Source: a virus. From it: a DNA stretch of 45,767 nt. The DNA lies in IMG/VR virus record IMGVR_UViG_3300042373_000656, positions 1-45,767 of that record. One strand, given 5' to 3'. The notes beneath the pieces were generated by a model. The model searched no databases. It was given only the letters and a program-made list of their open reading frames with translations, and was not told where the DNA came from. The position numbers and the translations under genes are program-made. Positions 1 to 45,767 of the stretch are shown one piece after another. Each line of letters begins with the position of its first letter. Position 1 is the stretch's first letter.

Positions 1-127
1 TCGACTTTGTGAGCCAGATGTATTCGATTGGGTCGTAATCTTCTTCTTCCTCGTCTTCGGGTTCAGCAACGCTTTTTACTTCCCATCTTCTTTTCAGACT
101 TCTCATGGGACTTGGATTCTGCACCTT
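1..127. repeat. Terminal direct repeat, left copy (assembly overlap of a circular genome)
   Basis: Bases 1-127 are identical to 45641-45767. A perfect repeat of exactly 127 bp is the length of a common assembler k-mer, so this is most simply the overlap left when a circular or circularly permuted genome was written out linearly. Genes at the two ends (63-194, 45227-45709 and 45630-45746) then join without a break. A true short terminal repeat used in packaging is possible but less likely, because coding frames run straight through it. Confidence 0.9.
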
Positions 128-194
128 CATGCTTGTTCTTTTTCTTCTTGAGATTCTTGAACTTAGAAAGTGAGTCAGCGATATTGGGTTTCAT
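63..194 (-). CDS. Small lysine-rich protein, 43 aa
   Basis: ATG at 194 lies three bases after the stop of the preceding gene (198-668), and the frame closes with TGA at 63-65. Fourteen of 43 residues are lysine, arranged in blocks (KNLKKKKNK, EKSEKKMGSKK), so the product is short, very basic and probably disordered. It could bind nucleic acid or the acidic neighbour, but no family is recognised. Its 3' end overlaps a second small frame (106 down to the junction, listed at 45630-45746), so one of the two may be spurious. No Shine-Dalgarno sequence is present. Close spacing suggests translation coupled to the upstream gene. Confidence 0.5.
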   Translation of the reverse strand: MKPNIADSLSKFKNLKKKKNKHEGAESKSHEKSEKKMGSKKRC

Positions 195-197
195 AGG

Positions 198-668
198 TTA
201 CTTTTTGAACATCCAATCCCAATACTTGCCTTGGTCAAATGTATTTTCTTGGGTTACGGTGGGTTTTTCGGCTTCGGGCTTAGGACCAGCATGCTTTGGA
301 GCACCAAAAAGTGCACCCTTGGCAAACAGCCCAAGGCCTCTCAGCCAGTGGGCGTAATTGGTAGGGTCAAATTGCATTGCGGTAGCACCAGTTCCAGCAG
401 GTGCGTTTCCACTTCCACCCATTGAAGCAACCCACTCATCATACGCAGGAGTTCCCATCTCGGGCATCTCGTAAGGATTGGTGGGGTCGGCTACAATCTG
501 GGGAAGGTCTGGTTCGTTCGGGTCCATGTCACCCATGTCTTCTCCACCCAACTTGTATTGCTGGAAAGGCTTAGCCCAAGGAACGCCCTGCCAATTGTCA
601 TTTGGATTAGGTTTGGCGTTTGGATTAAAGGACGGACCGCCAATAGTAGGGTAAGTAAAAAAACTCAT
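198..668 (-). CDS. Proline/glycine-rich late protein, 156 aa
   Basis: Function unknown. The protein is rich in Pro, Gly, Asn and Asp, with little predicted regular structure in its first 100 residues. It has a short hydrophobic stretch near residues 105-122 (HWLRGLGLFAKGALFG) and an aromatic C-terminus (YWDWMFKK). Near residues 27-34 it carries WQGVPWAK, closely matching WKGTPWAK in the 1159-aa protein of the same late unit (41751-45230), so the two may share a binding partner. The start overlaps the stop of 665-1150 by four bases. Position at the head of the late operon, before terminase, suggests a virion or packaging role, but this is inference only. Confidence 0.75.
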   Translation of the reverse strand: MSFFTYPTIGGPSFNPNAKPNPNDNWQGVPWAKPFQQYKLGGEDMGDMDPNEPDLPQIVADPTNPYEMPEMGTPAYDEWVASMGGSGNAPAGTGATAMQFDPTNYAHWLRGLGLFAKGALFGAPKHAGPKPEAEKPTVTQENTFDQGKYWDWMFKK

Positions 669-1150
669 TTCTTTAAAGGTAAGCCACGAACATAATGGGA
701 GGCTTGTTTGGAATCAACCAAAACCTTATCTTTGACCCTATACTTCTTGTTATCTCGGCAAATGGCGATGACCTTTATGCCGTTTTCGTGCTCAACCTCA
801 AGCAGACGGCTATTCGGATACCAATTACTGACCACTTTACCTTCCCACTCAAGTCCATATAGGTCTTGAACGGTATTAGTGACCGCCAGTTCTTCCAATC
901 TTCCGCTTCCTTCGGGGTCTTTACCCAAATAATCAACGATTTTGTCGGCTTCCTTAAGCCCTTTAAACCATTGGTGCAGGAATTCGACCCCCAAGTCAGT
1001 CCAAATGATGGTTCTCAAATGCTCGGGCTTCTTGGAAGGCTTCCTAAACCACAATTCCTTACCATCAAAATTCGCATGGAGAGCACGGACATCCCTTAAG
1101 TCAGCAACGCTCCACCCATATTCGGCAGACAATTCCTTTTCGGTGTGCAT
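665..1150 (-). CDS. First gene of the late block, possible DNA-binding protein or small terminase subunit, 161 aa
   Basis: Not recognised as a named family. The N-terminal 35 residues (ELSAEYGWSVADLRDVRALH) look like a helix-turn-helix of the 'read the cue, then bind' type. The C-terminal 60 residues are beta-rich with a basic, SH3-like pattern (VEHENGIKVIAICRDNKKYRV). It is the first gene downstream of the late control region, and no other clear small terminase subunit lies near the large subunit, so TerS is a reasonable guess. A late regulator is the alternative. The ATG at 1150 has no Shine-Dalgarno sequence. Confidence 0.7.
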   Translation of the reverse strand: MHTEKELSAEYGWSVADLRDVRALHANFDGKELWFRKPSKKPEHLRTIIWTDLGVEFLHQWFKGLKEADKIVDYLGKDPEGSGRLEELAVTNTVQDLYGLEWEGKVVSNWYPNSRLLEVEHENGIKVIAICRDNKKYRVKDKVLVDSKQASHYVRGLPLKK

Positions 1151-1193
1151 AACCCCACCGTAACCAGCAGTTTTCCAATGTCAACCCCTGTAT

Positions 1194-1232
1194 TTTATCC
1201 TCTTTTCTATCCACTATTCTATTGGGGGAAGT
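1194..1232 (-). repeat. Dispersed ~39-bp element, copy B
   Basis: Read on the minus strand this begins ACTTCCCCC, continues AATAGAATAGTGG and ends GAAAAGAGGATAAA. The copy at 10184-10223 on the plus strand matches at 35 of 39 positions with one extra base after ACTTCCCCC. The A-rich half could be an unwinding element. See the findings for interpretation. Confidence 0.6.
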
Positions 1233-1238
1233 CCAGTA

Positions 1239-1290
1239 CACCCCCCTAGTGTAATCTATTTCACCCCCCACAGGAAATAGGCTTCACCCC
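1239..1290. repeat. Three C-rich boxes with exact 23-bp spacing
   Basis: CACCCC occurs at 1239-1244, 1262-1267 and 1285-1290, the first two extended to CACCCCCC. Twenty-three bp is a little over two helical turns, so a protein bound to each box would sit on nearly the same face. The arrangement resembles iterons or an activator array in front of the late operon. Confidence 0.55.
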
Positions 1291-1363
1291 TGCCTTTTTA
1301 ACGAAAAAATGTACATGTGTGAATGCGTGTGAAAAGCGGATAGCACAAACCAAGAAGCCCCCC

Positions 1364-1379
1364 CGCCCCCGAAGGGGCG
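1364..1379 (-). terminator. Hairpin terminator of the first early unit
   Basis: On the minus strand CGCCCC-TTCG-GGGGCG forms a six-pair GC stem with a UUCG tetraloop. It is followed by more G residues and a moderately U-rich tail (CTTCTTGGTTTG). It lies about 35 bp past the last early frame (1414-1470) and before the late control region. The lack of a clean U-run lowers confidence in fully intrinsic termination. Confidence 0.55.
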
Positions 1380-1413
1380 AGAGAGCGTTGGTTTTGGGCA
1401 ATGCCGTGACAGG

Positions 1414-1470
1414 TCAGACGCCTTTGATGAACAGGGCGATGACGAGCACGAGCAGGATGGTCACGAGCAC
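1414..1470 (-). CDS. Tiny hydrophobic peptide, 18 aa (GTG start)
   Basis: A GTG-initiated frame overlaps the end of 1461-1685 by ten bases and encodes 18 residues (core TILLVLVIALF), long enough for one membrane helix with a single Lys near the C-terminus. The frame could be fortuitous. Its support is positional: the two other early transcription units also end with a very short membrane-peptide frame (1856-1960 and 4610-4678). No Shine-Dalgarno sequence is visible. Role unknown. Confidence 0.35.
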   Translation of the reverse strand: MLVTILLVLVIALFIKGV

Positions 1471-1685
1471 TTCTTCACGACCCACTCGTTGACTTCTTTG
1501 AGCACACGCTCGTTCTCCACGACCTGTTCGAGGACCGTGGACTGCTTGGCGTTGTCGGGGTAGTAGGTCGTGCCCTTGATGACCTTTCGGGCGGCCCACA
1601 CATAAGCCTGTTGGGCTTTGACGAGGGCGTTGACCTGCTTGCGGGTGAGAGCCTCGGAGGAGGCGTTGGCGTTCTTGGGTTTCAT
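1461..1685 (-). CDS. Small early protein, 74 aa
   Basis: First gene after the early promoter at 1712-1738, with ATG at 1685 behind a short C/A-rich leader (ACAACCAACC). The product is largely helical and charged (SEALTRKQVNALVKAQQAYV, then NERVLKEVNEWVVKK), without Cys pairs or membrane segments. No family is recognised. A longer overlapping frame to 1788 would run through the promoter and is rejected. As an immediate-early small protein it may act on host functions, but nothing in the sequence shows this. Confidence 0.7.
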   Translation of the reverse strand: MKPKNANASSEALTRKQVNALVKAQQAYVWAARKVIKGTTYYPDNAKQSTVLEQVVENERVLKEVNEWVVKKCS

Positions 1686-1711
1686 GGTTGGTTGTGCCTA
1701 GCGGCGACTTA

Positions 1712-1738
1712 TTTATACCATGGCTTGGGCAAACACAA
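1712..1738 (-). promoter_or_regulatory. Early promoter P1 (extended -10)
   Basis: On the minus strand: TTGTGT (1733-1738), a 15-bp spacer ending in CCATGG, then TATAAA (1712-1717). TGG directly before TATAAA supplies an extended -10. Spacer and hexamers closely match two other promoters at 4479-4505 and 7976-8002, including the shared core CCCAAGC(C/A)ATGGTAT. An inverted-repeat-like GTCG-CCGCTAG-GC follows at once. It drives 1461-1685. Confidence 0.75.
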
Positions 1739-1809
1739 CAGAGGCATCGTGCGTTTGTATTGATGCATGCTGTGCTTGTTGTTCCCATTCCACTTGTTGT
1801 TGTTAGATG

Positions 1810-1841
1810 CGTTGAGTTGCCTCAACACCGTTAATTTTTTT
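1810..1841 (+). terminator. Terminator-shaped element read on the plus strand, copy 1
   Basis: On the plus strand GTTGAG-TTGC-CTCAAC is followed by ACCGTTAATTTTTTT, a textbook intrinsic terminator shape. All nearby genes are on the minus strand, so it faces the wrong way. Related elements lie at 4578-4607 and 8073-8104, each just past the end of a minus-strand unit. Confidence 0.5.
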
Positions 1842-1855
1842 GACCTTTACAGTAA

Positions 1856-1960
1856 TTAACTGAATAGGTGTTTCCAGATGAGATAGAGGCCGTTGATTAA
1901 TGCCCAGCAGATTAATTCTGCGGAGATAATTACGATGCCTGTCGCAAGGAAATTAATCAT
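1856..1960 (-). CDS. Small membrane peptide, 34 aa
   Basis: ATG at 1960 overlaps the stop of 1953-2252 (AATGATTAA), so translation is probably coupled. The peptide has one long hydrophobic segment (FLATGIVIISAELICWALI) and ends in IWKHLFS. A single transmembrane helix with a basic cytoplasmic tail is likely. It is the last gene of the second early unit and parallels the tiny membrane frames that close the other two units. Such peptides in phages can act as inhibitors or exclusion factors, but no known family is recognised. Confidence 0.65.
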   Translation of the reverse strand: MINFLATGIVIISAELICWALINGLYLIWKHLFS

Positions 1961-2252
1961 TCCAGTTAGTCTCCTCGTTGTCCTCATCGGAGTCATCAGC
2001 CTTGTCGTAGGTGATGCACATGAGGAATGATACAGCCTCGCTGTAATCCTGTGCGTGATTGTTGACGACTTCGACAATACGCTGGGAGACACCAAGGTCT
2101 ACCTTACGCCATGCTTTGGAAGCCGCACCGATGAGAGCAAACACATTGCCATCAATGTTGCTCCAATCGACAATCGGATACTTGTGAGGGCTGATGCTCG
2201 GAGGAATTGCTAGTTCAGCGAGCATAGCGTTGATGTTTTCGTTCTTGGACAT
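1953..2252 (-). CDS. Small phage protein of unknown function, 99 aa
   Basis: The core around residues 30-75 (NIDGNVFALIGAASKAWRKV and VVNNHAQDYSEAVSFLM) has the pattern of short conserved phage proteins with a GN-hFALhG motif followed by a helical repeat, though I cannot name a family. The C-terminus is strongly acidic (DDSDEDNEE). It sits after the ribbon-helix-helix-like gene and is coupled to the membrane peptide below it. A soluble cytoplasmic early protein is the most that can be said. Confidence 0.75.
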   Translation of the reverse strand: MSKNENINAMLAELAIPPSISPHKYPIVDWSNIDGNVFALIGAASKAWRKVDLGVSQRIVEVVNNHAQDYSEAVSFLMCITYDKADDSDEDNEETNWND

Positions 2253-2287
2253 GTTATGTCTTGGGTTGTTGGGTTGTTGTTTGTGGG

Positions 2288-2812
2288 TTATTTCTTCTTG
2301 CCCTTGCGAGCAGTCAGATTGTGAGGAGGGAGGATGCCCTTCATGCGGAGGCGGTGCTGGTCACGAACCATCGCCATGTTCTTGGGAAGCGGAGGCTTGG
2401 CGTGAGCGGAGAGAATACGCTTCTCACGCTCGACAAGTTCCTGCTCACGCACCATGTCGATAGTGCCACGCAACAAGCAGTTAACGATGACCTTCATGCG
2501 GCTCGTGTCACGCTTGGTTGCGATTTCGGTGAGCGTGTCGAGGAGTTCGACAGGCACTTCGACCATGACAGGCTTCACACCATTCTTGATGTATCGAGCC
2601 TTCATGGAAGCGTTGCGTTTCTCACGCATCGCTTTCTTGGCGGCCTTCGCATCACGAAGGATTTGACCTTTCTGTTCGTTGGTTAGCGTTTCCCATTCAG
2701 CAGGACGAGCCACGACTTGGGGAGTCGTGGACACGAACGGATGCGTGGATTTGATTGCCATCTTGCTCTCGATGTTGGAGAGAAGGTTGGCGAGGTTACC
2801 GATGTTTTTCAT
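2288..2812 (-). CDS. Ribbon-helix-helix-like DNA-binding protein, 174 aa
   Basis: The start is set at ATG 2812 (MKNIGNL) behind a CCCAAACACCC-type leader; longer frames upstream would overlap the preceding gene. The middle is very basic (AKAAKKAMREKRNASMKARY). Residues ~94-135 have the beta-helix-helix pattern of RHH regulators (VMVEVPVELLDTLTEIA, then RMKVIVNCLLRGTID). The C-terminal 40 residues are basic (KGILPPHNLTARKGKKK). A DNA-binding regulator is inferred, and it is one candidate for binding the inverted repeats after the early promoters. The RHH call rests on pattern only. Confidence 0.7.
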   Translation of the reverse strand: MKNIGNLANLLSNIESKMAIKSTHPFVSTTPQVVARPAEWETLTNEQKGQILRDAKAAKKAMREKRNASMKARYIKNGVKPVMVEVPVELLDTLTEIATKRDTSRMKVIVNCLLRGTIDMVREQELVEREKRILSAHAKPPLPKNMAMVRDQHRLRMKGILPPHNLTARKGKKK

Positions 2813-2867
2813 GGGTGTTTGGTTGGGTTTGGGTTTGGTTTGGGTTGGGGGACAAAGAAACTGGTGA

Positions 2868-3275
2868 TTACCACCAGCAGTAATAGTAAACTTCGTAGCC
2901 TTCATCGATTGCGTTGAGAGCCTTGTCGATGAATGCGTGGTCGAGTGCGATGTCTTCTTCACGAGATGTGCCCCAGAAGAAACCTTCGCCTCGTTCAGCA
3001 TACGCATTGCCGTTCGTTTGGAGATGCATTCGCAACGAGAGAATGTCATCACGAGTGAGCGGCATGGGCACACAGTTGAAGACTTCGGTGCCGCCCTTGC
3101 GGACATACAAGTCTTCCATCCACTTGTTTAGGTCAGCGTGTTTACGCCAAGTCATCAAGTGGATGCGGCCTTCTTCAAGAGCGTTCATCTCATCGTCCGT
3201 GAGTTCACGCTCGGTGATGAGAGCAAGGTGTGCAACCTTCGGCTCAACTGCCCAAGAGTTTTGGTCGAGTCCCAT
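2868..3275 (-). CDS. Early protein of unknown function, 135 aa
   Basis: The start is chosen at ATG 3275 (MGLDQNSW), four bases after the stop of 3280-3456; the longer frame would overlap that gene. The sequence is mixed alpha/beta and acidic, with several aromatic residues at the C-terminus (EGYEVYYYCWW). The stretch VPMPLTRDDILSLRMHL looks like a strand-loop-helix. No catalytic motif or membrane segment is seen. It lies in the second early unit with tightly packed small genes, typical of phage host-takeover loci, but that role is not shown. Confidence 0.7.
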   Translation of the reverse strand: MGLDQNSWAVEPKVAHLALITERELTDDEMNALEEGRIHLMTWRKHADLNKWMEDLYVRKGGTEVFNCVPMPLTRDDILSLRMHLQTNGNAYAERGEGFFWGTSREEDIALDHAFIDKALNAIDEGYEVYYYCWW

Positions 3276-3279
3276 GTGA

Positions 3280-3456
3280 TTAGGAGCGGTTGTGGGTTTC
3301 GATGCAAGCAACCCAACCATCGATGAAGAGTTGTGCGTCCTTCTTGCGAGAGAACGAATACTCGGAGTCGAGTTGGTCATCGCTGTTGCAGATTGAAACT
3401 ATCCATTGCTTGCCACGCTTGATGGGAAGCATGTCGATGAGGAAGTTATTCTTCAT
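3280..3456 (-). CDS. Small early protein, 58 aa, paralog of the upstream gene
   Basis: ATG at 3456 follows the stop of 3462-3728 by a few bases (TAATCACC-ATG). The fold pattern is strand-strand-helix: QWIVSICNSDD, then EYSFSRKKDAQLFIDGWVAC, ending IETHNRS. The block E(Y/H)xFxxxxxAxxFIxG(W/F)xx(C/A)IE(T/C) is shared with the 88-aa protein just upstream, so the two look like a tandem duplication with the copy shortened. No known domain is recognised. Confidence 0.7.
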   Translation of the reverse strand: MKNNFLIDMLPIKRGKQWIVSICNSDDQLDSEYSFSRKKDAQLFIDGWVACIETHNRS

Positions 3457-3461
3457 GGTGA

Positions 3462-3728
3462 TTAGAGCGTGTCTTCGTTGGAGCAGACATCCTCGATAAC
3501 ACCATCGCTGGTGCGAGCGGCAATCGCCCACTTCTTATGGGTGCATTCGATTGCGGTGCAGAAGCCCATGATGAAAGCGTTGGCTTCTTCGTGCGTGTCG
3601 AACTCGTGCTCATCATGCACATCACCCTTGGGTTCGTTGTAGATGCGAACGATGAACAGGGTGTAGTCAGCGTTCGTCTTCGGAGTCGGCACCATGTTGA
3701 TACCGATGAGCGTCTTGTTGAGTTTCAT
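3462..3728 (-). CDS. Small early protein, 88 aa, paralog of the downstream gene
   Basis: Begins MKLNKTLIGINMVP at ATG 3728, after a spacer containing a strong hairpin (3786-3808) and a C/A-rich stretch. Residues 22-64 carry strand-strand-helix (YTLFIVRIYNE; EHEFDTHEEANAFIMGFCTA; IECTH) matching the 58-aa neighbour. The C-terminal ~25 residues (AIAARTSDGVIEDVCSNE) are absent from the paralog. Function unknown; no membrane segment or metal-binding motif. Confidence 0.72.
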   Translation of the reverse strand: MKLNKTLIGINMVPTPKTNADYTLFIVRIYNEPKGDVHDEHEFDTHEEANAFIMGFCTAIECTHKKWAIAARTSDGVIEDVCSNEDTL

Positions 3729-3785
3729 GTGTGAATTGCCTTGGCGGCGGTGGGTTTTGTTGTGGTTTGTTGGTTATGCAATCAT

Positions 3786-3808
3786 GCATGAGGGGTCGGA
3801 CCTCATGC
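3786..3808 (-). other. Intercistronic hairpin in the second early unit
   Basis: GCATGAGG (3786-3793) and CCTCATGC (3801-3808) form a perfect eight-pair stem with a seven-base loop. It lies between the first (3824-4393) and second (3462-3728) genes of the unit. There is no U-run after it, so it is more likely a processing or RNA-stability element, or an attenuator that lowers expression of downstream genes, than a terminator. Confidence 0.5.
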
Positions 3809-3823
3809 AGTCATGCGAGATGA

Positions 3824-4393
3824 TTAGGCGTTGTTGGTGTCTTCGCTGGTGTAGAGTTCGCTGGCATCAGCATACTCGATGTTCTCCTTGTTCTTGTGCT
3901 CCCAGAGAGCGATATCGCCATCACGAGCAAAGACATCCTGCTCGTGCTTGACGGCATCGACATGGTGCAACCAAGCGTCAACGCCATTGGCTTTGTCCCA
4001 GTTGCAATGGACACCGTCTTCGCTGTTGTTGCCGTGCTTGATGAGGAACTCCTTGGTCTCGTGCGTCATGCACGCCAAGAAATCCTTGAAGCGGCAGACG
4101 GAATAGATGCGGAAGTTCTTGTTATCGAAAGCCGTCATGCGGAACTTGATGACAGCATCGCTATACTGATGGCGATGAGCCTTCAAGACGGAGGCATAGG
4201 CGAGCGAGAACTTGAAGTCGCCTTGGATGACTTCGGTCTCGACACGGTCATACTTCTTCATGAAGTCGGAAGTGTGCGAGGTGGTGATGACGAGCACGAT
4301 GAACGAAACGCACGGCATGCGTTGGACGCTGTCGAGGTGTTCGATGACATGGGGCTTGTCGTTATTGTTGCTGGTGGATTGAGCGTTGCTCAT
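3824..4393 (-). CDS. Early protein of unknown function, 189 aa
   Basis: First gene of the second early unit, ATG 4393 after a leader of repeated CCCAAA units. Residues ~25-40 form a hydrophobic strand (MPCVSFIVLVITTSH). The middle alternates strands and helices (KFRMTAFDNKNFRIYSVCRF), and the C-terminal third is acidic with many His residues (WLHHVDAVKHEQD). It looks like a soluble alpha/beta protein. No recognised family or active-site motif. Confidence 0.72.
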   Translation of the reverse strand: MSNAQSTSNNNDKPHVIEHLDSVQRMPCVSFIVLVITTSHTSDFMKKYDRVETEVIQGDFKFSLAYASVLKAHRHQYSDAVIKFRMTAFDNKNFRIYSVCRFKDFLACMTHETKEFLIKHGNNSEDGVHCNWDKANGVDAWLHHVDAVKHEQDVFARDGDIALWEHKNKENIEYADASELYTSEDTNNA

Positions 4394-4437
4394 GTTGGTG
4401 TTTGGGTTTGGGTTTGGGTTTCGTTTCAGCCAGCGGG

Positions 4438-4474
4438 TTCACCGTAGTTGGTGAATTGTCGCTAACATCGACAA
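4438..4474 (-). promoter_or_regulatory. Tandem inverted repeats in the early leader, copy 2
   Basis: Directly after promoter P2, on the minus strand: TTGTCG-ATGTTAG-CGACAA (4456-4474), then immediately TTCACC-AACTAC-GGTGAA (4438-4455). Both arms are perfect six-pair stems. The same pair occurs after P3 at 7935-7971 with compensating or wobble changes, which supports either RNA hairpins or operator palindromes. Confidence 0.6.
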
Positions 4475-4478
4475 AGGA

Positions 4479-4505
4479 ATAATACCATGGCATGGGTAGA
4501 TGCAA
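4479..4505 (-). promoter_or_regulatory. Early promoter P2 (extended -10)
   Basis: On the minus strand: TTGCAT (4500-4505), 15-bp spacer ending CCATGG, then TATTAT (4479-4484), giving TGG-TATTAT. It closely matches P1 and P3 in both hexamers and spacer. It drives the operon 4393 down to 1856. The leader holds two inverted repeats and then CCCAAA repeats before ATG 4393. Confidence 0.75.
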
Positions 4506-4521
4506 TGGGTTGGTGGTTGGT

Positions 4522-4580
4522 AAAAAGGAAGCGTGTAGACGCAGAGGGTGTCGCACGAAGCGTTCTCTTAATCTACACGC
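4522..4580 (-). terminator. Terminator of the third early unit
   Basis: On the minus strand GCGTGTAGA (rc of 4572-4580) pairs with TCTACACGC (rc of 4531-4539), nine pairs around a long loop, followed by TTCCTTTTT (rc of 4522-4530). It sits between the end of the unit running from P3 and promoter P2, so it insulates the two. The stem and U-tract are clear; the 32-base loop is larger than usual. Confidence 0.65.
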
Positions 4581-4607
4581 TGAATCGCCTTAACAGCGAA
4601 TTTTTCT
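4578..4607 (+). terminator. Terminator-shaped element read on the plus strand, copy 2
   Basis: On the plus strand CGCTG (4578-4582), loop AATCGCCTTAA, CAGCG (4594-4598), then AATTTTTCTAG. GCTGAATCGCCTT is identical at 8074-8086. Like the copies at 1810 and 8073 it faces against the direction of the local genes and overlaps the minus-strand terminator at its edge. Confidence 0.5.
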
Positions 4608-4609
4608 AG

Positions 4610-4678
4610 TTAATCTTTTTCAGATAGCACGATGACGATAACAATCGTGCTAACGACTACTTCAACTAGGATGGACAC
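4610..4678 (-). CDS. Tiny membrane peptide, 22 aa (GTG start)
   Basis: GTG at 4678 directly follows the TAA of the DUF932 gene (TAAGTG), an arrangement suited to coupled translation. The peptide is mostly Val, Ile and Leu (ILVEVVVSTIVIVIVL) and ends SEKD, so it can form one membrane helix or strand. Too short for family assignment, and chance cannot be excluded. The case rests on position: it closes the third early unit as 1414-1470 and 1856-1960 close the others. Confidence 0.42.
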   Translation of the reverse strand: MSILVEVVVSTIVIVIVLSEKD

Positions 4679-5608
4679 TTAATTCAGCGAAGGCGTATTG
4701 GTCAGTACGGTCTCGAAGAAGGACTCATCGACCATCAATCGATTGAGCGTGGTAAGTGCACCAGTATTGATGCGGTCACTCACTTCAACCTGTCCACGGT
4801 CATCATAGTGGCGAGTGACTCGCTCCGTGATGGCATTGTATAGGTTGTAGAGATTGCGTCCGCTGTCTTCAGCATACGAAGGGCGTTGCCAGACTTGCGA
4901 CACTTCCTTGTAGAAGCGTTCGCTCATCGTGCCCTTGTGCACGAGATGTTGCAGGATGACTTCACCCTCACGCTGTTTGATGTCTCGGTCAGCGAGAGCA
5001 CCGAACATTCGGAGAGAGTCTTCAAACTGCGTGACGGCTTGTGCGATACCCAGCGACAAGAACTCAAGGCTGATTACGCCTTTGTGTCGCTTGTTAGCGG
5101 AGATTTCGTTGGTCAGCGAGGTCATGCCGTTGGTGCACACGAGGCGAAGCATCCCGACACGGAAGAGTGCTTGAGAAGAACCGTCATGCGAATTGCGGAC
5201 GCTGATACGCATCGCAAGTTCGTCACCCTTGTTCATCTTCGTACCCTTCACGAACCTCGTGAAGTTGCCGAATGTGTAGTTGGTGCTCATGCGAGCACCG
5301 TAGTTCCAGACAATCGTGTCCTTCTTGAAGTTCGACAGGCCTTGGTTGTGAAACGCAAGTTCAGTCTTATCAAGCAGGTCACAATGCTGGATGACGGAGT
5401 AGTGCTGGGAGACTTGTCCCACCACGACACCGTTGTCATCACGCCTGTTGCACCAGTAGTTCGTAGGAGTTCCGTCTGCTGTGAACAGCGGCTCTTGCGA
5501 TACGGTGAAGCATGCGTTGTCATCCGTGTCTTTAAGGCCATCGAGATAGTTCTCCATGGTCTTCTTGTGGATGATGCGGTTGAGTTCCTTCTTATCTTGT
5601 TGTTTCAT
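4679..5608 (-). CDS. DUF932 family protein, 309 aa
   Basis: Resembles the DUF932 / phage-plasmid-like protein family found in many phages and plasmids. Characteristic parts are the VVVGQVSQHYSVIQHCDLLD segment near residues 60-80, FGNFTRFVKGTK with MRISVRNSHDGSSQAL in the middle, and RLVCTNGMTS near residue 160. The family's biochemical role is not established. ATG 5608 follows an AACCCAAAACCCAAAACAAC leader with no Shine-Dalgarno. It is the last full-sized gene of the third early unit. Confidence 0.85.
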   Translation of the reverse strand: MKQQDKKELNRIIHKKTMENYLDGLKDTDDNACFTVSQEPLFTADGTPTNYWCNRRDDNGVVVGQVSQHYSVIQHCDLLDKTELAFHNQGLSNFKKDTIVWNYGARMSTNYTFGNFTRFVKGTKMNKGDELAMRISVRNSHDGSSQALFRVGMLRLVCTNGMTSLTNEISANKRHKGVISLEFLSLGIAQAVTQFEDSLRMFGALADRDIKQREGEVILQHLVHKGTMSERFYKEVSQVWQRPSYAEDSGRNLYNLYNAITERVTRHYDDRGQVEVSDRINTGALTTLNRLMVDESFFETVLTNTPSLN

Positions 5609-5629
5609 GTTGTTGTTTTGGGTTTTGGG

Positions 5630-6190
5630 TTAGCCGTTGGCGGGAGTGCCTTCGGAAGGTTCTTCGTCTTTGCGTACACGAGAGTCGTAGAAGCGAGGCT
5701 TAGTTGCCTCGGCATCCGCAATCTTTTTGATTGCTTCGTATAGCGGTAGTTTTTCGTACTGCTCGTGGTCTTCGTGGTTGCGAGAGAATGACGCAAGGTC
5801 ATCACCTGCTTCACGAGAGAGGGCACGAATTAGCCAGTCGTTCCATTCACGCTTGGACTTGTGAGAGACATTAGTCCACAAGCCCCACAGATTGATAATG
5901 TCTGTGGGCTTTAACTTGTGCTTCTTGTCTCCGACATGCCATGTGTTGCTCCATCCAAGGTCATTAAGGATGTTCAAGCGGCGGTGACACTCTTTGAAGT
6001 TGTCTTCATTGAGCGGGTTGTTTGCCGTGTCGTACTGTAACGCAAGTTGCGTCCATACGAAACAGGTTGCCTCGACCCAGTTGCAGTTTTCTCCTTCACT
6101 ATCTTTGTACTGGAAGTCTTCCAGTTTCTTGGGTTGGGCGTGATGTTTAGCCGTGTATTCGTCACACGGAAGGTGCCAATCTAGGCTCAT
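5630..6190 (-). CDS. Early protein of unknown function, 186 aa
   Basis: Starts MSLDWHLP at ATG 6190 behind an ACCAAACACAAACACAAACACC leader. Rich in Trp and charged residues, mostly helical (NWVEATCFVWTQLALQYD; DNFKECHRRLNILNDLGW; KREWNDWLIRALSREAGDD). Asn-Asp-Leu-Gly-Trp and Trp-Gly-Leu-Trp turns recur. The last 30 residues are charged and Pro/Glu-rich. No named family recognised. It lies between the DUF932 gene and a small acidic protein in a colinear unit. Confidence 0.72.
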   Translation of the reverse strand: MSLDWHLPCDEYTAKHHAQPKKLEDFQYKDSEGENCNWVEATCFVWTQLALQYDTANNPLNEDNFKECHRRLNILNDLGWSNTWHVGDKKHKLKPTDIINLWGLWTNVSHKSKREWNDWLIRALSREAGDDLASFSRNHEDHEQYEKLPLYEAIKKIADAEATKPRFYDSRVRKDEEPSEGTPANG

Positions 6191-6214
6191 GGTGTTTGTG
6201 TTTGTGTTTGGTTG

Positions 6215-6553
6215 TTACTTGGTTTCTTCATCTTCCACACGGTCGATGAAAGTGTCTCGATACTCGTCAACGATGCGGACAACCTTGATGACTGTCGCAT
6301 CTACTTCGGAGTTTTCGGAAATGAATACTAGGTCTTTCGACAGACCGTGAGAGCAAGGGTCGAAGTTCACAGACCACTTGCCTGTGTGCTTAACCCATTG
6401 CTTGAACTCATGCATCAACTCTTGGGACATCGGGCTTGGGATGCCCAGATGAATTCCATCTTTGTTGATGAATGTGGTTCGTACTTTTACGAGGAGAGTT
6501 ACCTCCGTGTATACTGAGGACAGCATGTCGCTGTATTGTGCTTCTTGTTCCAT
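6215..6553 (-). CDS. Early protein of unknown function, 112 aa
   Basis: The start is placed at ATG 6553 (MEQEAQYSD), which follows the upstream stop as TAACATG; a longer frame would overlap the GP88-like gene. The pattern is beta-rich (YTEVTLLVKVRTTFI; KDLVFISEN; DATVIKVVRIVDEY) with an acidic C-terminus. It could be a small OB- or SH3-like fold, which is inference only. No cysteine pairs, membrane segments or catalytic motifs. Confidence 0.7.
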   Translation of the reverse strand: MEQEAQYSDMLSSVYTEVTLLVKVRTTFINKDGIHLGIPSPMSQELMHEFKQWVKHTGKWSVNFDPCSHGLSKDLVFISENSEVDATVIKVVRIVDEYRDTFIDRVEDEETK

Positions 6554-6554
6554 G

Positions 6555-7307
6555 TTATTTGGTGTTGCGGGTTGGGTTGATGAATGTGTTTGGGATTGCT
6601 TCTTTCTTGCGGGCTTTGCCTTTGGCACGAAGACCGATTACTAATCCAGCACGCTTGTCTAGTTTGTATCGCATGTCTGGGTTTAGAAAACGGAGGTCGT
6701 GTTTGTCTCCATCGAGCACGGTGTAGCCGTTCCATAGTTTCGGTAGCCTCTTGTTACGAGGCGTGTCGAAGACTACGGAAACATTGCCACCTTTCTCCAG
6801 CACGGTGAACGACTCATCAAGCCTACCCTCTGCGTGAGAGTAGGTGAGATGGTAGTTCTTCGGGCCGTATCCGTTAAGCCACATCAGAACTCTGTCTATC
6901 GATTTCGAGTAATCGTAGAATTGGATTTCTGGGAAGTTCTGGATGACGCTGTCGAAGTGCCATTGCTCGTAGATGTCCGATGTTCCGTTGAGGCGAACGC
7001 ATGGTTTCATCTTGTTCTTCTTACAGAACCGAATGTGAGCCTCGATTTCTTTGCACAGTTGCTCGATGAACTCGGCTGTATGCTTTACCATGAACTTGGT
7101 TCGCTCGATGCGAGCCTTGTTCACGCTCGGATAAACCGAAGCGTAGCCAGAGTTGTACAAGCAAAGTGCACGACAGTCGTGCGTTGCCCAACGACAAGTG
7201 TTGGCGATGCCAGATGAATTTGACGGAGCCAAATACATGATGGCAGTCCTCCAACCAAGGCTGTCACCCTTGGTCGTCTTGGCGTTATTGAATGTTAGGA
7301 GTTTCAT
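6555..7307 (-). CDS. GP88-like phage protein, 250 aa
   Basis: Start at ATG 7307 (MKLLTFNNAK), overlapping the end of the upstream gene by 23 bases. The sequence matches my recollection of the phage 'gene product 88' type. It has an N-terminal Cys cluster (C38, C45, C49 in NTCRWATHDCRALCLYNSGY), a central VRLNGTSDIYEQWHFDSV, FYDYSKSIDRV and HLTYSHAEGRLDES. It ends with GYTVLDGDKHDLRFLNPD and VIGLRAKGKA. The order of Cys cluster, strand-turn-helix repeats and TKS/YSK motif recalls a barrel-type enzyme, possibly acting on a nucleotide or nucleic acid. The biochemical activity is unknown. Confidence 0.65.
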   Translation of the reverse strand: MKLLTFNNAKTTKGDSLGWRTAIMYLAPSNSSGIANTCRWATHDCRALCLYNSGYASVYPSVNKARIERTKFMVKHTAEFIEQLCKEIEAHIRFCKKNKMKPCVRLNGTSDIYEQWHFDSVIQNFPEIQFYDYSKSIDRVLMWLNGYGPKNYHLTYSHAEGRLDESFTVLEKGGNVSVVFDTPRNKRLPKLWNGYTVLDGDKHDLRFLNPDMRYKLDKRAGLVIGLRAKGKARKKEAIPNTFINPTRNTK

Positions 7308-7896
7308 TATCGAACGGTGCGGCAGGGGTTGAATTGGCTTTGGAGTCGAACGCTTTTGCGAACAATTCCTTAATCGTCTTTTCAACCGTGTCCTTGACGA
7401 GGTCGTTAACCATCATCTTGAACCAGTCACGCTTGAGGTCATCAGCGATGGCATCGCTCATGTCGCCACGAGTCATGACATCGTCTTCGTTGAGGTGCTC
7501 GGACTTGAGCATCACATCGCTAGGACTGATGTCATCCTCGGTTAGCATGCCTTGGTCACGCCTCAGACTGCGAGCGAGTTCGTGCAGTTGAGAGCCGCTC
7601 AAACTATCGAGAGCCTGCTCGACATCGTAAGTGATGTCACGGTTGTTACAGCAGTCATCCACGATGTCGCTGAAGTCGAAGTCTTCGATTGCCGACTTGA
7701 CTGCTTCTTCGATTGCATCGCTTTGCACCTGCGTGTGTTCCTTAATCAACTCAATCACACGCTCTTCGGTAAGCGATGTGGTTGCATTGTTTGTGGTTGC
7801 ATCCGCAACCTTTTCGCCTATGGGCGTGAAGGTGATGCTGATGTTGTGGGTCATGTGCATCTCGTTAAGGAATGCACTTACTTCTTGTTCGGTCAT
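7285..7896 (-). CDS. Acidic helical early protein, 203 aa
   Basis: First gene of the third early unit, ATG 7896 after an AACCCAAAACCAAAACAACAACC-type leader. The protein is strongly acidic and almost wholly helical (ERVIELIKEHTQVQSDAIEE; AVKSAIEDFDFSDIVDDCC; DLVKDTVEKTIKELFAKAF), with likely coiled-coil segments. No enzyme motif is visible. High acidity in an immediate-early protein would fit DNA mimicry or binding to a host factor, but that is speculation. Its end overlaps the next gene start, so they are probably coupled. Confidence 0.72.
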   Translation of the reverse strand: MTEQEVSAFLNEMHMTHNISITFTPIGEKVADATTNNATTSLTEERVIELIKEHTQVQSDAIEEAVKSAIEDFDFSDIVDDCCNNRDITYDVEQALDSLSGSQLHELARSLRRDQGMLTEDDISPSDVMLKSEHLNEDDVMTRGDMSDAIADDLKRDWFKMMVNDLVKDTVEKTIKELFAKAFDSKANSTPAAPFDNETPNIQ

Positions 7897-7934
7897 GGTT
7901 GTTGTTTTGGTTTTGGGTTTGCCAGCCCCAGCGG

Positions 7935-7971
7935 CTCACCGACATTGATGAGTTATCGCTAGAACCGACAA
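7935..7971 (-). promoter_or_regulatory. Tandem inverted repeats in the early leader, copy 3
   Basis: After P3 on the minus strand: TTGTCG-GTTCTAG-CGATAA (7953-7971), then CTCATC-AATGTC-GGTGAG (7935-7952). Relative to the copy at 4438-4474, the outer pair of the second stem changes T-A to C-G and two other pairs become G-U wobbles. Stems are kept while loops change, as expected for a selected structure. Confidence 0.6.
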
Positions 7972-7975
7972 ACCA

Positions 7976-8002
7976 ATCATACCATTGCTTGGGCAAACGC
8001 AA
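7976..8002 (-). promoter_or_regulatory. Early promoter P3 (extended -10)
   Basis: On the minus strand: TTGCGT (7997-8002), 15-bp spacer, TATGAT (7976-7981) preceded by TGG. It drives the unit 7896 down to 4610. The upstream stretch 8003-8072 shows no gene or clear motif. Confidence 0.75.
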
Positions 8003-8072
8003 TGGGGGCAGACCTCAATTCCGACCAATGAAATCAAGGGTTTGCTCGCTCACGCACCCAGCCTGTTGTTGT

Positions 8073-8104
8073 GGCTGAATCGCCTTTTTATGAAAATTTT
8101 TTTA
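8073..8104 (+). terminator. Terminator-shaped element read on the plus strand, copy 3
   Basis: GGC-TGAATC-GCC followed by TTTTTATGAAAATTTTTTTAG on the plus strand. It shares GCTGAATCGCCTT with the copy at 4579-4591 and lies just past the 3' end of the minus-strand HTH gene (8125-8595). The stem is short, so its activity is uncertain. Confidence 0.4.
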
Positions 8105-8124
8105 GAATTCCTTTTGCCCAAAAA

Positions 8125-8595
8125 TTATCCCGCAGGAGGAGGAGGGTCTGAATTCGGAAGGTCAATGACTTCACCCTCAAGCATCTTGTTTAGGTGTTCG
8201 TGACTAATTCTGAGCCTGTTCTCAACAATGACGGTTGGCTGGTCTTGGAGCACGGCAATCTTATCAATCAAGATAGCCAGAGAAACTGGCATCATGCCAA
8301 TCGGGATGTCGTTGATTTCGTTATTGAGGCGGTTAGCACCCTTCATGACGATGTTCTTGAACAGGTCAGCGGTCTGCTTCTTGTAGTTGCCAATATCGAT
8401 GTTGCAATCGCCCATGTCTTGCCTTACAGCGACCACGGTATGGCTGGACACCTTCACTTCATCTTCGATTTCCTTCTGCGTATGGCCTTGCTCCGTCATC
8501 CAAACGATTTTCTGTTTCTTTTCTGGGTCTAACTTCTCAAGAGAAACAGACTTGCCATCGTTTTTGATTCTGTCTGGCTTAGACTCGTATTCCAT
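8125..8595 (-). CDS. Helix-turn-helix protein, regulator or small terminase candidate, 156 aa
   Basis: Residues ~22-58 form a clear helix-turn-helix (KQKIVWMTEQGHTQKEIEDE, then VKVSSHTVVAVRQDM). A helical core with GANRLNNEINDIP, LAILIDKIAVLQDQPT and ISHEHLNKML follows. The tail is Pro-rich (DPPPPAG). ATG 8595 is preferred over GTG 8604 because a promoter-like pair (8602-8630) would start RNA almost at 8595. The gene is divergent from the replication operon with almost no gap, fitting a regulator. The HTH plus helical core is also the layout of some small terminase subunits. Confidence 0.75.
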   Translation of the reverse strand: MEYESKPDRIKNDGKSVSLEKLDPEKKQKIVWMTEQGHTQKEIEDEVKVSSHTVVAVRQDMGDCNIDIGNYKKQTADLFKNIVMKGANRLNNEINDIPIGMMPVSLAILIDKIAVLQDQPTVIVENRLRISHEHLNKMLEGEVIDLPNSDPPPPAG

Positions 8596-8601
8596 TTTTA
8601 A

Positions 8602-8630
8602 CACATAACATGCACGAATTCCTAGGTCAA
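8602..8630 (-). promoter_or_regulatory. Possible promoter of the HTH gene
   Basis: On the minus strand TTGACC (8625-8630), 17-bp spacer, TATGTG (8602-8607). Transcription would start at about 8595, the ATG itself, giving a leaderless mRNA. The promoter lies inside the first codons of the divergent rusA gene, so the two genes could interfere. Confidence 0.4.
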
Positions 8631-9065
8631 ACAGAAACTTGGCTGGTTATCCCCCATGAACCGCCTACGAGCACCCACCAAGCGGCCCTAAGAGTCCTAA
8701 AGTCCAGCACAGGCAAGATGTTTGTGGGGAAGATGAAGAACAGCAAGATTAAGGGCTGGATGCGTACCTTTGAGCCTTGGGTGGCTGAATCTAAGCCCCA
8801 GCATCCCATGGAGGGGCCAGTCGAGGTTCACATCAAGTTGCTTTACAGCCCTCCCAAATACTTGCTCAAAAAAATTCACAGGCTCAAGACCCTGCCCAAG
8901 ACCACCAAACCAGACTGCGACAACGCTGTCAAGGTTATTTTGGACTTGTTCACAACTCACGGATACTGGCTTGACGATTCACAGGTCTGGAGTATAACCA
9001 TTGAGAAGTACTGGAGCATCGAACCATCGGTGCAGGTACTCTTCAAACACACAAAACAACAATGA
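8610..9065 (+). CDS. rusA: RusA-family Holliday junction resolvase, 151 aa
   Basis: RusA family endonuclease that cuts four-way DNA junctions as a dimer. Visible signatures are the N-terminal strand with VIPHEPPTSTHQ; KPDCDNAVKVILDLF (residues 100-114), holding the acidic pair D102/D104 and K108; and LDDSQVWSI (121-129) with D122/D123. Length is near the family norm of about 120-150. It is the first gene of the plus-strand replication operon, and its stop overlaps the next start (ATGA). In context it would resolve branched intermediates made by the exonuclease and ERF annealase, or trim DNA before packaging. Confidence 0.9.
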   Translation: MHEFLGQTETWLVIPHEPPTSTHQAALRVLKSSTGKMFVGKMKNSKIKGWMRTFEPWVAESKPQHPMEGPVEVHIKLLYSPPKYLLKKIHRLKTLPKTTKPDCDNAVKVILDLFTTHGYWLDDSQVWSITIEKYWSIEPSVQVLFKHTKQQ

Positions 9066-9841
9066 ACCCACAAGTACTAAACATCACGGAGGCCGAGTAC
9101 CGCTCGCTTCCTCACCTCAACGCATCGAAGTTTAAGGCCTTCTTTAAGTCGCCTTACCACTTCTCTAAACAGGAGTCTCCCGAAGAGACCGAAGAGATGC
9201 GTATCGGCACGGCAGTTCATGCCCTGCTCCTTGAACCGAACACCTTTGCTGGCAAGTTCGCCTACGCTCCTGTCGGCCTTGACAGGCGTAAGACGGAGGA
9301 CAAGCAGAAGTATGCTGAGTTCGTTGCCGCATCCAGCGGTAAGGTCGTCCTTAAGGGCGAGTCTCGTGAGATTGTCGATGGCTGTGTGAACGCCATCTCG
9401 TGCCACCCTACGGCTGTTAAGATTATGCGTAAGTGCGACACCGAGCAGGTGGTCGTTGCTGACCTTGTCGAGGGCGTTACCTGTAAGGGCAAACTGGACT
9501 TGATGTGCGTCCCTTGTGCCGTCTTGGCAGACATCAAAACGACCAGCCGAAGTGCCGACCACAAGGCCTTCACCTACGAGGTGGAAGACCGCCTGTACTG
9601 GCTACAGGCAGGGTTCTATGCCCTGCTTGCCGAGGCCATGTACCAGAAGGAGTTCAAGTTCTCGTTCATCGTGGTCGAGAAGGAGCCGCCCTTTGGTGTG
9701 GCGGTGCATGCCTTCTCTCCCGAACTGATGAAGCAGTGTAAGGATAAGGTTCGCCTGTTGCTCACGGAGTACAGCCATTGCCAGACCCACAATGCGTGGC
9801 GTGGCATCAATGACTCCGTCATCTCAAGCCTCCGCATCTAA
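9062..9841 (+). CDS. RecE-like PD-(D/E)XK exonuclease, 259 aa
   Basis: Resembles the C-terminal nuclease domain of RecE (exodeoxyribonuclease VIII-like, PDDEXK_12). Motifs in order: GTAVHALLLEP with H53; GKLDLMCVP with D146; LADIKTTS with D157 and K159 forming the D-x-K core; and YWLQAGFYALLAE with Q182. Length suits a stand-alone phage exonuclease. It would resect double-stranded ends to give single strands for the ERF protein encoded downstream (12220-12900). The start is ATG 9062 after ACACAAAACAACA, without a Shine-Dalgarno. Confidence 0.9.
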   Translation: MNPQVLNITEAEYRSLPHLNASKFKAFFKSPYHFSKQESPEETEEMRIGTAVHALLLEPNTFAGKFAYAPVGLDRRKTEDKQKYAEFVAASSGKVVLKGESREIVDGCVNAISCHPTAVKIMRKCDTEQVVVADLVEGVTCKGKLDLMCVPCAVLADIKTTSRSADHKAFTYEVEDRLYWLQAGFYALLAEAMYQKEFKFSFIVVEKEPPFGVAVHAFSPELMKQCKDKVRLLLTEYSHCQTHNAWRGINDSVISSLRI

Positions 9842-9842
9842 C

Positions 9843-10484
9843 ATGAGTCCAAAGTTTACTGGCGTATGGGTTCCAAAGGAAGTCTTGGAACACGAGGGTC
9901 TCACTGTCACCGAGAAGGTGGCTTATGGGATTATTGACTCTCTGGATGGGGAGGACGGTTGCTACGCCTCCAATGGCTACCTAGGCCGTATCTTGGGGGT
10001 ATCCCCGAGGCAGGTGAAGAACATCGTCAACGCCCTGCTGGAGGCTGGCCTTATCACCCGACAGGTGGAGGCCAACCAGCACGGCTCTGTGCGGTATCTG
10101 CACACGGTAGCCAAGAAGGCCTTGGTCGAGGTAACCAATTTCCCTAGGGCTGGGAAATCTGTTGCACCCGAGGAGGGAACTCTACTTCCCCCTAATAGAA
10201 AAGAAGATAAAAAAGAGGATAAACCTACCCTAACCCTTCCTTATGGTGAGCCTTTCCAGTTGGCTTGGGAGAAGTGGGTAGCATACAGGATTGAAATCAA
10301 GAAGGCCATGAAGCCCACCACGATGCGTGAGCAGTTGTCCATGCTCGCAGGATGGGGTAGCGAGTCGAAGGCCGTGAACTCAATCAACAAAAGCATTGCC
10401 ATGGGCTGGCAGGGGCTTTTTGCTGACAACGCAGTCAAATCCAAACCAACACTAACTAACAACGACCATGCCAGAGGTTTCTAA
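9843..10484 (+). CDS. Winged-helix replication initiator / replisome organiser, 213 aa
   Basis: The start is set at ATG 9843 (MSPKFTGVWVPKEV), one base after the upstream stop; a longer frame would overlap the exonuclease. Residues ~20-90 form a winged helix (LTVTEKVAYGIIDSL; NGYLGRILGVSPRQVKNIVN; LLEAGLITRQ). A charged linker (NRKEDKKEDK) follows, then a C-terminal domain with AWEKWVAYRIEIKK and SINKSIAMGWQGLF, the layout of lambda O/DnaD-type initiators that recruit the helicase loader. The A-rich linker DNA (10184-10223) may itself be the origin and has a near copy at 1194-1232. It pairs functionally with the DnaC-like gene. Confidence 0.85.
   Translation: MSPKFTGVWVPKEVLEHEGLTVTEKVAYGIIDSLDGEDGCYASNGYLGRILGVSPRQVKNIVNALLEAGLITRQVEANQHGSVRYLHTVAKKALVEVTNFPRAGKSVAPEEGTLLPPNRKEDKKEDKPTLTLPYGEPFQLAWEKWVAYRIEIKKAMKPTTMREQLSMLAGWGSESKAVNSINKSIAMGWQGLFADNAVKSKPTLTNNDHARGF
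10184..10223 (+). repeat. Dispersed ~40-bp element, copy A, inside the initiator gene (possible origin)
   Basis: ACTTCCCCC-T-AATAGAA followed by an A/G-rich half ending GAGGATAAA. It matches 1194-1232 (minus strand) at 35 of 39 positions with one inserted base. As in lambda O, an A-rich segment inside an initiator gene is a typical origin location. Part of the match could reflect Lys/Glu/Asp codons of the linker. Confidence 0.5.
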
Positions 10485-10692
10485 ACCCTCCATCAAGGAG
10501 GCTGTCTACGAAGCGTTCACGCTGAAGAAGCCAGCCTCGTTCATCCACACCAACTACGGCTACTCTTACCCTGCTATCAACAGGGCTAAGAAGCGTATGG
10601 ACATCACCCTCGTGAAGTTTCGCAAGGATGACTACATCATGCAACTGGAGCGTGAACTCCACGAACTGAGGACCAAGTACAATGTCAAGTAA
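10468..10692 (+). CDS. Small HTH-like protein, 74 aa
   Basis: Overlaps the end of the initiator gene by 17 bases and the start of the loader gene by 11. Residues ~7-45 (IKEAVYEAFTLKKPASFIHT, then YSYPAINRAKKRM) resemble a helix-turn-helix with a recognition helix near AINRAKKR. The C-terminus is a short charged helix (MQLERELHELRTKY), possibly coiled coil. It could help the initiator or loader bind DNA, judged only by location. No named family. Confidence 0.7.
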   Translation: MPEVSKPSIKEAVYEAFTLKKPASFIHTNYGYSYPAINRAKKRMDITLVKFRKDDYIMQLERELHELRTKYNVK

Positions 10693-11371
10693 GTGCGTCC
10701 ACTGCAAGTCTGACGCAGTCCCTGTGTGGGACTCGTCCAGCCAGAAGTTCAAGCCCTACATCGCTGTGTGCCTTGAGTGCTTCAAGACCAAGGAGCATCA
10801 CGAGTATCCGTTCAACTACCTTGAGGTGTTCACCAAGAACCATTGGCAGTTTGCGGCTATCCATCCGTCTACCCCGAGTGCCTTCATGGCTACTAGGGAT
10901 AGTCTGCTTTCTCCCGCTATGCAGAAGGCAATCGAGGAGTATCGCCCCAGCAAGACCCAGAGCATCCTGCTCCATGGCGTGACTGGGACTGGCAAGACTC
11001 GTGCCGCTTGGCGTATCTACAACATGGCTTGGCTCAACGCTTACCCACAGCGTTCCGAGTTCATCACCATGCGTAGGCTGGAACAGAAGATTGAGGAGGG
11101 CTTCAAGAACGGCAACCATGGCGAAGTCCTTGAGCGTCTCATCGACTGTGCCGTGCTGTGCATCGATGACCTTGGCAAGGAGCGTCTGACGGCTCGCATG
11201 GAGTCAGACCTGTTCGCCATCATCGATGAGCGTACCGCCAACGAGAGGGCTACAATTATCACCACGAATTATAACGGTAGCGGACTTTCCGAACGCTTCC
11301 AGAATTCCGAAACTGGTAGTGCCATCGTCCGTAGGTTGAAGGACTACTTCAAAATCTATGGGGCTTCTTAA
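10682..11371 (+). CDS. DnaC-like AAA+ helicase loader, 229 aa
   Basis: AAA+ ATPase that loads the replicative helicase onto DNA. The N-terminal zinc-finger pairs C5/C8 and C30/C33 precede the ATPase. Walker A is GVTGTGKT (residues 99-106), Walker B is VLCIDDLG (158-165), sensor 1 is near IITTNYNG, and a C-terminal Arg is in IVRRLKDYF. No helicase gene is present, so host DnaB is the likely client. The gene follows the initiator and a small HTH gene. The start (GTACAATGTCAAGT) lies inside the preceding gene, suggesting coupled translation. Confidence 0.92.
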   Translation: MSSKCVHCKSDAVPVWDSSSQKFKPYIAVCLECFKTKEHHEYPFNYLEVFTKNHWQFAAIHPSTPSAFMATRDSLLSPAMQKAIEEYRPSKTQSILLHGVTGTGKTRAAWRIYNMAWLNAYPQRSEFITMRRLEQKIEEGFKNGNHGEVLERLIDCAVLCIDDLGKERLTARMESDLFAIIDERTANERATIITTNYNGSGLSERFQNSETGSAIVRRLKDYFKIYGAS

Positions 11372-11816
11372 TGTATCAACTCTCTGCCTCATCCTCGCTC
11401 TTGTGGCACCCTCAAGCCATGCGTCAGAAATGGGCAGAGTTCTTGACGCTGTCTCATGGGCAGAGTCCAAGGGCGTACCTACCACAGGTGATGGAGGCCG
11501 CTCCGTTTCCTCGTACCAAATATACGACATCACTTGGCGGCACATCACTGAGATACGAAAAGCCAAGGGACTCAAGACATACCCTCACTCTAAGCACCCA
11601 AGCGAGTCTGTCGCACGAGAGTACGCCAAGTCCTACCTTGAGTGGCTATCTGAGATGCATCAGAAGCACCGACTGGCACGACCTTCGCCAGAGGTATTAT
11701 ATCTCATGTACACCATGGGCTGGTCTGCCGCTAGGGCAATCGGGTTCGACTATCATCTTGCACCTTCTTACAAGCAAAATGGTGTCAAGCGTTTTCGTCT
11801 AAAATACTATGAATAA
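11358..11816 (+). CDS. Secreted lysozyme-like transglycosylase (endolysin candidate), 152 aa
   Basis: Starts at ATG 11358 inside the end of the loader gene. Residues 5-22 are a hydrophobic signal (STLCLILALVAPSSHA) with a likely signal peptidase site after SHA, though the n-region has no Lys or Arg. The mature part has the SLT/lysozyme-like layout: DAVSWAESKG with catalytic E36, GGRSVSSYQIYDITW, and the C-terminal LYLMYTMGWSAARAIGF. It probably cleaves peptidoglycan after Sec export, so it would not need a large-hole holin. Its place among replication genes, far from holin and spanin, is unusual. A local wall hydrolase for virion exit or entry is the alternative. Confidence 0.85.
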   Translation: MGLLNVSTLCLILALVAPSSHASEMGRVLDAVSWAESKGVPTTGDGGRSVSSYQIYDITWRHITEIRKAKGLKTYPHSKHPSESVAREYAKSYLEWLSEMHQKHRLARPSPEVLYLMYTMGWSAARAIGFDYHLAPSYKQNGVKRFRLKYYE

Positions 11817-12018
11817 ATCCGAAGAATACTGGGAGAACAAGTGCTCCTACATTAAGCACCATTATTCACTTGCGGAAATGCACTTGGACGAGATACTGTC
11901 CGACATAACAGACCCAGAGAAGCGAAAGATGCATGCCCACAAAGTGTCTTTCCGCAAAAACCTGTTTGACAAAGCAATCAAGGCCGATACCTTTACAACT
12001 TCCACCCACCATGAATAA
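11809..12018 (+). CDS. Small protein of unknown function, 69 aa
   Basis: ATG 11809 overlaps the stop of the transglycosylase gene (ATGAATAA). Helical and charged, with conserved-looking SLAEMHLDEILSDITDPEKR and a His/Lys-rich C-terminal half. No signal peptide or membrane helix, so it is not an obvious lysis partner despite the coupling. Unrecognised; might be a cytoplasmic regulator of its neighbour. Confidence 0.65.
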   Translation: MNKSEEYWENKCSYIKHHYSLAEMHLDEILSDITDPEKRKMHAHKVSFRKNLFDKAIKADTFTTSTHHE

Positions 12019-12214
12019 CGAACACAGCCAAGTAATCAACGCACAGAAATATGTCATCCTTTCGGACGGACGGATGGCACGACTGCTGAAGCCTGTAAAG
12101 GTTTCCAAGTACAACTACTACACCTACCGTCAAGACGATGGCAAGGTCAAGCGGGTCAACATCGATTGCATCGATAGCGTCCGCAAGTCTCTCACCCAAA
12201 CCCAAACTAACTAA
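12011..12214 (+). CDS. Small protein of unknown function, 67 aa
   Basis: ATG 12011 (MNNEHSQV) follows ACTTCCACCCACC and overlaps the preceding stop. The core is beta-rich: KYVILSDGRMARLLKPVKV, then YYTYRQDDGKVKRVNIDC. This DGRxARLLKP pattern recurs in small phage proteins, but I cannot assign a function. A KOW- or HNH-adjacent beta fold is possible. A longer upstream frame without a good start is not used. Confidence 0.68.
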   Translation: MNNEHSQVINAQKYVILSDGRMARLLKPVKVSKYNYYTYRQDDGKVKRVNIDCIDSVRKSLTQTQTN

Positions 12215-12219
12215 TACCC

Positions 12220-12900
12220 ATGGACGAAAACTCGTTTGAAAATCGACAGGCCAAACTTTGTGCGGCCCTTGTCAAAGCCATTGCGGAACTGGAGGATGTC
12301 CAAGCGGACTCCACCAATCCATTTCATAAAAATTCCTATGCCAGCCTATCGGCTCATTTGAAGCAAATTAAGCCAGTGTTCTCCAAGCACGGCCTTGCTA
12401 TCATCCAATGCCCTGTTGGCATTGACGGTAGCATTGGTGTCCGAACCATTGTCATCCATGAAGATGGCGGCTCGCTTGAAGCGGACTGCACCATCAAGGC
12501 TGACGATAAGATGGACGGTCAGAAGGCTGGCTCTATCATCTCGTACATCAGACGCTATTCGCTGGCCTCCGTGGCGGGTATCGCTACGGCTGATGACGAT
12601 GCAGAGACCGTCCGTGTGGCTAACACTCCTGCCCCTTCCAAGTTCATTCCTAACCCTACCTACACGCCCTCCAGCGGTGAACCCGACTTCACCCTTGCTG
12701 TGCCGTTTGGTAAGGCCAAGGGTACTGCTCTGCAAGACCTGCCTGTGAGCGACCTTGACTACTGGGCGAACAAGTGGGAGCCGAAGCCGTGGGAAAAGAC
12801 TGGTAAGGTCAACCCCAAGGACTTGCTCCTCAAGAAGTCCGCACAAGCCTTGCATGCCATGAAGTCGTCCCAGCCCTCTGGTGACGATGTACCCTACTAA
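12220..12900 (+). CDS. erf: ERF-family single-strand annealing protein, 226 aa
   Basis: ERF superfamily recombinase that anneals complementary single strands. Signatures are NPFHKNSYASLSAHLKQIKP (residues 33-52), KHGLAIIQCPV, and QKAGSIISYIRRYSLASVAG (101-120) followed by IATADDDAE. A Pro-rich linker follows. A C-terminal segment (residues ~160-225) contains AVPFGKAKGTALQDLPVSDL and YWANKWEP, resembling the small DUF3820-like 'FGKxKG' domain, so the protein looks like a fusion. It ends DDVPY, an acidic tip typical of annealases and SSB partners. It works with the RecE-like exonuclease. Leader CCCAAACCCAAAC precedes ATG 12220. Confidence 0.9.
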   Translation: MDENSFENRQAKLCAALVKAIAELEDVQADSTNPFHKNSYASLSAHLKQIKPVFSKHGLAIIQCPVGIDGSIGVRTIVIHEDGGSLEADCTIKADDKMDGQKAGSIISYIRRYSLASVAGIATADDDAETVRVANTPAPSKFIPNPTYTPSSGEPDFTLAVPFGKAKGTALQDLPVSDLDYWANKWEPKPWEKTGKVNPKDLLLKKSAQALHAMKSSQPSGDDVPY

Positions 12901-12907
12901 GTAACTA

Positions 12908-12979
12908 GACCCTGTAGTTCAACGGATAGAACATCTGCCTTCTAAGCAGAGAATCTTGGTTCGATTCCAAGCAGGGTCA
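12908..12979 (+). tRNA. tRNA-Arg (anticodon UCU)
   Basis: Full cloverleaf: acceptor stem GACCCTG/CAGGGTC (12908-12914 with 12972-12978), D arm GTTC-AACGGATA-GAAC, and anticodon stem TCTGC/GCAGA with loop CTTCTAA giving anticodon TCT at 12941-12943. The variable loop is GAAT and the T arm is CTTGG-TTCGATT-CCAAG. CCA is not encoded. It reads AGA (and AGG by wobble), which by eye is frequent in the late genes. Confidence 0.95.
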
Positions 12980-12985
12980 TTTACT

Positions 12986-13228
12986 ATGTACAACAACAAC
13001 AACCCAAAATCTAACACCCTTAGGGCGTGTGCCATGATGCTTGGAATGGATGTCCAAGTACTGGCTAACCTACTCAACTTCTATGAAAGCGAAAAGAAGC
13101 GTTTTGAAAGTGGACAGCCGTCTGGCCTATTTGGTGGGCTGGGCGAAAAAGGGGGGGAAGCAACGGTACATCATGCTGACCCTAAAGGAAGCGGAGGACA
13201 TACTCGCATATATCCGCAAAGAGATTGA
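12986..13228 (+). CDS. Small protein, 80 aa, overlapping the next frame
   Basis: ATG 12986 (MYNNNNPKSN) lies seven bases after the tRNA; the longer frame running back through the tRNA is rejected. The first 50 residues look protein-like and helical (TLRACAMMLGMDVQVLANLL, then NFYESEKKRF). The last 30 are Gly/His-rich and less convincing (GEKGGEATVHH). From 13083 it overlaps a better-looking frame (13083-13262) in the +1 phase, across an A5G7 run at about 13146-13157. Either two genes overlap, or one product is made by frameshift, or the run has an indel. Confidence 0.5.
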   Translation: MYNNNNPKSNTLRACAMMLGMDVQVLANLLNFYESEKKRFESGQPSGLFGGLGEKGGEATVHHADPKGSGGHTRIYPQRD

Positions 13229-13262
13229 TATAATCCCAGAGAGCGTCCGCTACCGTGACTAA
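13083..13262 (+). CDS. Small protein, 59 aa, overlapping the preceding frame
   Basis: ATG 13083 (MKAKRSVLKV) opens a frame whose product looks like a genuine small domain: RLAYLVGWAKKGGKQRYIML, then LKEAEDILAYIRKEI. It overlaps 12986-13228 by 146 bases in a different phase. The strand-helix pattern, with W and KKGGK basic loop, is plausible for nucleic-acid binding, but no family is recognised. Its stop overlaps the GTG of 13255-13410. Confidence 0.6.
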   Translation: MKAKRSVLKVDSRLAYLVGWAKKGGKQRYIMLTLKEAEDILAYIRKEIDIIPESVRYRD

Positions 13263-13410
13263 ATTTAAAAAGCGTAGGCCAGAAATTATGAAGCCAGCAC
13301 TCAAACAACTCACTCCGCACGAGAAGAAAGTCATCGCCACCGTTGGACTTAAGGTGTCCGAAATGTGGAAAGACCTGTTCTCTAGGAACAAATGGAAATC
13401 TCATGAGTAA
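13255..13410 (+). CDS. Small basic protein, 51 aa (GTG start)
   Basis: GTG 13255 overlaps the TAA of the previous frame (GTGACTAA), and the stop overlaps ATG 13403 of the phosphoesterase gene, so the three are packed with coupled starts. A later ATG at 13288 would give 40 residues. Basic and helical: FKKRRPEIMKPALKQL, HEKKVIATVGLKVSEMWKDL. No known family; the location suggests an accessory early protein. Confidence 0.6.
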   Translation: MTKFKKRRPEIMKPALKQLTPHEKKVIATVGLKVSEMWKDLFSRNKWKSHE

Positions 13411-14143
13411 AAGACAAACATTCGTTGCTGTCGGTGATAACCATGGAGACATGGTAGACCACAGCGTAGCCGATAGCCTATTTGATTTTTGTAAGTCGTT
13501 TAAACCCATGCACCGCATCCATCTGGGTGACTGCTTCGATTTTCGTAGCCTAAGAAAAGGGGCTGTCGGAAAGGAAGAAGACGAGTCTCTCTATGAAGAT
13601 GTCTGTGCTGGCAAGGAGTTCATCTCCAAGTTCAAGCCAACCGTATTTCTCTATGGAAACCACGAAGACCGACTCAGTCAAATCATCCACACATCATCTA
13701 ATGGACTTAAACAAGACTATTGCATGGAACTCGACTCCGACATCAAACGCTTTCTCAAGGAGCATGGATGCCGTAAGATTTACGAGTACCATGCTGACGA
13801 GGGAGTTCATGAACTTGGTCCGATTCGCTTCATGCATGGTTACACATGCGGTGTCAACGCTGTGGAAGAGCATGCTAAGCATTATTCGGAGCCAAGAGGA
13901 GCAATCGTCATGGGACACATCCACAGGATTGAGCAGGTCTGTGCCAAGAAGCATGGTGGTGCGGTTGGGTTCTCGGGGGGCTGTCTCTGCAAAAAGGGGG
14001 ATATGGCATACGCTAAGAACAGACTCGCAACCAGCCGATGGGGCAATGGATGGGTTTACGGATTTGTTGAAGGTAAAAACTGGAAAATCTGGCAAGCCCA
14101 CAAAGTTGGGTCCAAATTCATTTACTCCCATTCCGACCTGTGA
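13403..14143 (+). CDS. Calcineurin-like metallophosphoesterase, 246 aa
   Basis: Starts at ATG 13403 (MSKRQTF); an upstream in-frame extension overlaps 13255-13410 and is rejected. All metal-binding motifs of the family are present in order: GDNHGD (11-16), GDCFDF (42-47), GNHEDR (85-90), HGY (145-147) and GHIHR (171-175). The family hydrolyses phosphoesters with two metal ions, including nucleic acids, nucleotides or protein phosphates. In a phage replication locus a nucleotide or DNA-end phosphatase is plausible, but the substrate cannot be read from sequence. Similar enzymes occur beside recombination genes in other phages. Confidence 0.9.
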   Translation: MSKRQTFVAVGDNHGDMVDHSVADSLFDFCKSFKPMHRIHLGDCFDFRSLRKGAVGKEEDESLYEDVCAGKEFISKFKPTVFLYGNHEDRLSQIIHTSSNGLKQDYCMELDSDIKRFLKEHGCRKIYEYHADEGVHELGPIRFMHGYTCGVNAVEEHAKHYSEPRGAIVMGHIHRIEQVCAKKHGGAVGFSGGCLCKKGDMAYAKNRLATSRWGNGWVYGFVEGKNWKIWQAHKVGSKFIYSHSDL

Positions 14144-14418
14144 ACAAAGCGAAACTGAAATTTCTTCAGCAGATTGTGCAAGACTCCTCTGTGGACATCG
14201 TCCCCAAGGGGTGGTTTACATCAGCGGAGTATGGAAGAAGAATCAAAAGGCATCAAAAAACCGCTCAAAGAATGCTCTCAAGCATAAAGCGAACAAGGCC
14301 AGACCTTATAAAGGAAAAAACATTCACCGTAAAAGTCGGAGAAAGAACCTACCCAATTAAACACTACTATGTCGAAAGCGAGAAAAGTAAGCAAAGCCGA
14401 ACTAAAAGAAAACGATGA
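14140..14418 (+). CDS. Small basic protein, possible winged helix, 92 aa (GTG start)
   Basis: GTG 14140 overlaps the TGA of the phosphoesterase gene (GTGA). The sequence GWFTSAEYGRRIKRHQKTAQ, then RMLSSIKRTRPDLIKEKTF, fits a helix-turn-helix followed by a wing (VKVGERTYPIKHYYV). The C-terminus is very basic (SKQSRTKRKR). A DNA-binding role is inferred from this layout. No specific family named. Confidence 0.7.
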   Translation: MNKAKLKFLQQIVQDSSVDIVPKGWFTSAEYGRRIKRHQKTAQRMLSSIKRTRPDLIKEKTFTVKVGERTYPIKHYYVESEKSKQSRTKRKR

Positions 14419-14707
14419 GACTTTTAAGGGATGCGTTTTCCTTGAACCAAGACTTTGGCTTGATTCAGCCATACTTGGCAAGGATGCCTCTACTGGGGGC
14501 ATCATCTACCATAAGCCAACAGTCATCGAATGCTTTGTGGCTAAGGACAACCTTTCGTATGAGCAAGCAGAGGAAATGGTTGACTACAACACGGAACGCT
14601 CGCTGGCCTACATGCCATCGCCACAACCCATCCTTCAAGATGATGATGACCAATACATCGATGAACCGACAGGCGAAGGCGATATATGGACAGAGGACGA
14701 TGAATAG
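14369..14707 (+). CDS. Acidic protein of unknown function, 112 aa
   Basis: Last gene of the plus-strand operon, overlapping the previous one by 50 bases. Basic at the start (MSKARKVSKAEL), then strands and a helix (GCVFLEPRLWLDSAILG; YHKPTVIECFVAKD; LSYEQAEEMVDYN), and a strongly acidic tail (DDDDQYIDE to WTEDDE). The tail is reminiscent of proteins that bind SSB partners or mimic DNA, but this is only suggestive. It faces the lysis genes end to end. Confidence 0.7.
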   Translation: MSKARKVSKAELKENDETFKGCVFLEPRLWLDSAILGKDASTGGIIYHKPTVIECFVAKDNLSYEQAEEMVDYNTERSLAYMPSPQPILQDDDDQYIDEPTGEGDIWTEDDE

Positions 14708-14752
14708 GACTATCCTTACTTGGTAGGTAGCAAGTATGGTAGCCACTGGCAC

Positions 14753-14798
14753 GGACTAGTCCCAACAGCCACAACAACAAAGCCACCTACACTAGTCC
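14753..14798. terminator. Inverted repeat between convergent operons
   Basis: GGACTAGT (14753-14760) and ACTAGTCC (14791-14798) can pair over eight bases around a 30-base loop, in the short gap where the plus-strand operon meets the end of the late block. A bidirectional terminator is expected here. No U-run follows on either strand, so function is uncertain. Confidence 0.3.
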
Positions 14799-15532
14799 TG
14801 CGTACTCGGCAGTTTGCTAGTGCGTGGCTTCCTGTCAATGTGCTTGAAGGCGAAGTACACGCCATACAGTATACCAACGATTAGCATACCTGCAATGGTG
14901 TACCCGAACCAAGGTTGCATCAGCACGGTTGGGATGAAGATTGGAGACATGATGCAACCCATACCAACAGCACCGCACACAGACGCAGTAGGATACCTAC
15001 CCATGAAAATCATACCCGCACACATGAGCATAAAGAAGCCACCGACCCACTTGCATGACGCAGTGATGTCATCGAGCGTCTTCTGAGTTGCCGCTCTCTT
15101 GGCATCTGCCTCCTTCTGTGCGTTTACTAATTCAATCTGTCGTTTTAGCGATTTATTTTCTTCGTTTACTTCTTCTACCTTTTTGTATAATTTGGTACTC
15201 TCTGCTTCAACTTTTAGTGCTACTGCTTTTGAGGCCTGCAATGTTTTTTCATCTTTCAGTGCCTTTTGCATATTTTCAACTTCTGAGGCAGACGGCTCTC
15301 TGATACCAGACAGCCTATTGTAGGTTAGCGTCAAAATATCCTTGGCTGGGCTAGGTGCGGTAATGTCACGGACAACAACTACTCCAGCACCAGCCAGAGC
15401 AATCTCCGACTCAAGGTAATCGATGTAGATTTCATGCTCTGGATTATCAACTACCTCAACCTTAGTTACGGTCTTCTCGACAGGAGCAGACGAGCAACCG
15501 ACAAGTAGAAGGGATAGCAGGGCATACCTCAC
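14792..15532 (-). CDS. Lipoprotein with coiled coil and three C-terminal membrane helices (spanin-like), 246 aa
   Basis: GTG start overlapping the holin stop. It begins with a lipoprotein signal (MRYALLSLLLVGCSS; lipobox LVGC, acylated Cys at residue 13). A long helical/coiled-coil stretch lies at ~85-150 (EVNEENKSLKRQIELVNAQ). Three hydrophobic segments follow at ~162-178, 183-203 and 209-229, and a basic tail (HIDRKPRTSK). Lipid anchor at one end and membrane helix at the other is the plan of unimolecular spanins such as T1 gp11, which fuse inner and outer membranes. Here there are three helices instead of one. Last gene of the late block, next to the holin. Confidence 0.7.
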   Translation of the reverse strand: MRYALLSLLLVGCSSAPVEKTVTKVEVVDNPEHEIYIDYLESEIALAGAGVVVVRDITAPSPAKDILTLTYNRLSGIREPSASEVENMQKALKDEKTLQASKAVALKVEAESTKLYKKVEEVNEENKSLKRQIELVNAQKEADAKRAATQKTLDDITASCKWVGGFFMLMCAGMIFMGRYPTASVCGAVGMGCIMSPIFIPTVLMQPWFGYTIAGMLIVGILYGVYFAFKHIDRKPRTSKLPSTQD

Positions 15533-15837
15533 GACAACTTTCTCCGCACTCTGTCAATCAATCCTTCAAACAACTCTGGAGCAATCGCTCCGCTGATGCT
15601 GTAAAGGACAGACTTAATCATTGGTTCAATGTCCGTGTTAAAAAGGGCAAAGTACATTAGTACGCCAGTGATGCCACCAGCGGTAATGTATCTGCTCCAA
15701 CCTATGAACGAATATCGTTCCTTTGTGAGTAAAAGTCTGGCGAGCATACCAAGTGCTCCCAGCATGGCGATAATCCAACCGCCTTTGTGCAGTTCGTCAG
15801 CGATTTCTCTTAAAGATTTATCTTCCATTGTATTCAA
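15529..15837 (-). CDS. Holin, LydA/phage_holin_3-like, 102 aa
   Basis: Small membrane protein with three likely helices: GGWIIAMLGALGMLARLLL, YITAGGITGVLMYFALF, and MIKSVLYSISGAIAPELFEG. The order ALGxLARLL, GG, then GAIAPELxE resembles LydA-type phage holins. It would permeabilise the inner membrane at the set time. It overlaps the end of the 3706-aa gene; ATG 15828 is an alternative start three codons in. Followed at once by the spanin-like gene. With a Sec-exported lysozyme elsewhere, it may act more as a trigger than as an export hole. Confidence 0.8.
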   Translation of the reverse strand: MNTMEDKSLREIADELHKGGWIIAMLGALGMLARLLLTKERYSFIGWSRYITAGGITGVLMYFALFNTDIEPMIKSVLYSISGAIAPELFEGLIDRVRRKLS

Positions 15838-18800
15838 AGATTGCGGTTACGGCTTCCTGTTCGCTCTTAGTCTTGCTGATTTGAATACCGTTGGGAGAGA
15901 ATACCAAGAAGGTGCTCCTCCAAGCCTTGGCATCAAGGGCTTGCTGGCGAATGATGGTAAAGCCTTCATCGTTTGTGACGGTTGTCCAGTCATTATAGAC
16001 AGGGGTGTTAGACTCACCCATCATAATCGGACCTTCGCTACGGACGGTAAAGGTAGTCTTAGCATCAGCCTTGCTTGCGGCCTTGTCGGGAGGAGGCGGG
16101 GTAAGGTGGTCGGGCATGTTGGCACTGCCACCGACCTCTTCAACGGCCTTAGGCTCAACCGTAGGCATGTTCCTATTGCGTTCCTTGGCGGCAAACAGTT
16201 CCAGTCTGGCCTCGGCAACCTCTTTACGGATTCTCCAAGAGCCGTTTACCTTTTCGTAATCACCGCTATGGATTCTATCCCATGCGTCAGACTCGGGGTA
16301 CAGGATTACCTTACGCTTGTTGTTACCAACTTGGATGAAGGTAGTGTCAGCGTACACGCCAATCTTAGACAGGCTTTCGGTCAAGTTGGTGATGACATCG
16401 GGAGGGATGGTGCCTCCGTGCCTGTCGAAGAACGACTTGGTGAAGGTGCCAAGTTTGTCGGCAGGAAGAACCTCACTGCCAGCCATCTCCTTGGTAATAA
16501 GTGCGGCCTTCTTAAGGTCGTCAGCGAAGAAGCGGATGGCTACCTGTATGCGGTCAAGGTCGGGGGCGGTCATCACATGGGACGGATTGACCTTAAGGTT
16601 TCCATCTTCAGAGGTGTGTCCGTTGAAGAACAACTTGTAAGACTTGCCGTCTCTGAACGCCACGAACATGCCGTTCGGAGTTCTGAAGAAGGTGTCGTTG
16701 GGGTTAGGGTTGACCACGAGCGGGAAGCCCATGTCAGTCCACTGCACTGAGGTAGCGGGGTCGGGTGACAGGAGTTTAAATCCGTCATCAATATCGAGGA
16801 CATTCTGAAGGGCATCGGGTCTGCTCTTCATGAATTGTTCGGTACGACCACGGTAGACCTTAAGTGCGGACTCGGTCTTAGCCAAGTCGATGTAGGTCTG
16901 CTGAACCCTGCGTACCTTGTCTTCCACTTCGGCAGTTCTAGCCAGTTCAATCTGAGCCATCCAGTCTCCAGCCGTGGCTTCAAGGTAGGGCTGTCTTGCT
17001 TCTCTTCTGACATCAAACTCAACCTGCCTTCCCTGTTCCTTAATCTGACCAATCATCTGGTGAAGGAATTTAACCTTCTCTTCTCCCTTAAGGGAAAGGA
17101 AGACAGCCGCATCACGAGGATTGTCGAAGATGGTTCTGAGCGTTTCGGTTTGAGCGTTGAAGAAGGTGCTAAGCATAGCCTTCTCATAGAGTGGATTGTT
17201 AATGAAGTCGGACAGGCTCTTGTAGTTACCAAGGCCAATGTTCACACGCTCAAAGGAGTGAATTACAAAGTCCATCTCTTCGATGGTCAGTTTGTTCCAG
17301 TCGATGTTACCGTACTGGTCGAGGTTCTCTGGTCTGGTCAGTTCAGCAAGACGCTCTTCACCGCTCAGTCTTGCAATGGCATTCTTGGTCTTGTTCTGGT
17401 CAGCCATGGTTGCCTTAACCCAGTGGTGGAACAAGGTGTTCATTTCGTGGATGTTGTACTGCTGGTCAAAGGTCGGCTCCATCTCTTTAACGCCAGCAAT
17501 GTACTCCTGTCTGACAGAAGGCTTGGTCTGGACAAAGTCTGGGTGACCTTCGCTGAACATCTCTGGGAAGAACATGCTTACCAACTTCATGTCTTCAGCA
17601 TCGACTCTGGCTTCACCACCCTTGGCTTGTTCAGCCTTCATTCTCTTGGCGTGTGCATACGCTCTTGCGAACATGTCAATCTGGCGAAGGCCTCGCTGTC
17701 TGCGGATGCCTACATCGATGTTTTCGTTTTCAATGACAGACTTTAGCGTAAGGTTGACACCAGTTTCCGCACCATGCGTCTCACCGTATCTCCAACCGCT
17801 AACCCTTTCTCCACCGACAACGCCAGTGACATCGCTTTCAGAAGTCTTGGGCACAACATCAGAGAAAGTTCCGTCCGCTCTCTGGGTTCTCTGTTCGTAC
17901 AGAGGAACATTCTTAGTAGCAGAAGGAACTCGGGTGTTAGTCTGTGCATCAATAGGAGAAGGCATGGACGAAGCCGCCTTCAAGTCTTGAGGAAGAGGAT
18001 AGATTTCTTCAAACAAATGAGGCAGAACATATCTAAGAGGATGGTTTGAAGGGAAAACCTTGTTAGGGTCATCCTTGATTCCCATTTCTTGGTACTTCTG
18101 TAATGCCTCCGCATCTTCTGCGTTGATGGTAACAAGCCGTTCCTTGACTGCCTTAACAAACTCAGCAGTCTCATGCTTAAGTCTGGTCTGGATGATAAGC
18201 ATGTTTTCGTTCTGGCGAGTGATGTATGCCTCTTCGTACTTGGCCTGTAACTCCTTAGGCATCTTCATGTAGGCATCAAGGAGAGCCTCCTTATTTTTCT
18301 GATGGGTCTTGTTATAATTGGCTTCAATCTTTGCCCAAACTTTTTCCATCTGCTTTGCCCTCTCAACATCATCTGGGAACTGGACTGCAAGTTTACGCTC
18401 AATGTTACCCTTCTGGGTGTAGATGTTAATCTCATCATTGATGAGGGTGTTCATCGCTCTTCTAAAGGTAAGGCCTTCTGGGGTGAGGTCGTGGCTCATG
18501 TCAAAGCCGTCAACACCACGGAGGTTTAGGTCAGCATCGTCAGCCATCTCCTTCTTCGTGAGTTCATGGTCAGCCTTTTCAAACTTAGTGTTGTCCTTAA
18601 GCAACTGCTCAAGGCTCACTCTGTTCGGATTGCTTTCATCCATGGTAGACCTGTACAGGTCAGTCATGTCAGACAGACTTCTCTTAAATCTCTGGTGAAG
18701 TTCGTGAGGGCTGGTGTATTCCTCCATGACCCAGCGACCAGACATCGAGTCCCACTTTTCAATGGGAAGGTATCTGGAGAGGGTGAAGTAGTCAGCCTTG

Positions 18801-21800
18801 GGTTCAAGGTTCTGAACAACATCGGCTTCGTACTGGCTGAGTGCGGTATCGGTATCGATTTCCTTGGCCTTTGACTCGTCAATCTTCAACTGAAGTTCAT
18901 ACTTTCTGGCCTCCTCGGGGGTCATCTGCTTAACCACGCCACGCTTCTTGCCGATTCTGATTTTCTCAAGAGGGTTCATCACCCTGTTGTTAATCTTACC
19001 ACCTCTGGCGGCTTGTAGTTGGTCTTCAAGCAACTCGATTTCACGCTCAAGACGGATATAGTCATCGCCCTTAATCTTTTCTTGAAGAGCGTTAAGCGTA
19101 TCCTCAAGTCCGAAAGGTCTTACCAACTTGTCGCTGGCAACGCTTGCTTGACGGATTGCGTTGTTGATTAGGTCGGTAACAGCATCCTTAGGAAGTGCAC
19201 CTCCGCTGGCAATCTGGTAGTCGGCATGCTCCATGCCAGCACCTCTCGGCTGGTACTCTAGCAGGAATTTTTCGTGCTCAAGAATTTCTGGCACATCCTT
19301 AAACATGCCGCTCTGAATGATTTTCTTTTGTACATTCTTGTCACGAAGGAAGCCACGCTTAGCCAAGAAGATTAGGTGGCTGTCTCTCTGCTCGGTAAGG
19401 ATATCAATCTCAATGTTGTTCTCCTTAATGGCTTCCTGCAAACCAGTCTTGGTGGTAGCAATCTTTCTTCTCTTAAGTTCTTCAAGGTATTCCTTGTTGA
19501 TTTCCTGCAACTTCTTCAACTTCTCACGGATGAGGGCAGGGTTTTCCTTAAGCACTCTGGCTACACGCTTACGCTCCTCGATGAAGGCTGGCTTAATCAT
19601 CTCGCCAAACTGTTCGCTGAGTCTGGTAGCAACTCCTTGAATTTTCTGGAAGGAGGCGGTCTCGGGGTCAGTCATCTGACGCATCCACTGTCTCAACTCC
19701 TTGGTACTCTTGAAAGTATCAACTCTTTCAACAGACAGGAACTCTCCGTTCTCTCTGAACCTAATCTTAAACACATCGCCAAGGGTCTTAAACGAAGTGC
19801 CACCGCTTGTCTGTTCAATCTGGTTAATCAGAGGACCAGTGTTGGTCTTGCTGTCCTTCTTGTTTCTTCTGACGGCACTAATCTTAGACTGATTGGAGTC
19901 GGAAGTGACAAGAATCATGTCTCCAAACTTATAAACGGCAAGGTCTCTAAAGTCTCTTTGACTGTTGGGAGACGACTGCTCCGTCTTAGTTTCGATAATC
20001 TTCGGTTGATTGGTCTCAGACTGGGGCAGGTTGGGATTGTAATCTGGATTATCAATCGCTCGCCTAACCTTGGAGACACTGCGAGGGTCAAGATACTTAA
20101 TGTCAGTTTCTGCCTCGATGAGGTCAATGAGGGAGCGACCAGCAACTGCATCAAGCCTCTTCAAAGACTGGAATACAATGTCGCTGGAATTGTTCTGGTG
20201 CAGGTCAAGGATGGCAAGACGCTTGGCCTCGGCAACATTGGTAAACACACCACCAATCTGGTTTCCGTTGGGCTGGTGTACCGTATATTTTCCAGTAGTA
20301 GAAGGGAAGGTAAGCCGCTTAATGGTCTGCATACCTTGATGGTTTTGAATCATGTCATCAAAACTTCTGAAGGTTTCAGACTGGGTTTCACCTCTAAGGA
20401 ATCTGTCCTTGTCCCACATAAAGTGGTAGCCTTCTCCACCCTCAATCACTCCCAGTTCGGAAGCAGGAACAACGGTGATACCCTTTGCATCAGAGGGGAA
20501 CGCAGACCGTCCAGCGTACATGCTCTTTTTGTCAAAAGTAAAAATGCTACGCTTGGGGTCGAACTCAAACGGAGAGTCGTAGATGTTATCCACGAACATG
20601 ACATAGGCAGGTTTGCCGTTAGCCATTAAAATCTGACCGTTCTTACCCTTGGTGCTAACCTTGTTCTCACCCTTAGCCCACTCACGAATTTTCTTGGCGT
20701 GAGGAGAAGAGTTAGGCTGAAGCCACTGCCAGATTTTGTCGGGTCTGATGTTGTTAGCATCGCCCCAAAGTTGCTCAACCTGTTTCGGGGTAGCCAGAGC
20801 AAGGTCAGCAATGTTCTGGTCAGTCCACTCGCTGAAGTCCATCTTGGTCTTCTGAGCAAGTTCCTTTCTGAGACCCTCGATTGCGGTTCTTACACCATAC
20901 TCTCCAACAAACTTATCACCAGCACCTCTTCCAGTAATCTCAACCGTGACAGGCTGGAAACTCATAGAGGACGGAAGTTTGATTTTGTTAAAATTAAGTC
21001 CGATGGGATTAGCAGGAGGTTCGTAAGCCTTAATGTAGTGACCAGAGGTAGGCAGTTCTGCACGAACCAGCGGACCTTGGGCTTCTACTCTTCCCAACTT
21101 ATCGTAGGTAGTGTACTCGTGGGACTCCTTCCAATTCAGCGAATGAAGACCATGCTTAAGGATGTCAGCCGCCGCCGCTCGCAGGTTGGTATTGGTCTGG
21201 TTATAGGTTCTCGTGAACGAAGCGGTGACTTCATTAAGTCTGGCCTTGGCGGCAGGGTCTGTCTTTGCGGCAAGTTCCAACTGCTTTGAGATGGCTTGCA
21301 TCATGACCACAAGTCTTTCGGTGCTACCCTTCATGCCAGCAGTACCCTTCAACTGGCTCACGGCACTGTAGGCCGCATCAAGCATGTCGTAGTTCTTCTT
21401 GAGTTCTCTGCCAGATTGACGCTTTTCGACAACCTCTTCAGCACCACGCTGTCTGGCTTCGGTAGCAGTCAGTTGGGCTTCGGTGCCATCAGAGAGTCTG
21501 TAACGAGTCTTGGCTTCGACAGCACCAAGGATATTTTCGGCAACATCGTAGACCTCATATGCCGTCAGTGCGGTAATCAATTCCTCTTCAAGAGCCTTGA
21601 GTTCGCTTTCATACCTGCTCTGCATCTGCTCTCTACCTGCCGCTGACTTTTCAAACTGTTCTTTTCTGTCAACGGCTCTCTTTCTTAGGGCGTGTTTACG
21701 CTTCCAGTGGTCCATCAAGGCCGCATCAACCATGTCAAGGTGACGCTGGACAATGTCGGGCGGCAGTTCACCGCTAGCCCTGTACTTAGCGTACTCGGGG

Positions 21801-24800
21801 TCAGACAGGGAGGCAATGACAGCCATGCTGGCCTTCTTGTTCTTTACCAGTTCAAGGGGTCTACCCTTAAACACGCTCTTCATTACGGAAGAGGATGCTT
21901 CTACTTCATCGAGCAACTGAAGCGACAATCTAAGTTGCCGTCTACGAGCCATCTCCTCCTCATTGGTATTCTTGGGACGAAGTGACTTCTTTTCTTCTGC
22001 GGCAATCCTTCTGAGAAGCATGACTCTTTCTTCAGAGACTTCTTTTCTAAGTCTGTTGGCTTCGTCAGTTTTAAGTTTAAGTTCCTTCGCCTTCTGCTCA
22101 ATCTGTTCTCTGGCAGTAAGCACAGGCTTCTTCGTTTGCCTAGGGGCGAACACACCAAAGATACCTTCGTCAAAGTTATTTCCGTCAGCCTGTTTGAAGA
22201 ACTTGGTATCATGGAACGACACAGCCTTGTTGCCGTTCTCATCTCTAAAGATGTATGCGTACTGCTTACCTTGCTCTGGACCCCAGCCAATATCAAGGAC
22301 ATGGGTCATTGACTCAAAAGTGATGGGTCTCTCGACTCTACTGTGGTCAATAATAAAACCATGTTCATGGCTAAGGTAGCCAGCGGTAGCCTCGCCAAAT
22401 GCTTCTAAGGCATGGCTTTCATCGAAGTAGGCAAACATAGTGCCACTGGGATGCTTAGCCACATACATGCGGAACGGCTCTCCAGTCTTAGACTTAAACC
22501 AAGACCTGTCGGTAAACTCGGAGTCGGCCTTGGTCATTTCAAAGGCCAGATGGTCTCTGTTCTTTCTCTGTCTGGGCTGGAAGCCACCCTTGGGCGGGAC
22601 AATTCCAGCAAGAACTTCAATCTGACCGTGAGTTCTGATGAACCTTTTAGCATCCTTAACATCTGCAAGAACCCAGTCTGGACTACCGTAACTGGTATTC
22701 ATGTTCATGTGCACATTCTCATTACCAAGCATTTTAATTCTTTGGTGAATGGGGATTGCCATATCGTTAATGATGGTAGACTTAACAAAGCCTACCCCTC
22801 TTCTGTAAAGATGTTCAAAGGCTTCTGCGTAAAGCAGGTCGGAACCTCCAAGGCCTCTGTAGGGGGACTGGACATCAACACCACCGATGCTTCCAACTCG
22901 GAACGCATCTCTGTACTGTTGCGGAATACCCTGTAGGTTAAGCCAACCAGTATCAACGGCACTTGCAAAACTTCTCATCTGACCAACAGCCAGACCAAAG
23001 GCTTGAGGCTCGGTGCTAAATCCGTTAGTTCTGTTAGGGTCTCTGAGGGAGATTTGCCAAGAGGCTTGATGCGGGTAAGCAAAAGCCGCTCGTCTTGAAC
23101 TCATGCTTCTCGGGTAATCTCTGAACTCAGTCTTCTTGTAAATCAAGTCTCTGACATCCACTTCGCTGACTCTATCGGAAGTAATACCGCCAAACTGTTC
23201 GTTCTGTCTGACGAGTCTTCTCGTGGTCATGTACCCTTCGGAAATGGGTTCGTGCCACTGAAGTTCAGAATCAACTCTGTCGCCAGTTCTGGAGTAAGAG
23301 TCATCTCTCACTCTCGGTTCGGGCAGTCTCTGTCTGGGATTGAAGTTACCCTGTGCCTTTTCGTAGGCATGGTCGTGACTGTAGAAGAAGCCCTCGCCAT
23401 GCATGTGGCGAATCTTGCCACTGATTCTATCAAGACGAAAAGAAGTCCACGGAGTGAACGCTTCGTTCATCTGGCTGTTTCTAAGTTGGGCGTGAAGCGG
23501 GTAGTTGTAACCCTTTCTCTGCATGTAGGACGCATCAAATCCTTCCTTAGGAGGATGAGCACCAATCACAGCGTTGATGATGTCACGCTTGGCTCTGCCA
23601 ATCTTACCGCCACCAAAGAACTCGGCACCAGCCATAGCGATGTCGCCACGGCTATAGTTGCTGAGCAGTCTCTTAACATCGTAATGAATTTCCGCTTCGG
23701 AAGAATAGACAGCCTTGATGTAACCGTTGCCAATTGAACGCACATCGTCAGTCGGACGCATGTGGTTGAACATGTAGTTCACTCTTCTGTCGATGGCGTA
23801 GTAGTCGATACCATTGACCATCAACTTAGGCTTGCCGACCTTCCAGTAAATGTCGGGGTCATCGATTCCAAGTTTCTCACGGTCTTTCTTGGTGAGTCTC
23901 TTACGCTCGTAAGAAAGGATTACTTCGTAAGGGATGACATGCCTTTCCTTAACCGTTCCAGCATATCGAGTATTGTCTTCACCAGTCGGAGAACCTTTGA
24001 GAGTGTGAGAGAACTTCTGCGTTTGTGCACTTTCATAAGTAAACTGGAGTAGGTTGTTTCCATCGATGCCAGCCTTGTAGGCGGTCTCGGTTAGAGCCAT
24101 AAGCCTGTTGGCAATCGTAGAGCCGAACGCATCTTCAAACAGTTCGTACTCAGCCTTGGTCATCATGCCCTTAATCTTAAACTGCTTCGGGCCTTCGTAC
24201 TGGGCAAGTTCGGCACCCTCTTCGATAGAGCCAATGGTATCTCCATCAACTTCATCGGTAATCTCGGCACTATCCTTCTTGTTCTTTTCAAGACGCTTGG
24301 CGGTTCTCTGTGCGTCTCTTTCAAGTTTACGCTGGTTCTTTTCGTACTCCTTGTTCGCCTTAGTAATTTCTGCCTTGGTCGATTCAAGAGAGCCTCTTCT
24401 GGAGCGAGCGGCATACGAACCAGAATAGGCGGCTTCTTCCTTTGTCTTAACTTCAACAAGGGAGAGACCCTTCTCTTCTGGCTTAAGTTTGGAAAGGCCA
24501 GCAATCAAGTTGGTGAACCTTCCTTCCTGCTCGGTATTGTACTCTTCTTCGGTCTTAGGAATAAATCTTCCGTTTACATCTTTCTTGTACAGGTGGTCGA
24601 GACCCTTGAAGGTAATCTCGTGGTCGGCAAGGCCTTCAGTGACCCTAGATGGGAAGCCTCGGACGGTGTCCTTATCTCTCCTCATCTTGTCTACCACAAT
24701 CTTCATTACTCTATCGAGTTCGGGGACAACAACTCGCTTGCCCTTTGCATCAAGGAAGAAGCCTTCGGGGTCTCCAGACTTAAACTGAATTCTGCCACCA

Positions 24801-26938
24801 GCCTGTTCGATGTCGTGACGCATCAAGCGGTGCACGGAATCGAGTGCGGAGTTCCAAACGATGTCTCCGAAGTTATTCAGAGGACTGTCGCCACGGAGAA
24901 GGTAGTCGATTGGCTTGGACTGGACATACTTGCCGAAGTAAGACTCAGCAAGTTCTTCAAAGATGGGATAAAGGGTTTCGGGCTTCTGACCAGACTTCAC
25001 CATCTCAATGGCATCGTTGAAGTCCTTCAGCATGGAACGCTGGCTACCCACCTGCGGAGAGGTGTCGTCCAGTTCCATGTAAGCGTTTCTAAACTTCTCA
25101 AGCAACGAGACTCTGGCCTCGACAGGCATCTTGTACAGGAAGCCATCAGAGTCGGTGGTGCCAAGGAAGCCCTTGGTAACATGCTCCTTTAGAAGCGTAC
25201 CGTACCTATCATTAAGCAGTGCGTTGTGAAACAGTTCTCCAGATACAGCAGTCGGAGCCGCATAATCAGCGTTGATAATCGTGTAGATTCTTCCATCTTT
25301 CTTTCTGGTGGTATAGCCACCGAAGTTGCCGCTTCCAAGTTCTTTCTGGTATTCCTGCCAGTCAGCATCGGACATCAGTTCCTTAATCTTTTCAGTGGTC
25401 AGAACGAGGTGGGTGCTGTTCTTCTGTAGTCGCTCGCTGGCGGCAATGCCAGCCATGACTCGGTACATGGCTTCTTCGCCAAACTGCTTCTTGGTGTTTT
25501 CAAGCAAGACATTGATGCCTTCTTTCTTCGGAGCATCAAAGCCCTCGGATACATAGGCGAAGTGCTTGAGCACATTGTTAATCTGTTTCTGCGTTCTGTT
25601 GCCGTACAAGCCATAGACAGAACCAAGCATGTGCATGGAACCGCCAAGGCCAATACCAGTACCTACGCCATGGTAAAATCCTTCTTCACCACCAAGGCCA
25701 TAACCAAAAGCGGCACCATACATAGAGCCGTGGAACGAGGCCTTGCTCATGCCACCAAGGTAATCAAAGAAACCGTTGGAGAAGTTGGCAATCTTGCCGA
25801 TGGTTTGAACACCCTTGCTTTCGGACTGGTAAGCCAGTCTTTCGGCAATCGTAAGATAACTGGGCTGTCTAGCGAGTGCCAGTGCTTCAGCAATAGTTCT
25901 AGAACCAAGTTCAGTAACCTTTGCGGTAGCCCACATACCAGCGGCGGCTCCAACATAAGGCATCTTGACAAGAGCGGTACCCATCAACGCACCCTGTGCG
26001 GTACGCATAATCTGCTCCTTGGGAACAATCTTACCGTTAGAAGTGGTGATGTTCTCAATACCGAAAATGTTCTCAATCTTGTTGCCCACATAGTTGTAAG
26101 CACCTTCGCCAACGCCAGCAACCTTGCCAGCCATTGCTTCAAATTTGAGAGCCTGTTTTTCTGCGGCAATAGAACCGTGAGCAAGAATGTTGCTAAACTT
26201 TGAGCCAACTTCAATAGCCAGTGCTGTCTTTGAAAGGCCACGCATTATTGCACCGCCAATCTTCATGGGCGGGAAAATTACAGTAGGGTCGGCAACCATG
26301 CTCAAACCAGCAACACCCTCCTTGTTGAAGCCCTTAAGTTTCCAGTCTCCAATGCTAAACTCTGGAGGAATCCATCGTCCGTTTTCCTCGTTGTGCTTCA
26401 TCTCCTTCTGGAATTCCATCAAGGAAATGTAGTCCAGATACTGCTGTTCGTCCGTTCCTTGGCTGAATAGTGCTCTGTGGATAGGGCTGGAAGCATCATA
26501 CTTGATGATGTCCAGCATGTTCGTAAAGTATCTGGTGCCAGTCCATGCACCCTCAATGGCAGTGCCAGCAAGCGTGTGAGGGCTTGCGATGTCACCAGTC
26601 TTAATCATGCTCCACGCACCACCAAGCATCGTACCAGCCGCATGAGTAATGGCATCAGTCACAATACCCCATCCGTTGGGAGAATTCTTCTGCTTGTAGG
26701 CTAGGTACTTCTTGTAATTTTCTGGGGTAGCGAGATATCCACGAGGGCCGTAATTGGCAATCATGTACGCTTCTCTTTCTCCGATGGTGTCATCATCTTC
26801 TACAACACCTACTTGTTCCTCCTTAGGCCTAAGCCCTTCTCCAAGTTTTACAGGAACATGTGAAGACAGTTTAGCAAAGTCCGCTTGAAGTTTTGCAAGG
26901 TCGGTTGCGTTTTCGTAGTAGTAACTTTTGGGAGGCAT
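15818..26938 (-). CDS. Giant multidomain virion/ejection protein, 3706 aa
   Basis: About a quarter of the genome in one intact frame. By order (282, 669, 3706 aa after the tail nozzle) it parallels T7 gp14-gp15-gp16, so it is probably carried in the capsid and ejected with DNA. Residues ~90-450 are rich in Gly/Ala hydrophobic segments (GAAAGMWATAKV; YGAAFGYGLGG) that could line a channel. At ~567-574 GELFHNAL resembles a decayed zincin helix. Residues ~1345-1405 look like a GNAT acetyltransferase core (SPYRGLGG, then GVGFVKSTIINDMA). ART-like W...GxP...Y segments may occur near 1478-1510 and around 2050. Long charged coiled coils fill much of the rest. This is 'polyvalent protein' architecture; individual domain calls are tentative. 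Confidence 0.85.
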   Translation of the reverse strand: MPPKSYYYENATDLAKLQADFAKLSSHVPVKLGEGLRPKEEQVGVVEDDDTIGEREAYMIANYGPRGYLATPENYKKYLAYKQKNSPNGWGIVTDAITHAAGTMLGGAWSMIKTGDIASPHTLAGTAIEGAWTGTRYFTNMLDIIKYDASSPIHRALFSQGTDEQQYLDYISLMEFQKEMKHNEENGRWIPPEFSIGDWKLKGFNKEGVAGLSMVADPTVIFPPMKIGGAIMRGLSKTALAIEVGSKFSNILAHGSIAAEKQALKFEAMAGKVAGVGEGAYNYVGNKIENIFGIENITTSNGKIVPKEQIMRTAQGALMGTALVKMPYVGAAAGMWATAKVTELGSRTIAEALALARQPSYLTIAERLAYQSESKGVQTIGKIANFSNGFFDYLGGMSKASFHGSMYGAAFGYGLGGEEGFYHGVGTGIGLGGSMHMLGSVYGLYGNRTQKQINNVLKHFAYVSEGFDAPKKEGINVLLENTKKQFGEEAMYRVMAGIAASERLQKNSTHLVLTTEKIKELMSDADWQEYQKELGSGNFGGYTTRKKDGRIYTIINADYAAPTAVSGELFHNALLNDRYGTLLKEHVTKGFLGTTDSDGFLYKMPVEARVSLLEKFRNAYMELDDTSPQVGSQRSMLKDFNDAIEMVKSGQKPETLYPIFEELAESYFGKYVQSKPIDYLLRGDSPLNNFGDIVWNSALDSVHRLMRHDIEQAGGRIQFKSGDPEGFFLDAKGKRVVVPELDRVMKIVVDKMRRDKDTVRGFPSRVTEGLADHEITFKGLDHLYKKDVNGRFIPKTEEEYNTEQEGRFTNLIAGLSKLKPEEKGLSLVEVKTKEEAAYSGSYAARSRRGSLESTKAEITKANKEYEKNQRKLERDAQRTAKRLEKNKKDSAEITDEVDGDTIGSIEEGAELAQYEGPKQFKIKGMMTKAEYELFEDAFGSTIANRLMALTETAYKAGIDGNNLLQFTYESAQTQKFSHTLKGSPTGEDNTRYAGTVKERHVIPYEVILSYERKRLTKKDREKLGIDDPDIYWKVGKPKLMVNGIDYYAIDRRVNYMFNHMRPTDDVRSIGNGYIKAVYSSEAEIHYDVKRLLSNYSRGDIAMAGAEFFGGGKIGRAKRDIINAVIGAHPPKEGFDASYMQRKGYNYPLHAQLRNSQMNEAFTPWTSFRLDRISGKIRHMHGEGFFYSHDHAYEKAQGNFNPRQRLPEPRVRDDSYSRTGDRVDSELQWHEPISEGYMTTRRLVRQNEQFGGITSDRVSEVDVRDLIYKKTEFRDYPRSMSSRRAAFAYPHQASWQISLRDPNRTNGFSTEPQAFGLAVGQMRSFASAVDTGWLNLQGIPQQYRDAFRVGSIGGVDVQSPYRGLGGSDLLYAEAFEHLYRRGVGFVKSTIINDMAIPIHQRIKMLGNENVHMNMNTSYGSPDWVLADVKDAKRFIRTHGQIEVLAGIVPPKGGFQPRQRKNRDHLAFEMTKADSEFTDRSWFKSKTGEPFRMYVAKHPSGTMFAYFDESHALEAFGEATAGYLSHEHGFIIDHSRVERPITFESMTHVLDIGWGPEQGKQYAYIFRDENGNKAVSFHDTKFFKQADGNNFDEGIFGVFAPRQTKKPVLTAREQIEQKAKELKLKTDEANRLRKEVSEERVMLLRRIAAEEKKSLRPKNTNEEEMARRRQLRLSLQLLDEVEASSSVMKSVFKGRPLELVKNKKASMAVIASLSDPEYAKYRASGELPPDIVQRHLDMVDAALMDHWKRKHALRKRAVDRKEQFEKSAAGREQMQSRYESELKALEEELITALTAYEVYDVAENILGAVEAKTRYRLSDGTEAQLTATEARQRGAEEVVEKRQSGRELKKNYDMLDAAYSAVSQLKGTAGMKGSTERLVVMMQAISKQLELAAKTDPAAKARLNEVTASFTRTYNQTNTNLRAAAADILKHGLHSLNWKESHEYTTYDKLGRVEAQGPLVRAELPTSGHYIKAYEPPANPIGLNFNKIKLPSSMSFQPVTVEITGRGAGDKFVGEYGVRTAIEGLRKELAQKTKMDFSEWTDQNIADLALATPKQVEQLWGDANNIRPDKIWQWLQPNSSPHAKKIREWAKGENKVSTKGKNGQILMANGKPAYVMFVDNIYDSPFEFDPKRSIFTFDKKSMYAGRSAFPSDAKGITVVPASELGVIEGGEGYHFMWDKDRFLRGETQSETFRSFDDMIQNHQGMQTIKRLTFPSTTGKYTVHQPNGNQIGGVFTNVAEAKRLAILDLHQNNSSDIVFQSLKRLDAVAGRSLIDLIEAETDIKYLDPRSVSKVRRAIDNPDYNPNLPQSETNQPKIIETKTEQSSPNSQRDFRDLAVYKFGDMILVTSDSNQSKISAVRRNKKDSKTNTGPLINQIEQTSGGTSFKTLGDVFKIRFRENGEFLSVERVDTFKSTKELRQWMRQMTDPETASFQKIQGVATRLSEQFGEMIKPAFIEERKRVARVLKENPALIREKLKKLQEINKEYLEELKRRKIATTKTGLQEAIKENNIEIDILTEQRDSHLIFLAKRGFLRDKNVQKKIIQSGMFKDVPEILEHEKFLLEYQPRGAGMEHADYQIASGGALPKDAVTDLINNAIRQASVASDKLVRPFGLEDTLNALQEKIKGDDYIRLEREIELLEDQLQAARGGKINNRVMNPLEKIRIGKKRGVVKQMTPEEARKYELQLKIDESKAKEIDTDTALSQYEADVVQNLEPKADYFTLSRYLPIEKWDSMSGRWVMEEYTSPHELHQRFKRSLSDMTDLYRSTMDESNPNRVSLEQLLKDNTKFEKADHELTKKEMADDADLNLRGVDGFDMSHDLTPEGLTFRRAMNTLINDEINIYTQKGNIERKLAVQFPDDVERAKQMEKVWAKIEANYNKTHQKNKEALLDAYMKMPKELQAKYEEAYITRQNENMLIIQTRLKHETAEFVKAVKERLVTINAEDAEALQKYQEMGIKDDPNKVFPSNHPLRYVLPHLFEEIYPLPQDLKAASSMPSPIDAQTNTRVPSATKNVPLYEQRTQRADGTFSDVVPKTSESDVTGVVGGERVSGWRYGETHGAETGVNLTLKSVIENENIDVGIRRQRGLRQIDMFARAYAHAKRMKAEQAKGGEARVDAEDMKLVSMFFPEMFSEGHPDFVQTKPSVRQEYIAGVKEMEPTFDQQYNIHEMNTLFHHWVKATMADQNKTKNAIARLSGEERLAELTRPENLDQYGNIDWNKLTIEEMDFVIHSFERVNIGLGNYKSLSDFINNPLYEKAMLSTFFNAQTETLRTIFDNPRDAAVFLSLKGEEKVKFLHQMIGQIKEQGRQVEFDVRREARQPYLEATAGDWMAQIELARTAEVEDKVRRVQQTYIDLAKTESALKVYRGRTEQFMKSRPDALQNVLDIDDGFKLLSPDPATSVQWTDMGFPLVVNPNPNDTFFRTPNGMFVAFRDGKSYKLFFNGHTSEDGNLKVNPSHVMTAPDLDRIQVAIRFFADDLKKAALITKEMAGSEVLPADKLGTFTKSFFDRHGGTIPPDVITNLTESLSKIGVYADTTFIQVGNNKRKVILYPESDAWDRIHSGDYEKVNGSWRIRKEVAEARLELFAAKERNRNMPTVEPKAVEEVGGSANMPDHLTPPPPDKAASKADAKTTFTVRSEGPIMMGESNTPVYNDWTTVTNDEGFTIIRQQALDAKAWRSTFLVFSPNGIQISKTKSEQEAVTAIFEYNGR

Positions 26939-26949
26939 CTTTGCGTAAG

Positions 26950-28959
26950 TTATTCAGACTGCTGGTATTCCTCAATGATTCTTTGCTGTTCTGGGGTAAG
27001 ATTTGCACCACCCTGTCTGGCTCTGAGAAGTTCAATGGCCTTAGCCTTTGCATTCTTTTTGCTTTCACCAAAGGTCCAACCCTTAGTTCCATCGGCTCTA
27101 GCCACGCCAGAGATTTCAAGTTGGACAGCGGCCTTATCCATAAGGACTCGCTTAAGTTGCTTAAGGGCGGCAATGTTAGCCGAAGACGAGAACCATGTCT
27201 GCCAGATGTCTGGGTTCTGAACGAGTTGATTAAGTCGTTTCTGGTCATCTTCCGTAACCGCACCTTGACCGATAAGGTCTTTTCTGGCGAGAGCCTGTGC
27301 CAGCGTGGCACGAACATTGTAAAGTCTGGCGGCAGTCATGTTAACGCCAAGGAGACCAACAGGTCCGACATTTTCCTGCAACTCAATCAGTGCATCAATG
27401 TGGTCATTGAAAGTCTGGATGGGAGTAAGTGCCGCCCAAAGGTCAGCCACGGACTTGCCTTCATTGTCAGACTCACGAGTAACAACGCCATCAACAATGA
27501 TGTCGCCAAACTGACCCTTGACGGTTCTGGCTCTGACTTGGTTAGCGTTTTTAATTTCTTTAAGTTGAGCCTCAGAGTCAGTCATAGTCTTGGCTTCAGT
27601 CTTGGTAGTAGCGTCAACCCAGTTAGGCTTGTCGCCAGTTCCTTGGTTAAAATAGGTCTTGTAAGTTCCGTCTGGCTTGCCGTCTGGTCCGAAATTAGGA
27701 ACATTACGAACCGTCTGAGGAACAACAGAGGCAATGTAGGCCTGTTCGGGGATGGGAGGGGTAAGACCCTTCTCCTTCCACCTTGCGACAGCCTTCTGAT
27801 AACGCATCTTTGCCAACAGGCTAGCGTCTTCAACCTCTACTTCGACCTTCTTGGTCAACTTTACAGCCTCAAAAGAAAGGGCAAGTTTATCCTTCTCGTG
27901 CTCCTCTGTGGACAGGTTGTGAGTAAGTTCGGCAATCGTGGCTTCTTCATTAAAGCCTAGTTCAAGCAGTCTCTTTTTAACCCAACCCTGTAACTTCTTC
28001 TGCTCTTCTGCGGTAACAGACCAAGCCTTTTCTCTTACGGCAGAATAATTTGCAGGAGTTAGTTCATGCGGAACAAGGCCAAGAGCCGTGTCTCCTCTTA
28101 CTAGTCTTGCATACAAAGCCTTAGCATTTTCAGCAGGGCTAGGCTGTCTTTTGCCAGTATCGTCAACTTTTCTTTCTCCACCAACATCAAACACCAACTC
28201 GGGGGCAAGGCCTCCAAGTTTGTCCATGAAACTCTTTCTAACACTTGAAATGTGCTGTTCGGTTGCCGCAACCTTTTCAGCGTTCAAAGGAAGACCAAAT
28301 CGTTCAGCCAACTGTTTGGCATCAACGCTAGCCGCCCACTTGAAGGTGTCCTTGTCAAAAATCTCTCCAGTCCAAGGGTCAATTCCCATGTTAACAAGGT
28401 CAAACTCTTCAACCTTGTTACCAAGTGCGGTTACATTCTTAACACCAACAGCGTACTCAACATCCTTAGTTACGGTAGGAGGCTTAACATCGGCACCTTG
28501 AGCCTCAAGAAGGAACTGACGCATTGCTTCTGCTTCTGTTTCAGCCTTCTTAGCGGCGGCAACATTGTACACCGCCTGTGCGGCCTGTGCACGATGGGCT
28601 TCAGCGGAAGCCTTTTCGTTATCAATCTTCTGCTTAAAGGCGGTCTCGTCTTGGACGGTCTTATGCGTCATCAAGAACTTGTTAATCTCATCGGTAGCCA
28701 ACTGACCAACGCCACCGCTAGACTCAGCCTTCTTAAGGAACTTGTGAATGTACGAGGGGGCTTTATCACCCTGCGGACCGTACTCGGAAGCAAGACCTTC
28801 AGCGACACCGATAACGGTCTTACGCTGTTCAAGCAGTTTCTCATAATTGAGACGCTTGTCCTTTAGTTCTTGCGAGTGCTGTCTAAAGCCCTCACCAGAA
28901 GATTCAGCATTAGACCTCTGCCATGCCAGCAGATTAGGGTCGCTGTAAGACTCAGCCAT
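26950..28959 (-). CDS. Internal virion (ejection) protein, gp15-like, 669 aa
   Basis: The start is set at ATG 28959 (MAESYSDPNLLAWQ), overlapping the stop of the previous gene as TAATG. Largely helical and charged throughout, with coiled-coil stretches (AHRAQAAQAVYNVAAAKKAE; LEQRKTVIGVAEGLASEYG), no membrane segment and no catalytic motif. Size and place between a ~280-aa Gln-rich protein and the giant protein match T7 gp15 between gp14 and gp16. It is predicted to be part of the ejection channel. Homology cannot be shown from the sequence alone. Confidence 0.75.
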   Translation of the reverse strand: MAESYSDPNLLAWQRSNAESSGEGFRQHSQELKDKRLNYEKLLEQRKTVIGVAEGLASEYGPQGDKAPSYIHKFLKKAESSGGVGQLATDEINKFLMTHKTVQDETAFKQKIDNEKASAEAHRAQAAQAVYNVAAAKKAETEAEAMRQFLLEAQGADVKPPTVTKDVEYAVGVKNVTALGNKVEEFDLVNMGIDPWTGEIFDKDTFKWAASVDAKQLAERFGLPLNAEKVAATEQHISSVRKSFMDKLGGLAPELVFDVGGERKVDDTGKRQPSPAENAKALYARLVRGDTALGLVPHELTPANYSAVREKAWSVTAEEQKKLQGWVKKRLLELGFNEEATIAELTHNLSTEEHEKDKLALSFEAVKLTKKVEVEVEDASLLAKMRYQKAVARWKEKGLTPPIPEQAYIASVVPQTVRNVPNFGPDGKPDGTYKTYFNQGTGDKPNWVDATTKTEAKTMTDSEAQLKEIKNANQVRARTVKGQFGDIIVDGVVTRESDNEGKSVADLWAALTPIQTFNDHIDALIELQENVGPVGLLGVNMTAARLYNVRATLAQALARKDLIGQGAVTEDDQKRLNQLVQNPDIWQTWFSSSANIAALKQLKRVLMDKAAVQLEISGVARADGTKGWTFGESKKNAKAKAIELLRARQGGANLTPEQQRIIEEYQQSE

Positions 28960-29807
28960 TAGGCAAAGCCTCCAGTCCAAGCACTGATACCATCATCAAC
29001 CATATCTCCAGCAGTGCTCCACATGTCCTGCTTCCACTTCTGCTTGGCAAGTCTGTTGGCAATGTCAGCCTTATAGCGAGCGGCATCCTGCGAGAAGCCA
29101 CGCTCAGACTCGGGATTAAAGATACCAGTGTTGTACTGACCAAGCATCTTGTTGGCACTGCCATAAAGACCAGCAGACATGTCCATCTGCTTGCCACCAC
29201 TAAGGGTAAGGTTAGCAATGTTGTCAGCCACTCCAGATTCGTTGTTATAAACGCCTTGGAGCATCTTCTGACCCATCATCATTCTGTCCTGCGAGAGGTT
29301 GTAATTGCCAAGCACATTGGCGGCAACCGCCTGTCTGCCACTAAGACCCTGCATGCCAATCTGTCGATTAGCGTTCTGGGTAGCCATAAACCTGTCTTGG
29401 GGACTCAGTTGACCAGAGGCGTACTGCATGCCTTGATTGTACATCTGATTCTGGGCAGACTGCATGAGCGGTGTCATGTAGGCGTTTCGAGCCGCACCTT
29501 GCAGTCGGCTCATCATTCCCAACTGAGCACCACCAAAGTCTTCCTGCATGCCAATGCTCTGGTTCTTGGTCTGCTGAAGCATATCAAGATAACCAGCATT
29601 GCCATTTCCACCAAACAACTGACCGCCTAGGGTGGACTCGTTGAGTCCCTGCCACTTAGGTCTCCACTGGGCTTCTGCATTCAGATAGTTCTGTTGCCAG
29701 CCCTCCTGCATGTCGATGTTCTGATTGCCGACCTCGCCATAAGTCTTCGGCAACGGCATGTCCTTCGGCTTGGACATGAAACCAGCAACAAGTTTTCCTA
29801 CGCTCAT
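28959..29807 (-). CDS. Gln/Met-rich internal virion protein, gp14-like, 282 aa
   Basis: Rich in Gln, Met, Asn and Gly with repeated helical segments (LDMLQQTKNQSIGMQEDFGG; AQNQMYNQGMQYASGQLSPQ; LSGRQAVAANVLGNYNLSQD). Small size, amphipathic helices and location just before two larger ejection-type proteins fit the T7 gp14/P22 gp7 class, which forms the outer-membrane part of the ejection channel. No signal peptide. Assignment is by context and composition. Confidence 0.7.
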   Translation of the reverse strand: MSVGKLVAGFMSKPKDMPLPKTYGEVGNQNIDMQEGWQQNYLNAEAQWRPKWQGLNESTLGGQLFGGNGNAGYLDMLQQTKNQSIGMQEDFGGAQLGMMSRLQGAARNAYMTPLMQSAQNQMYNQGMQYASGQLSPQDRFMATQNANRQIGMQGLSGRQAVAANVLGNYNLSQDRMMMGQKMLQGVYNNESGVADNIANLTLSGGKQMDMSAGLYGSANKMLGQYNTGIFNPESERGFSQDAARYKADIANRLAKQKWKQDMWSTAGDMVDDGISAWTGGFA

Positions 29808-29808
29808 T

Positions 29809-30621
29809 TTAGAATTTGATAATGTAATTTAGTGCCACATTTCTGGGGCGGGTTTCAGTGCCAATCTTGGCAGTGTTGGTGTCGTGTTGACCGTCACCAG
29901 AAAGCGGGGCTGAACCCATGCCAGCCCACTCAGAATCGCACCAGTAATTAAGCCATCCAGTTGCATATCCGTAGCCGCCATTATAATCACGACAATCTGA
30001 GTTGGGAGTAATGTGCTTGTGTGCTTCAAGTTGCATGTTCTGCTTAGAGGCAAACACACGACCACTATCAACAGCAACAGCAGGAGTACCTTCAGTTTTA
30101 CCATTAGACCAACCTCTGATGAATTCACCACGAAGGTCGGGCACCTTAAAGTCAGCCTTTCCAGTACCACCAAAAGTAAGACCAATCAGAGTCCAAAGCG
30201 TTTCGTACTGGGTATTGGTAACTGCGTTCAAAGACTGACCATCGCAAATAAGCCAACCAACAGGAGGGTTGAGAGCAATGTAAGCAAGAATGCTACCAGC
30301 AGGAGTAAGGCTATCTCCAGAAATCGCTTTTCCACCAACAGTAAGCGTATCAGCAGTAATAGTGTTTGCATCAAGGGTGTCGGTTACAATGTCAATTGCG
30401 TTAATGGTTTTGGTAAACTGACCCTTAGTCTGCTTAAACAATGAACCACCCTTTGTAATAAGGATGTTGTCGGTATCTGCGGTAATCGAGTTAGTGTCCT
30501 GCTCGTCAATAGCCCCAGCAGTAAGTTCAGCGTTATTTACATGAGCGTTAAGGTTTTCAGCCGTAACTTCAGATTTAACGCCACTAGGTTCGTATGTCCA
30601 ACCGCTATTAATTTGTCCCAT
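29809..30621 (-). CDS. Tail fibre with phage collar domain, 270 aa
   Basis: The N-terminal ~100 residues have repeated short strand units (TADTDNILITKGG; DANTITADTLTVGG) typical of fibre shafts. Residues ~105-170 match the phage tail collar domain (PAGSILAYIALNPPVGWLIC, DGQSLN..., DFKVPDLRGEFIRGW). The C-terminal tip contains ETRPRNVALNYIIKF, the usual end of this fibre type, plus a variable Tyr/Trp-rich insert (DYNGGYGYATGWLNYW) likely to contact the receptor. It lies directly after the nozzle gene. Confidence 0.88.
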   Translation of the reverse strand: MGQINSGWTYEPSGVKSEVTAENLNAHVNNAELTAGAIDEQDTNSITADTDNILITKGGSLFKQTKGQFTKTINAIDIVTDTLDANTITADTLTVGGKAISGDSLTPAGSILAYIALNPPVGWLICDGQSLNAVTNTQYETLWTLIGLTFGGTGKADFKVPDLRGEFIRGWSNGKTEGTPAVAVDSGRVFASKQNMQLEAHKHITPNSDCRDYNGGYGYATGWLNYWCDSEWAGMGSAPLSGDGQHDTNTAKIGTETRPRNVALNYIIKF

Positions 30622-30622
30622 G

Positions 30623-32500
30623 TTAGATTTCGCTCTTTAGGTCTCTACCAGAAGCAGTGGCTTCGGCAGTGATTGAGAAAATAGTTGGTCTACCTTGAAG
30701 TGAAGTCAATTCAAATTCAACAGAAGTACCCTGTTTTCTGAGCGGGAACGCACGAGTAAGTTCTTCACCGTTTGAAGCCGTAGAGATATCAGCCAAAAGG
30801 GTGGTATCGGGGTTTACGGTGTGTGCGGTAACGGCAATAGCCCCCTCAAGTCCATAGTTTGCATACATTTCGCATGAAACAAAACGCTTGGTTTGAAGGG
30901 TTTCAAAGTTGTACTGCCTAGTTTTGGCGTACATTTGAATGTTGCTGTAATCAAACTCGTACTCGTTTAGGTAAAATGTAACCCACTGGGGCAGTTTCTT
31001 GGCACCCCTCGTCTTTCCAAACTGGTCAACATCAAGTTCTTCTGCAAGGAATAGACCGTTCTTATTATCAAGGAAAAACAGTTTCTTCTGGCTACCAAAT
31101 CTGGCTACAAGAATGTTATCGATGGTAAACCCAATAGGGTAGGTATCAACGGACTCCCAGTTGCGATTGTTAAGGTTGTAAACGAATACGCTAATACGCT
31201 GAACGCCATCTAGGACAATCGGAACGGACAGGTAGTATCTGCCAGCAAAGATTTGGCCTACAGCCTTGTAAGAGTTGTTTACATCAATAAGGTCAACATA
31301 CTTCTGGACGGTCTTAGACAGCGGGAATGTGTTGGCGATAAGTTGGACATCCAGTTGAGGCTCAAGGGCAAATACGCCAGAGCCAGACAGGAAGAACACA
31401 GAGCCAGAAACATTGCCCATAGACCTCTTGGCTACGCAACCGATGTCAGTAGTGAGAGCCTTGATAGTAGTATCCTTGAGGACAATTTCTGGGCTGGTAG
31501 TGTTATCGGAAATGACGGCCTCGTAGATGCTGTTTGTTTTAAGCACCAAAACCTTGTTGCCGCTCCAAGGATAGAAACCTACAATCTCTTGGTCGTCACC
31601 AGTGTTAATCTGGAACGCTTGAACGGTTAGGTCAAATTCCCAATCTCCGTCTTCGTTGGGAAGATAGTACGATACGGCAATCTCGTCACGGCTGTACTTA
31701 AGGTACAGTCTGTTTCTAAAGTAAATACCGTTAGACGAAGGTGGGAAAGAGCAATGAGTAGAGTCGCCATCTACGCTACCATCAATGGTTTTCTGCGTAG
31801 TAACCTGCACTGAAGTACCATTAAAAACAAGCGGAGGTCTGCCCTTGCATACCAAGATAGGCTTGTTGTTAATATGGTTAGAGGTAGCAAGGCTTCTGAC
31901 GGTGAACTGATTTGTGGACTGAACGGATTCAACAATGAAAGTGCCGCTCATCTCTTCTTCAACCGCTTCAAGAATAACTTCGTCACCAACTACAAGTTGA
32001 TGACCAAGATTGGTAGTAACTACGATGTTCCAGTGGTTGTTTACATGGACATGGCTTGCGTGTCCTTCTCTAAAAAACTCAGACTCACCACGCAAAATGT
32101 AGATATTGTTTACGGCCTGTAGTACTTGCGTCTTCTCTTTTACAGCCTTTCTTCCAGTAGGGAAATTGTACTTAGAACTCAGCGGTGAAGCCGAGTTCAT
32201 GTTGTACAGGTACAGTCCATCCTCAAGGACGAGCACCATTTCTTCGGTGCCATCCTTTCTGACTCTTACGCCAGAAGCAATAATAGAGTCGGCAGGGGTG
32301 GGGAGGATAATCCCCTTGATGGTGTCAGAAAAGAACTGCTTTAGTCCTTTTCTTGTTTCCAGTGACTGTAGTTCAAGACGAATGTTTCTGCCGTCTTGTA
32401 GCACACCCTCTTTAAGAGCCGTACCATTGCTCCGAGTGTCGATAGACAGAAATTGAAAGTCGCCTTGCTTTTTTCTGACACTGTTATTAGAATCTGCCAT
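30623..32500 (-). CDS. Tail nozzle / hub beta-propeller-like protein, 625 aa
   Basis: Almost all beta, with repeated blade-like units (EEMVLVLEDGLYLYNMN; TQVLQAVNNIYILRGE; NKVLVLKTNSIYEAVIS; SVFFLSGSGVFALEP; RISVFVYNLNNRNWESV). The N-terminal pattern (SNGTALKEGVLQDGRNIRLE, then LETRKGLKQF) is typical of podovirus tail nozzle/stabilisation proteins similar in role to T7 gp12 or P22 gp10. It would form the tip of the short tail. The location, after the neck genes and before the fibre, agrees. Confidence 0.78.
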   Translation of the reverse strand: MADSNNSVRKKQGDFQFLSIDTRSNGTALKEGVLQDGRNIRLELQSLETRKGLKQFFSDTIKGIILPTPADSIIASGVRVRKDGTEEMVLVLEDGLYLYNMNSASPLSSKYNFPTGRKAVKEKTQVLQAVNNIYILRGESEFFREGHASHVHVNNHWNIVVTTNLGHQLVVGDEVILEAVEEEMSGTFIVESVQSTNQFTVRSLATSNHINNKPILVCKGRPPLVFNGTSVQVTTQKTIDGSVDGDSTHCSFPPSSNGIYFRNRLYLKYSRDEIAVSYYLPNEDGDWEFDLTVQAFQINTGDDQEIVGFYPWSGNKVLVLKTNSIYEAVISDNTTSPEIVLKDTTIKALTTDIGCVAKRSMGNVSGSVFFLSGSGVFALEPQLDVQLIANTFPLSKTVQKYVDLIDVNNSYKAVGQIFAGRYYLSVPIVLDGVQRISVFVYNLNNRNWESVDTYPIGFTIDNILVARFGSQKKLFFLDNKNGLFLAEELDVDQFGKTRGAKKLPQWVTFYLNEYEFDYSNIQMYAKTRQYNFETLQTKRFVSCEMYANYGLEGAIAVTAHTVNPDTTLLADISTASNGEELTRAFPLRKQGTSVEFELTSLQGRPTIFSITAEATASGRDLKSEI

Positions 32501-32506
32501 TTCATA

Positions 32507-32710
32507 TTAGACAGACGGTTCGGTCCAAGTGAGACCAAGGTCAGTAAACGACTTAATCAGTTCTTCCTTGGTAGGCTTGTTAATAAGGGTAAGGACAGAG
32601 TTAGCCTTACCACCGTGAGGGAACTCACGAATAACATAGACCTTCTTTTCAATGGGGTTGTAAAGGGCGTTCCAGCCCTTGGGAATATCGAATTCTCGCT
32701 TTTTATTCAT
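32507..32710 (-). CDS. Small late protein, 67 aa
   Basis: ATG 32710 follows TTTTAACC with no Shine-Dalgarno. The sequence has strand pairs and one helix (GWNALYNPIEKKVYVIREFP; PTKEELIKSFTDLGLTWTEP). It sits between a Cys-rich virion protein and the nozzle gene, so a small tail-assembly or head-tail part is likely, but no family is recognised. Confidence 0.65.
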   Translation of the reverse strand: MNKKREFDIPKGWNALYNPIEKKVYVIREFPHGGKANSVLTLINKPTKEELIKSFTDLGLTWTEPSV

Positions 32711-32712
32711 GG

Positions 32713-34068
32713 TTAAAATGTAATCGTAGTGGTGATGTAGCCGCCTCCGCTCTGGTATTCGACACGAGTCTTTACATTCGCATCTCCATTCCAGAATTCG
32801 TTGGATTCAAAAATGATGTACCCACTTTGGAATTTGTCAAGGAAGGAAGTTCCGCTGGGGATAGCACCCTGTCCAGACATGACCCAAGGGGTAACATCTA
32901 GGCCAACTTGAAGTTGACCGCTATAAGAGCCACCGCCATCGCTCACATACCAGTCAAGAAGTCTGATAGAGCCAATAGAGGGGGTGAAGACAATAGCACC
33001 ATCAGAAAGGTAGTTAGAACCCCATTCAAATGTCGAGCCACCCATGCCATCAGCAATTTCAGACCCCCAAGAAGTGCCAATATTTACATCGGCATACTGG
33101 TTGTCAAGGTAATAGCCGTCCATGTCATTGCCAGAATAATTGATGCTCTGGTTAATGGGGCTTTCGCTGTAGTTAAGTACTGTGCCAGCAGGGGGGTAGT
33201 CGGGAGGAGGAGGCTCGTTACAGTTGTCGTTTACATAATAACTGCCATCACTGTAAATAACTTGGCAACAGCCATTGTCGTAAATGATGTCTCCATTCAT
33301 TGCACTCCAACTGTTGCTCCACATCCAGTAGGTGCCACACATGCCATCAGCATACTCATCCTCAATGTTGTAGTTATAGGTAAACTGACCAGAAGTACCG
33401 CAACCATCCCAGTAAATATACTGTTCGTCTACATTTCTAGTGTTTCCAGTAGCACCAGCATCTGGGCAAGGCGGGTTACAGTTGTCGCTTACAGTGTAGT
33501 AAGGATAGTTGTAAGAGTCGTAGTAAACATAACAGCAATCGTTGTAACTGTAAATAGTAGTGCCATTTTCAGCCGAGTAAGAGCCAGAAGGTAGCCAGTA
33601 AGTACCACAATAGCCATCATGATACTCAGTTTCAATGTCGTAAGCGTAATCAAAATATCCGCTCGTACTACAACCATCCCAGTAAATGCTACTAACATTA
33701 ATATTTCTGGTGCTTCCAGTAAGCGTGTCTGCATCTCCGCAAGGATTGCAGTTATCGTCTACATAGTAATAACTTCCATCCCAAATGACTTGGCAACAAC
33801 CAGTGTCGTAAAGAACATCGCCAGCAGGTCTGTTCCAACTTCCAGTAAGACTAAGATACTCACCGCAGTTACCGTCAGTGTAAACATCATAATAGGCAAG
33901 GCTAGTATCGTTGTAGCCATAATTACCACAACCAGACCAATTAATTCCGTTTCCAGACTGCTCGTTTCTTAGAAACTGACCAGCAATCGGGCAAGGGAAC
34001 AATACCGACCCTAGGCCATTTCCAACAGAAATGACAAAACCGTTATTTCTGAAGGCTTTGTTAAGCAT
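32713..34068 (-). CDS. Cys/Tyr-rich virion protein with three six-cysteine repeats, 451 aa
   Basis: Residues 26-283 hold three tandem repeats of about 85 residues. Each has six cysteines in the order C, C, C, CC, C: C26/47/68/91/92/107; C110/133/154/178/179/197; C201/223/244/267/268/283. Shared motifs are YWDGC, DG(N/Y/M)CG(T/E)Y, a CC pair, and DDNCN or SDNCN. Tyr, Gly, Asp and Asn dominate. A Pro-rich hinge (EPPPPDYPPAG) leads to a beta-rich C-terminal domain of ~160 residues. Gene order puts it on the virion, probably as a decoration or receptor-contacting protein. Disulphides would form only outside the cytoplasm. Confidence 0.75.
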   Translation of the reverse strand: MLNKAFRNNGFVISVGNGLGSVLFPCPIAGQFLRNEQSGNGINWSGCGNYGYNDTSLAYYDVYTDGNCGEYLSLTGSWNRPAGDVLYDTGCCQVIWDGSYYYVDDNCNPCGDADTLTGSTRNINVSSIYWDGCSTSGYFDYAYDIETEYHDGYCGTYWLPSGSYSAENGTTIYSYNDCCYVYYDSYNYPYYTVSDNCNPPCPDAGATGNTRNVDEQYIYWDGCGTSGQFTYNYNIEDEYADGMCGTYWMWSNSWSAMNGDIIYDNGCCQVIYSDGSYYVNDNCNEPPPPDYPPAGTVLNYSESPINQSINYSGNDMDGYYLDNQYADVNIGTSWGSEIADGMGGSTFEWGSNYLSDGAIVFTPSIGSIRLLDWYVSDGGGSYSGQLQVGLDVTPWVMSGQGAIPSGTSFLDKFQSGYIIFESNEFWNGDANVKTRVEYQSGGGYITTTITF

Positions 34069-34364
34069 TAAGCCGTAGCGTAGGCAACATGAGCAACCAC
34101 AGAGCCATCAGACTTCAGTCTGACAATACCGTTATAGTTGTCAAGGGACACATTCGACTTAATCGGGATAAGCAGACCTTCCGTAGAAGTTTCATTGAGG
34201 GCCACATAAAGGGCCGTGGTGTCGCTCTTATTCTGAATTACGACAACCACTCTACGCTGGGGAGCAATAGCGGCAGGAAGGGCAGTGACCCAGTTGGTGC
34301 CAACCGTGAGGTCGTCATGGATAAACTGCCGAAGAAACGGAGAGGAGAACTTGATATTGGACAT
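34068..34364 (-). CDS. Small beta-rich virion protein, 98 aa
   Basis: ATG overlaps the end of the adaptor gene. Beta-strand pattern with RRVVVVIQNKSDTTALYVAL, LIPIKSNVSL and SDGSVVAHVAYA, resembling small head-tail or decoration proteins that cover a surface with a single beta-sandwich. It lies between the adaptor and the Cys-rich protein. No named family. Confidence 0.65.
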   Translation of the reverse strand: MSNIKFSSPFLRQFIHDDLTVGTNWVTALPAAIAPQRRVVVVIQNKSDTTALYVALNETSTEGLLIPIKSNVSLDNYNGIVRLKSDGSVVAHVAYATA

Positions 34365-35116
34365 TAGGAATAGGGGTTAATGAAATTGATTCTACGAATT
34401 TGGCCCTGCTGTCGAGAGATTTTGTCGATTTCTTCGTCAAGGAAAGCCTGTGCTTCCGCTTCGGCAATTCTCGCAGAGTCCATTTGGCCTTCACTTCTTA
34501 GGTAATCTGCAAAAACCGCCCTAGCAACATACGGTGCAAACTCATAGGGAATCTGAACCTTCTCCCATTCGTCAGTGTGTTCGGACGGTCTCTTGTTAAC
34601 ATTGTTTACCTTGCAGTTATAAAAGTTGCCAGAAAAGACTCTGCCAGCCTGTGGCTTGTAAGCACCACTAAGAGAGCCGACATCAAAGAAGGCCTGTGAG
34701 CCTACCTTGTATTCAACGGCCTGTTGCCATCCCAGTCCAAACAGTTCGGGGGGTCTGGTTCTGTACTCTACCCAAACCTTACCTTCTCTGGCAATCGTAA
34801 GATAGGCCTTAGTGCCATTTAGGATAAAGGTCAACTGGGCGTTTCTGGTAGTGCTCAGCGGGTTGAGCGACCAGATAGAAATAACGGTTCCGCAGTCAGC
34901 GGGAAGTTCAAAGGCAGGAGCACCGTTAACCTGCGTAAGGAGAACTTCTTGAAATTTGATTACCTGTGGAAAGGTATCGTATTCCCAAACATGACGAAGC
35001 CGAAGAGCGGCAAAGTCTCTGATTTGGGCAAAGGTAGGGTCGCTAATCTCGTCACGGTCAAGACCGCAAAACTGGATTGCTTCAACTAGAATTCTCGAAA
35101 AGTCGGCAGTTCTCAT
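34364..35116 (-). CDS. Head-tail adaptor / tail tubular protein A-like, 250 aa
   Basis: N-terminal helices (FSRILVEAIQFCGLDRDEIS; FAQIRDFAALRLRHVWEYD), a central beta domain, and a C-terminal helical bundle (PYVARAVFADYLRSEGQMDS; ARIAEAEAQAFLDEEIDKIS) follow the layout of podovirus adaptor proteins such as T7 gp11. Location after the capsid gene and before the nozzle supports it. It would sit on the portal and carry the tail. Family assignment is by layout rather than motif. Confidence 0.7.
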   Translation of the reverse strand: MRTADFSRILVEAIQFCGLDRDEISDPTFAQIRDFAALRLRHVWEYDTFPQVIKFQEVLLTQVNGAPAFELPADCGTVISIWSLNPLSTTRNAQLTFILNGTKAYLTIAREGKVWVEYRTRPPELFGLGWQQAVEYKVGSQAFFDVGSLSGAYKPQAGRVFSGNFYNCKVNNVNKRPSEHTDEWEKVQIPYEFAPYVARAVFADYLRSEGQMDSARIAEAEAQAFLDEEIDKISRQQGQIRRINFINPYS

Positions 35117-35481
35117 TAGGTAAGATAACCGTCAGCGGTAAAGATAGCCCCATTGATGGTGGCGTTCTTCATGTAGTTCTTAACCGCACATTCGGGATTG
35201 TCACGGAAAAACTCTTTGACAAATCCATCGTCCTTCCAGCAGTCGTATCCAAGACGCTTGCCCCAGTAATGGTAAGAGGCGGTAGGGATTTCCCCCACCA
35301 GCCTCCCCATACCCTCGATGTTTTTAGCATCGTTTTGGTTATAAAAAGCACCAAGTTGTCTGGCTTGGTGCCTTGCTTGAGTTTCCTCCATCCTCCAGCC
35401 ACGAAGCAACTCCTGTTCCACCCCCTTGCGGAGGTGGTCTGGAATTACTTCAGACAGGTGCTGGATGATGTTGTCCGACAC
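35116..35481 (-). CDS. Late protein after the capsid gene, 121 aa
   Basis: Helical N-terminus (IIQHLSEVIPDHLRKGVEQE; ARHQARQLGAFYNQ), then IEGMGRLVGEIPTASYHYWG and a C-terminal half with FFRDNPECAVKNY. The central GxL(V/I)GxIP...Y(H)YWG piece looks conserved in small phage proteins that follow major capsid genes. The role is unknown; a head-completion function is possible. Start and stop overlap neighbours. Confidence 0.7.
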   Translation of the reverse strand: MSDNIIQHLSEVIPDHLRKGVEQELLRGWRMEETQARHQARQLGAFYNQNDAKNIEGMGRLVGEIPTASYHYWGKRLGYDCWKDDGFVKEFFRDNPECAVKNYMKNATINGAIFTADGYLT

Positions 35482-36570
35482 TTAGGCAGTGAAGTCGAGT
35501 TTGCCGAAGGCGAGCGGGTTATGGATGCAAAGACCCAGAACCGCTTCAACCGTGCGAGCAGGACCGCCACCGAAGTCGGGGAGTTCTCTGACCTGTGCGA
35601 CCTGTCCACCATAGCGAACTTCCACCATGTCGAACGGAATCACATAGCCAACGAACTTGTTCTTCAGCCAAGTGGAGGAGTGCAACTTGAGTCTACCGAA
35701 GTCGCCTTCAAAGACCTGCACGGTAGCCGTGTAGGTGGAGTCGTCAGCGTTACGGTTGAAGGTGCGGACAGCACTGCGGGTCTCAGCAGAGCCAGAAGAG
35801 CCAGAGGTAAACACCAGATTGGTGAAGCCACGCTTACAGCGGGTACCAATCAGAGCGTCATACTCCTTGCTCGTGCCAGTCTGTTCATAAAGACCAGTAA
35901 GCAGGTTCTGGATGTTTTCTTCGGTGAGGTCGTTACCAACCGTACCGTAGAGATGCTGTTCCTTCGGCATCTGGAAGTCTTCGGGGACAGCGAAGTAGGT
36001 GTCCTGTGCAACCGTACCAAAGTTAGCAGGGTTAGTGCCAATGTTAGCGGAGGTAGCACCCTTGACGGCAAGCCACTTGTCAAGACCACGAGTGAGGTAG
36101 GGAACGCCACCAGCACCAGTGTCCTGCTGAGCACCCTGCGAGCCGCAGAGCGTGACTTCGATATCACGCTTCAGCATCTTGATGGACTTAGCGACATTGT
36201 TCGCAAGTTCATCCTTAACGCCAGCGATATTCGTAAGGTCGAGGGACATCGGAGACACACGGACCGTTCTGCGGAACATCTGAGGATGCATCGACAGTTC
36301 GTATCTGTACTGCTTGGTCTGACCGTTAACGGTGTCCTTGACATAGTTCTCAACATCAGTCGAGACATTCACATCAGTACCATCGATAACGCCACCCGCC
36401 TTAACAGCAGGAAGTTGGTCAACCTGCCAGCGGAAGTGCGTGTTGCCAGGCTTGGAACCCTTCTTAGCCATGGAGGTGAAGGGCGTGTCTCTCGCATCAA
36501 CGAGAGCAATGAGGTCAGCGAGGTCTTCCCGCTTACCAGAGGTAATATTAGGTTCAGTAAGAATAGCCAT
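35482..36570 (-). CDS. Major capsid protein, DUF5309/SU10-like, 362 aa
   Basis: Fits the DUF5309 type of HK97-fold capsid proteins. The N-terminus is ITSGKREDLADLIALVDARD then TPFTSMAKKGSKPGNTHFRW. The middle has YRYELSMHPQMFRRTVRVSP, then AKSIKMLKRDIEVTLCGSQG. A beta-rich C-terminal half contains RTFNRNADDSTYTATVQVFE and VPFDMVEVRYGG-like strands. It follows a scaffold-like gene, as usual. No separate protease was seen, so maturation by cleavage is not implied. ATG at 36570 without a Shine-Dalgarno. Confidence 0.88.
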   Translation of the reverse strand: MAILTEPNITSGKREDLADLIALVDARDTPFTSMAKKGSKPGNTHFRWQVDQLPAVKAGGVIDGTDVNVSTDVENYVKDTVNGQTKQYRYELSMHPQMFRRTVRVSPMSLDLTNIAGVKDELANNVAKSIKMLKRDIEVTLCGSQGAQQDTGAGGVPYLTRGLDKWLAVKGATSANIGTNPANFGTVAQDTYFAVPEDFQMPKEQHLYGTVGNDLTEENIQNLLTGLYEQTGTSKEYDALIGTRCKRGFTNLVFTSGSSGSAETRSAVRTFNRNADDSTYTATVQVFEGDFGRLKLHSSTWLKNKFVGYVIPFDMVEVRYGGQVAQVRELPDFGGGPARTVEAVLGLCIHNPLAFGKLDFTA

Positions 36571-36572
36571 AA

Positions 36573-37556
36573 TTATAGGAACTTTTTGAGCAGGATTTCC
36601 TTGAGGTCATCACCGTTACCATTTGCTTTGTAACGAGATTCGGATTCCTTCAGTCTGCTGTTTGCACTGGAGGATTTAGGAGCCGACCCACTAGGTCTAG
36701 GATTATGAGGAGCCTTCGTAACGGTCTTGGAGGTCTTACCTTCTCTGGCTTTGACACCAGCGATGTAGTCACCAATCACCATCTTGTAGTCGGGGAATCG
36801 GGTAATCTCGGGGAAGGCCTTCAAAAACTGGTGAGCAATTTGCTTCTCACGAGAGTCGATGTCCTTCTTCCAGACAATACCGTATTCCTTTTCGGCAAGG
36901 TTTTCAAAGTTATCCTTGGCTCTGACATACTGCATCCGCTTAGGAAGGTGCTCTTCAAGTGCGTCAATCGCATTCAACTTGATTTGCTTAACATCCTCTG
37001 GGCTGTAGTAGGTTTCGTTGCCACTAGCATCGGTGACCGTGTATCCGTCAGAATGTTCTTCGCACCATCTACGAACAGACCGTGCCTGAGAGACTTCGCT
37101 CTCGATTTCTGCAACGCTCTGAATGTGTGAGTACGGATTATCCTTGGTGGAAACAACAGGCTCAGATGTAGACTTCTGATTTCTAGCGGATTCAAGTTCC
37201 TCCTTGAGTTTGGCAATCTCGGCTTCGGCTTCCCTACGCTTCGACACCAACTTATCAATTCGCTTCTTTACTCCCTTAGAAAGACCCCTGTCCTCTTCAT
37301 TATCTTCGTTCTGTGAATGAACCTCTTCGCCATTTTCCGCTTCGGTGTCCATAGGCTCACCGTCACTTGTCTGGTCTTCCACTTGATTACTATCGGACTC
37401 GGTGGTGTCCGTTTGACTTTGCTCGGTGGAGTCAAAATCCCTACGGAGAATATCCGCAAGGCGTTCCTGTGTTAAGGGTCCGATTTCCTTATTTACGACA
37501 TTAGTGTCTTGCGACTCGGTGCCATCGTCCTCACCGTATTCTTCTTCGTTATTCAT
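36573..37556 (-). CDS. Capsid scaffold protein, 327 aa
   Basis: Very acidic first ~95 residues, then a coiled coil at ~98-130 (KRIDKLVSKRREAEAEIAKL), a mixed middle, and a basic Ser/Pro-rich C-terminus (APHNPRPSGSAPKSSSANSR) ending in a helix (LKEILLKKFL). This acidic-coil-basic layout directly before the major capsid gene is typical of scaffolds, whose basic tail binds the capsid protein. A 100-bp gap with a hairpin separates it from the upstream gene. Confidence 0.82.
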   Translation of the reverse strand: MNNEEEYGEDDGTESQDTNVVNKEIGPLTQERLADILRRDFDSTEQSQTDTTESDSNQVEDQTSDGEPMDTEAENGEEVHSQNEDNEEDRGLSKGVKKRIDKLVSKRREAEAEIAKLKEELESARNQKSTSEPVVSTKDNPYSHIQSVAEIESEVSQARSVRRWCEEHSDGYTVTDASGNETYYSPEDVKQIKLNAIDALEEHLPKRMQYVRAKDNFENLAEKEYGIVWKKDIDSREKQIAHQFLKAFPEITRFPDYKMVIGDYIAGVKAREGKTSKTVTKAPHNPRPSGSAPKSSSANSRLKESESRYKANGNGDDLKEILLKKFL

Positions 37557-37631
37557 GAGATAATTTAAGCATTCTCAAGTCTGCTTTGACTTTACAATGT
37601 TTTGAGAAAACAAGGAAAACAAAGTTACGGT

Positions 37632-37651
37632 ACCTTTACTTTAATAAAGGT
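37632..37651 (-). other. Hairpin between portal-accessory and scaffold genes
   Basis: ACCTTTA (37632-37638) and TAAAGGT (37645-37651) form a perfect seven-pair stem with a six-base loop in the 103-bp gap 37557-37659, the largest inside the structural block. U-rich sequence follows on the minus strand but is not continuous. It may cause partial termination or mark RNA processing, allowing separate capsid-gene control. No clear promoter was found in the gap. Confidence 0.45.
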
Positions 37652-37659
37652 CAAGCGTA

Positions 37660-37923
37660 TTAAAGCGAATTTAATTCCTCGTCCGTAGTCCAGTTAATAT
37701 TCTTTCTGTCAAGAGCCGCTTTTCGCTCTTCTAGGAACAGTCTTTTGAGGTCTCGCAGGGCAGAAGCCCTACCACAGGCATAAACCCTGTCTTCACCCTT
37801 TATGTCAAGAGAAATGGCCTCATCCGTCTCCGCTTTGATGTTTAAGTCAATAACGGTCATAAACTGAGTCCAGAGGTCGCTTTTGCCCTCAAAACCAAAG
37901 GCTTCTCGATTATACCTGTCCAT
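37660..37923 (-). CDS. Small late protein, 87 aa
   Basis: Overlaps the end of the portal gene. Helical, with a central acidic strand region: FEGKSDLWTQFMTVIDLNIK, AISLDIKGEDRVYACGRASA, LRDLKRLFLEERKAALDRK. The layout resembles small accessory proteins found between portal and scaffold in podoviruses, perhaps a head-completion factor. No known domain named. Confidence 0.68.
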   Translation of the reverse strand: MDRYNREAFGFEGKSDLWTQFMTVIDLNIKAETDEAISLDIKGEDRVYACGRASALRDLKRLFLEERKAALDRKNINWTTDEELNSL

Positions 37924-40132
37924 TTAGGGGCTGTTGGGGTTGCATCTCTTGGGTCTGCTGTACGCCACCCATTGCGGCTTCCTGCTGAAGTTTGTCAGCA
38001 ACAGGGGTTACGCCAATTCGACCAATCTGCTTGTTCTGCTGTTGCATGATGGACATTTGGAGGTTTTTGACATAATTCTGGAAAATCATCTGGAAGGTCT
38101 GGTTCGTCTGCGACTGTTGCTGAGCCACAGGGTTCTTGGACATAATATCCTGCACATACTGCATCTTGGTAGGAGCAGTCGGGTCGTTTTCGACATATTG
38201 CGGTTCGTTACCCAGAATCATGAGGGCAATGTCGGTTTGGACATCCCTGTACATCTTCTGAGAGGCAGAGGTCTGGTCAATAATCAGTTCCTTCGCCATA
38301 TCGGGAGCAATAGCCTCAAGAGCCTTCGCTACCAACTTGTTTTTGTCAATAACGCCACCACTGTCAAGCGGAAGGACGGATGCGGTGATTGCGGTCAACT
38401 TTTCCATCACAAAATCCACATACAGGTTACGAATGTCGAACTTGAGTTCAAAGTCGTACATGTTTGCGATGTCAGACATGCTCTGGGTAAGAGGGATGGT
38501 TGTAATGCGGACAATCTCTTCCTGCGACATGTACTGAAGGCTCAGTTGCAGAATCTGGACATAAATGTCAGACATGGCATGCAGGAAGTTGTCGGTAGAC
38601 ACCTGCTGAAGCATCTGGGCGTAGGGAGCGGGATTTTCGGGGTCTTGCATGCCAGAGGTAAGTCCGAAGTATCTGGCAATGTTAGACTCGACCTGCTGGA
38701 TGACCATTTCGGCAAGTCCGACAGTTCCACGAGGCGGCTCCATGAACTTGAAGTCATCTGGACCAGAAACAGGCAACTGCTGGGCAGGGCCAATTCTGCC
38801 GATGCCTTGAATTCGTCTCTTCACCATAATCGGAGGGACGGTTTCAAAAGCAGTGCGGTCACGCATCGCATCATGCTGGCCTTTCAGTTCAAACTGCTCG
38901 GTCATCAAGATTTCTGGGATACCTCTGGACTCAGCGACATTCTTGCGAAGGTTTTCTCTACGGTAAATGACGAACGGATACTGTCCGTGAGCATAGCCAA
39001 GTTTCTCGTGCTTGAAGTATGTCTGGCTAGACGAGTTCGGGCAGAACGCAGTGTAATAGATGTGAGGAACGCCATCTTCGTTAATCTGGCGAGTGTAGGC
39101 GTAGGTCACCTCAATCATGTGGTTACCTCTGAACTCAAAAGTGTTGAGGGTGTTGGCACGAGGGACAATGTTGGGGTCGTTGTACCAAGACATCTTGCCA
39201 GCAGTGTTAATGGCTTCCTCGATAGCATCAGCATCCCAGCCGTCATTACGCTCCATCGAACGAAGTTCAACTTCGGTCATGAACATGCGTCTGAACACCA
39301 CACGAGCCTTTTGGAATTCAATAGTTTCGGGCGGGAAACTGATTTCATCAAACGGCTTCAACGCAGTAACGGAAGCCATGTTCTTTACGATGGTTTCTTC
39401 AAAGAGAGAAGCGATGCCAACCTCACGAAGGTCTTTAATCATCTTGCGGATGTCCTTCTCCTTGAAGTTTGGCAGTCTTTCGGAAAGAAGAGCAAACGCA
39501 AGGTCTTCAGACTCCTCCGACATCACATACATCGGCAAATTGCCAAGCATGGAGTTGGGGTCCATCTGCGAAGCCTCCTGTGCCATCTGCACAAGTTGCT
39601 GAAGGTTGATAGTCTGCTCTCGGAGGCCAATCTGTTGGTCCCAACCCACATGCATCGCAGACCAGCCGTACTGATTGCCGTACTGGCAGAAAAGTTCGGT
39701 TTCTCGTCTGAGGTCAGAGCGGAGTCTGTTGCCAGTAATGTGACCAATCAGAGTAGCCATGCCTCCAGCCATCGGACCATCTTCGGAGGTTCTTCCAGAC
39801 ACGCCCAACTTGGAAAGTTTAAGGGCGTTCATCAGAAGGGCTACCTGTTCGTTAATAACTCTGTCAACAAGTCTAATTCTGACATCGGACGCACCCTCGA
39901 AAGGCATAGCGGGTTCATCTTCGGGCTTACCAGTAGAATGCTTTCTGCCATCAACCGACTGACCGTCCCAACGGCAGTAACGCAGGTCATCGTTGGCGGT
40001 AAGTTCGGAAGCGTTGGCTCCGTGGTTAAAGCAACGCTGAAGTTCTGCATTCAGAGCAATGATGTCTGGCTTTTCGCTGGCGTTGACGAGGGGGTCTCCA
40101 TTTGAATTCATGGAGGGAGAGTAAATATTCAT
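37910..40132 (-). CDS. Portal protein, 740 aa
   Basis: Directly follows the large terminase gene with overlapping stop and start (TAATG) and precedes the scaffold, the standard portal position. Features fit a podovirus portal: MPFEGASDVRIRLVDRVINE near residue 80; a wing/stem region with PPIMVKRRIQGIGRI; FMEPPRGTVGLAEMVIQQVE; SGMQDPENPAPYAQMLQQVS; and a Gln-rich helical C-terminal barrel (SIMQQQNKQIGRIGV; QQTQEMQPQQPLN). It would form the dodecameric DNA channel at one capsid vertex and dock terminase. Confidence 0.88.
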   Translation of the reverse strand: MNIYSPSMNSNGDPLVNASEKPDIIALNAELQRCFNHGANASELTANDDLRYCRWDGQSVDGRKHSTGKPEDEPAMPFEGASDVRIRLVDRVINEQVALLMNALKLSKLGVSGRTSEDGPMAGGMATLIGHITGNRLRSDLRRETELFCQYGNQYGWSAMHVGWDQQIGLREQTINLQQLVQMAQEASQMDPNSMLGNLPMYVMSEESEDLAFALLSERLPNFKEKDIRKMIKDLREVGIASLFEETIVKNMASVTALKPFDEISFPPETIEFQKARVVFRRMFMTEVELRSMERNDGWDADAIEEAINTAGKMSWYNDPNIVPRANTLNTFEFRGNHMIEVTYAYTRQINEDGVPHIYYTAFCPNSSSQTYFKHEKLGYAHGQYPFVIYRRENLRKNVAESRGIPEILMTEQFELKGQHDAMRDRTAFETVPPIMVKRRIQGIGRIGPAQQLPVSGPDDFKFMEPPRGTVGLAEMVIQQVESNIARYFGLTSGMQDPENPAPYAQMLQQVSTDNFLHAMSDIYVQILQLSLQYMSQEEIVRITTIPLTQSMSDIANMYDFELKFDIRNLYVDFVMEKLTAITASVLPLDSGGVIDKNKLVAKALEAIAPDMAKELIIDQTSASQKMYRDVQTDIALMILGNEPQYVENDPTAPTKMQYVQDIMSKNPVAQQQSQTNQTFQMIFQNYVKNLQMSIMQQQNKQIGRIGVTPVADKLQQEAAMGGVQQTQEMQPQQPLNGQV

Positions 40133-41745
40133 TAGTAGATAAAGGGTTTGCCAATCGGAGTGAAATCAGAGCCAAGGTGGACTGGCGACATAACGGCTAG
40201 ATAGCGAAGGCAGTCAATGGGGTCTTTGGTTGCTCCCTTCTCACCGTCTGCACCAGTCCACTCCTTTAGGCAGTAAATTAGGTTCTGACATTCTTTGGAA
40301 ATGAACAGTTTAGGTTCGTTAATTGGAGAAATGGGTTGAGTCATGTCGTAGGAGAACCAGTCGTTGATAATTGATACTCCCTGCTCAATGGCTACGCCAG
40401 CGGCAGGTGCGAAGTACATAGGATTGTCTCCGTCATCAAGCAACTCAATAAGAGAGGTGCCGCCATCTTTGCCAATGGCTTGGGTGCCGCCAGCACGAGG
40501 GTCAATGTAGCGTTCGGCAATCTCTTCCTTGCCCTCCAGTCGTCTGATGGTATCCTTGATTTCGTCAAGACCCATACCAGCACCGTTTCGCTGTGCGATA
40601 CCTTCTTTTCCGTCTGGCTTGTCGGAAGGAAGTGCCCACTCGCCCAAACTCATGTCTGGGAATTCCCTGTAGACAAACATTTTGCCGTCCTTGGTCACTC
40701 TAAGCCAAAGCATGAACCAGTTTCTTGCACCAGCAGGGTCAACAACCATGTAATTGGTGCCTTCCTCTGGAATGGCCTCTTTTTCTACAATAGAACTTTC
40801 GCCAAATCTTGGGAATTGAGAGCCAACGGTGTTTTCAGCGTATCCGTAGGCACGAATCTTAATTTCATGGTTATTTCTGCCATGAAGCGTTTTACGCATT
40901 TCATCAAATGGCGAATAAACATTAAGAATTGAGTGAAACCATGCAATTCCTGCATTTGCCCGATGACATTCAGCCGTGAAAGGCATGTGACCACGCTGAA
41001 CTCCGTTAACATGCGTGATTTTTTCGTCCAGAAGGTCTGCTCTTAGGCTTTTTTTGAATTTACAGCCAGCCACATAGTCTTTAACGACCTGCGAGTAGCC
41101 TTGGATAGGGGTAAAAGTGATAACCAACTTGCCTCTGCGGGTAACCACACGATAGCGAAGGGTGTCAATCCAATCTAGAGGGACAAGTTCGTCACACCAG
41201 ATAAGGTCACACTCGCCACCTTCGATAACATCCTTCTTCTGGGCGTAATTCATGAAAACGCACTGAGAACCGTTAGGAAGAATGAATGTATTGTCGGAAA
41301 ATCCGTTTTTCTGAGAGTAAGAAATGTTGGTTACCTTGGTCTTTTTGGCAATTTTCAGTTCTGGCGGTAGATACTTGAAGACAACATTCTGTTGCATCTG
41401 AATGCTGGATTGATGCGTGGTGTGCAAACACCAAACCATCGCCCTATCTTTGTTAACCATCGTCTGAATGAGCCTTTTTGCCGCCCATTCCGTCTTTCCA
41501 GCACGATTTCCACCAAGAACTAGGATTTCCTGCTTATCTTTTAGGATTTGGTCTGCCTCTTTCCAATGCCACGGCTCAAAACCATGACGGTATGGGTCTA
41601 GTTTTTCGGCTAGAATCTTGTCTTCCCTAAGTTGGAGTACCTCAATGGCCTTATCTACGCCTAGTTTCTCAACAAGCGACTTCACATCTGGCAGTTTTAC
41701 TACTGGATGCGGGGTCGGCTTGTATGAGTCTAGGGGGTTATTCAC
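40132..41745 (-). CDS. terL: Terminase large subunit, 537 aa
   Basis: ATP-driven packaging motor and nuclease. Walker A GGNRAGKT at residues 78-85, Walker B DLIWCDE at 180-186, and a likely coupling motif at VITFTPIQG (~208-216). The C-terminal RNase H-like nuclease has acidic residues in MVVDPAG (D336), YIDPRAG (D415) and KDPIDCLRY (D508/D511). Length is normal. Upstream lies the 1159-aa gene; downstream, overlapping, the portal. No unambiguous small subunit is adjacent; candidates are 665-1150 and 8125-8595. Confidence 0.95.
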   Translation of the reverse strand: MNNPLDSYKPTPHPVVKLPDVKSLVEKLGVDKAIEVLQLREDKILAEKLDPYRHGFEPWHWKEADQILKDKQEILVLGGNRAGKTEWAAKRLIQTMVNKDRAMVWCLHTTHQSSIQMQQNVVFKYLPPELKIAKKTKVTNISYSQKNGFSDNTFILPNGSQCVFMNYAQKKDVIEGGECDLIWCDELVPLDWIDTLRYRVVTRRGKLVITFTPIQGYSQVVKDYVAGCKFKKSLRADLLDEKITHVNGVQRGHMPFTAECHRANAGIAWFHSILNVYSPFDEMRKTLHGRNNHEIKIRAYGYAENTVGSQFPRFGESSIVEKEAIPEEGTNYMVVDPAGARNWFMLWLRVTKDGKMFVYREFPDMSLGEWALPSDKPDGKEGIAQRNGAGMGLDEIKDTIRRLEGKEEIAERYIDPRAGGTQAIGKDGGTSLIELLDDGDNPMYFAPAAGVAIEQGVSIINDWFSYDMTQPISPINEPKLFISKECQNLIYCLKEWTGADGEKGATKDPIDCLRYLAVMSPVHLGSDFTPIGKPFIY

Positions 41746-41750
41746 AGTAT

Positions 41751-44700
41751 TTAAATTTCATCACGAGGAGGGACTCCGTAAATCTGCCTAACTGCGGCTT
41801 CGTCAACAAATCTTTGAAGAGCCTGTTCCTGTTTTTGTGCAGGAGTAAGATTGTACTTACCAAAACCACCAATTGCTTGAATGTCGTCCCAAGATTGCTG
41901 AGCCATTTCAACAGGAATTTGACCAAGTCGAACATACCAAGGAGTTTCATCAACAGGTTGAGCGGGTTTACCTAGATTTTTTATTCTCTCAATAGCCATG
42001 CCCATCTGCTCAGTTGGCGTGAGAATCATTCCTTCTTGGGTAATTGCCCCACCGTTAAGAAGTCTAGCCGCATTAAATACATCTGGAGCAAATCCAACGC
42101 CTTGAACGGCAGTTCCACCAAGCGAACGAACGGCCTGTGCTCCAGCAGATGGAGGGGCTTCACCAAAACTTAGCGTTCTACGAAGCAAGTTTCCATAAAG
42201 GTTTTCATTGTGACCACCAGTCGCCCTAGCATATCTTACTTCAAGAGGAGTTACGCCCTTTTTGTTTTCAATAGCAATCTGACGAAGACGGTCTTGTCTA
42301 GTGACTCCAGAAGGTCTTCCAGTGAAAGTAGGAACTTTAGCCCAAGGAGTTCCTTTCCACTTGCTTGCCTCACTTCCATTATCAACTCTTTCAGTCCCAT
42401 CCCAAGCGGGTTCATTTCCAGCAGGAGACCTGTTTTGGAATGCTTCAATAATAGCCTTTCTTTCAGCCTCTCTAACTGCTTCAGCCGCCTGTTCAGCAGT
42501 AAATGCGGTAGTAGCCTCTGCTCTGATTTTGGCAAGCCTGTCAGCCGCAGTTTCAGCAGGAGGAGGTGTTGCCTTAGGAACAGTATTGCCGACAGGAAGA
42601 ACATTTCCCTTGGCATCCTTGGCAACCTTTTTGGGAGCACCGCCAGCCTTAAACGGACCTTTAGGTCTGTCAACAGGAAGGCCAGCATCAACAAGACCCT
42701 TAAACATAGGGTCACCCTTCAACTGTTGAACTACTTGACCAACTTCAGAGGCGGTAAACATGCCAGACTTGTTAGCGGCTTTTTGGATAAAAGTTTCGAG
42801 GTCATAAGCACCATGCTTGCCAGCGATTTCACCTCTAAGTTCTGCCGCATTTCTTCCGTTCAAATACGGAACAAGAGTGTCTCTAAAAGCAGAAACTCGC
42901 CTTCCAACATCTCCATAAGTAGCCTTAGTGGCAGGACCGCCAGTCTGTTTTCCAGTCGCAGGGTCATATCCGTAGGCATACTTAGGAAGTTTGTCCGCTT
43001 CAGTTTTAGCAGTAGGCTTTGCAGGAGGAGGAGTAGCGGGTTTTGCAGGTTGATTTCCTTGCAGAATTTCTCTTGCGGACGGAGTAACAACCATGTTTTT
43101 GACAGCCTTAGCGGCACCAGCAACAACATCCATCGTTCCCTTTCCAACAACACCACCAATCATCTTTGCACTTTCTGTGATTGGACCAACAAGGTCAGCA
43201 AGAAGGGAAGGGTTTGCAATAGGAGGAGAAGCGGTAACTGGACCTCCAACAGGTTTCGGAGCGTTGGGACGACTTACAAATCCTACCTTAGGTTGACCAC
43301 TAGCATCAGTTACAACCTTTCCAGACTGACCTACTCCAGCAGTCGGAGTAAGGGGAGAAGTAGTTCCATAAGGAGCACCAGTCTGAATTCCAGAAGGTCT
43401 TGCATCTGGAGCAACAACAGGTCTTACCTGTGGAGTCCATTTTCTACCAGCGGCAAGGTCACCTTCAACCTGTACGGTAACGCCACCTTCGCCAACGCCA
43501 ACTACGCCACCTTTGCCAGCGGCAGGAAAGCCACCCTGTCCAGCAGGAGCGGCAGGAGTAGTAGGAGGAGTACTTGCTGGAGGCTGGGAAGGAAGGTACT
43601 TAGGATTCTGCGTGTCTGGAACTCCGCTAGTAGAAGAACTCGGAGGCGGGGGAAGTCCAGCAGGAGGAGGCGTACTGGCGGCAGTTGAAGCAGTCGCACT
43701 CGGAGGGGGAGGCAGTCCCGCAGGAGGAGGCGTATTAGCCGCAGGAGCGGCAGGAGCAGGAGGTCTTACAACCTCAGATGGCTTAGAAGTTGCTGGTCCA
43801 GACCCTGGAATAACCGCTTGCACGCCTTTTTGCACATTTTCTCCAACGGTATCAAGAGCACCACCGACAGCCGCAATAGCCCTTGCAAGTTTGGGCTTAG
43901 TGATTCCTTCAGATTCGCCAAGAGACTTAAGTCGTTTAATTAAATCTTTTCCATGAGTAATCTTTCCTTCATGTCCTTCAGCAGTTCCTGTCTTAACTTC
44001 ATCTTCAAAAAACGAAATCCATTCTTTTAGTTTTGCTGGTCTTTCTTTTTCTGGCAAATCCATGATTTGCTGAAGTGCAGTAAATGCATCTCTATCATGT
44101 CTTGCAGAAAGTTTAGCCGCCATACTTGGATTCCTGCTGTCAGCAAACTTTGGCGGTTTCTCAAAAGGCTTCATTGCTGGCTCCTTGACCTTTTTGTCAA
44201 AATTTTCAGAAGCCTTAGCCAGTTCAGCCGCTAAAAGTTTTGGATTTTTACTGTGCTTTTTTCTAAGTTTTTCTTCAATTGCAGTCCAATCTTTTTCCAG
44301 TTTATCTGTTACTGCTTTTTGTTTTTTCTGGAATTCTTCCAGTTCAACAGCAAACTTTGCCTTTTCAAGGCGAGTCTCCCCAGCCTTGTCTGCAACCTCT
44401 TTAAGAATAGCCTCTTCTTCTGCCGATGTAATAGGATATTGACCATATTTTCCTTGCAGGTCAGCAAGAGTTTGGGGTGGACCAAAAATACTTGTCGATT
44501 TGCCGCCAGTTTTTAGGTCTTGTAAGTGACTGCGAGCCTCTGCAAGACTTCCATCAAAGTTAGTACCTCTCGTTGTAAGCGAATAAAGGTGTTCCTTGAT
44601 AGCACTTTGCCACCACCTATTTGAGTTTTGCTTAGGTGTAGGCTTTGGCTTGGGAGTATCTGGCATAGCAGTAGAAGTGGGAGGAGGTGGAAGGGTTTTT

Positions 44701-45230
44701 GGGGTTTTTAAAATTTCGAGATTTTTGGCTCTGATGTTTGCATTGTCTGGACTGTTATAGTTGTACTGCTGAAACGAACCTTGAATGGCTTCTCTAAGTT
44801 GCGGACTTGTTTTTAAACTTTCTCTGTTAAACTCTGGTAACTCTCTAATAAGTGCTTTGTTTCCTCTGATATCTCCAATGGTAGAATCAAGATGGTCCGC
44901 AATTGCTTTTAGTTCTGGAGACCCATAATGAGTCTTCATCTCTGCAATCGTACCTTTATTTACCCAACCACTTTCTTCATTGATACCAAAGATAGGATAC
45001 CATTTTCCAGAAGAAACTCCAAGAGCATCTTTTCCAGCCTCTCCAGAAGAAAGGTAAAACGGAACATTGTGACCATTAACCTTAACTACGACCATCGGCC
45101 TGTTTGGAGCCGTGTATCCGTCCTTATAGTTAAGCATTGTTGCCTTGCCAGACCAAGGTCCAATCATGCCGCCCTGCATTTTATTGCCAGCGTTGTTAGT
45201 AATCTCAATCTCGATAGGTTCGTAACTCAT
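41751..45230 (-). CDS. Large Pro/Ala-rich multidomain late protein, 1159 aa
   Basis: Unrecognised as a whole. Residues 1-120 look globular (MVVVKVNGHNVPFYLSSGEA; GKWYPIFGINEESGWVNKG; YGSPELKAIADHLDSTIGDI). Charged helices with coiled coil lie at ~265-345. A Pro-rich block (~485-560) repeats TPPPAGLPPPPS twice. Long Gly/Pro/Ala linkers alternate with short helical islands. Near residue 980 is WKGTPWAKV, shared with the 156-aa late protein. The C-terminus again appears folded (WYVRLGQIPVEMAQQSWDDI). Lying between HNH and terminase in the late unit, it may be a virion-packaged polyvalent protein like the 3706-aa product. Confidence 0.75.
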   Translation of the reverse strand: MSYEPIEIEITNNAGNKMQGGMIGPWSGKATMLNYKDGYTAPNRPMVVVKVNGHNVPFYLSSGEAGKDALGVSSGKWYPIFGINEESGWVNKGTIAEMKTHYGSPELKAIADHLDSTIGDIRGNKALIRELPEFNRESLKTSPQLREAIQGSFQQYNYNSPDNANIRAKNLEILKTPKTLPPPPTSTAMPDTPKPKPTPKQNSNRWWQSAIKEHLYSLTTRGTNFDGSLAEARSHLQDLKTGGKSTSIFGPPQTLADLQGKYGQYPITSAEEEAILKEVADKAGETRLEKAKFAVELEEFQKKQKAVTDKLEKDWTAIEEKLRKKHSKNPKLLAAELAKASENFDKKVKEPAMKPFEKPPKFADSRNPSMAAKLSARHDRDAFTALQQIMDLPEKERPAKLKEWISFFEDEVKTGTAEGHEGKITHGKDLIKRLKSLGESEGITKPKLARAIAAVGGALDTVGENVQKGVQAVIPGSGPATSKPSEVVRPPAPAAPAANTPPPAGLPPPPSATASTAASTPPPAGLPPPPSSSTSGVPDTQNPKYLPSQPPASTPPTTPAAPAGQGGFPAAGKGGVVGVGEGGVTVQVEGDLAAGRKWTPQVRPVVAPDARPSGIQTGAPYGTTSPLTPTAGVGQSGKVVTDASGQPKVGFVSRPNAPKPVGGPVTASPPIANPSLLADLVGPITESAKMIGGVVGKGTMDVVAGAAKAVKNMVVTPSAREILQGNQPAKPATPPPAKPTAKTEADKLPKYAYGYDPATGKQTGGPATKATYGDVGRRVSAFRDTLVPYLNGRNAAELRGEIAGKHGAYDLETFIQKAANKSGMFTASEVGQVVQQLKGDPMFKGLVDAGLPVDRPKGPFKAGGAPKKVAKDAKGNVLPVGNTVPKATPPPAETAADRLAKIRAEATTAFTAEQAAEAVREAERKAIIEAFQNRSPAGNEPAWDGTERVDNGSEASKWKGTPWAKVPTFTGRPSGVTRQDRLRQIAIENKKGVTPLEVRYARATGGHNENLYGNLLRRTLSFGEAPPSAGAQAVRSLGGTAVQGVGFAPDVFNAARLLNGGAITQEGMILTPTEQMGMAIERIKNLGKPAQPVDETPWYVRLGQIPVEMAQQSWDDIQAIGGFGKYNLTPAQKQEQALQRFVDEAAVRQIYGVPPRDEI

Positions 45231-45709
45231 TTGTATACACGAAGCCCCATCTTAACGGCATGGAGCAAGTTTTCGCTAGGGGTACAGGCCTCTAGGTTAT
45301 CCGCACGGTTATTCAGTTTATTGCCATCAATGTGATTAATCTGTAGATTATCAATGGCGTGTTCGTTGTGGTAAATCTTACCAAAGTGGATGCCAACCAG
45401 TTTGTGAACCAAGATGGTATGCCTAAACTTGTTATTGCAGAGGGTGACCTTGTAGTAACCCCCGCCATTCTTGTTCTTGGTTAGCACCTTAGACTTAATC
45501 TTTCGCCCATCTGGGGTCGTTTTGTCCGTAGACCTAACCTCACCCATGTTCGACACCTCGTAAAGGCCTAGGAACTGCTGTATGGCAATCGGAACCCACT
45601 TCTCTTCATAGCCTGTATCTTGCGAACCGTTAGGTTCGCATCGACTTTGTGAGCCAGATGTATTCGATTGGGTCGTAATCTTCTTCTTCCTCGTCTTCGG
45701 GTTCAGCAA
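45227..45709 (-). CDS. HNH homing-type endonuclease with NUMOD4, 160 aa
   Basis: Residues ~38-60 match NUMOD4 (WVPI, then LGLYEVSNMGEVRSTD). Residues 101-150 match HNH (LVHKLVGIHF; QINHIDGNKLNNRADNLE with H126, D128, N130, N138; SENLLHAVKMGL with H150). Such enzymes nick or cut DNA and are often free-standing mobile genes beside terminase genes; some are needed for packaging. No ATG is available upstream in frame. TTG at 45709, inside the terminal repeat, is the only usual start, and the first 35 residues are low-complexity and overlap another small frame. Confidence 0.88.
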   Translation of the reverse strand: MLNPKTRKKKITTQSNTSGSQSRCEPNGSQDTGYEEKWVPIAIQQFLGLYEVSNMGEVRSTDKTTPDGRKIKSKVLTKNKNGGGYYKVTLCNNKFRHTILVHKLVGIHFGKIYHNEHAIDNLQINHIDGNKLNNRADNLEACTPSENLLHAVKMGLRVYK

Positions 45710-45746
45710 CGCTTTTTACTTCCCATCTTCTTTTCAGACTTCTCAT
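45630..45746 (-). CDS. Small acidic protein, 38 aa, across the circle junction
   Basis: ATG at 45746 (the same base as 106) opens a frame with a basic start (MRSLKRRWEVK), then an acidic run (EPEDEEEEDYDPIEYIW), ending LTKSMRT with TAA at 45630. It overlaps the 43-aa lysine-rich frame (63-194) and the first codons of the HNH gene in other phases. The charge pattern is more protein-like than the HNH leader it overlaps. Function unknown. Confidence 0.45.
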   Translation of the reverse strand: MRSLKRRWEVKSVAEPEDEEEEDYDPIEYIWLTKSMRT

Positions 45747-45767
45747 GGGACTTGGATTCTGCACCTT
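45641..45767. repeat. Terminal direct repeat, right copy
   Basis: Identical to 1-127. Joining the two copies restores continuous coding across the junction and gives a 45,640-bp circle. See the left copy for interpretation. Confidence 0.9.

Follow-up and report, generated by a model that had tools for sequence, protein, structure and literature searches.

To our knowledge, detailed work on paired replication origins covers very few tailed phages, mainly SPP1, for which the role of the second origin is still a model. The satellite phage P4 possesses two separated initiator-binding regions, ori and crr, in one genome, and its initiator is a primase-helicase of a family other than that of the initiator described here. 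In SPP1, oriL lies in gene 38 and oriR is intergenic in the late region, each with repeats and an unwinding element; the initiator G38P binds both and replication starts at oriL (PMC6316719, PMC3485210, PMC5615212). G38P bound at oriR was proposed to stall forks (PMC3485210), and in the SPP1 model G38P at this site also promotes the switch to concatemers through RusA, an exonuclease and an annealing protein (PMC6316719, PMC3485210, PMC5615212). Lambda has inverted-repeat iterons within gene O, followed by a strand-asymmetric AT-rich region of roughly 40 bp (PMC5043065, PMC4488673). Lambda O reportedly contacts RNA polymerase beta, and ori-lambda is activated by transcription that runs near it or leads away from it (PMC5043065). 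Extra copies of the lambda origin on a plasmid arrest lambda (PMC4488673). The lambda record places the iterons within O, with a spacing of 20-24 bp. The locus described here combines features of both systems, with one array (copy A) inside an initiator gene and a second, inverted array (copy B) before the late genes.

Genome and gene content

The window, which means the whole stretch of DNA analysed, is 45,767 nt from an uncultured phage (IMGVR_UViG_3300042373_000656). Since an identical 127-bp repeat is present at both ends (1-127 and 45641-45767), the contig probably represents an entire genome, either circular or circularly permuted. Bacterial genomes searched for relatives gave weak matches only, and therefore no host or prophage was assigned. 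An O-like initiator (phrog_678) and a helicase-loader gene (phrog_50), which together mark the lambda type, are both present in the window, while a non-exhaustive search recognised no phage DnaB-type helicase among the proteins scanned. The late cluster holds a single open frame of 3706 aa (15818-26938, minus strand). A TTGGGTTTGGGTTTG-type repeat precedes several minus-strand start codons (2809-2848, 4388-4416, 5595-5635 and 7883-7923) and is apparently a common leader replacing the usual ribosome site. GC skew, suggested in the initial annotation for mapping the origin, gave no clear origin signal in the window and was uninformative.

Table 1. Positions of the two arrays and of the genes discussed, in window coordinates.
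Feature	Position	Strand	Remarks
Replication initiator gene	9843-10484	+	213 aa; winged helix, linker (predicted disordered), C-terminal domain
Copy A dyad 1, AGGTAACCAATTTCCC	10129-10144	+	Three-dyad scan, spacing 23/23
Copy A dyad 2, GGGAAATCTGTTGCAC	10152-10167	+	Three-dyad scan
Copy A dyad 3, GGGAACTCTACTTCCC	10175-10190	+	Three-dyad scan
Copy A unwinding-element-like tract	10191-10225	+	74% AT, 79% purine
Copy B dyad 1	1272-1287	-	Outermost from late gene; 12-mer core at 1274
Copy B dyad 2, GTGAAATAGATTACAC	1249-1264	-	12-mer core at 1251
Copy B dyad 3	1226-1241	-	Adjoins AT tract; 12-mer core at 1228
Copy B unwinding-element-like tract	1187-1225	-	About 70% AT, 81% purine; non-coding
TTGACA between copy B and first late gene	1179-1184	-	28 nt before its ATG
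p2, first gene of late cluster	665-1150	-	161 aa; always directly downstream of copy B
Terminase large subunit	40132-41745	-	PF03237, phrog_2; leftward late cluster
Major head protein	35482-36570	-	phrog_1328, E 2.5e-40; late cluster
DnaC-like helicase loader	10682-11371	+	phrog_50, E 5e-26
RusA-like Holliday junction resolvase	8610-9065	+	phrog_140, E 3e-26
Exonuclease VIII-like	9062-9841	+	phrog_412, E 1e-53
Erf-like single-strand annealing protein	12220-12900	+	phrog_2324, E 3e-31

The two copies and the significance of their likeness

The initial annotation had reported a match between 10184-10223 on the plus strand and 1194-1232 on the minus strand. It was found there, with one gap, as part of a longer repeat between 10135-10223 (plus) and 1281-1194 (minus), which covers 89 columns at 73% identity with one gap. 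The repeat is inverted and its copies are about 8.9 kb apart in the window. Self-BLAST gave an E value of 6e-9 and an independent search 5e-9. To obtain a null distribution, 300 dinucleotide shuffles (150 of the whole genome and 150 local, in 300-bp blocks) were scored in the same way. The best self-matches of the shuffles averaged 21, with maxima of 28 and 30, while the real pair scored 39. The comparison with shuffled genomes, named in the initial annotation as a possible refutation, thus showed that the match is not expected by chance.

In each copy, three imperfect 16-bp dyads follow one another at intervals of exactly 23 bp, with G-rich spacers between them, and a purine-rich AT tract comes next. 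A position-blind scan for three similar dyads picked out only these two sites. In the frame aligned with copy A, copy B reads ...CCC CCA ATA GAA TAG and is non-coding. As it meets this stop at once, the DNA sequence and not Lys/Glu/Asp coding is the common part, in agreement with the earlier argument that such coding cannot explain the whole match. The possibility that copy B is a piece of pseudogene was ruled out by the same TAG.

Copy A lies in the initiator gene

The initiator matched the PHROG family phrog_678 'replication initiation O-like' (E 5.8e-20) and Pfam HTH_36. In the AlphaFold model, the winged helix-turn-helix and the C-terminal helices have pLDDT values of about 80-89, and residues 101-116 and 123-127, just where the origin array sits, fall below 50; the linker housing copy A is predicted to be disordered. 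The best PDB fold matches were 5kbj (plasmid Rep-DNA complex), 4pt7 (initiator) and 2v79 (DnaD), the winged helix resembling that of the plasmid Rep-DNA complex and DnaD. Nearly all related initiators carry the array in their linker, with a spacing of 22-23/23, and the tract of the array is kept in relatives as ATAGAA/TAAAGARGATAA... More distant initiators keep the array with other dyads (TGGCAA.., GTGCAA.., ATGCAC.., AGCCGA..). The earlier proposal that copy A occupies the initiator linker in the manner of lambda-type origins is upheld by the O-like family, the three dyads of 23-bp period, the AT tract and the linker predicted to be disordered. Copy A is very probably the main origin of the phage.

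Copy B precedes a late leader that is more widespread

Copy B was found in front of the late operon, as first described, and the gene next to it (p2) opens the leftward cluster with the terminase and the major head protein. The p2 protein showed no match in PHROG or Pfam. An HMM of p2 detected the gene in every B-bearing genome and at 16 places in genomes without B. In all B-bearing relatives TTGACA follows copy B. The segment between the last iteron and TTGACA measures 38-41 bp (12 lineages), the start codon comes 27-29 nt past TTGACA, and the sequence around is unconserved. B-less relatives mostly have TTGAC(A/T) 28-31 nt ahead of the ATG of the same late gene (distances read off the sequences), and the late leader is therefore independent of B. 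It appears to be older than copy B. In an unrooted comparison, the simplest reading is that B was placed just upstream of the leader, the other being that it was lost from the remaining lineages.

A sigma-70 promoter scan of 600-2400 gave nothing on the relevant strand, and no consistent -10 box was seen near the invariant TTGACA. The TTGAC(A/T) leader (window 1179-1150), with the ATG 27-31 nt later, occurs in almost every lineage, whether copy B is there or not; lacking a recognisable -10 box, it is possibly a late promoter of unusual type. An Rfam search around copy B found no known RNA element. In B-less relatives, tRNA genes or other sequence occupy the place of copy B, and clusters of tRNA-like genes, as judged by reading the sequences, are found there in G019, G021, G043, G046-G049 and G051. 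A conserved element, GGGGTTATTAGGGGG, occurs about 100-150 bp upstream of copy B in L046-L048 (G008), G011, G013, G027-G029, G033, G035 and G036. It is also found upstream of the same late gene in G040-G042, is followed by TGTCAAG in most, occurs in B-less genomes too and is absent from the window.

Copy B is conserved in one group of relatives

Viral contigs served as the source of relatives of the initiator, and the whole contigs were fetched and compared. Conservation of copy B, the other test named in the initial annotation, was observed in 15 of 15 related contigs spanning the site, which represent 12 lineages with initiators of about 50% identity or more; this set includes a near-identical pair (G012 and G002) and an array split by contig ends (G031). 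In these relatives B is always inverted and lies about 7-9 kb from the initiator gene. Nine contigs with similar initiators and no B end before the site (G005, G006, G007, G010, G030, G032, G034, G037 and G056). Pairwise identity across B-bearing genomes was 0.79 for the B iterons and 0.74 for the tract against 0.57 and 0.54 for the flanks, with no reading frame. One 88-kb contig, G027 (L189-L193), carries two different initiators of the family, each with its own late gene, and so represents either two phages on a single contig or an assembly fusion.

Searches with the genomes' own dyads and by self-BLAST did not detect copy B in relatives whose initiators share less than about 50% identity with the one in the window. 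As self-matching of nucleotides may overlook a copy that has diverged, absence in these clades is to be read as 'not detected'. Among them, G019, G039, G041 and G051, which look complete or circular because of their terminal repeats, keep array A with no B detected. Four cultured phages with distantly related initiators, two of them read in part, showed no second copy. Because the relatives below about 50% identity manage without it, B is not required for this type of replication. In these comparisons the second copy is present in one group of lineages and not detected in its relatives.

Dyads vary together with the recognition helix

In a set of 48 non-redundant initiators with their dyads, dyad difference tracked recognition-helix difference (r 0.70, 0 of 5000 permutations). 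The partial Mantel correlation was 0.61 with the C-terminal domain controlled and 0.48 with the rest of the N-terminal domain controlled (0 of 5000 permutations each); these permutations ran on related sequences, so the values are a pointer and not proof. As the dyads follow the recognition helix more closely than the remainder of the protein can account for, they are very probably the sites at which the initiator itself binds. Copies A and B of one genome were also more alike than A and the B of another genome (0.661 vs 0.620, 0 of 20000 permutations), a likeness to which base composition common to the genome may contribute. For instance, CATATAGTA is found in both copies of G011 and of G035, and CAGATAG in both copies of G008.

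A probable second origin and other readings of copy B

The findings are best explained by two lambda-type origins, both probably recognised by the phage's own O-like initiator, with A serving early theta replication and B a later start or barrier. The suggestion of two origins, already made in the initial annotation, finds good support in the anatomy, the conservation and the covariation. B has all the parts of an origin and not just binding sites, which makes a second origin the best single reading of it. The sequences show the anatomy, the conservation of B with its fixed place and orientation, and the covariation; binding of B by the initiator, its melting, its firing or blocking and the timing of these are predictions. 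Under the two-origin reading, an initiator dimer would probably sit on each of the three iterons of copy A, the purine-rich AT tract would melt, and the DnaC-like loader would place the helicase there. By analogy with oriL and oriR of SPP1, origin A would most likely start the early circle replication, and origin B may act later as a second start, a bound fork barrier or both. B may then help the switch to recombination-driven concatemer synthesis with the RusA, exonuclease and Erf proteins, again by analogy with SPP1. Should forks leave each origin toward its AT tract, they would move in the direction in which the adjacent early and late genes are read, and not head-on into them.

The main rival to the second origin is control of late transcription, in which the initiator on the three dyads activates or represses the late genes and late expression follows initiator level or replication. 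Such a coupling of replication to late transcription, raised in the initial annotation next to two origins, is possible, though not the favoured reading. B always immediately precedes the first late gene and has a constant spacing to TTGACA (38-41 bp, 12 lineages), the promoter-like TTGACA beside it would also fit a regulatory site, and lambda offers both contact of O with RNA polymerase beta and activation of ori-lambda by transcription (PMC5043065). But B keeps an AT tract that a simple operator does not need, the late cluster of the B-less relatives opens with the same gene, in most cases behind a leader of the form TTGAC(A/T)-N28-31-ATG, and no clear -10 box was found. A composite of late origin and late promoter, in which initiator binding and melting at B, a constant distance away from the TTGACA, tie late transcription to replication and late transcription fires B, is put forward tentatively. 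Because a lambda promoter pointing away from the origin can activate it, the late promoter could by analogy fire B late.

It is rather unlikely that B serves solely as a decoy or as a barrier to forks, binding the initiator to titrate it or to stop forks and never starting replication. The arrest of lambda by plasmid-borne origin copies (PMC4488673) and the forks proposed to stall at G38P-bound oriR (PMC3485210) are precedents for such a role, but a pure decoy or barrier needs iterons alone, and in B an unwinding-type tract is conserved without coding constraint. The position of B at the head of the packaging and capsid cluster would also suit a terminase packaging (pac) site. This is very improbable, as the terminase has no reason to bind iterons and an AT tract common to the array in the initiator gene, and its large subunit lies several genes downstream. 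That A and B resemble each other by chance, or as a side effect of runs of G and of coding rich in Lys/Glu/Asp, can practically be dismissed: a charged linker is indeed encoded by the A/G-rich half of copy A, but shuffles never exceeded 30 against 39, non-coding B is conserved in 12 lineages, and the position-blind scan recovered the arrays, which together refute it.

Comparison with SPP1 and lambda

The lambda-type origin and the SPP1-type pair are known, while the initiator group and an inverted copy locked to the putative late promoter are new. Here an uncultured group keeps the pair at a fixed place beside this promoter with an initiator differing from that of SPP1. One group keeps the pair and sister lineages are without the second copy, so that gain of a second origin becomes directly comparable. 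The initiators with their matching iterons also form a ready table for decoding how the winged helix chooses origin sequence.

The likeness to SPP1 is one of layout and gene set, taken from published descriptions of SPP1 and not from a comparison of initiator sequences. In both, two similarly organised origins, putative ones in the window, are present, one inside the initiator gene and one intergenic before or in the late part. Copy B, like oriR, lies in a long intergenic region bracketed by transcription signals, and RusA resolvase, exonuclease (5'-3' in SPP1) and annealing protein are all encoded in the window. Unlike SPP1, where the origins are 12-13 kb apart, the copies in the window are about 8.9 kb apart, copy B immediately precedes the first late gene and keeps a fixed distance to TTGACA, the iterons are dyads, and no phage DnaB-type helicase was recognised among the scanned proteins. 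As in lambda, inverted-repeat iterons lie inside the initiator gene with an adjacent strand-asymmetric AT-rich tract, and the O-like initiator has a loader gene next door. Lambda has four iterons and one origin, whereas the phage described here has three iterons and a second complete copy elsewhere.
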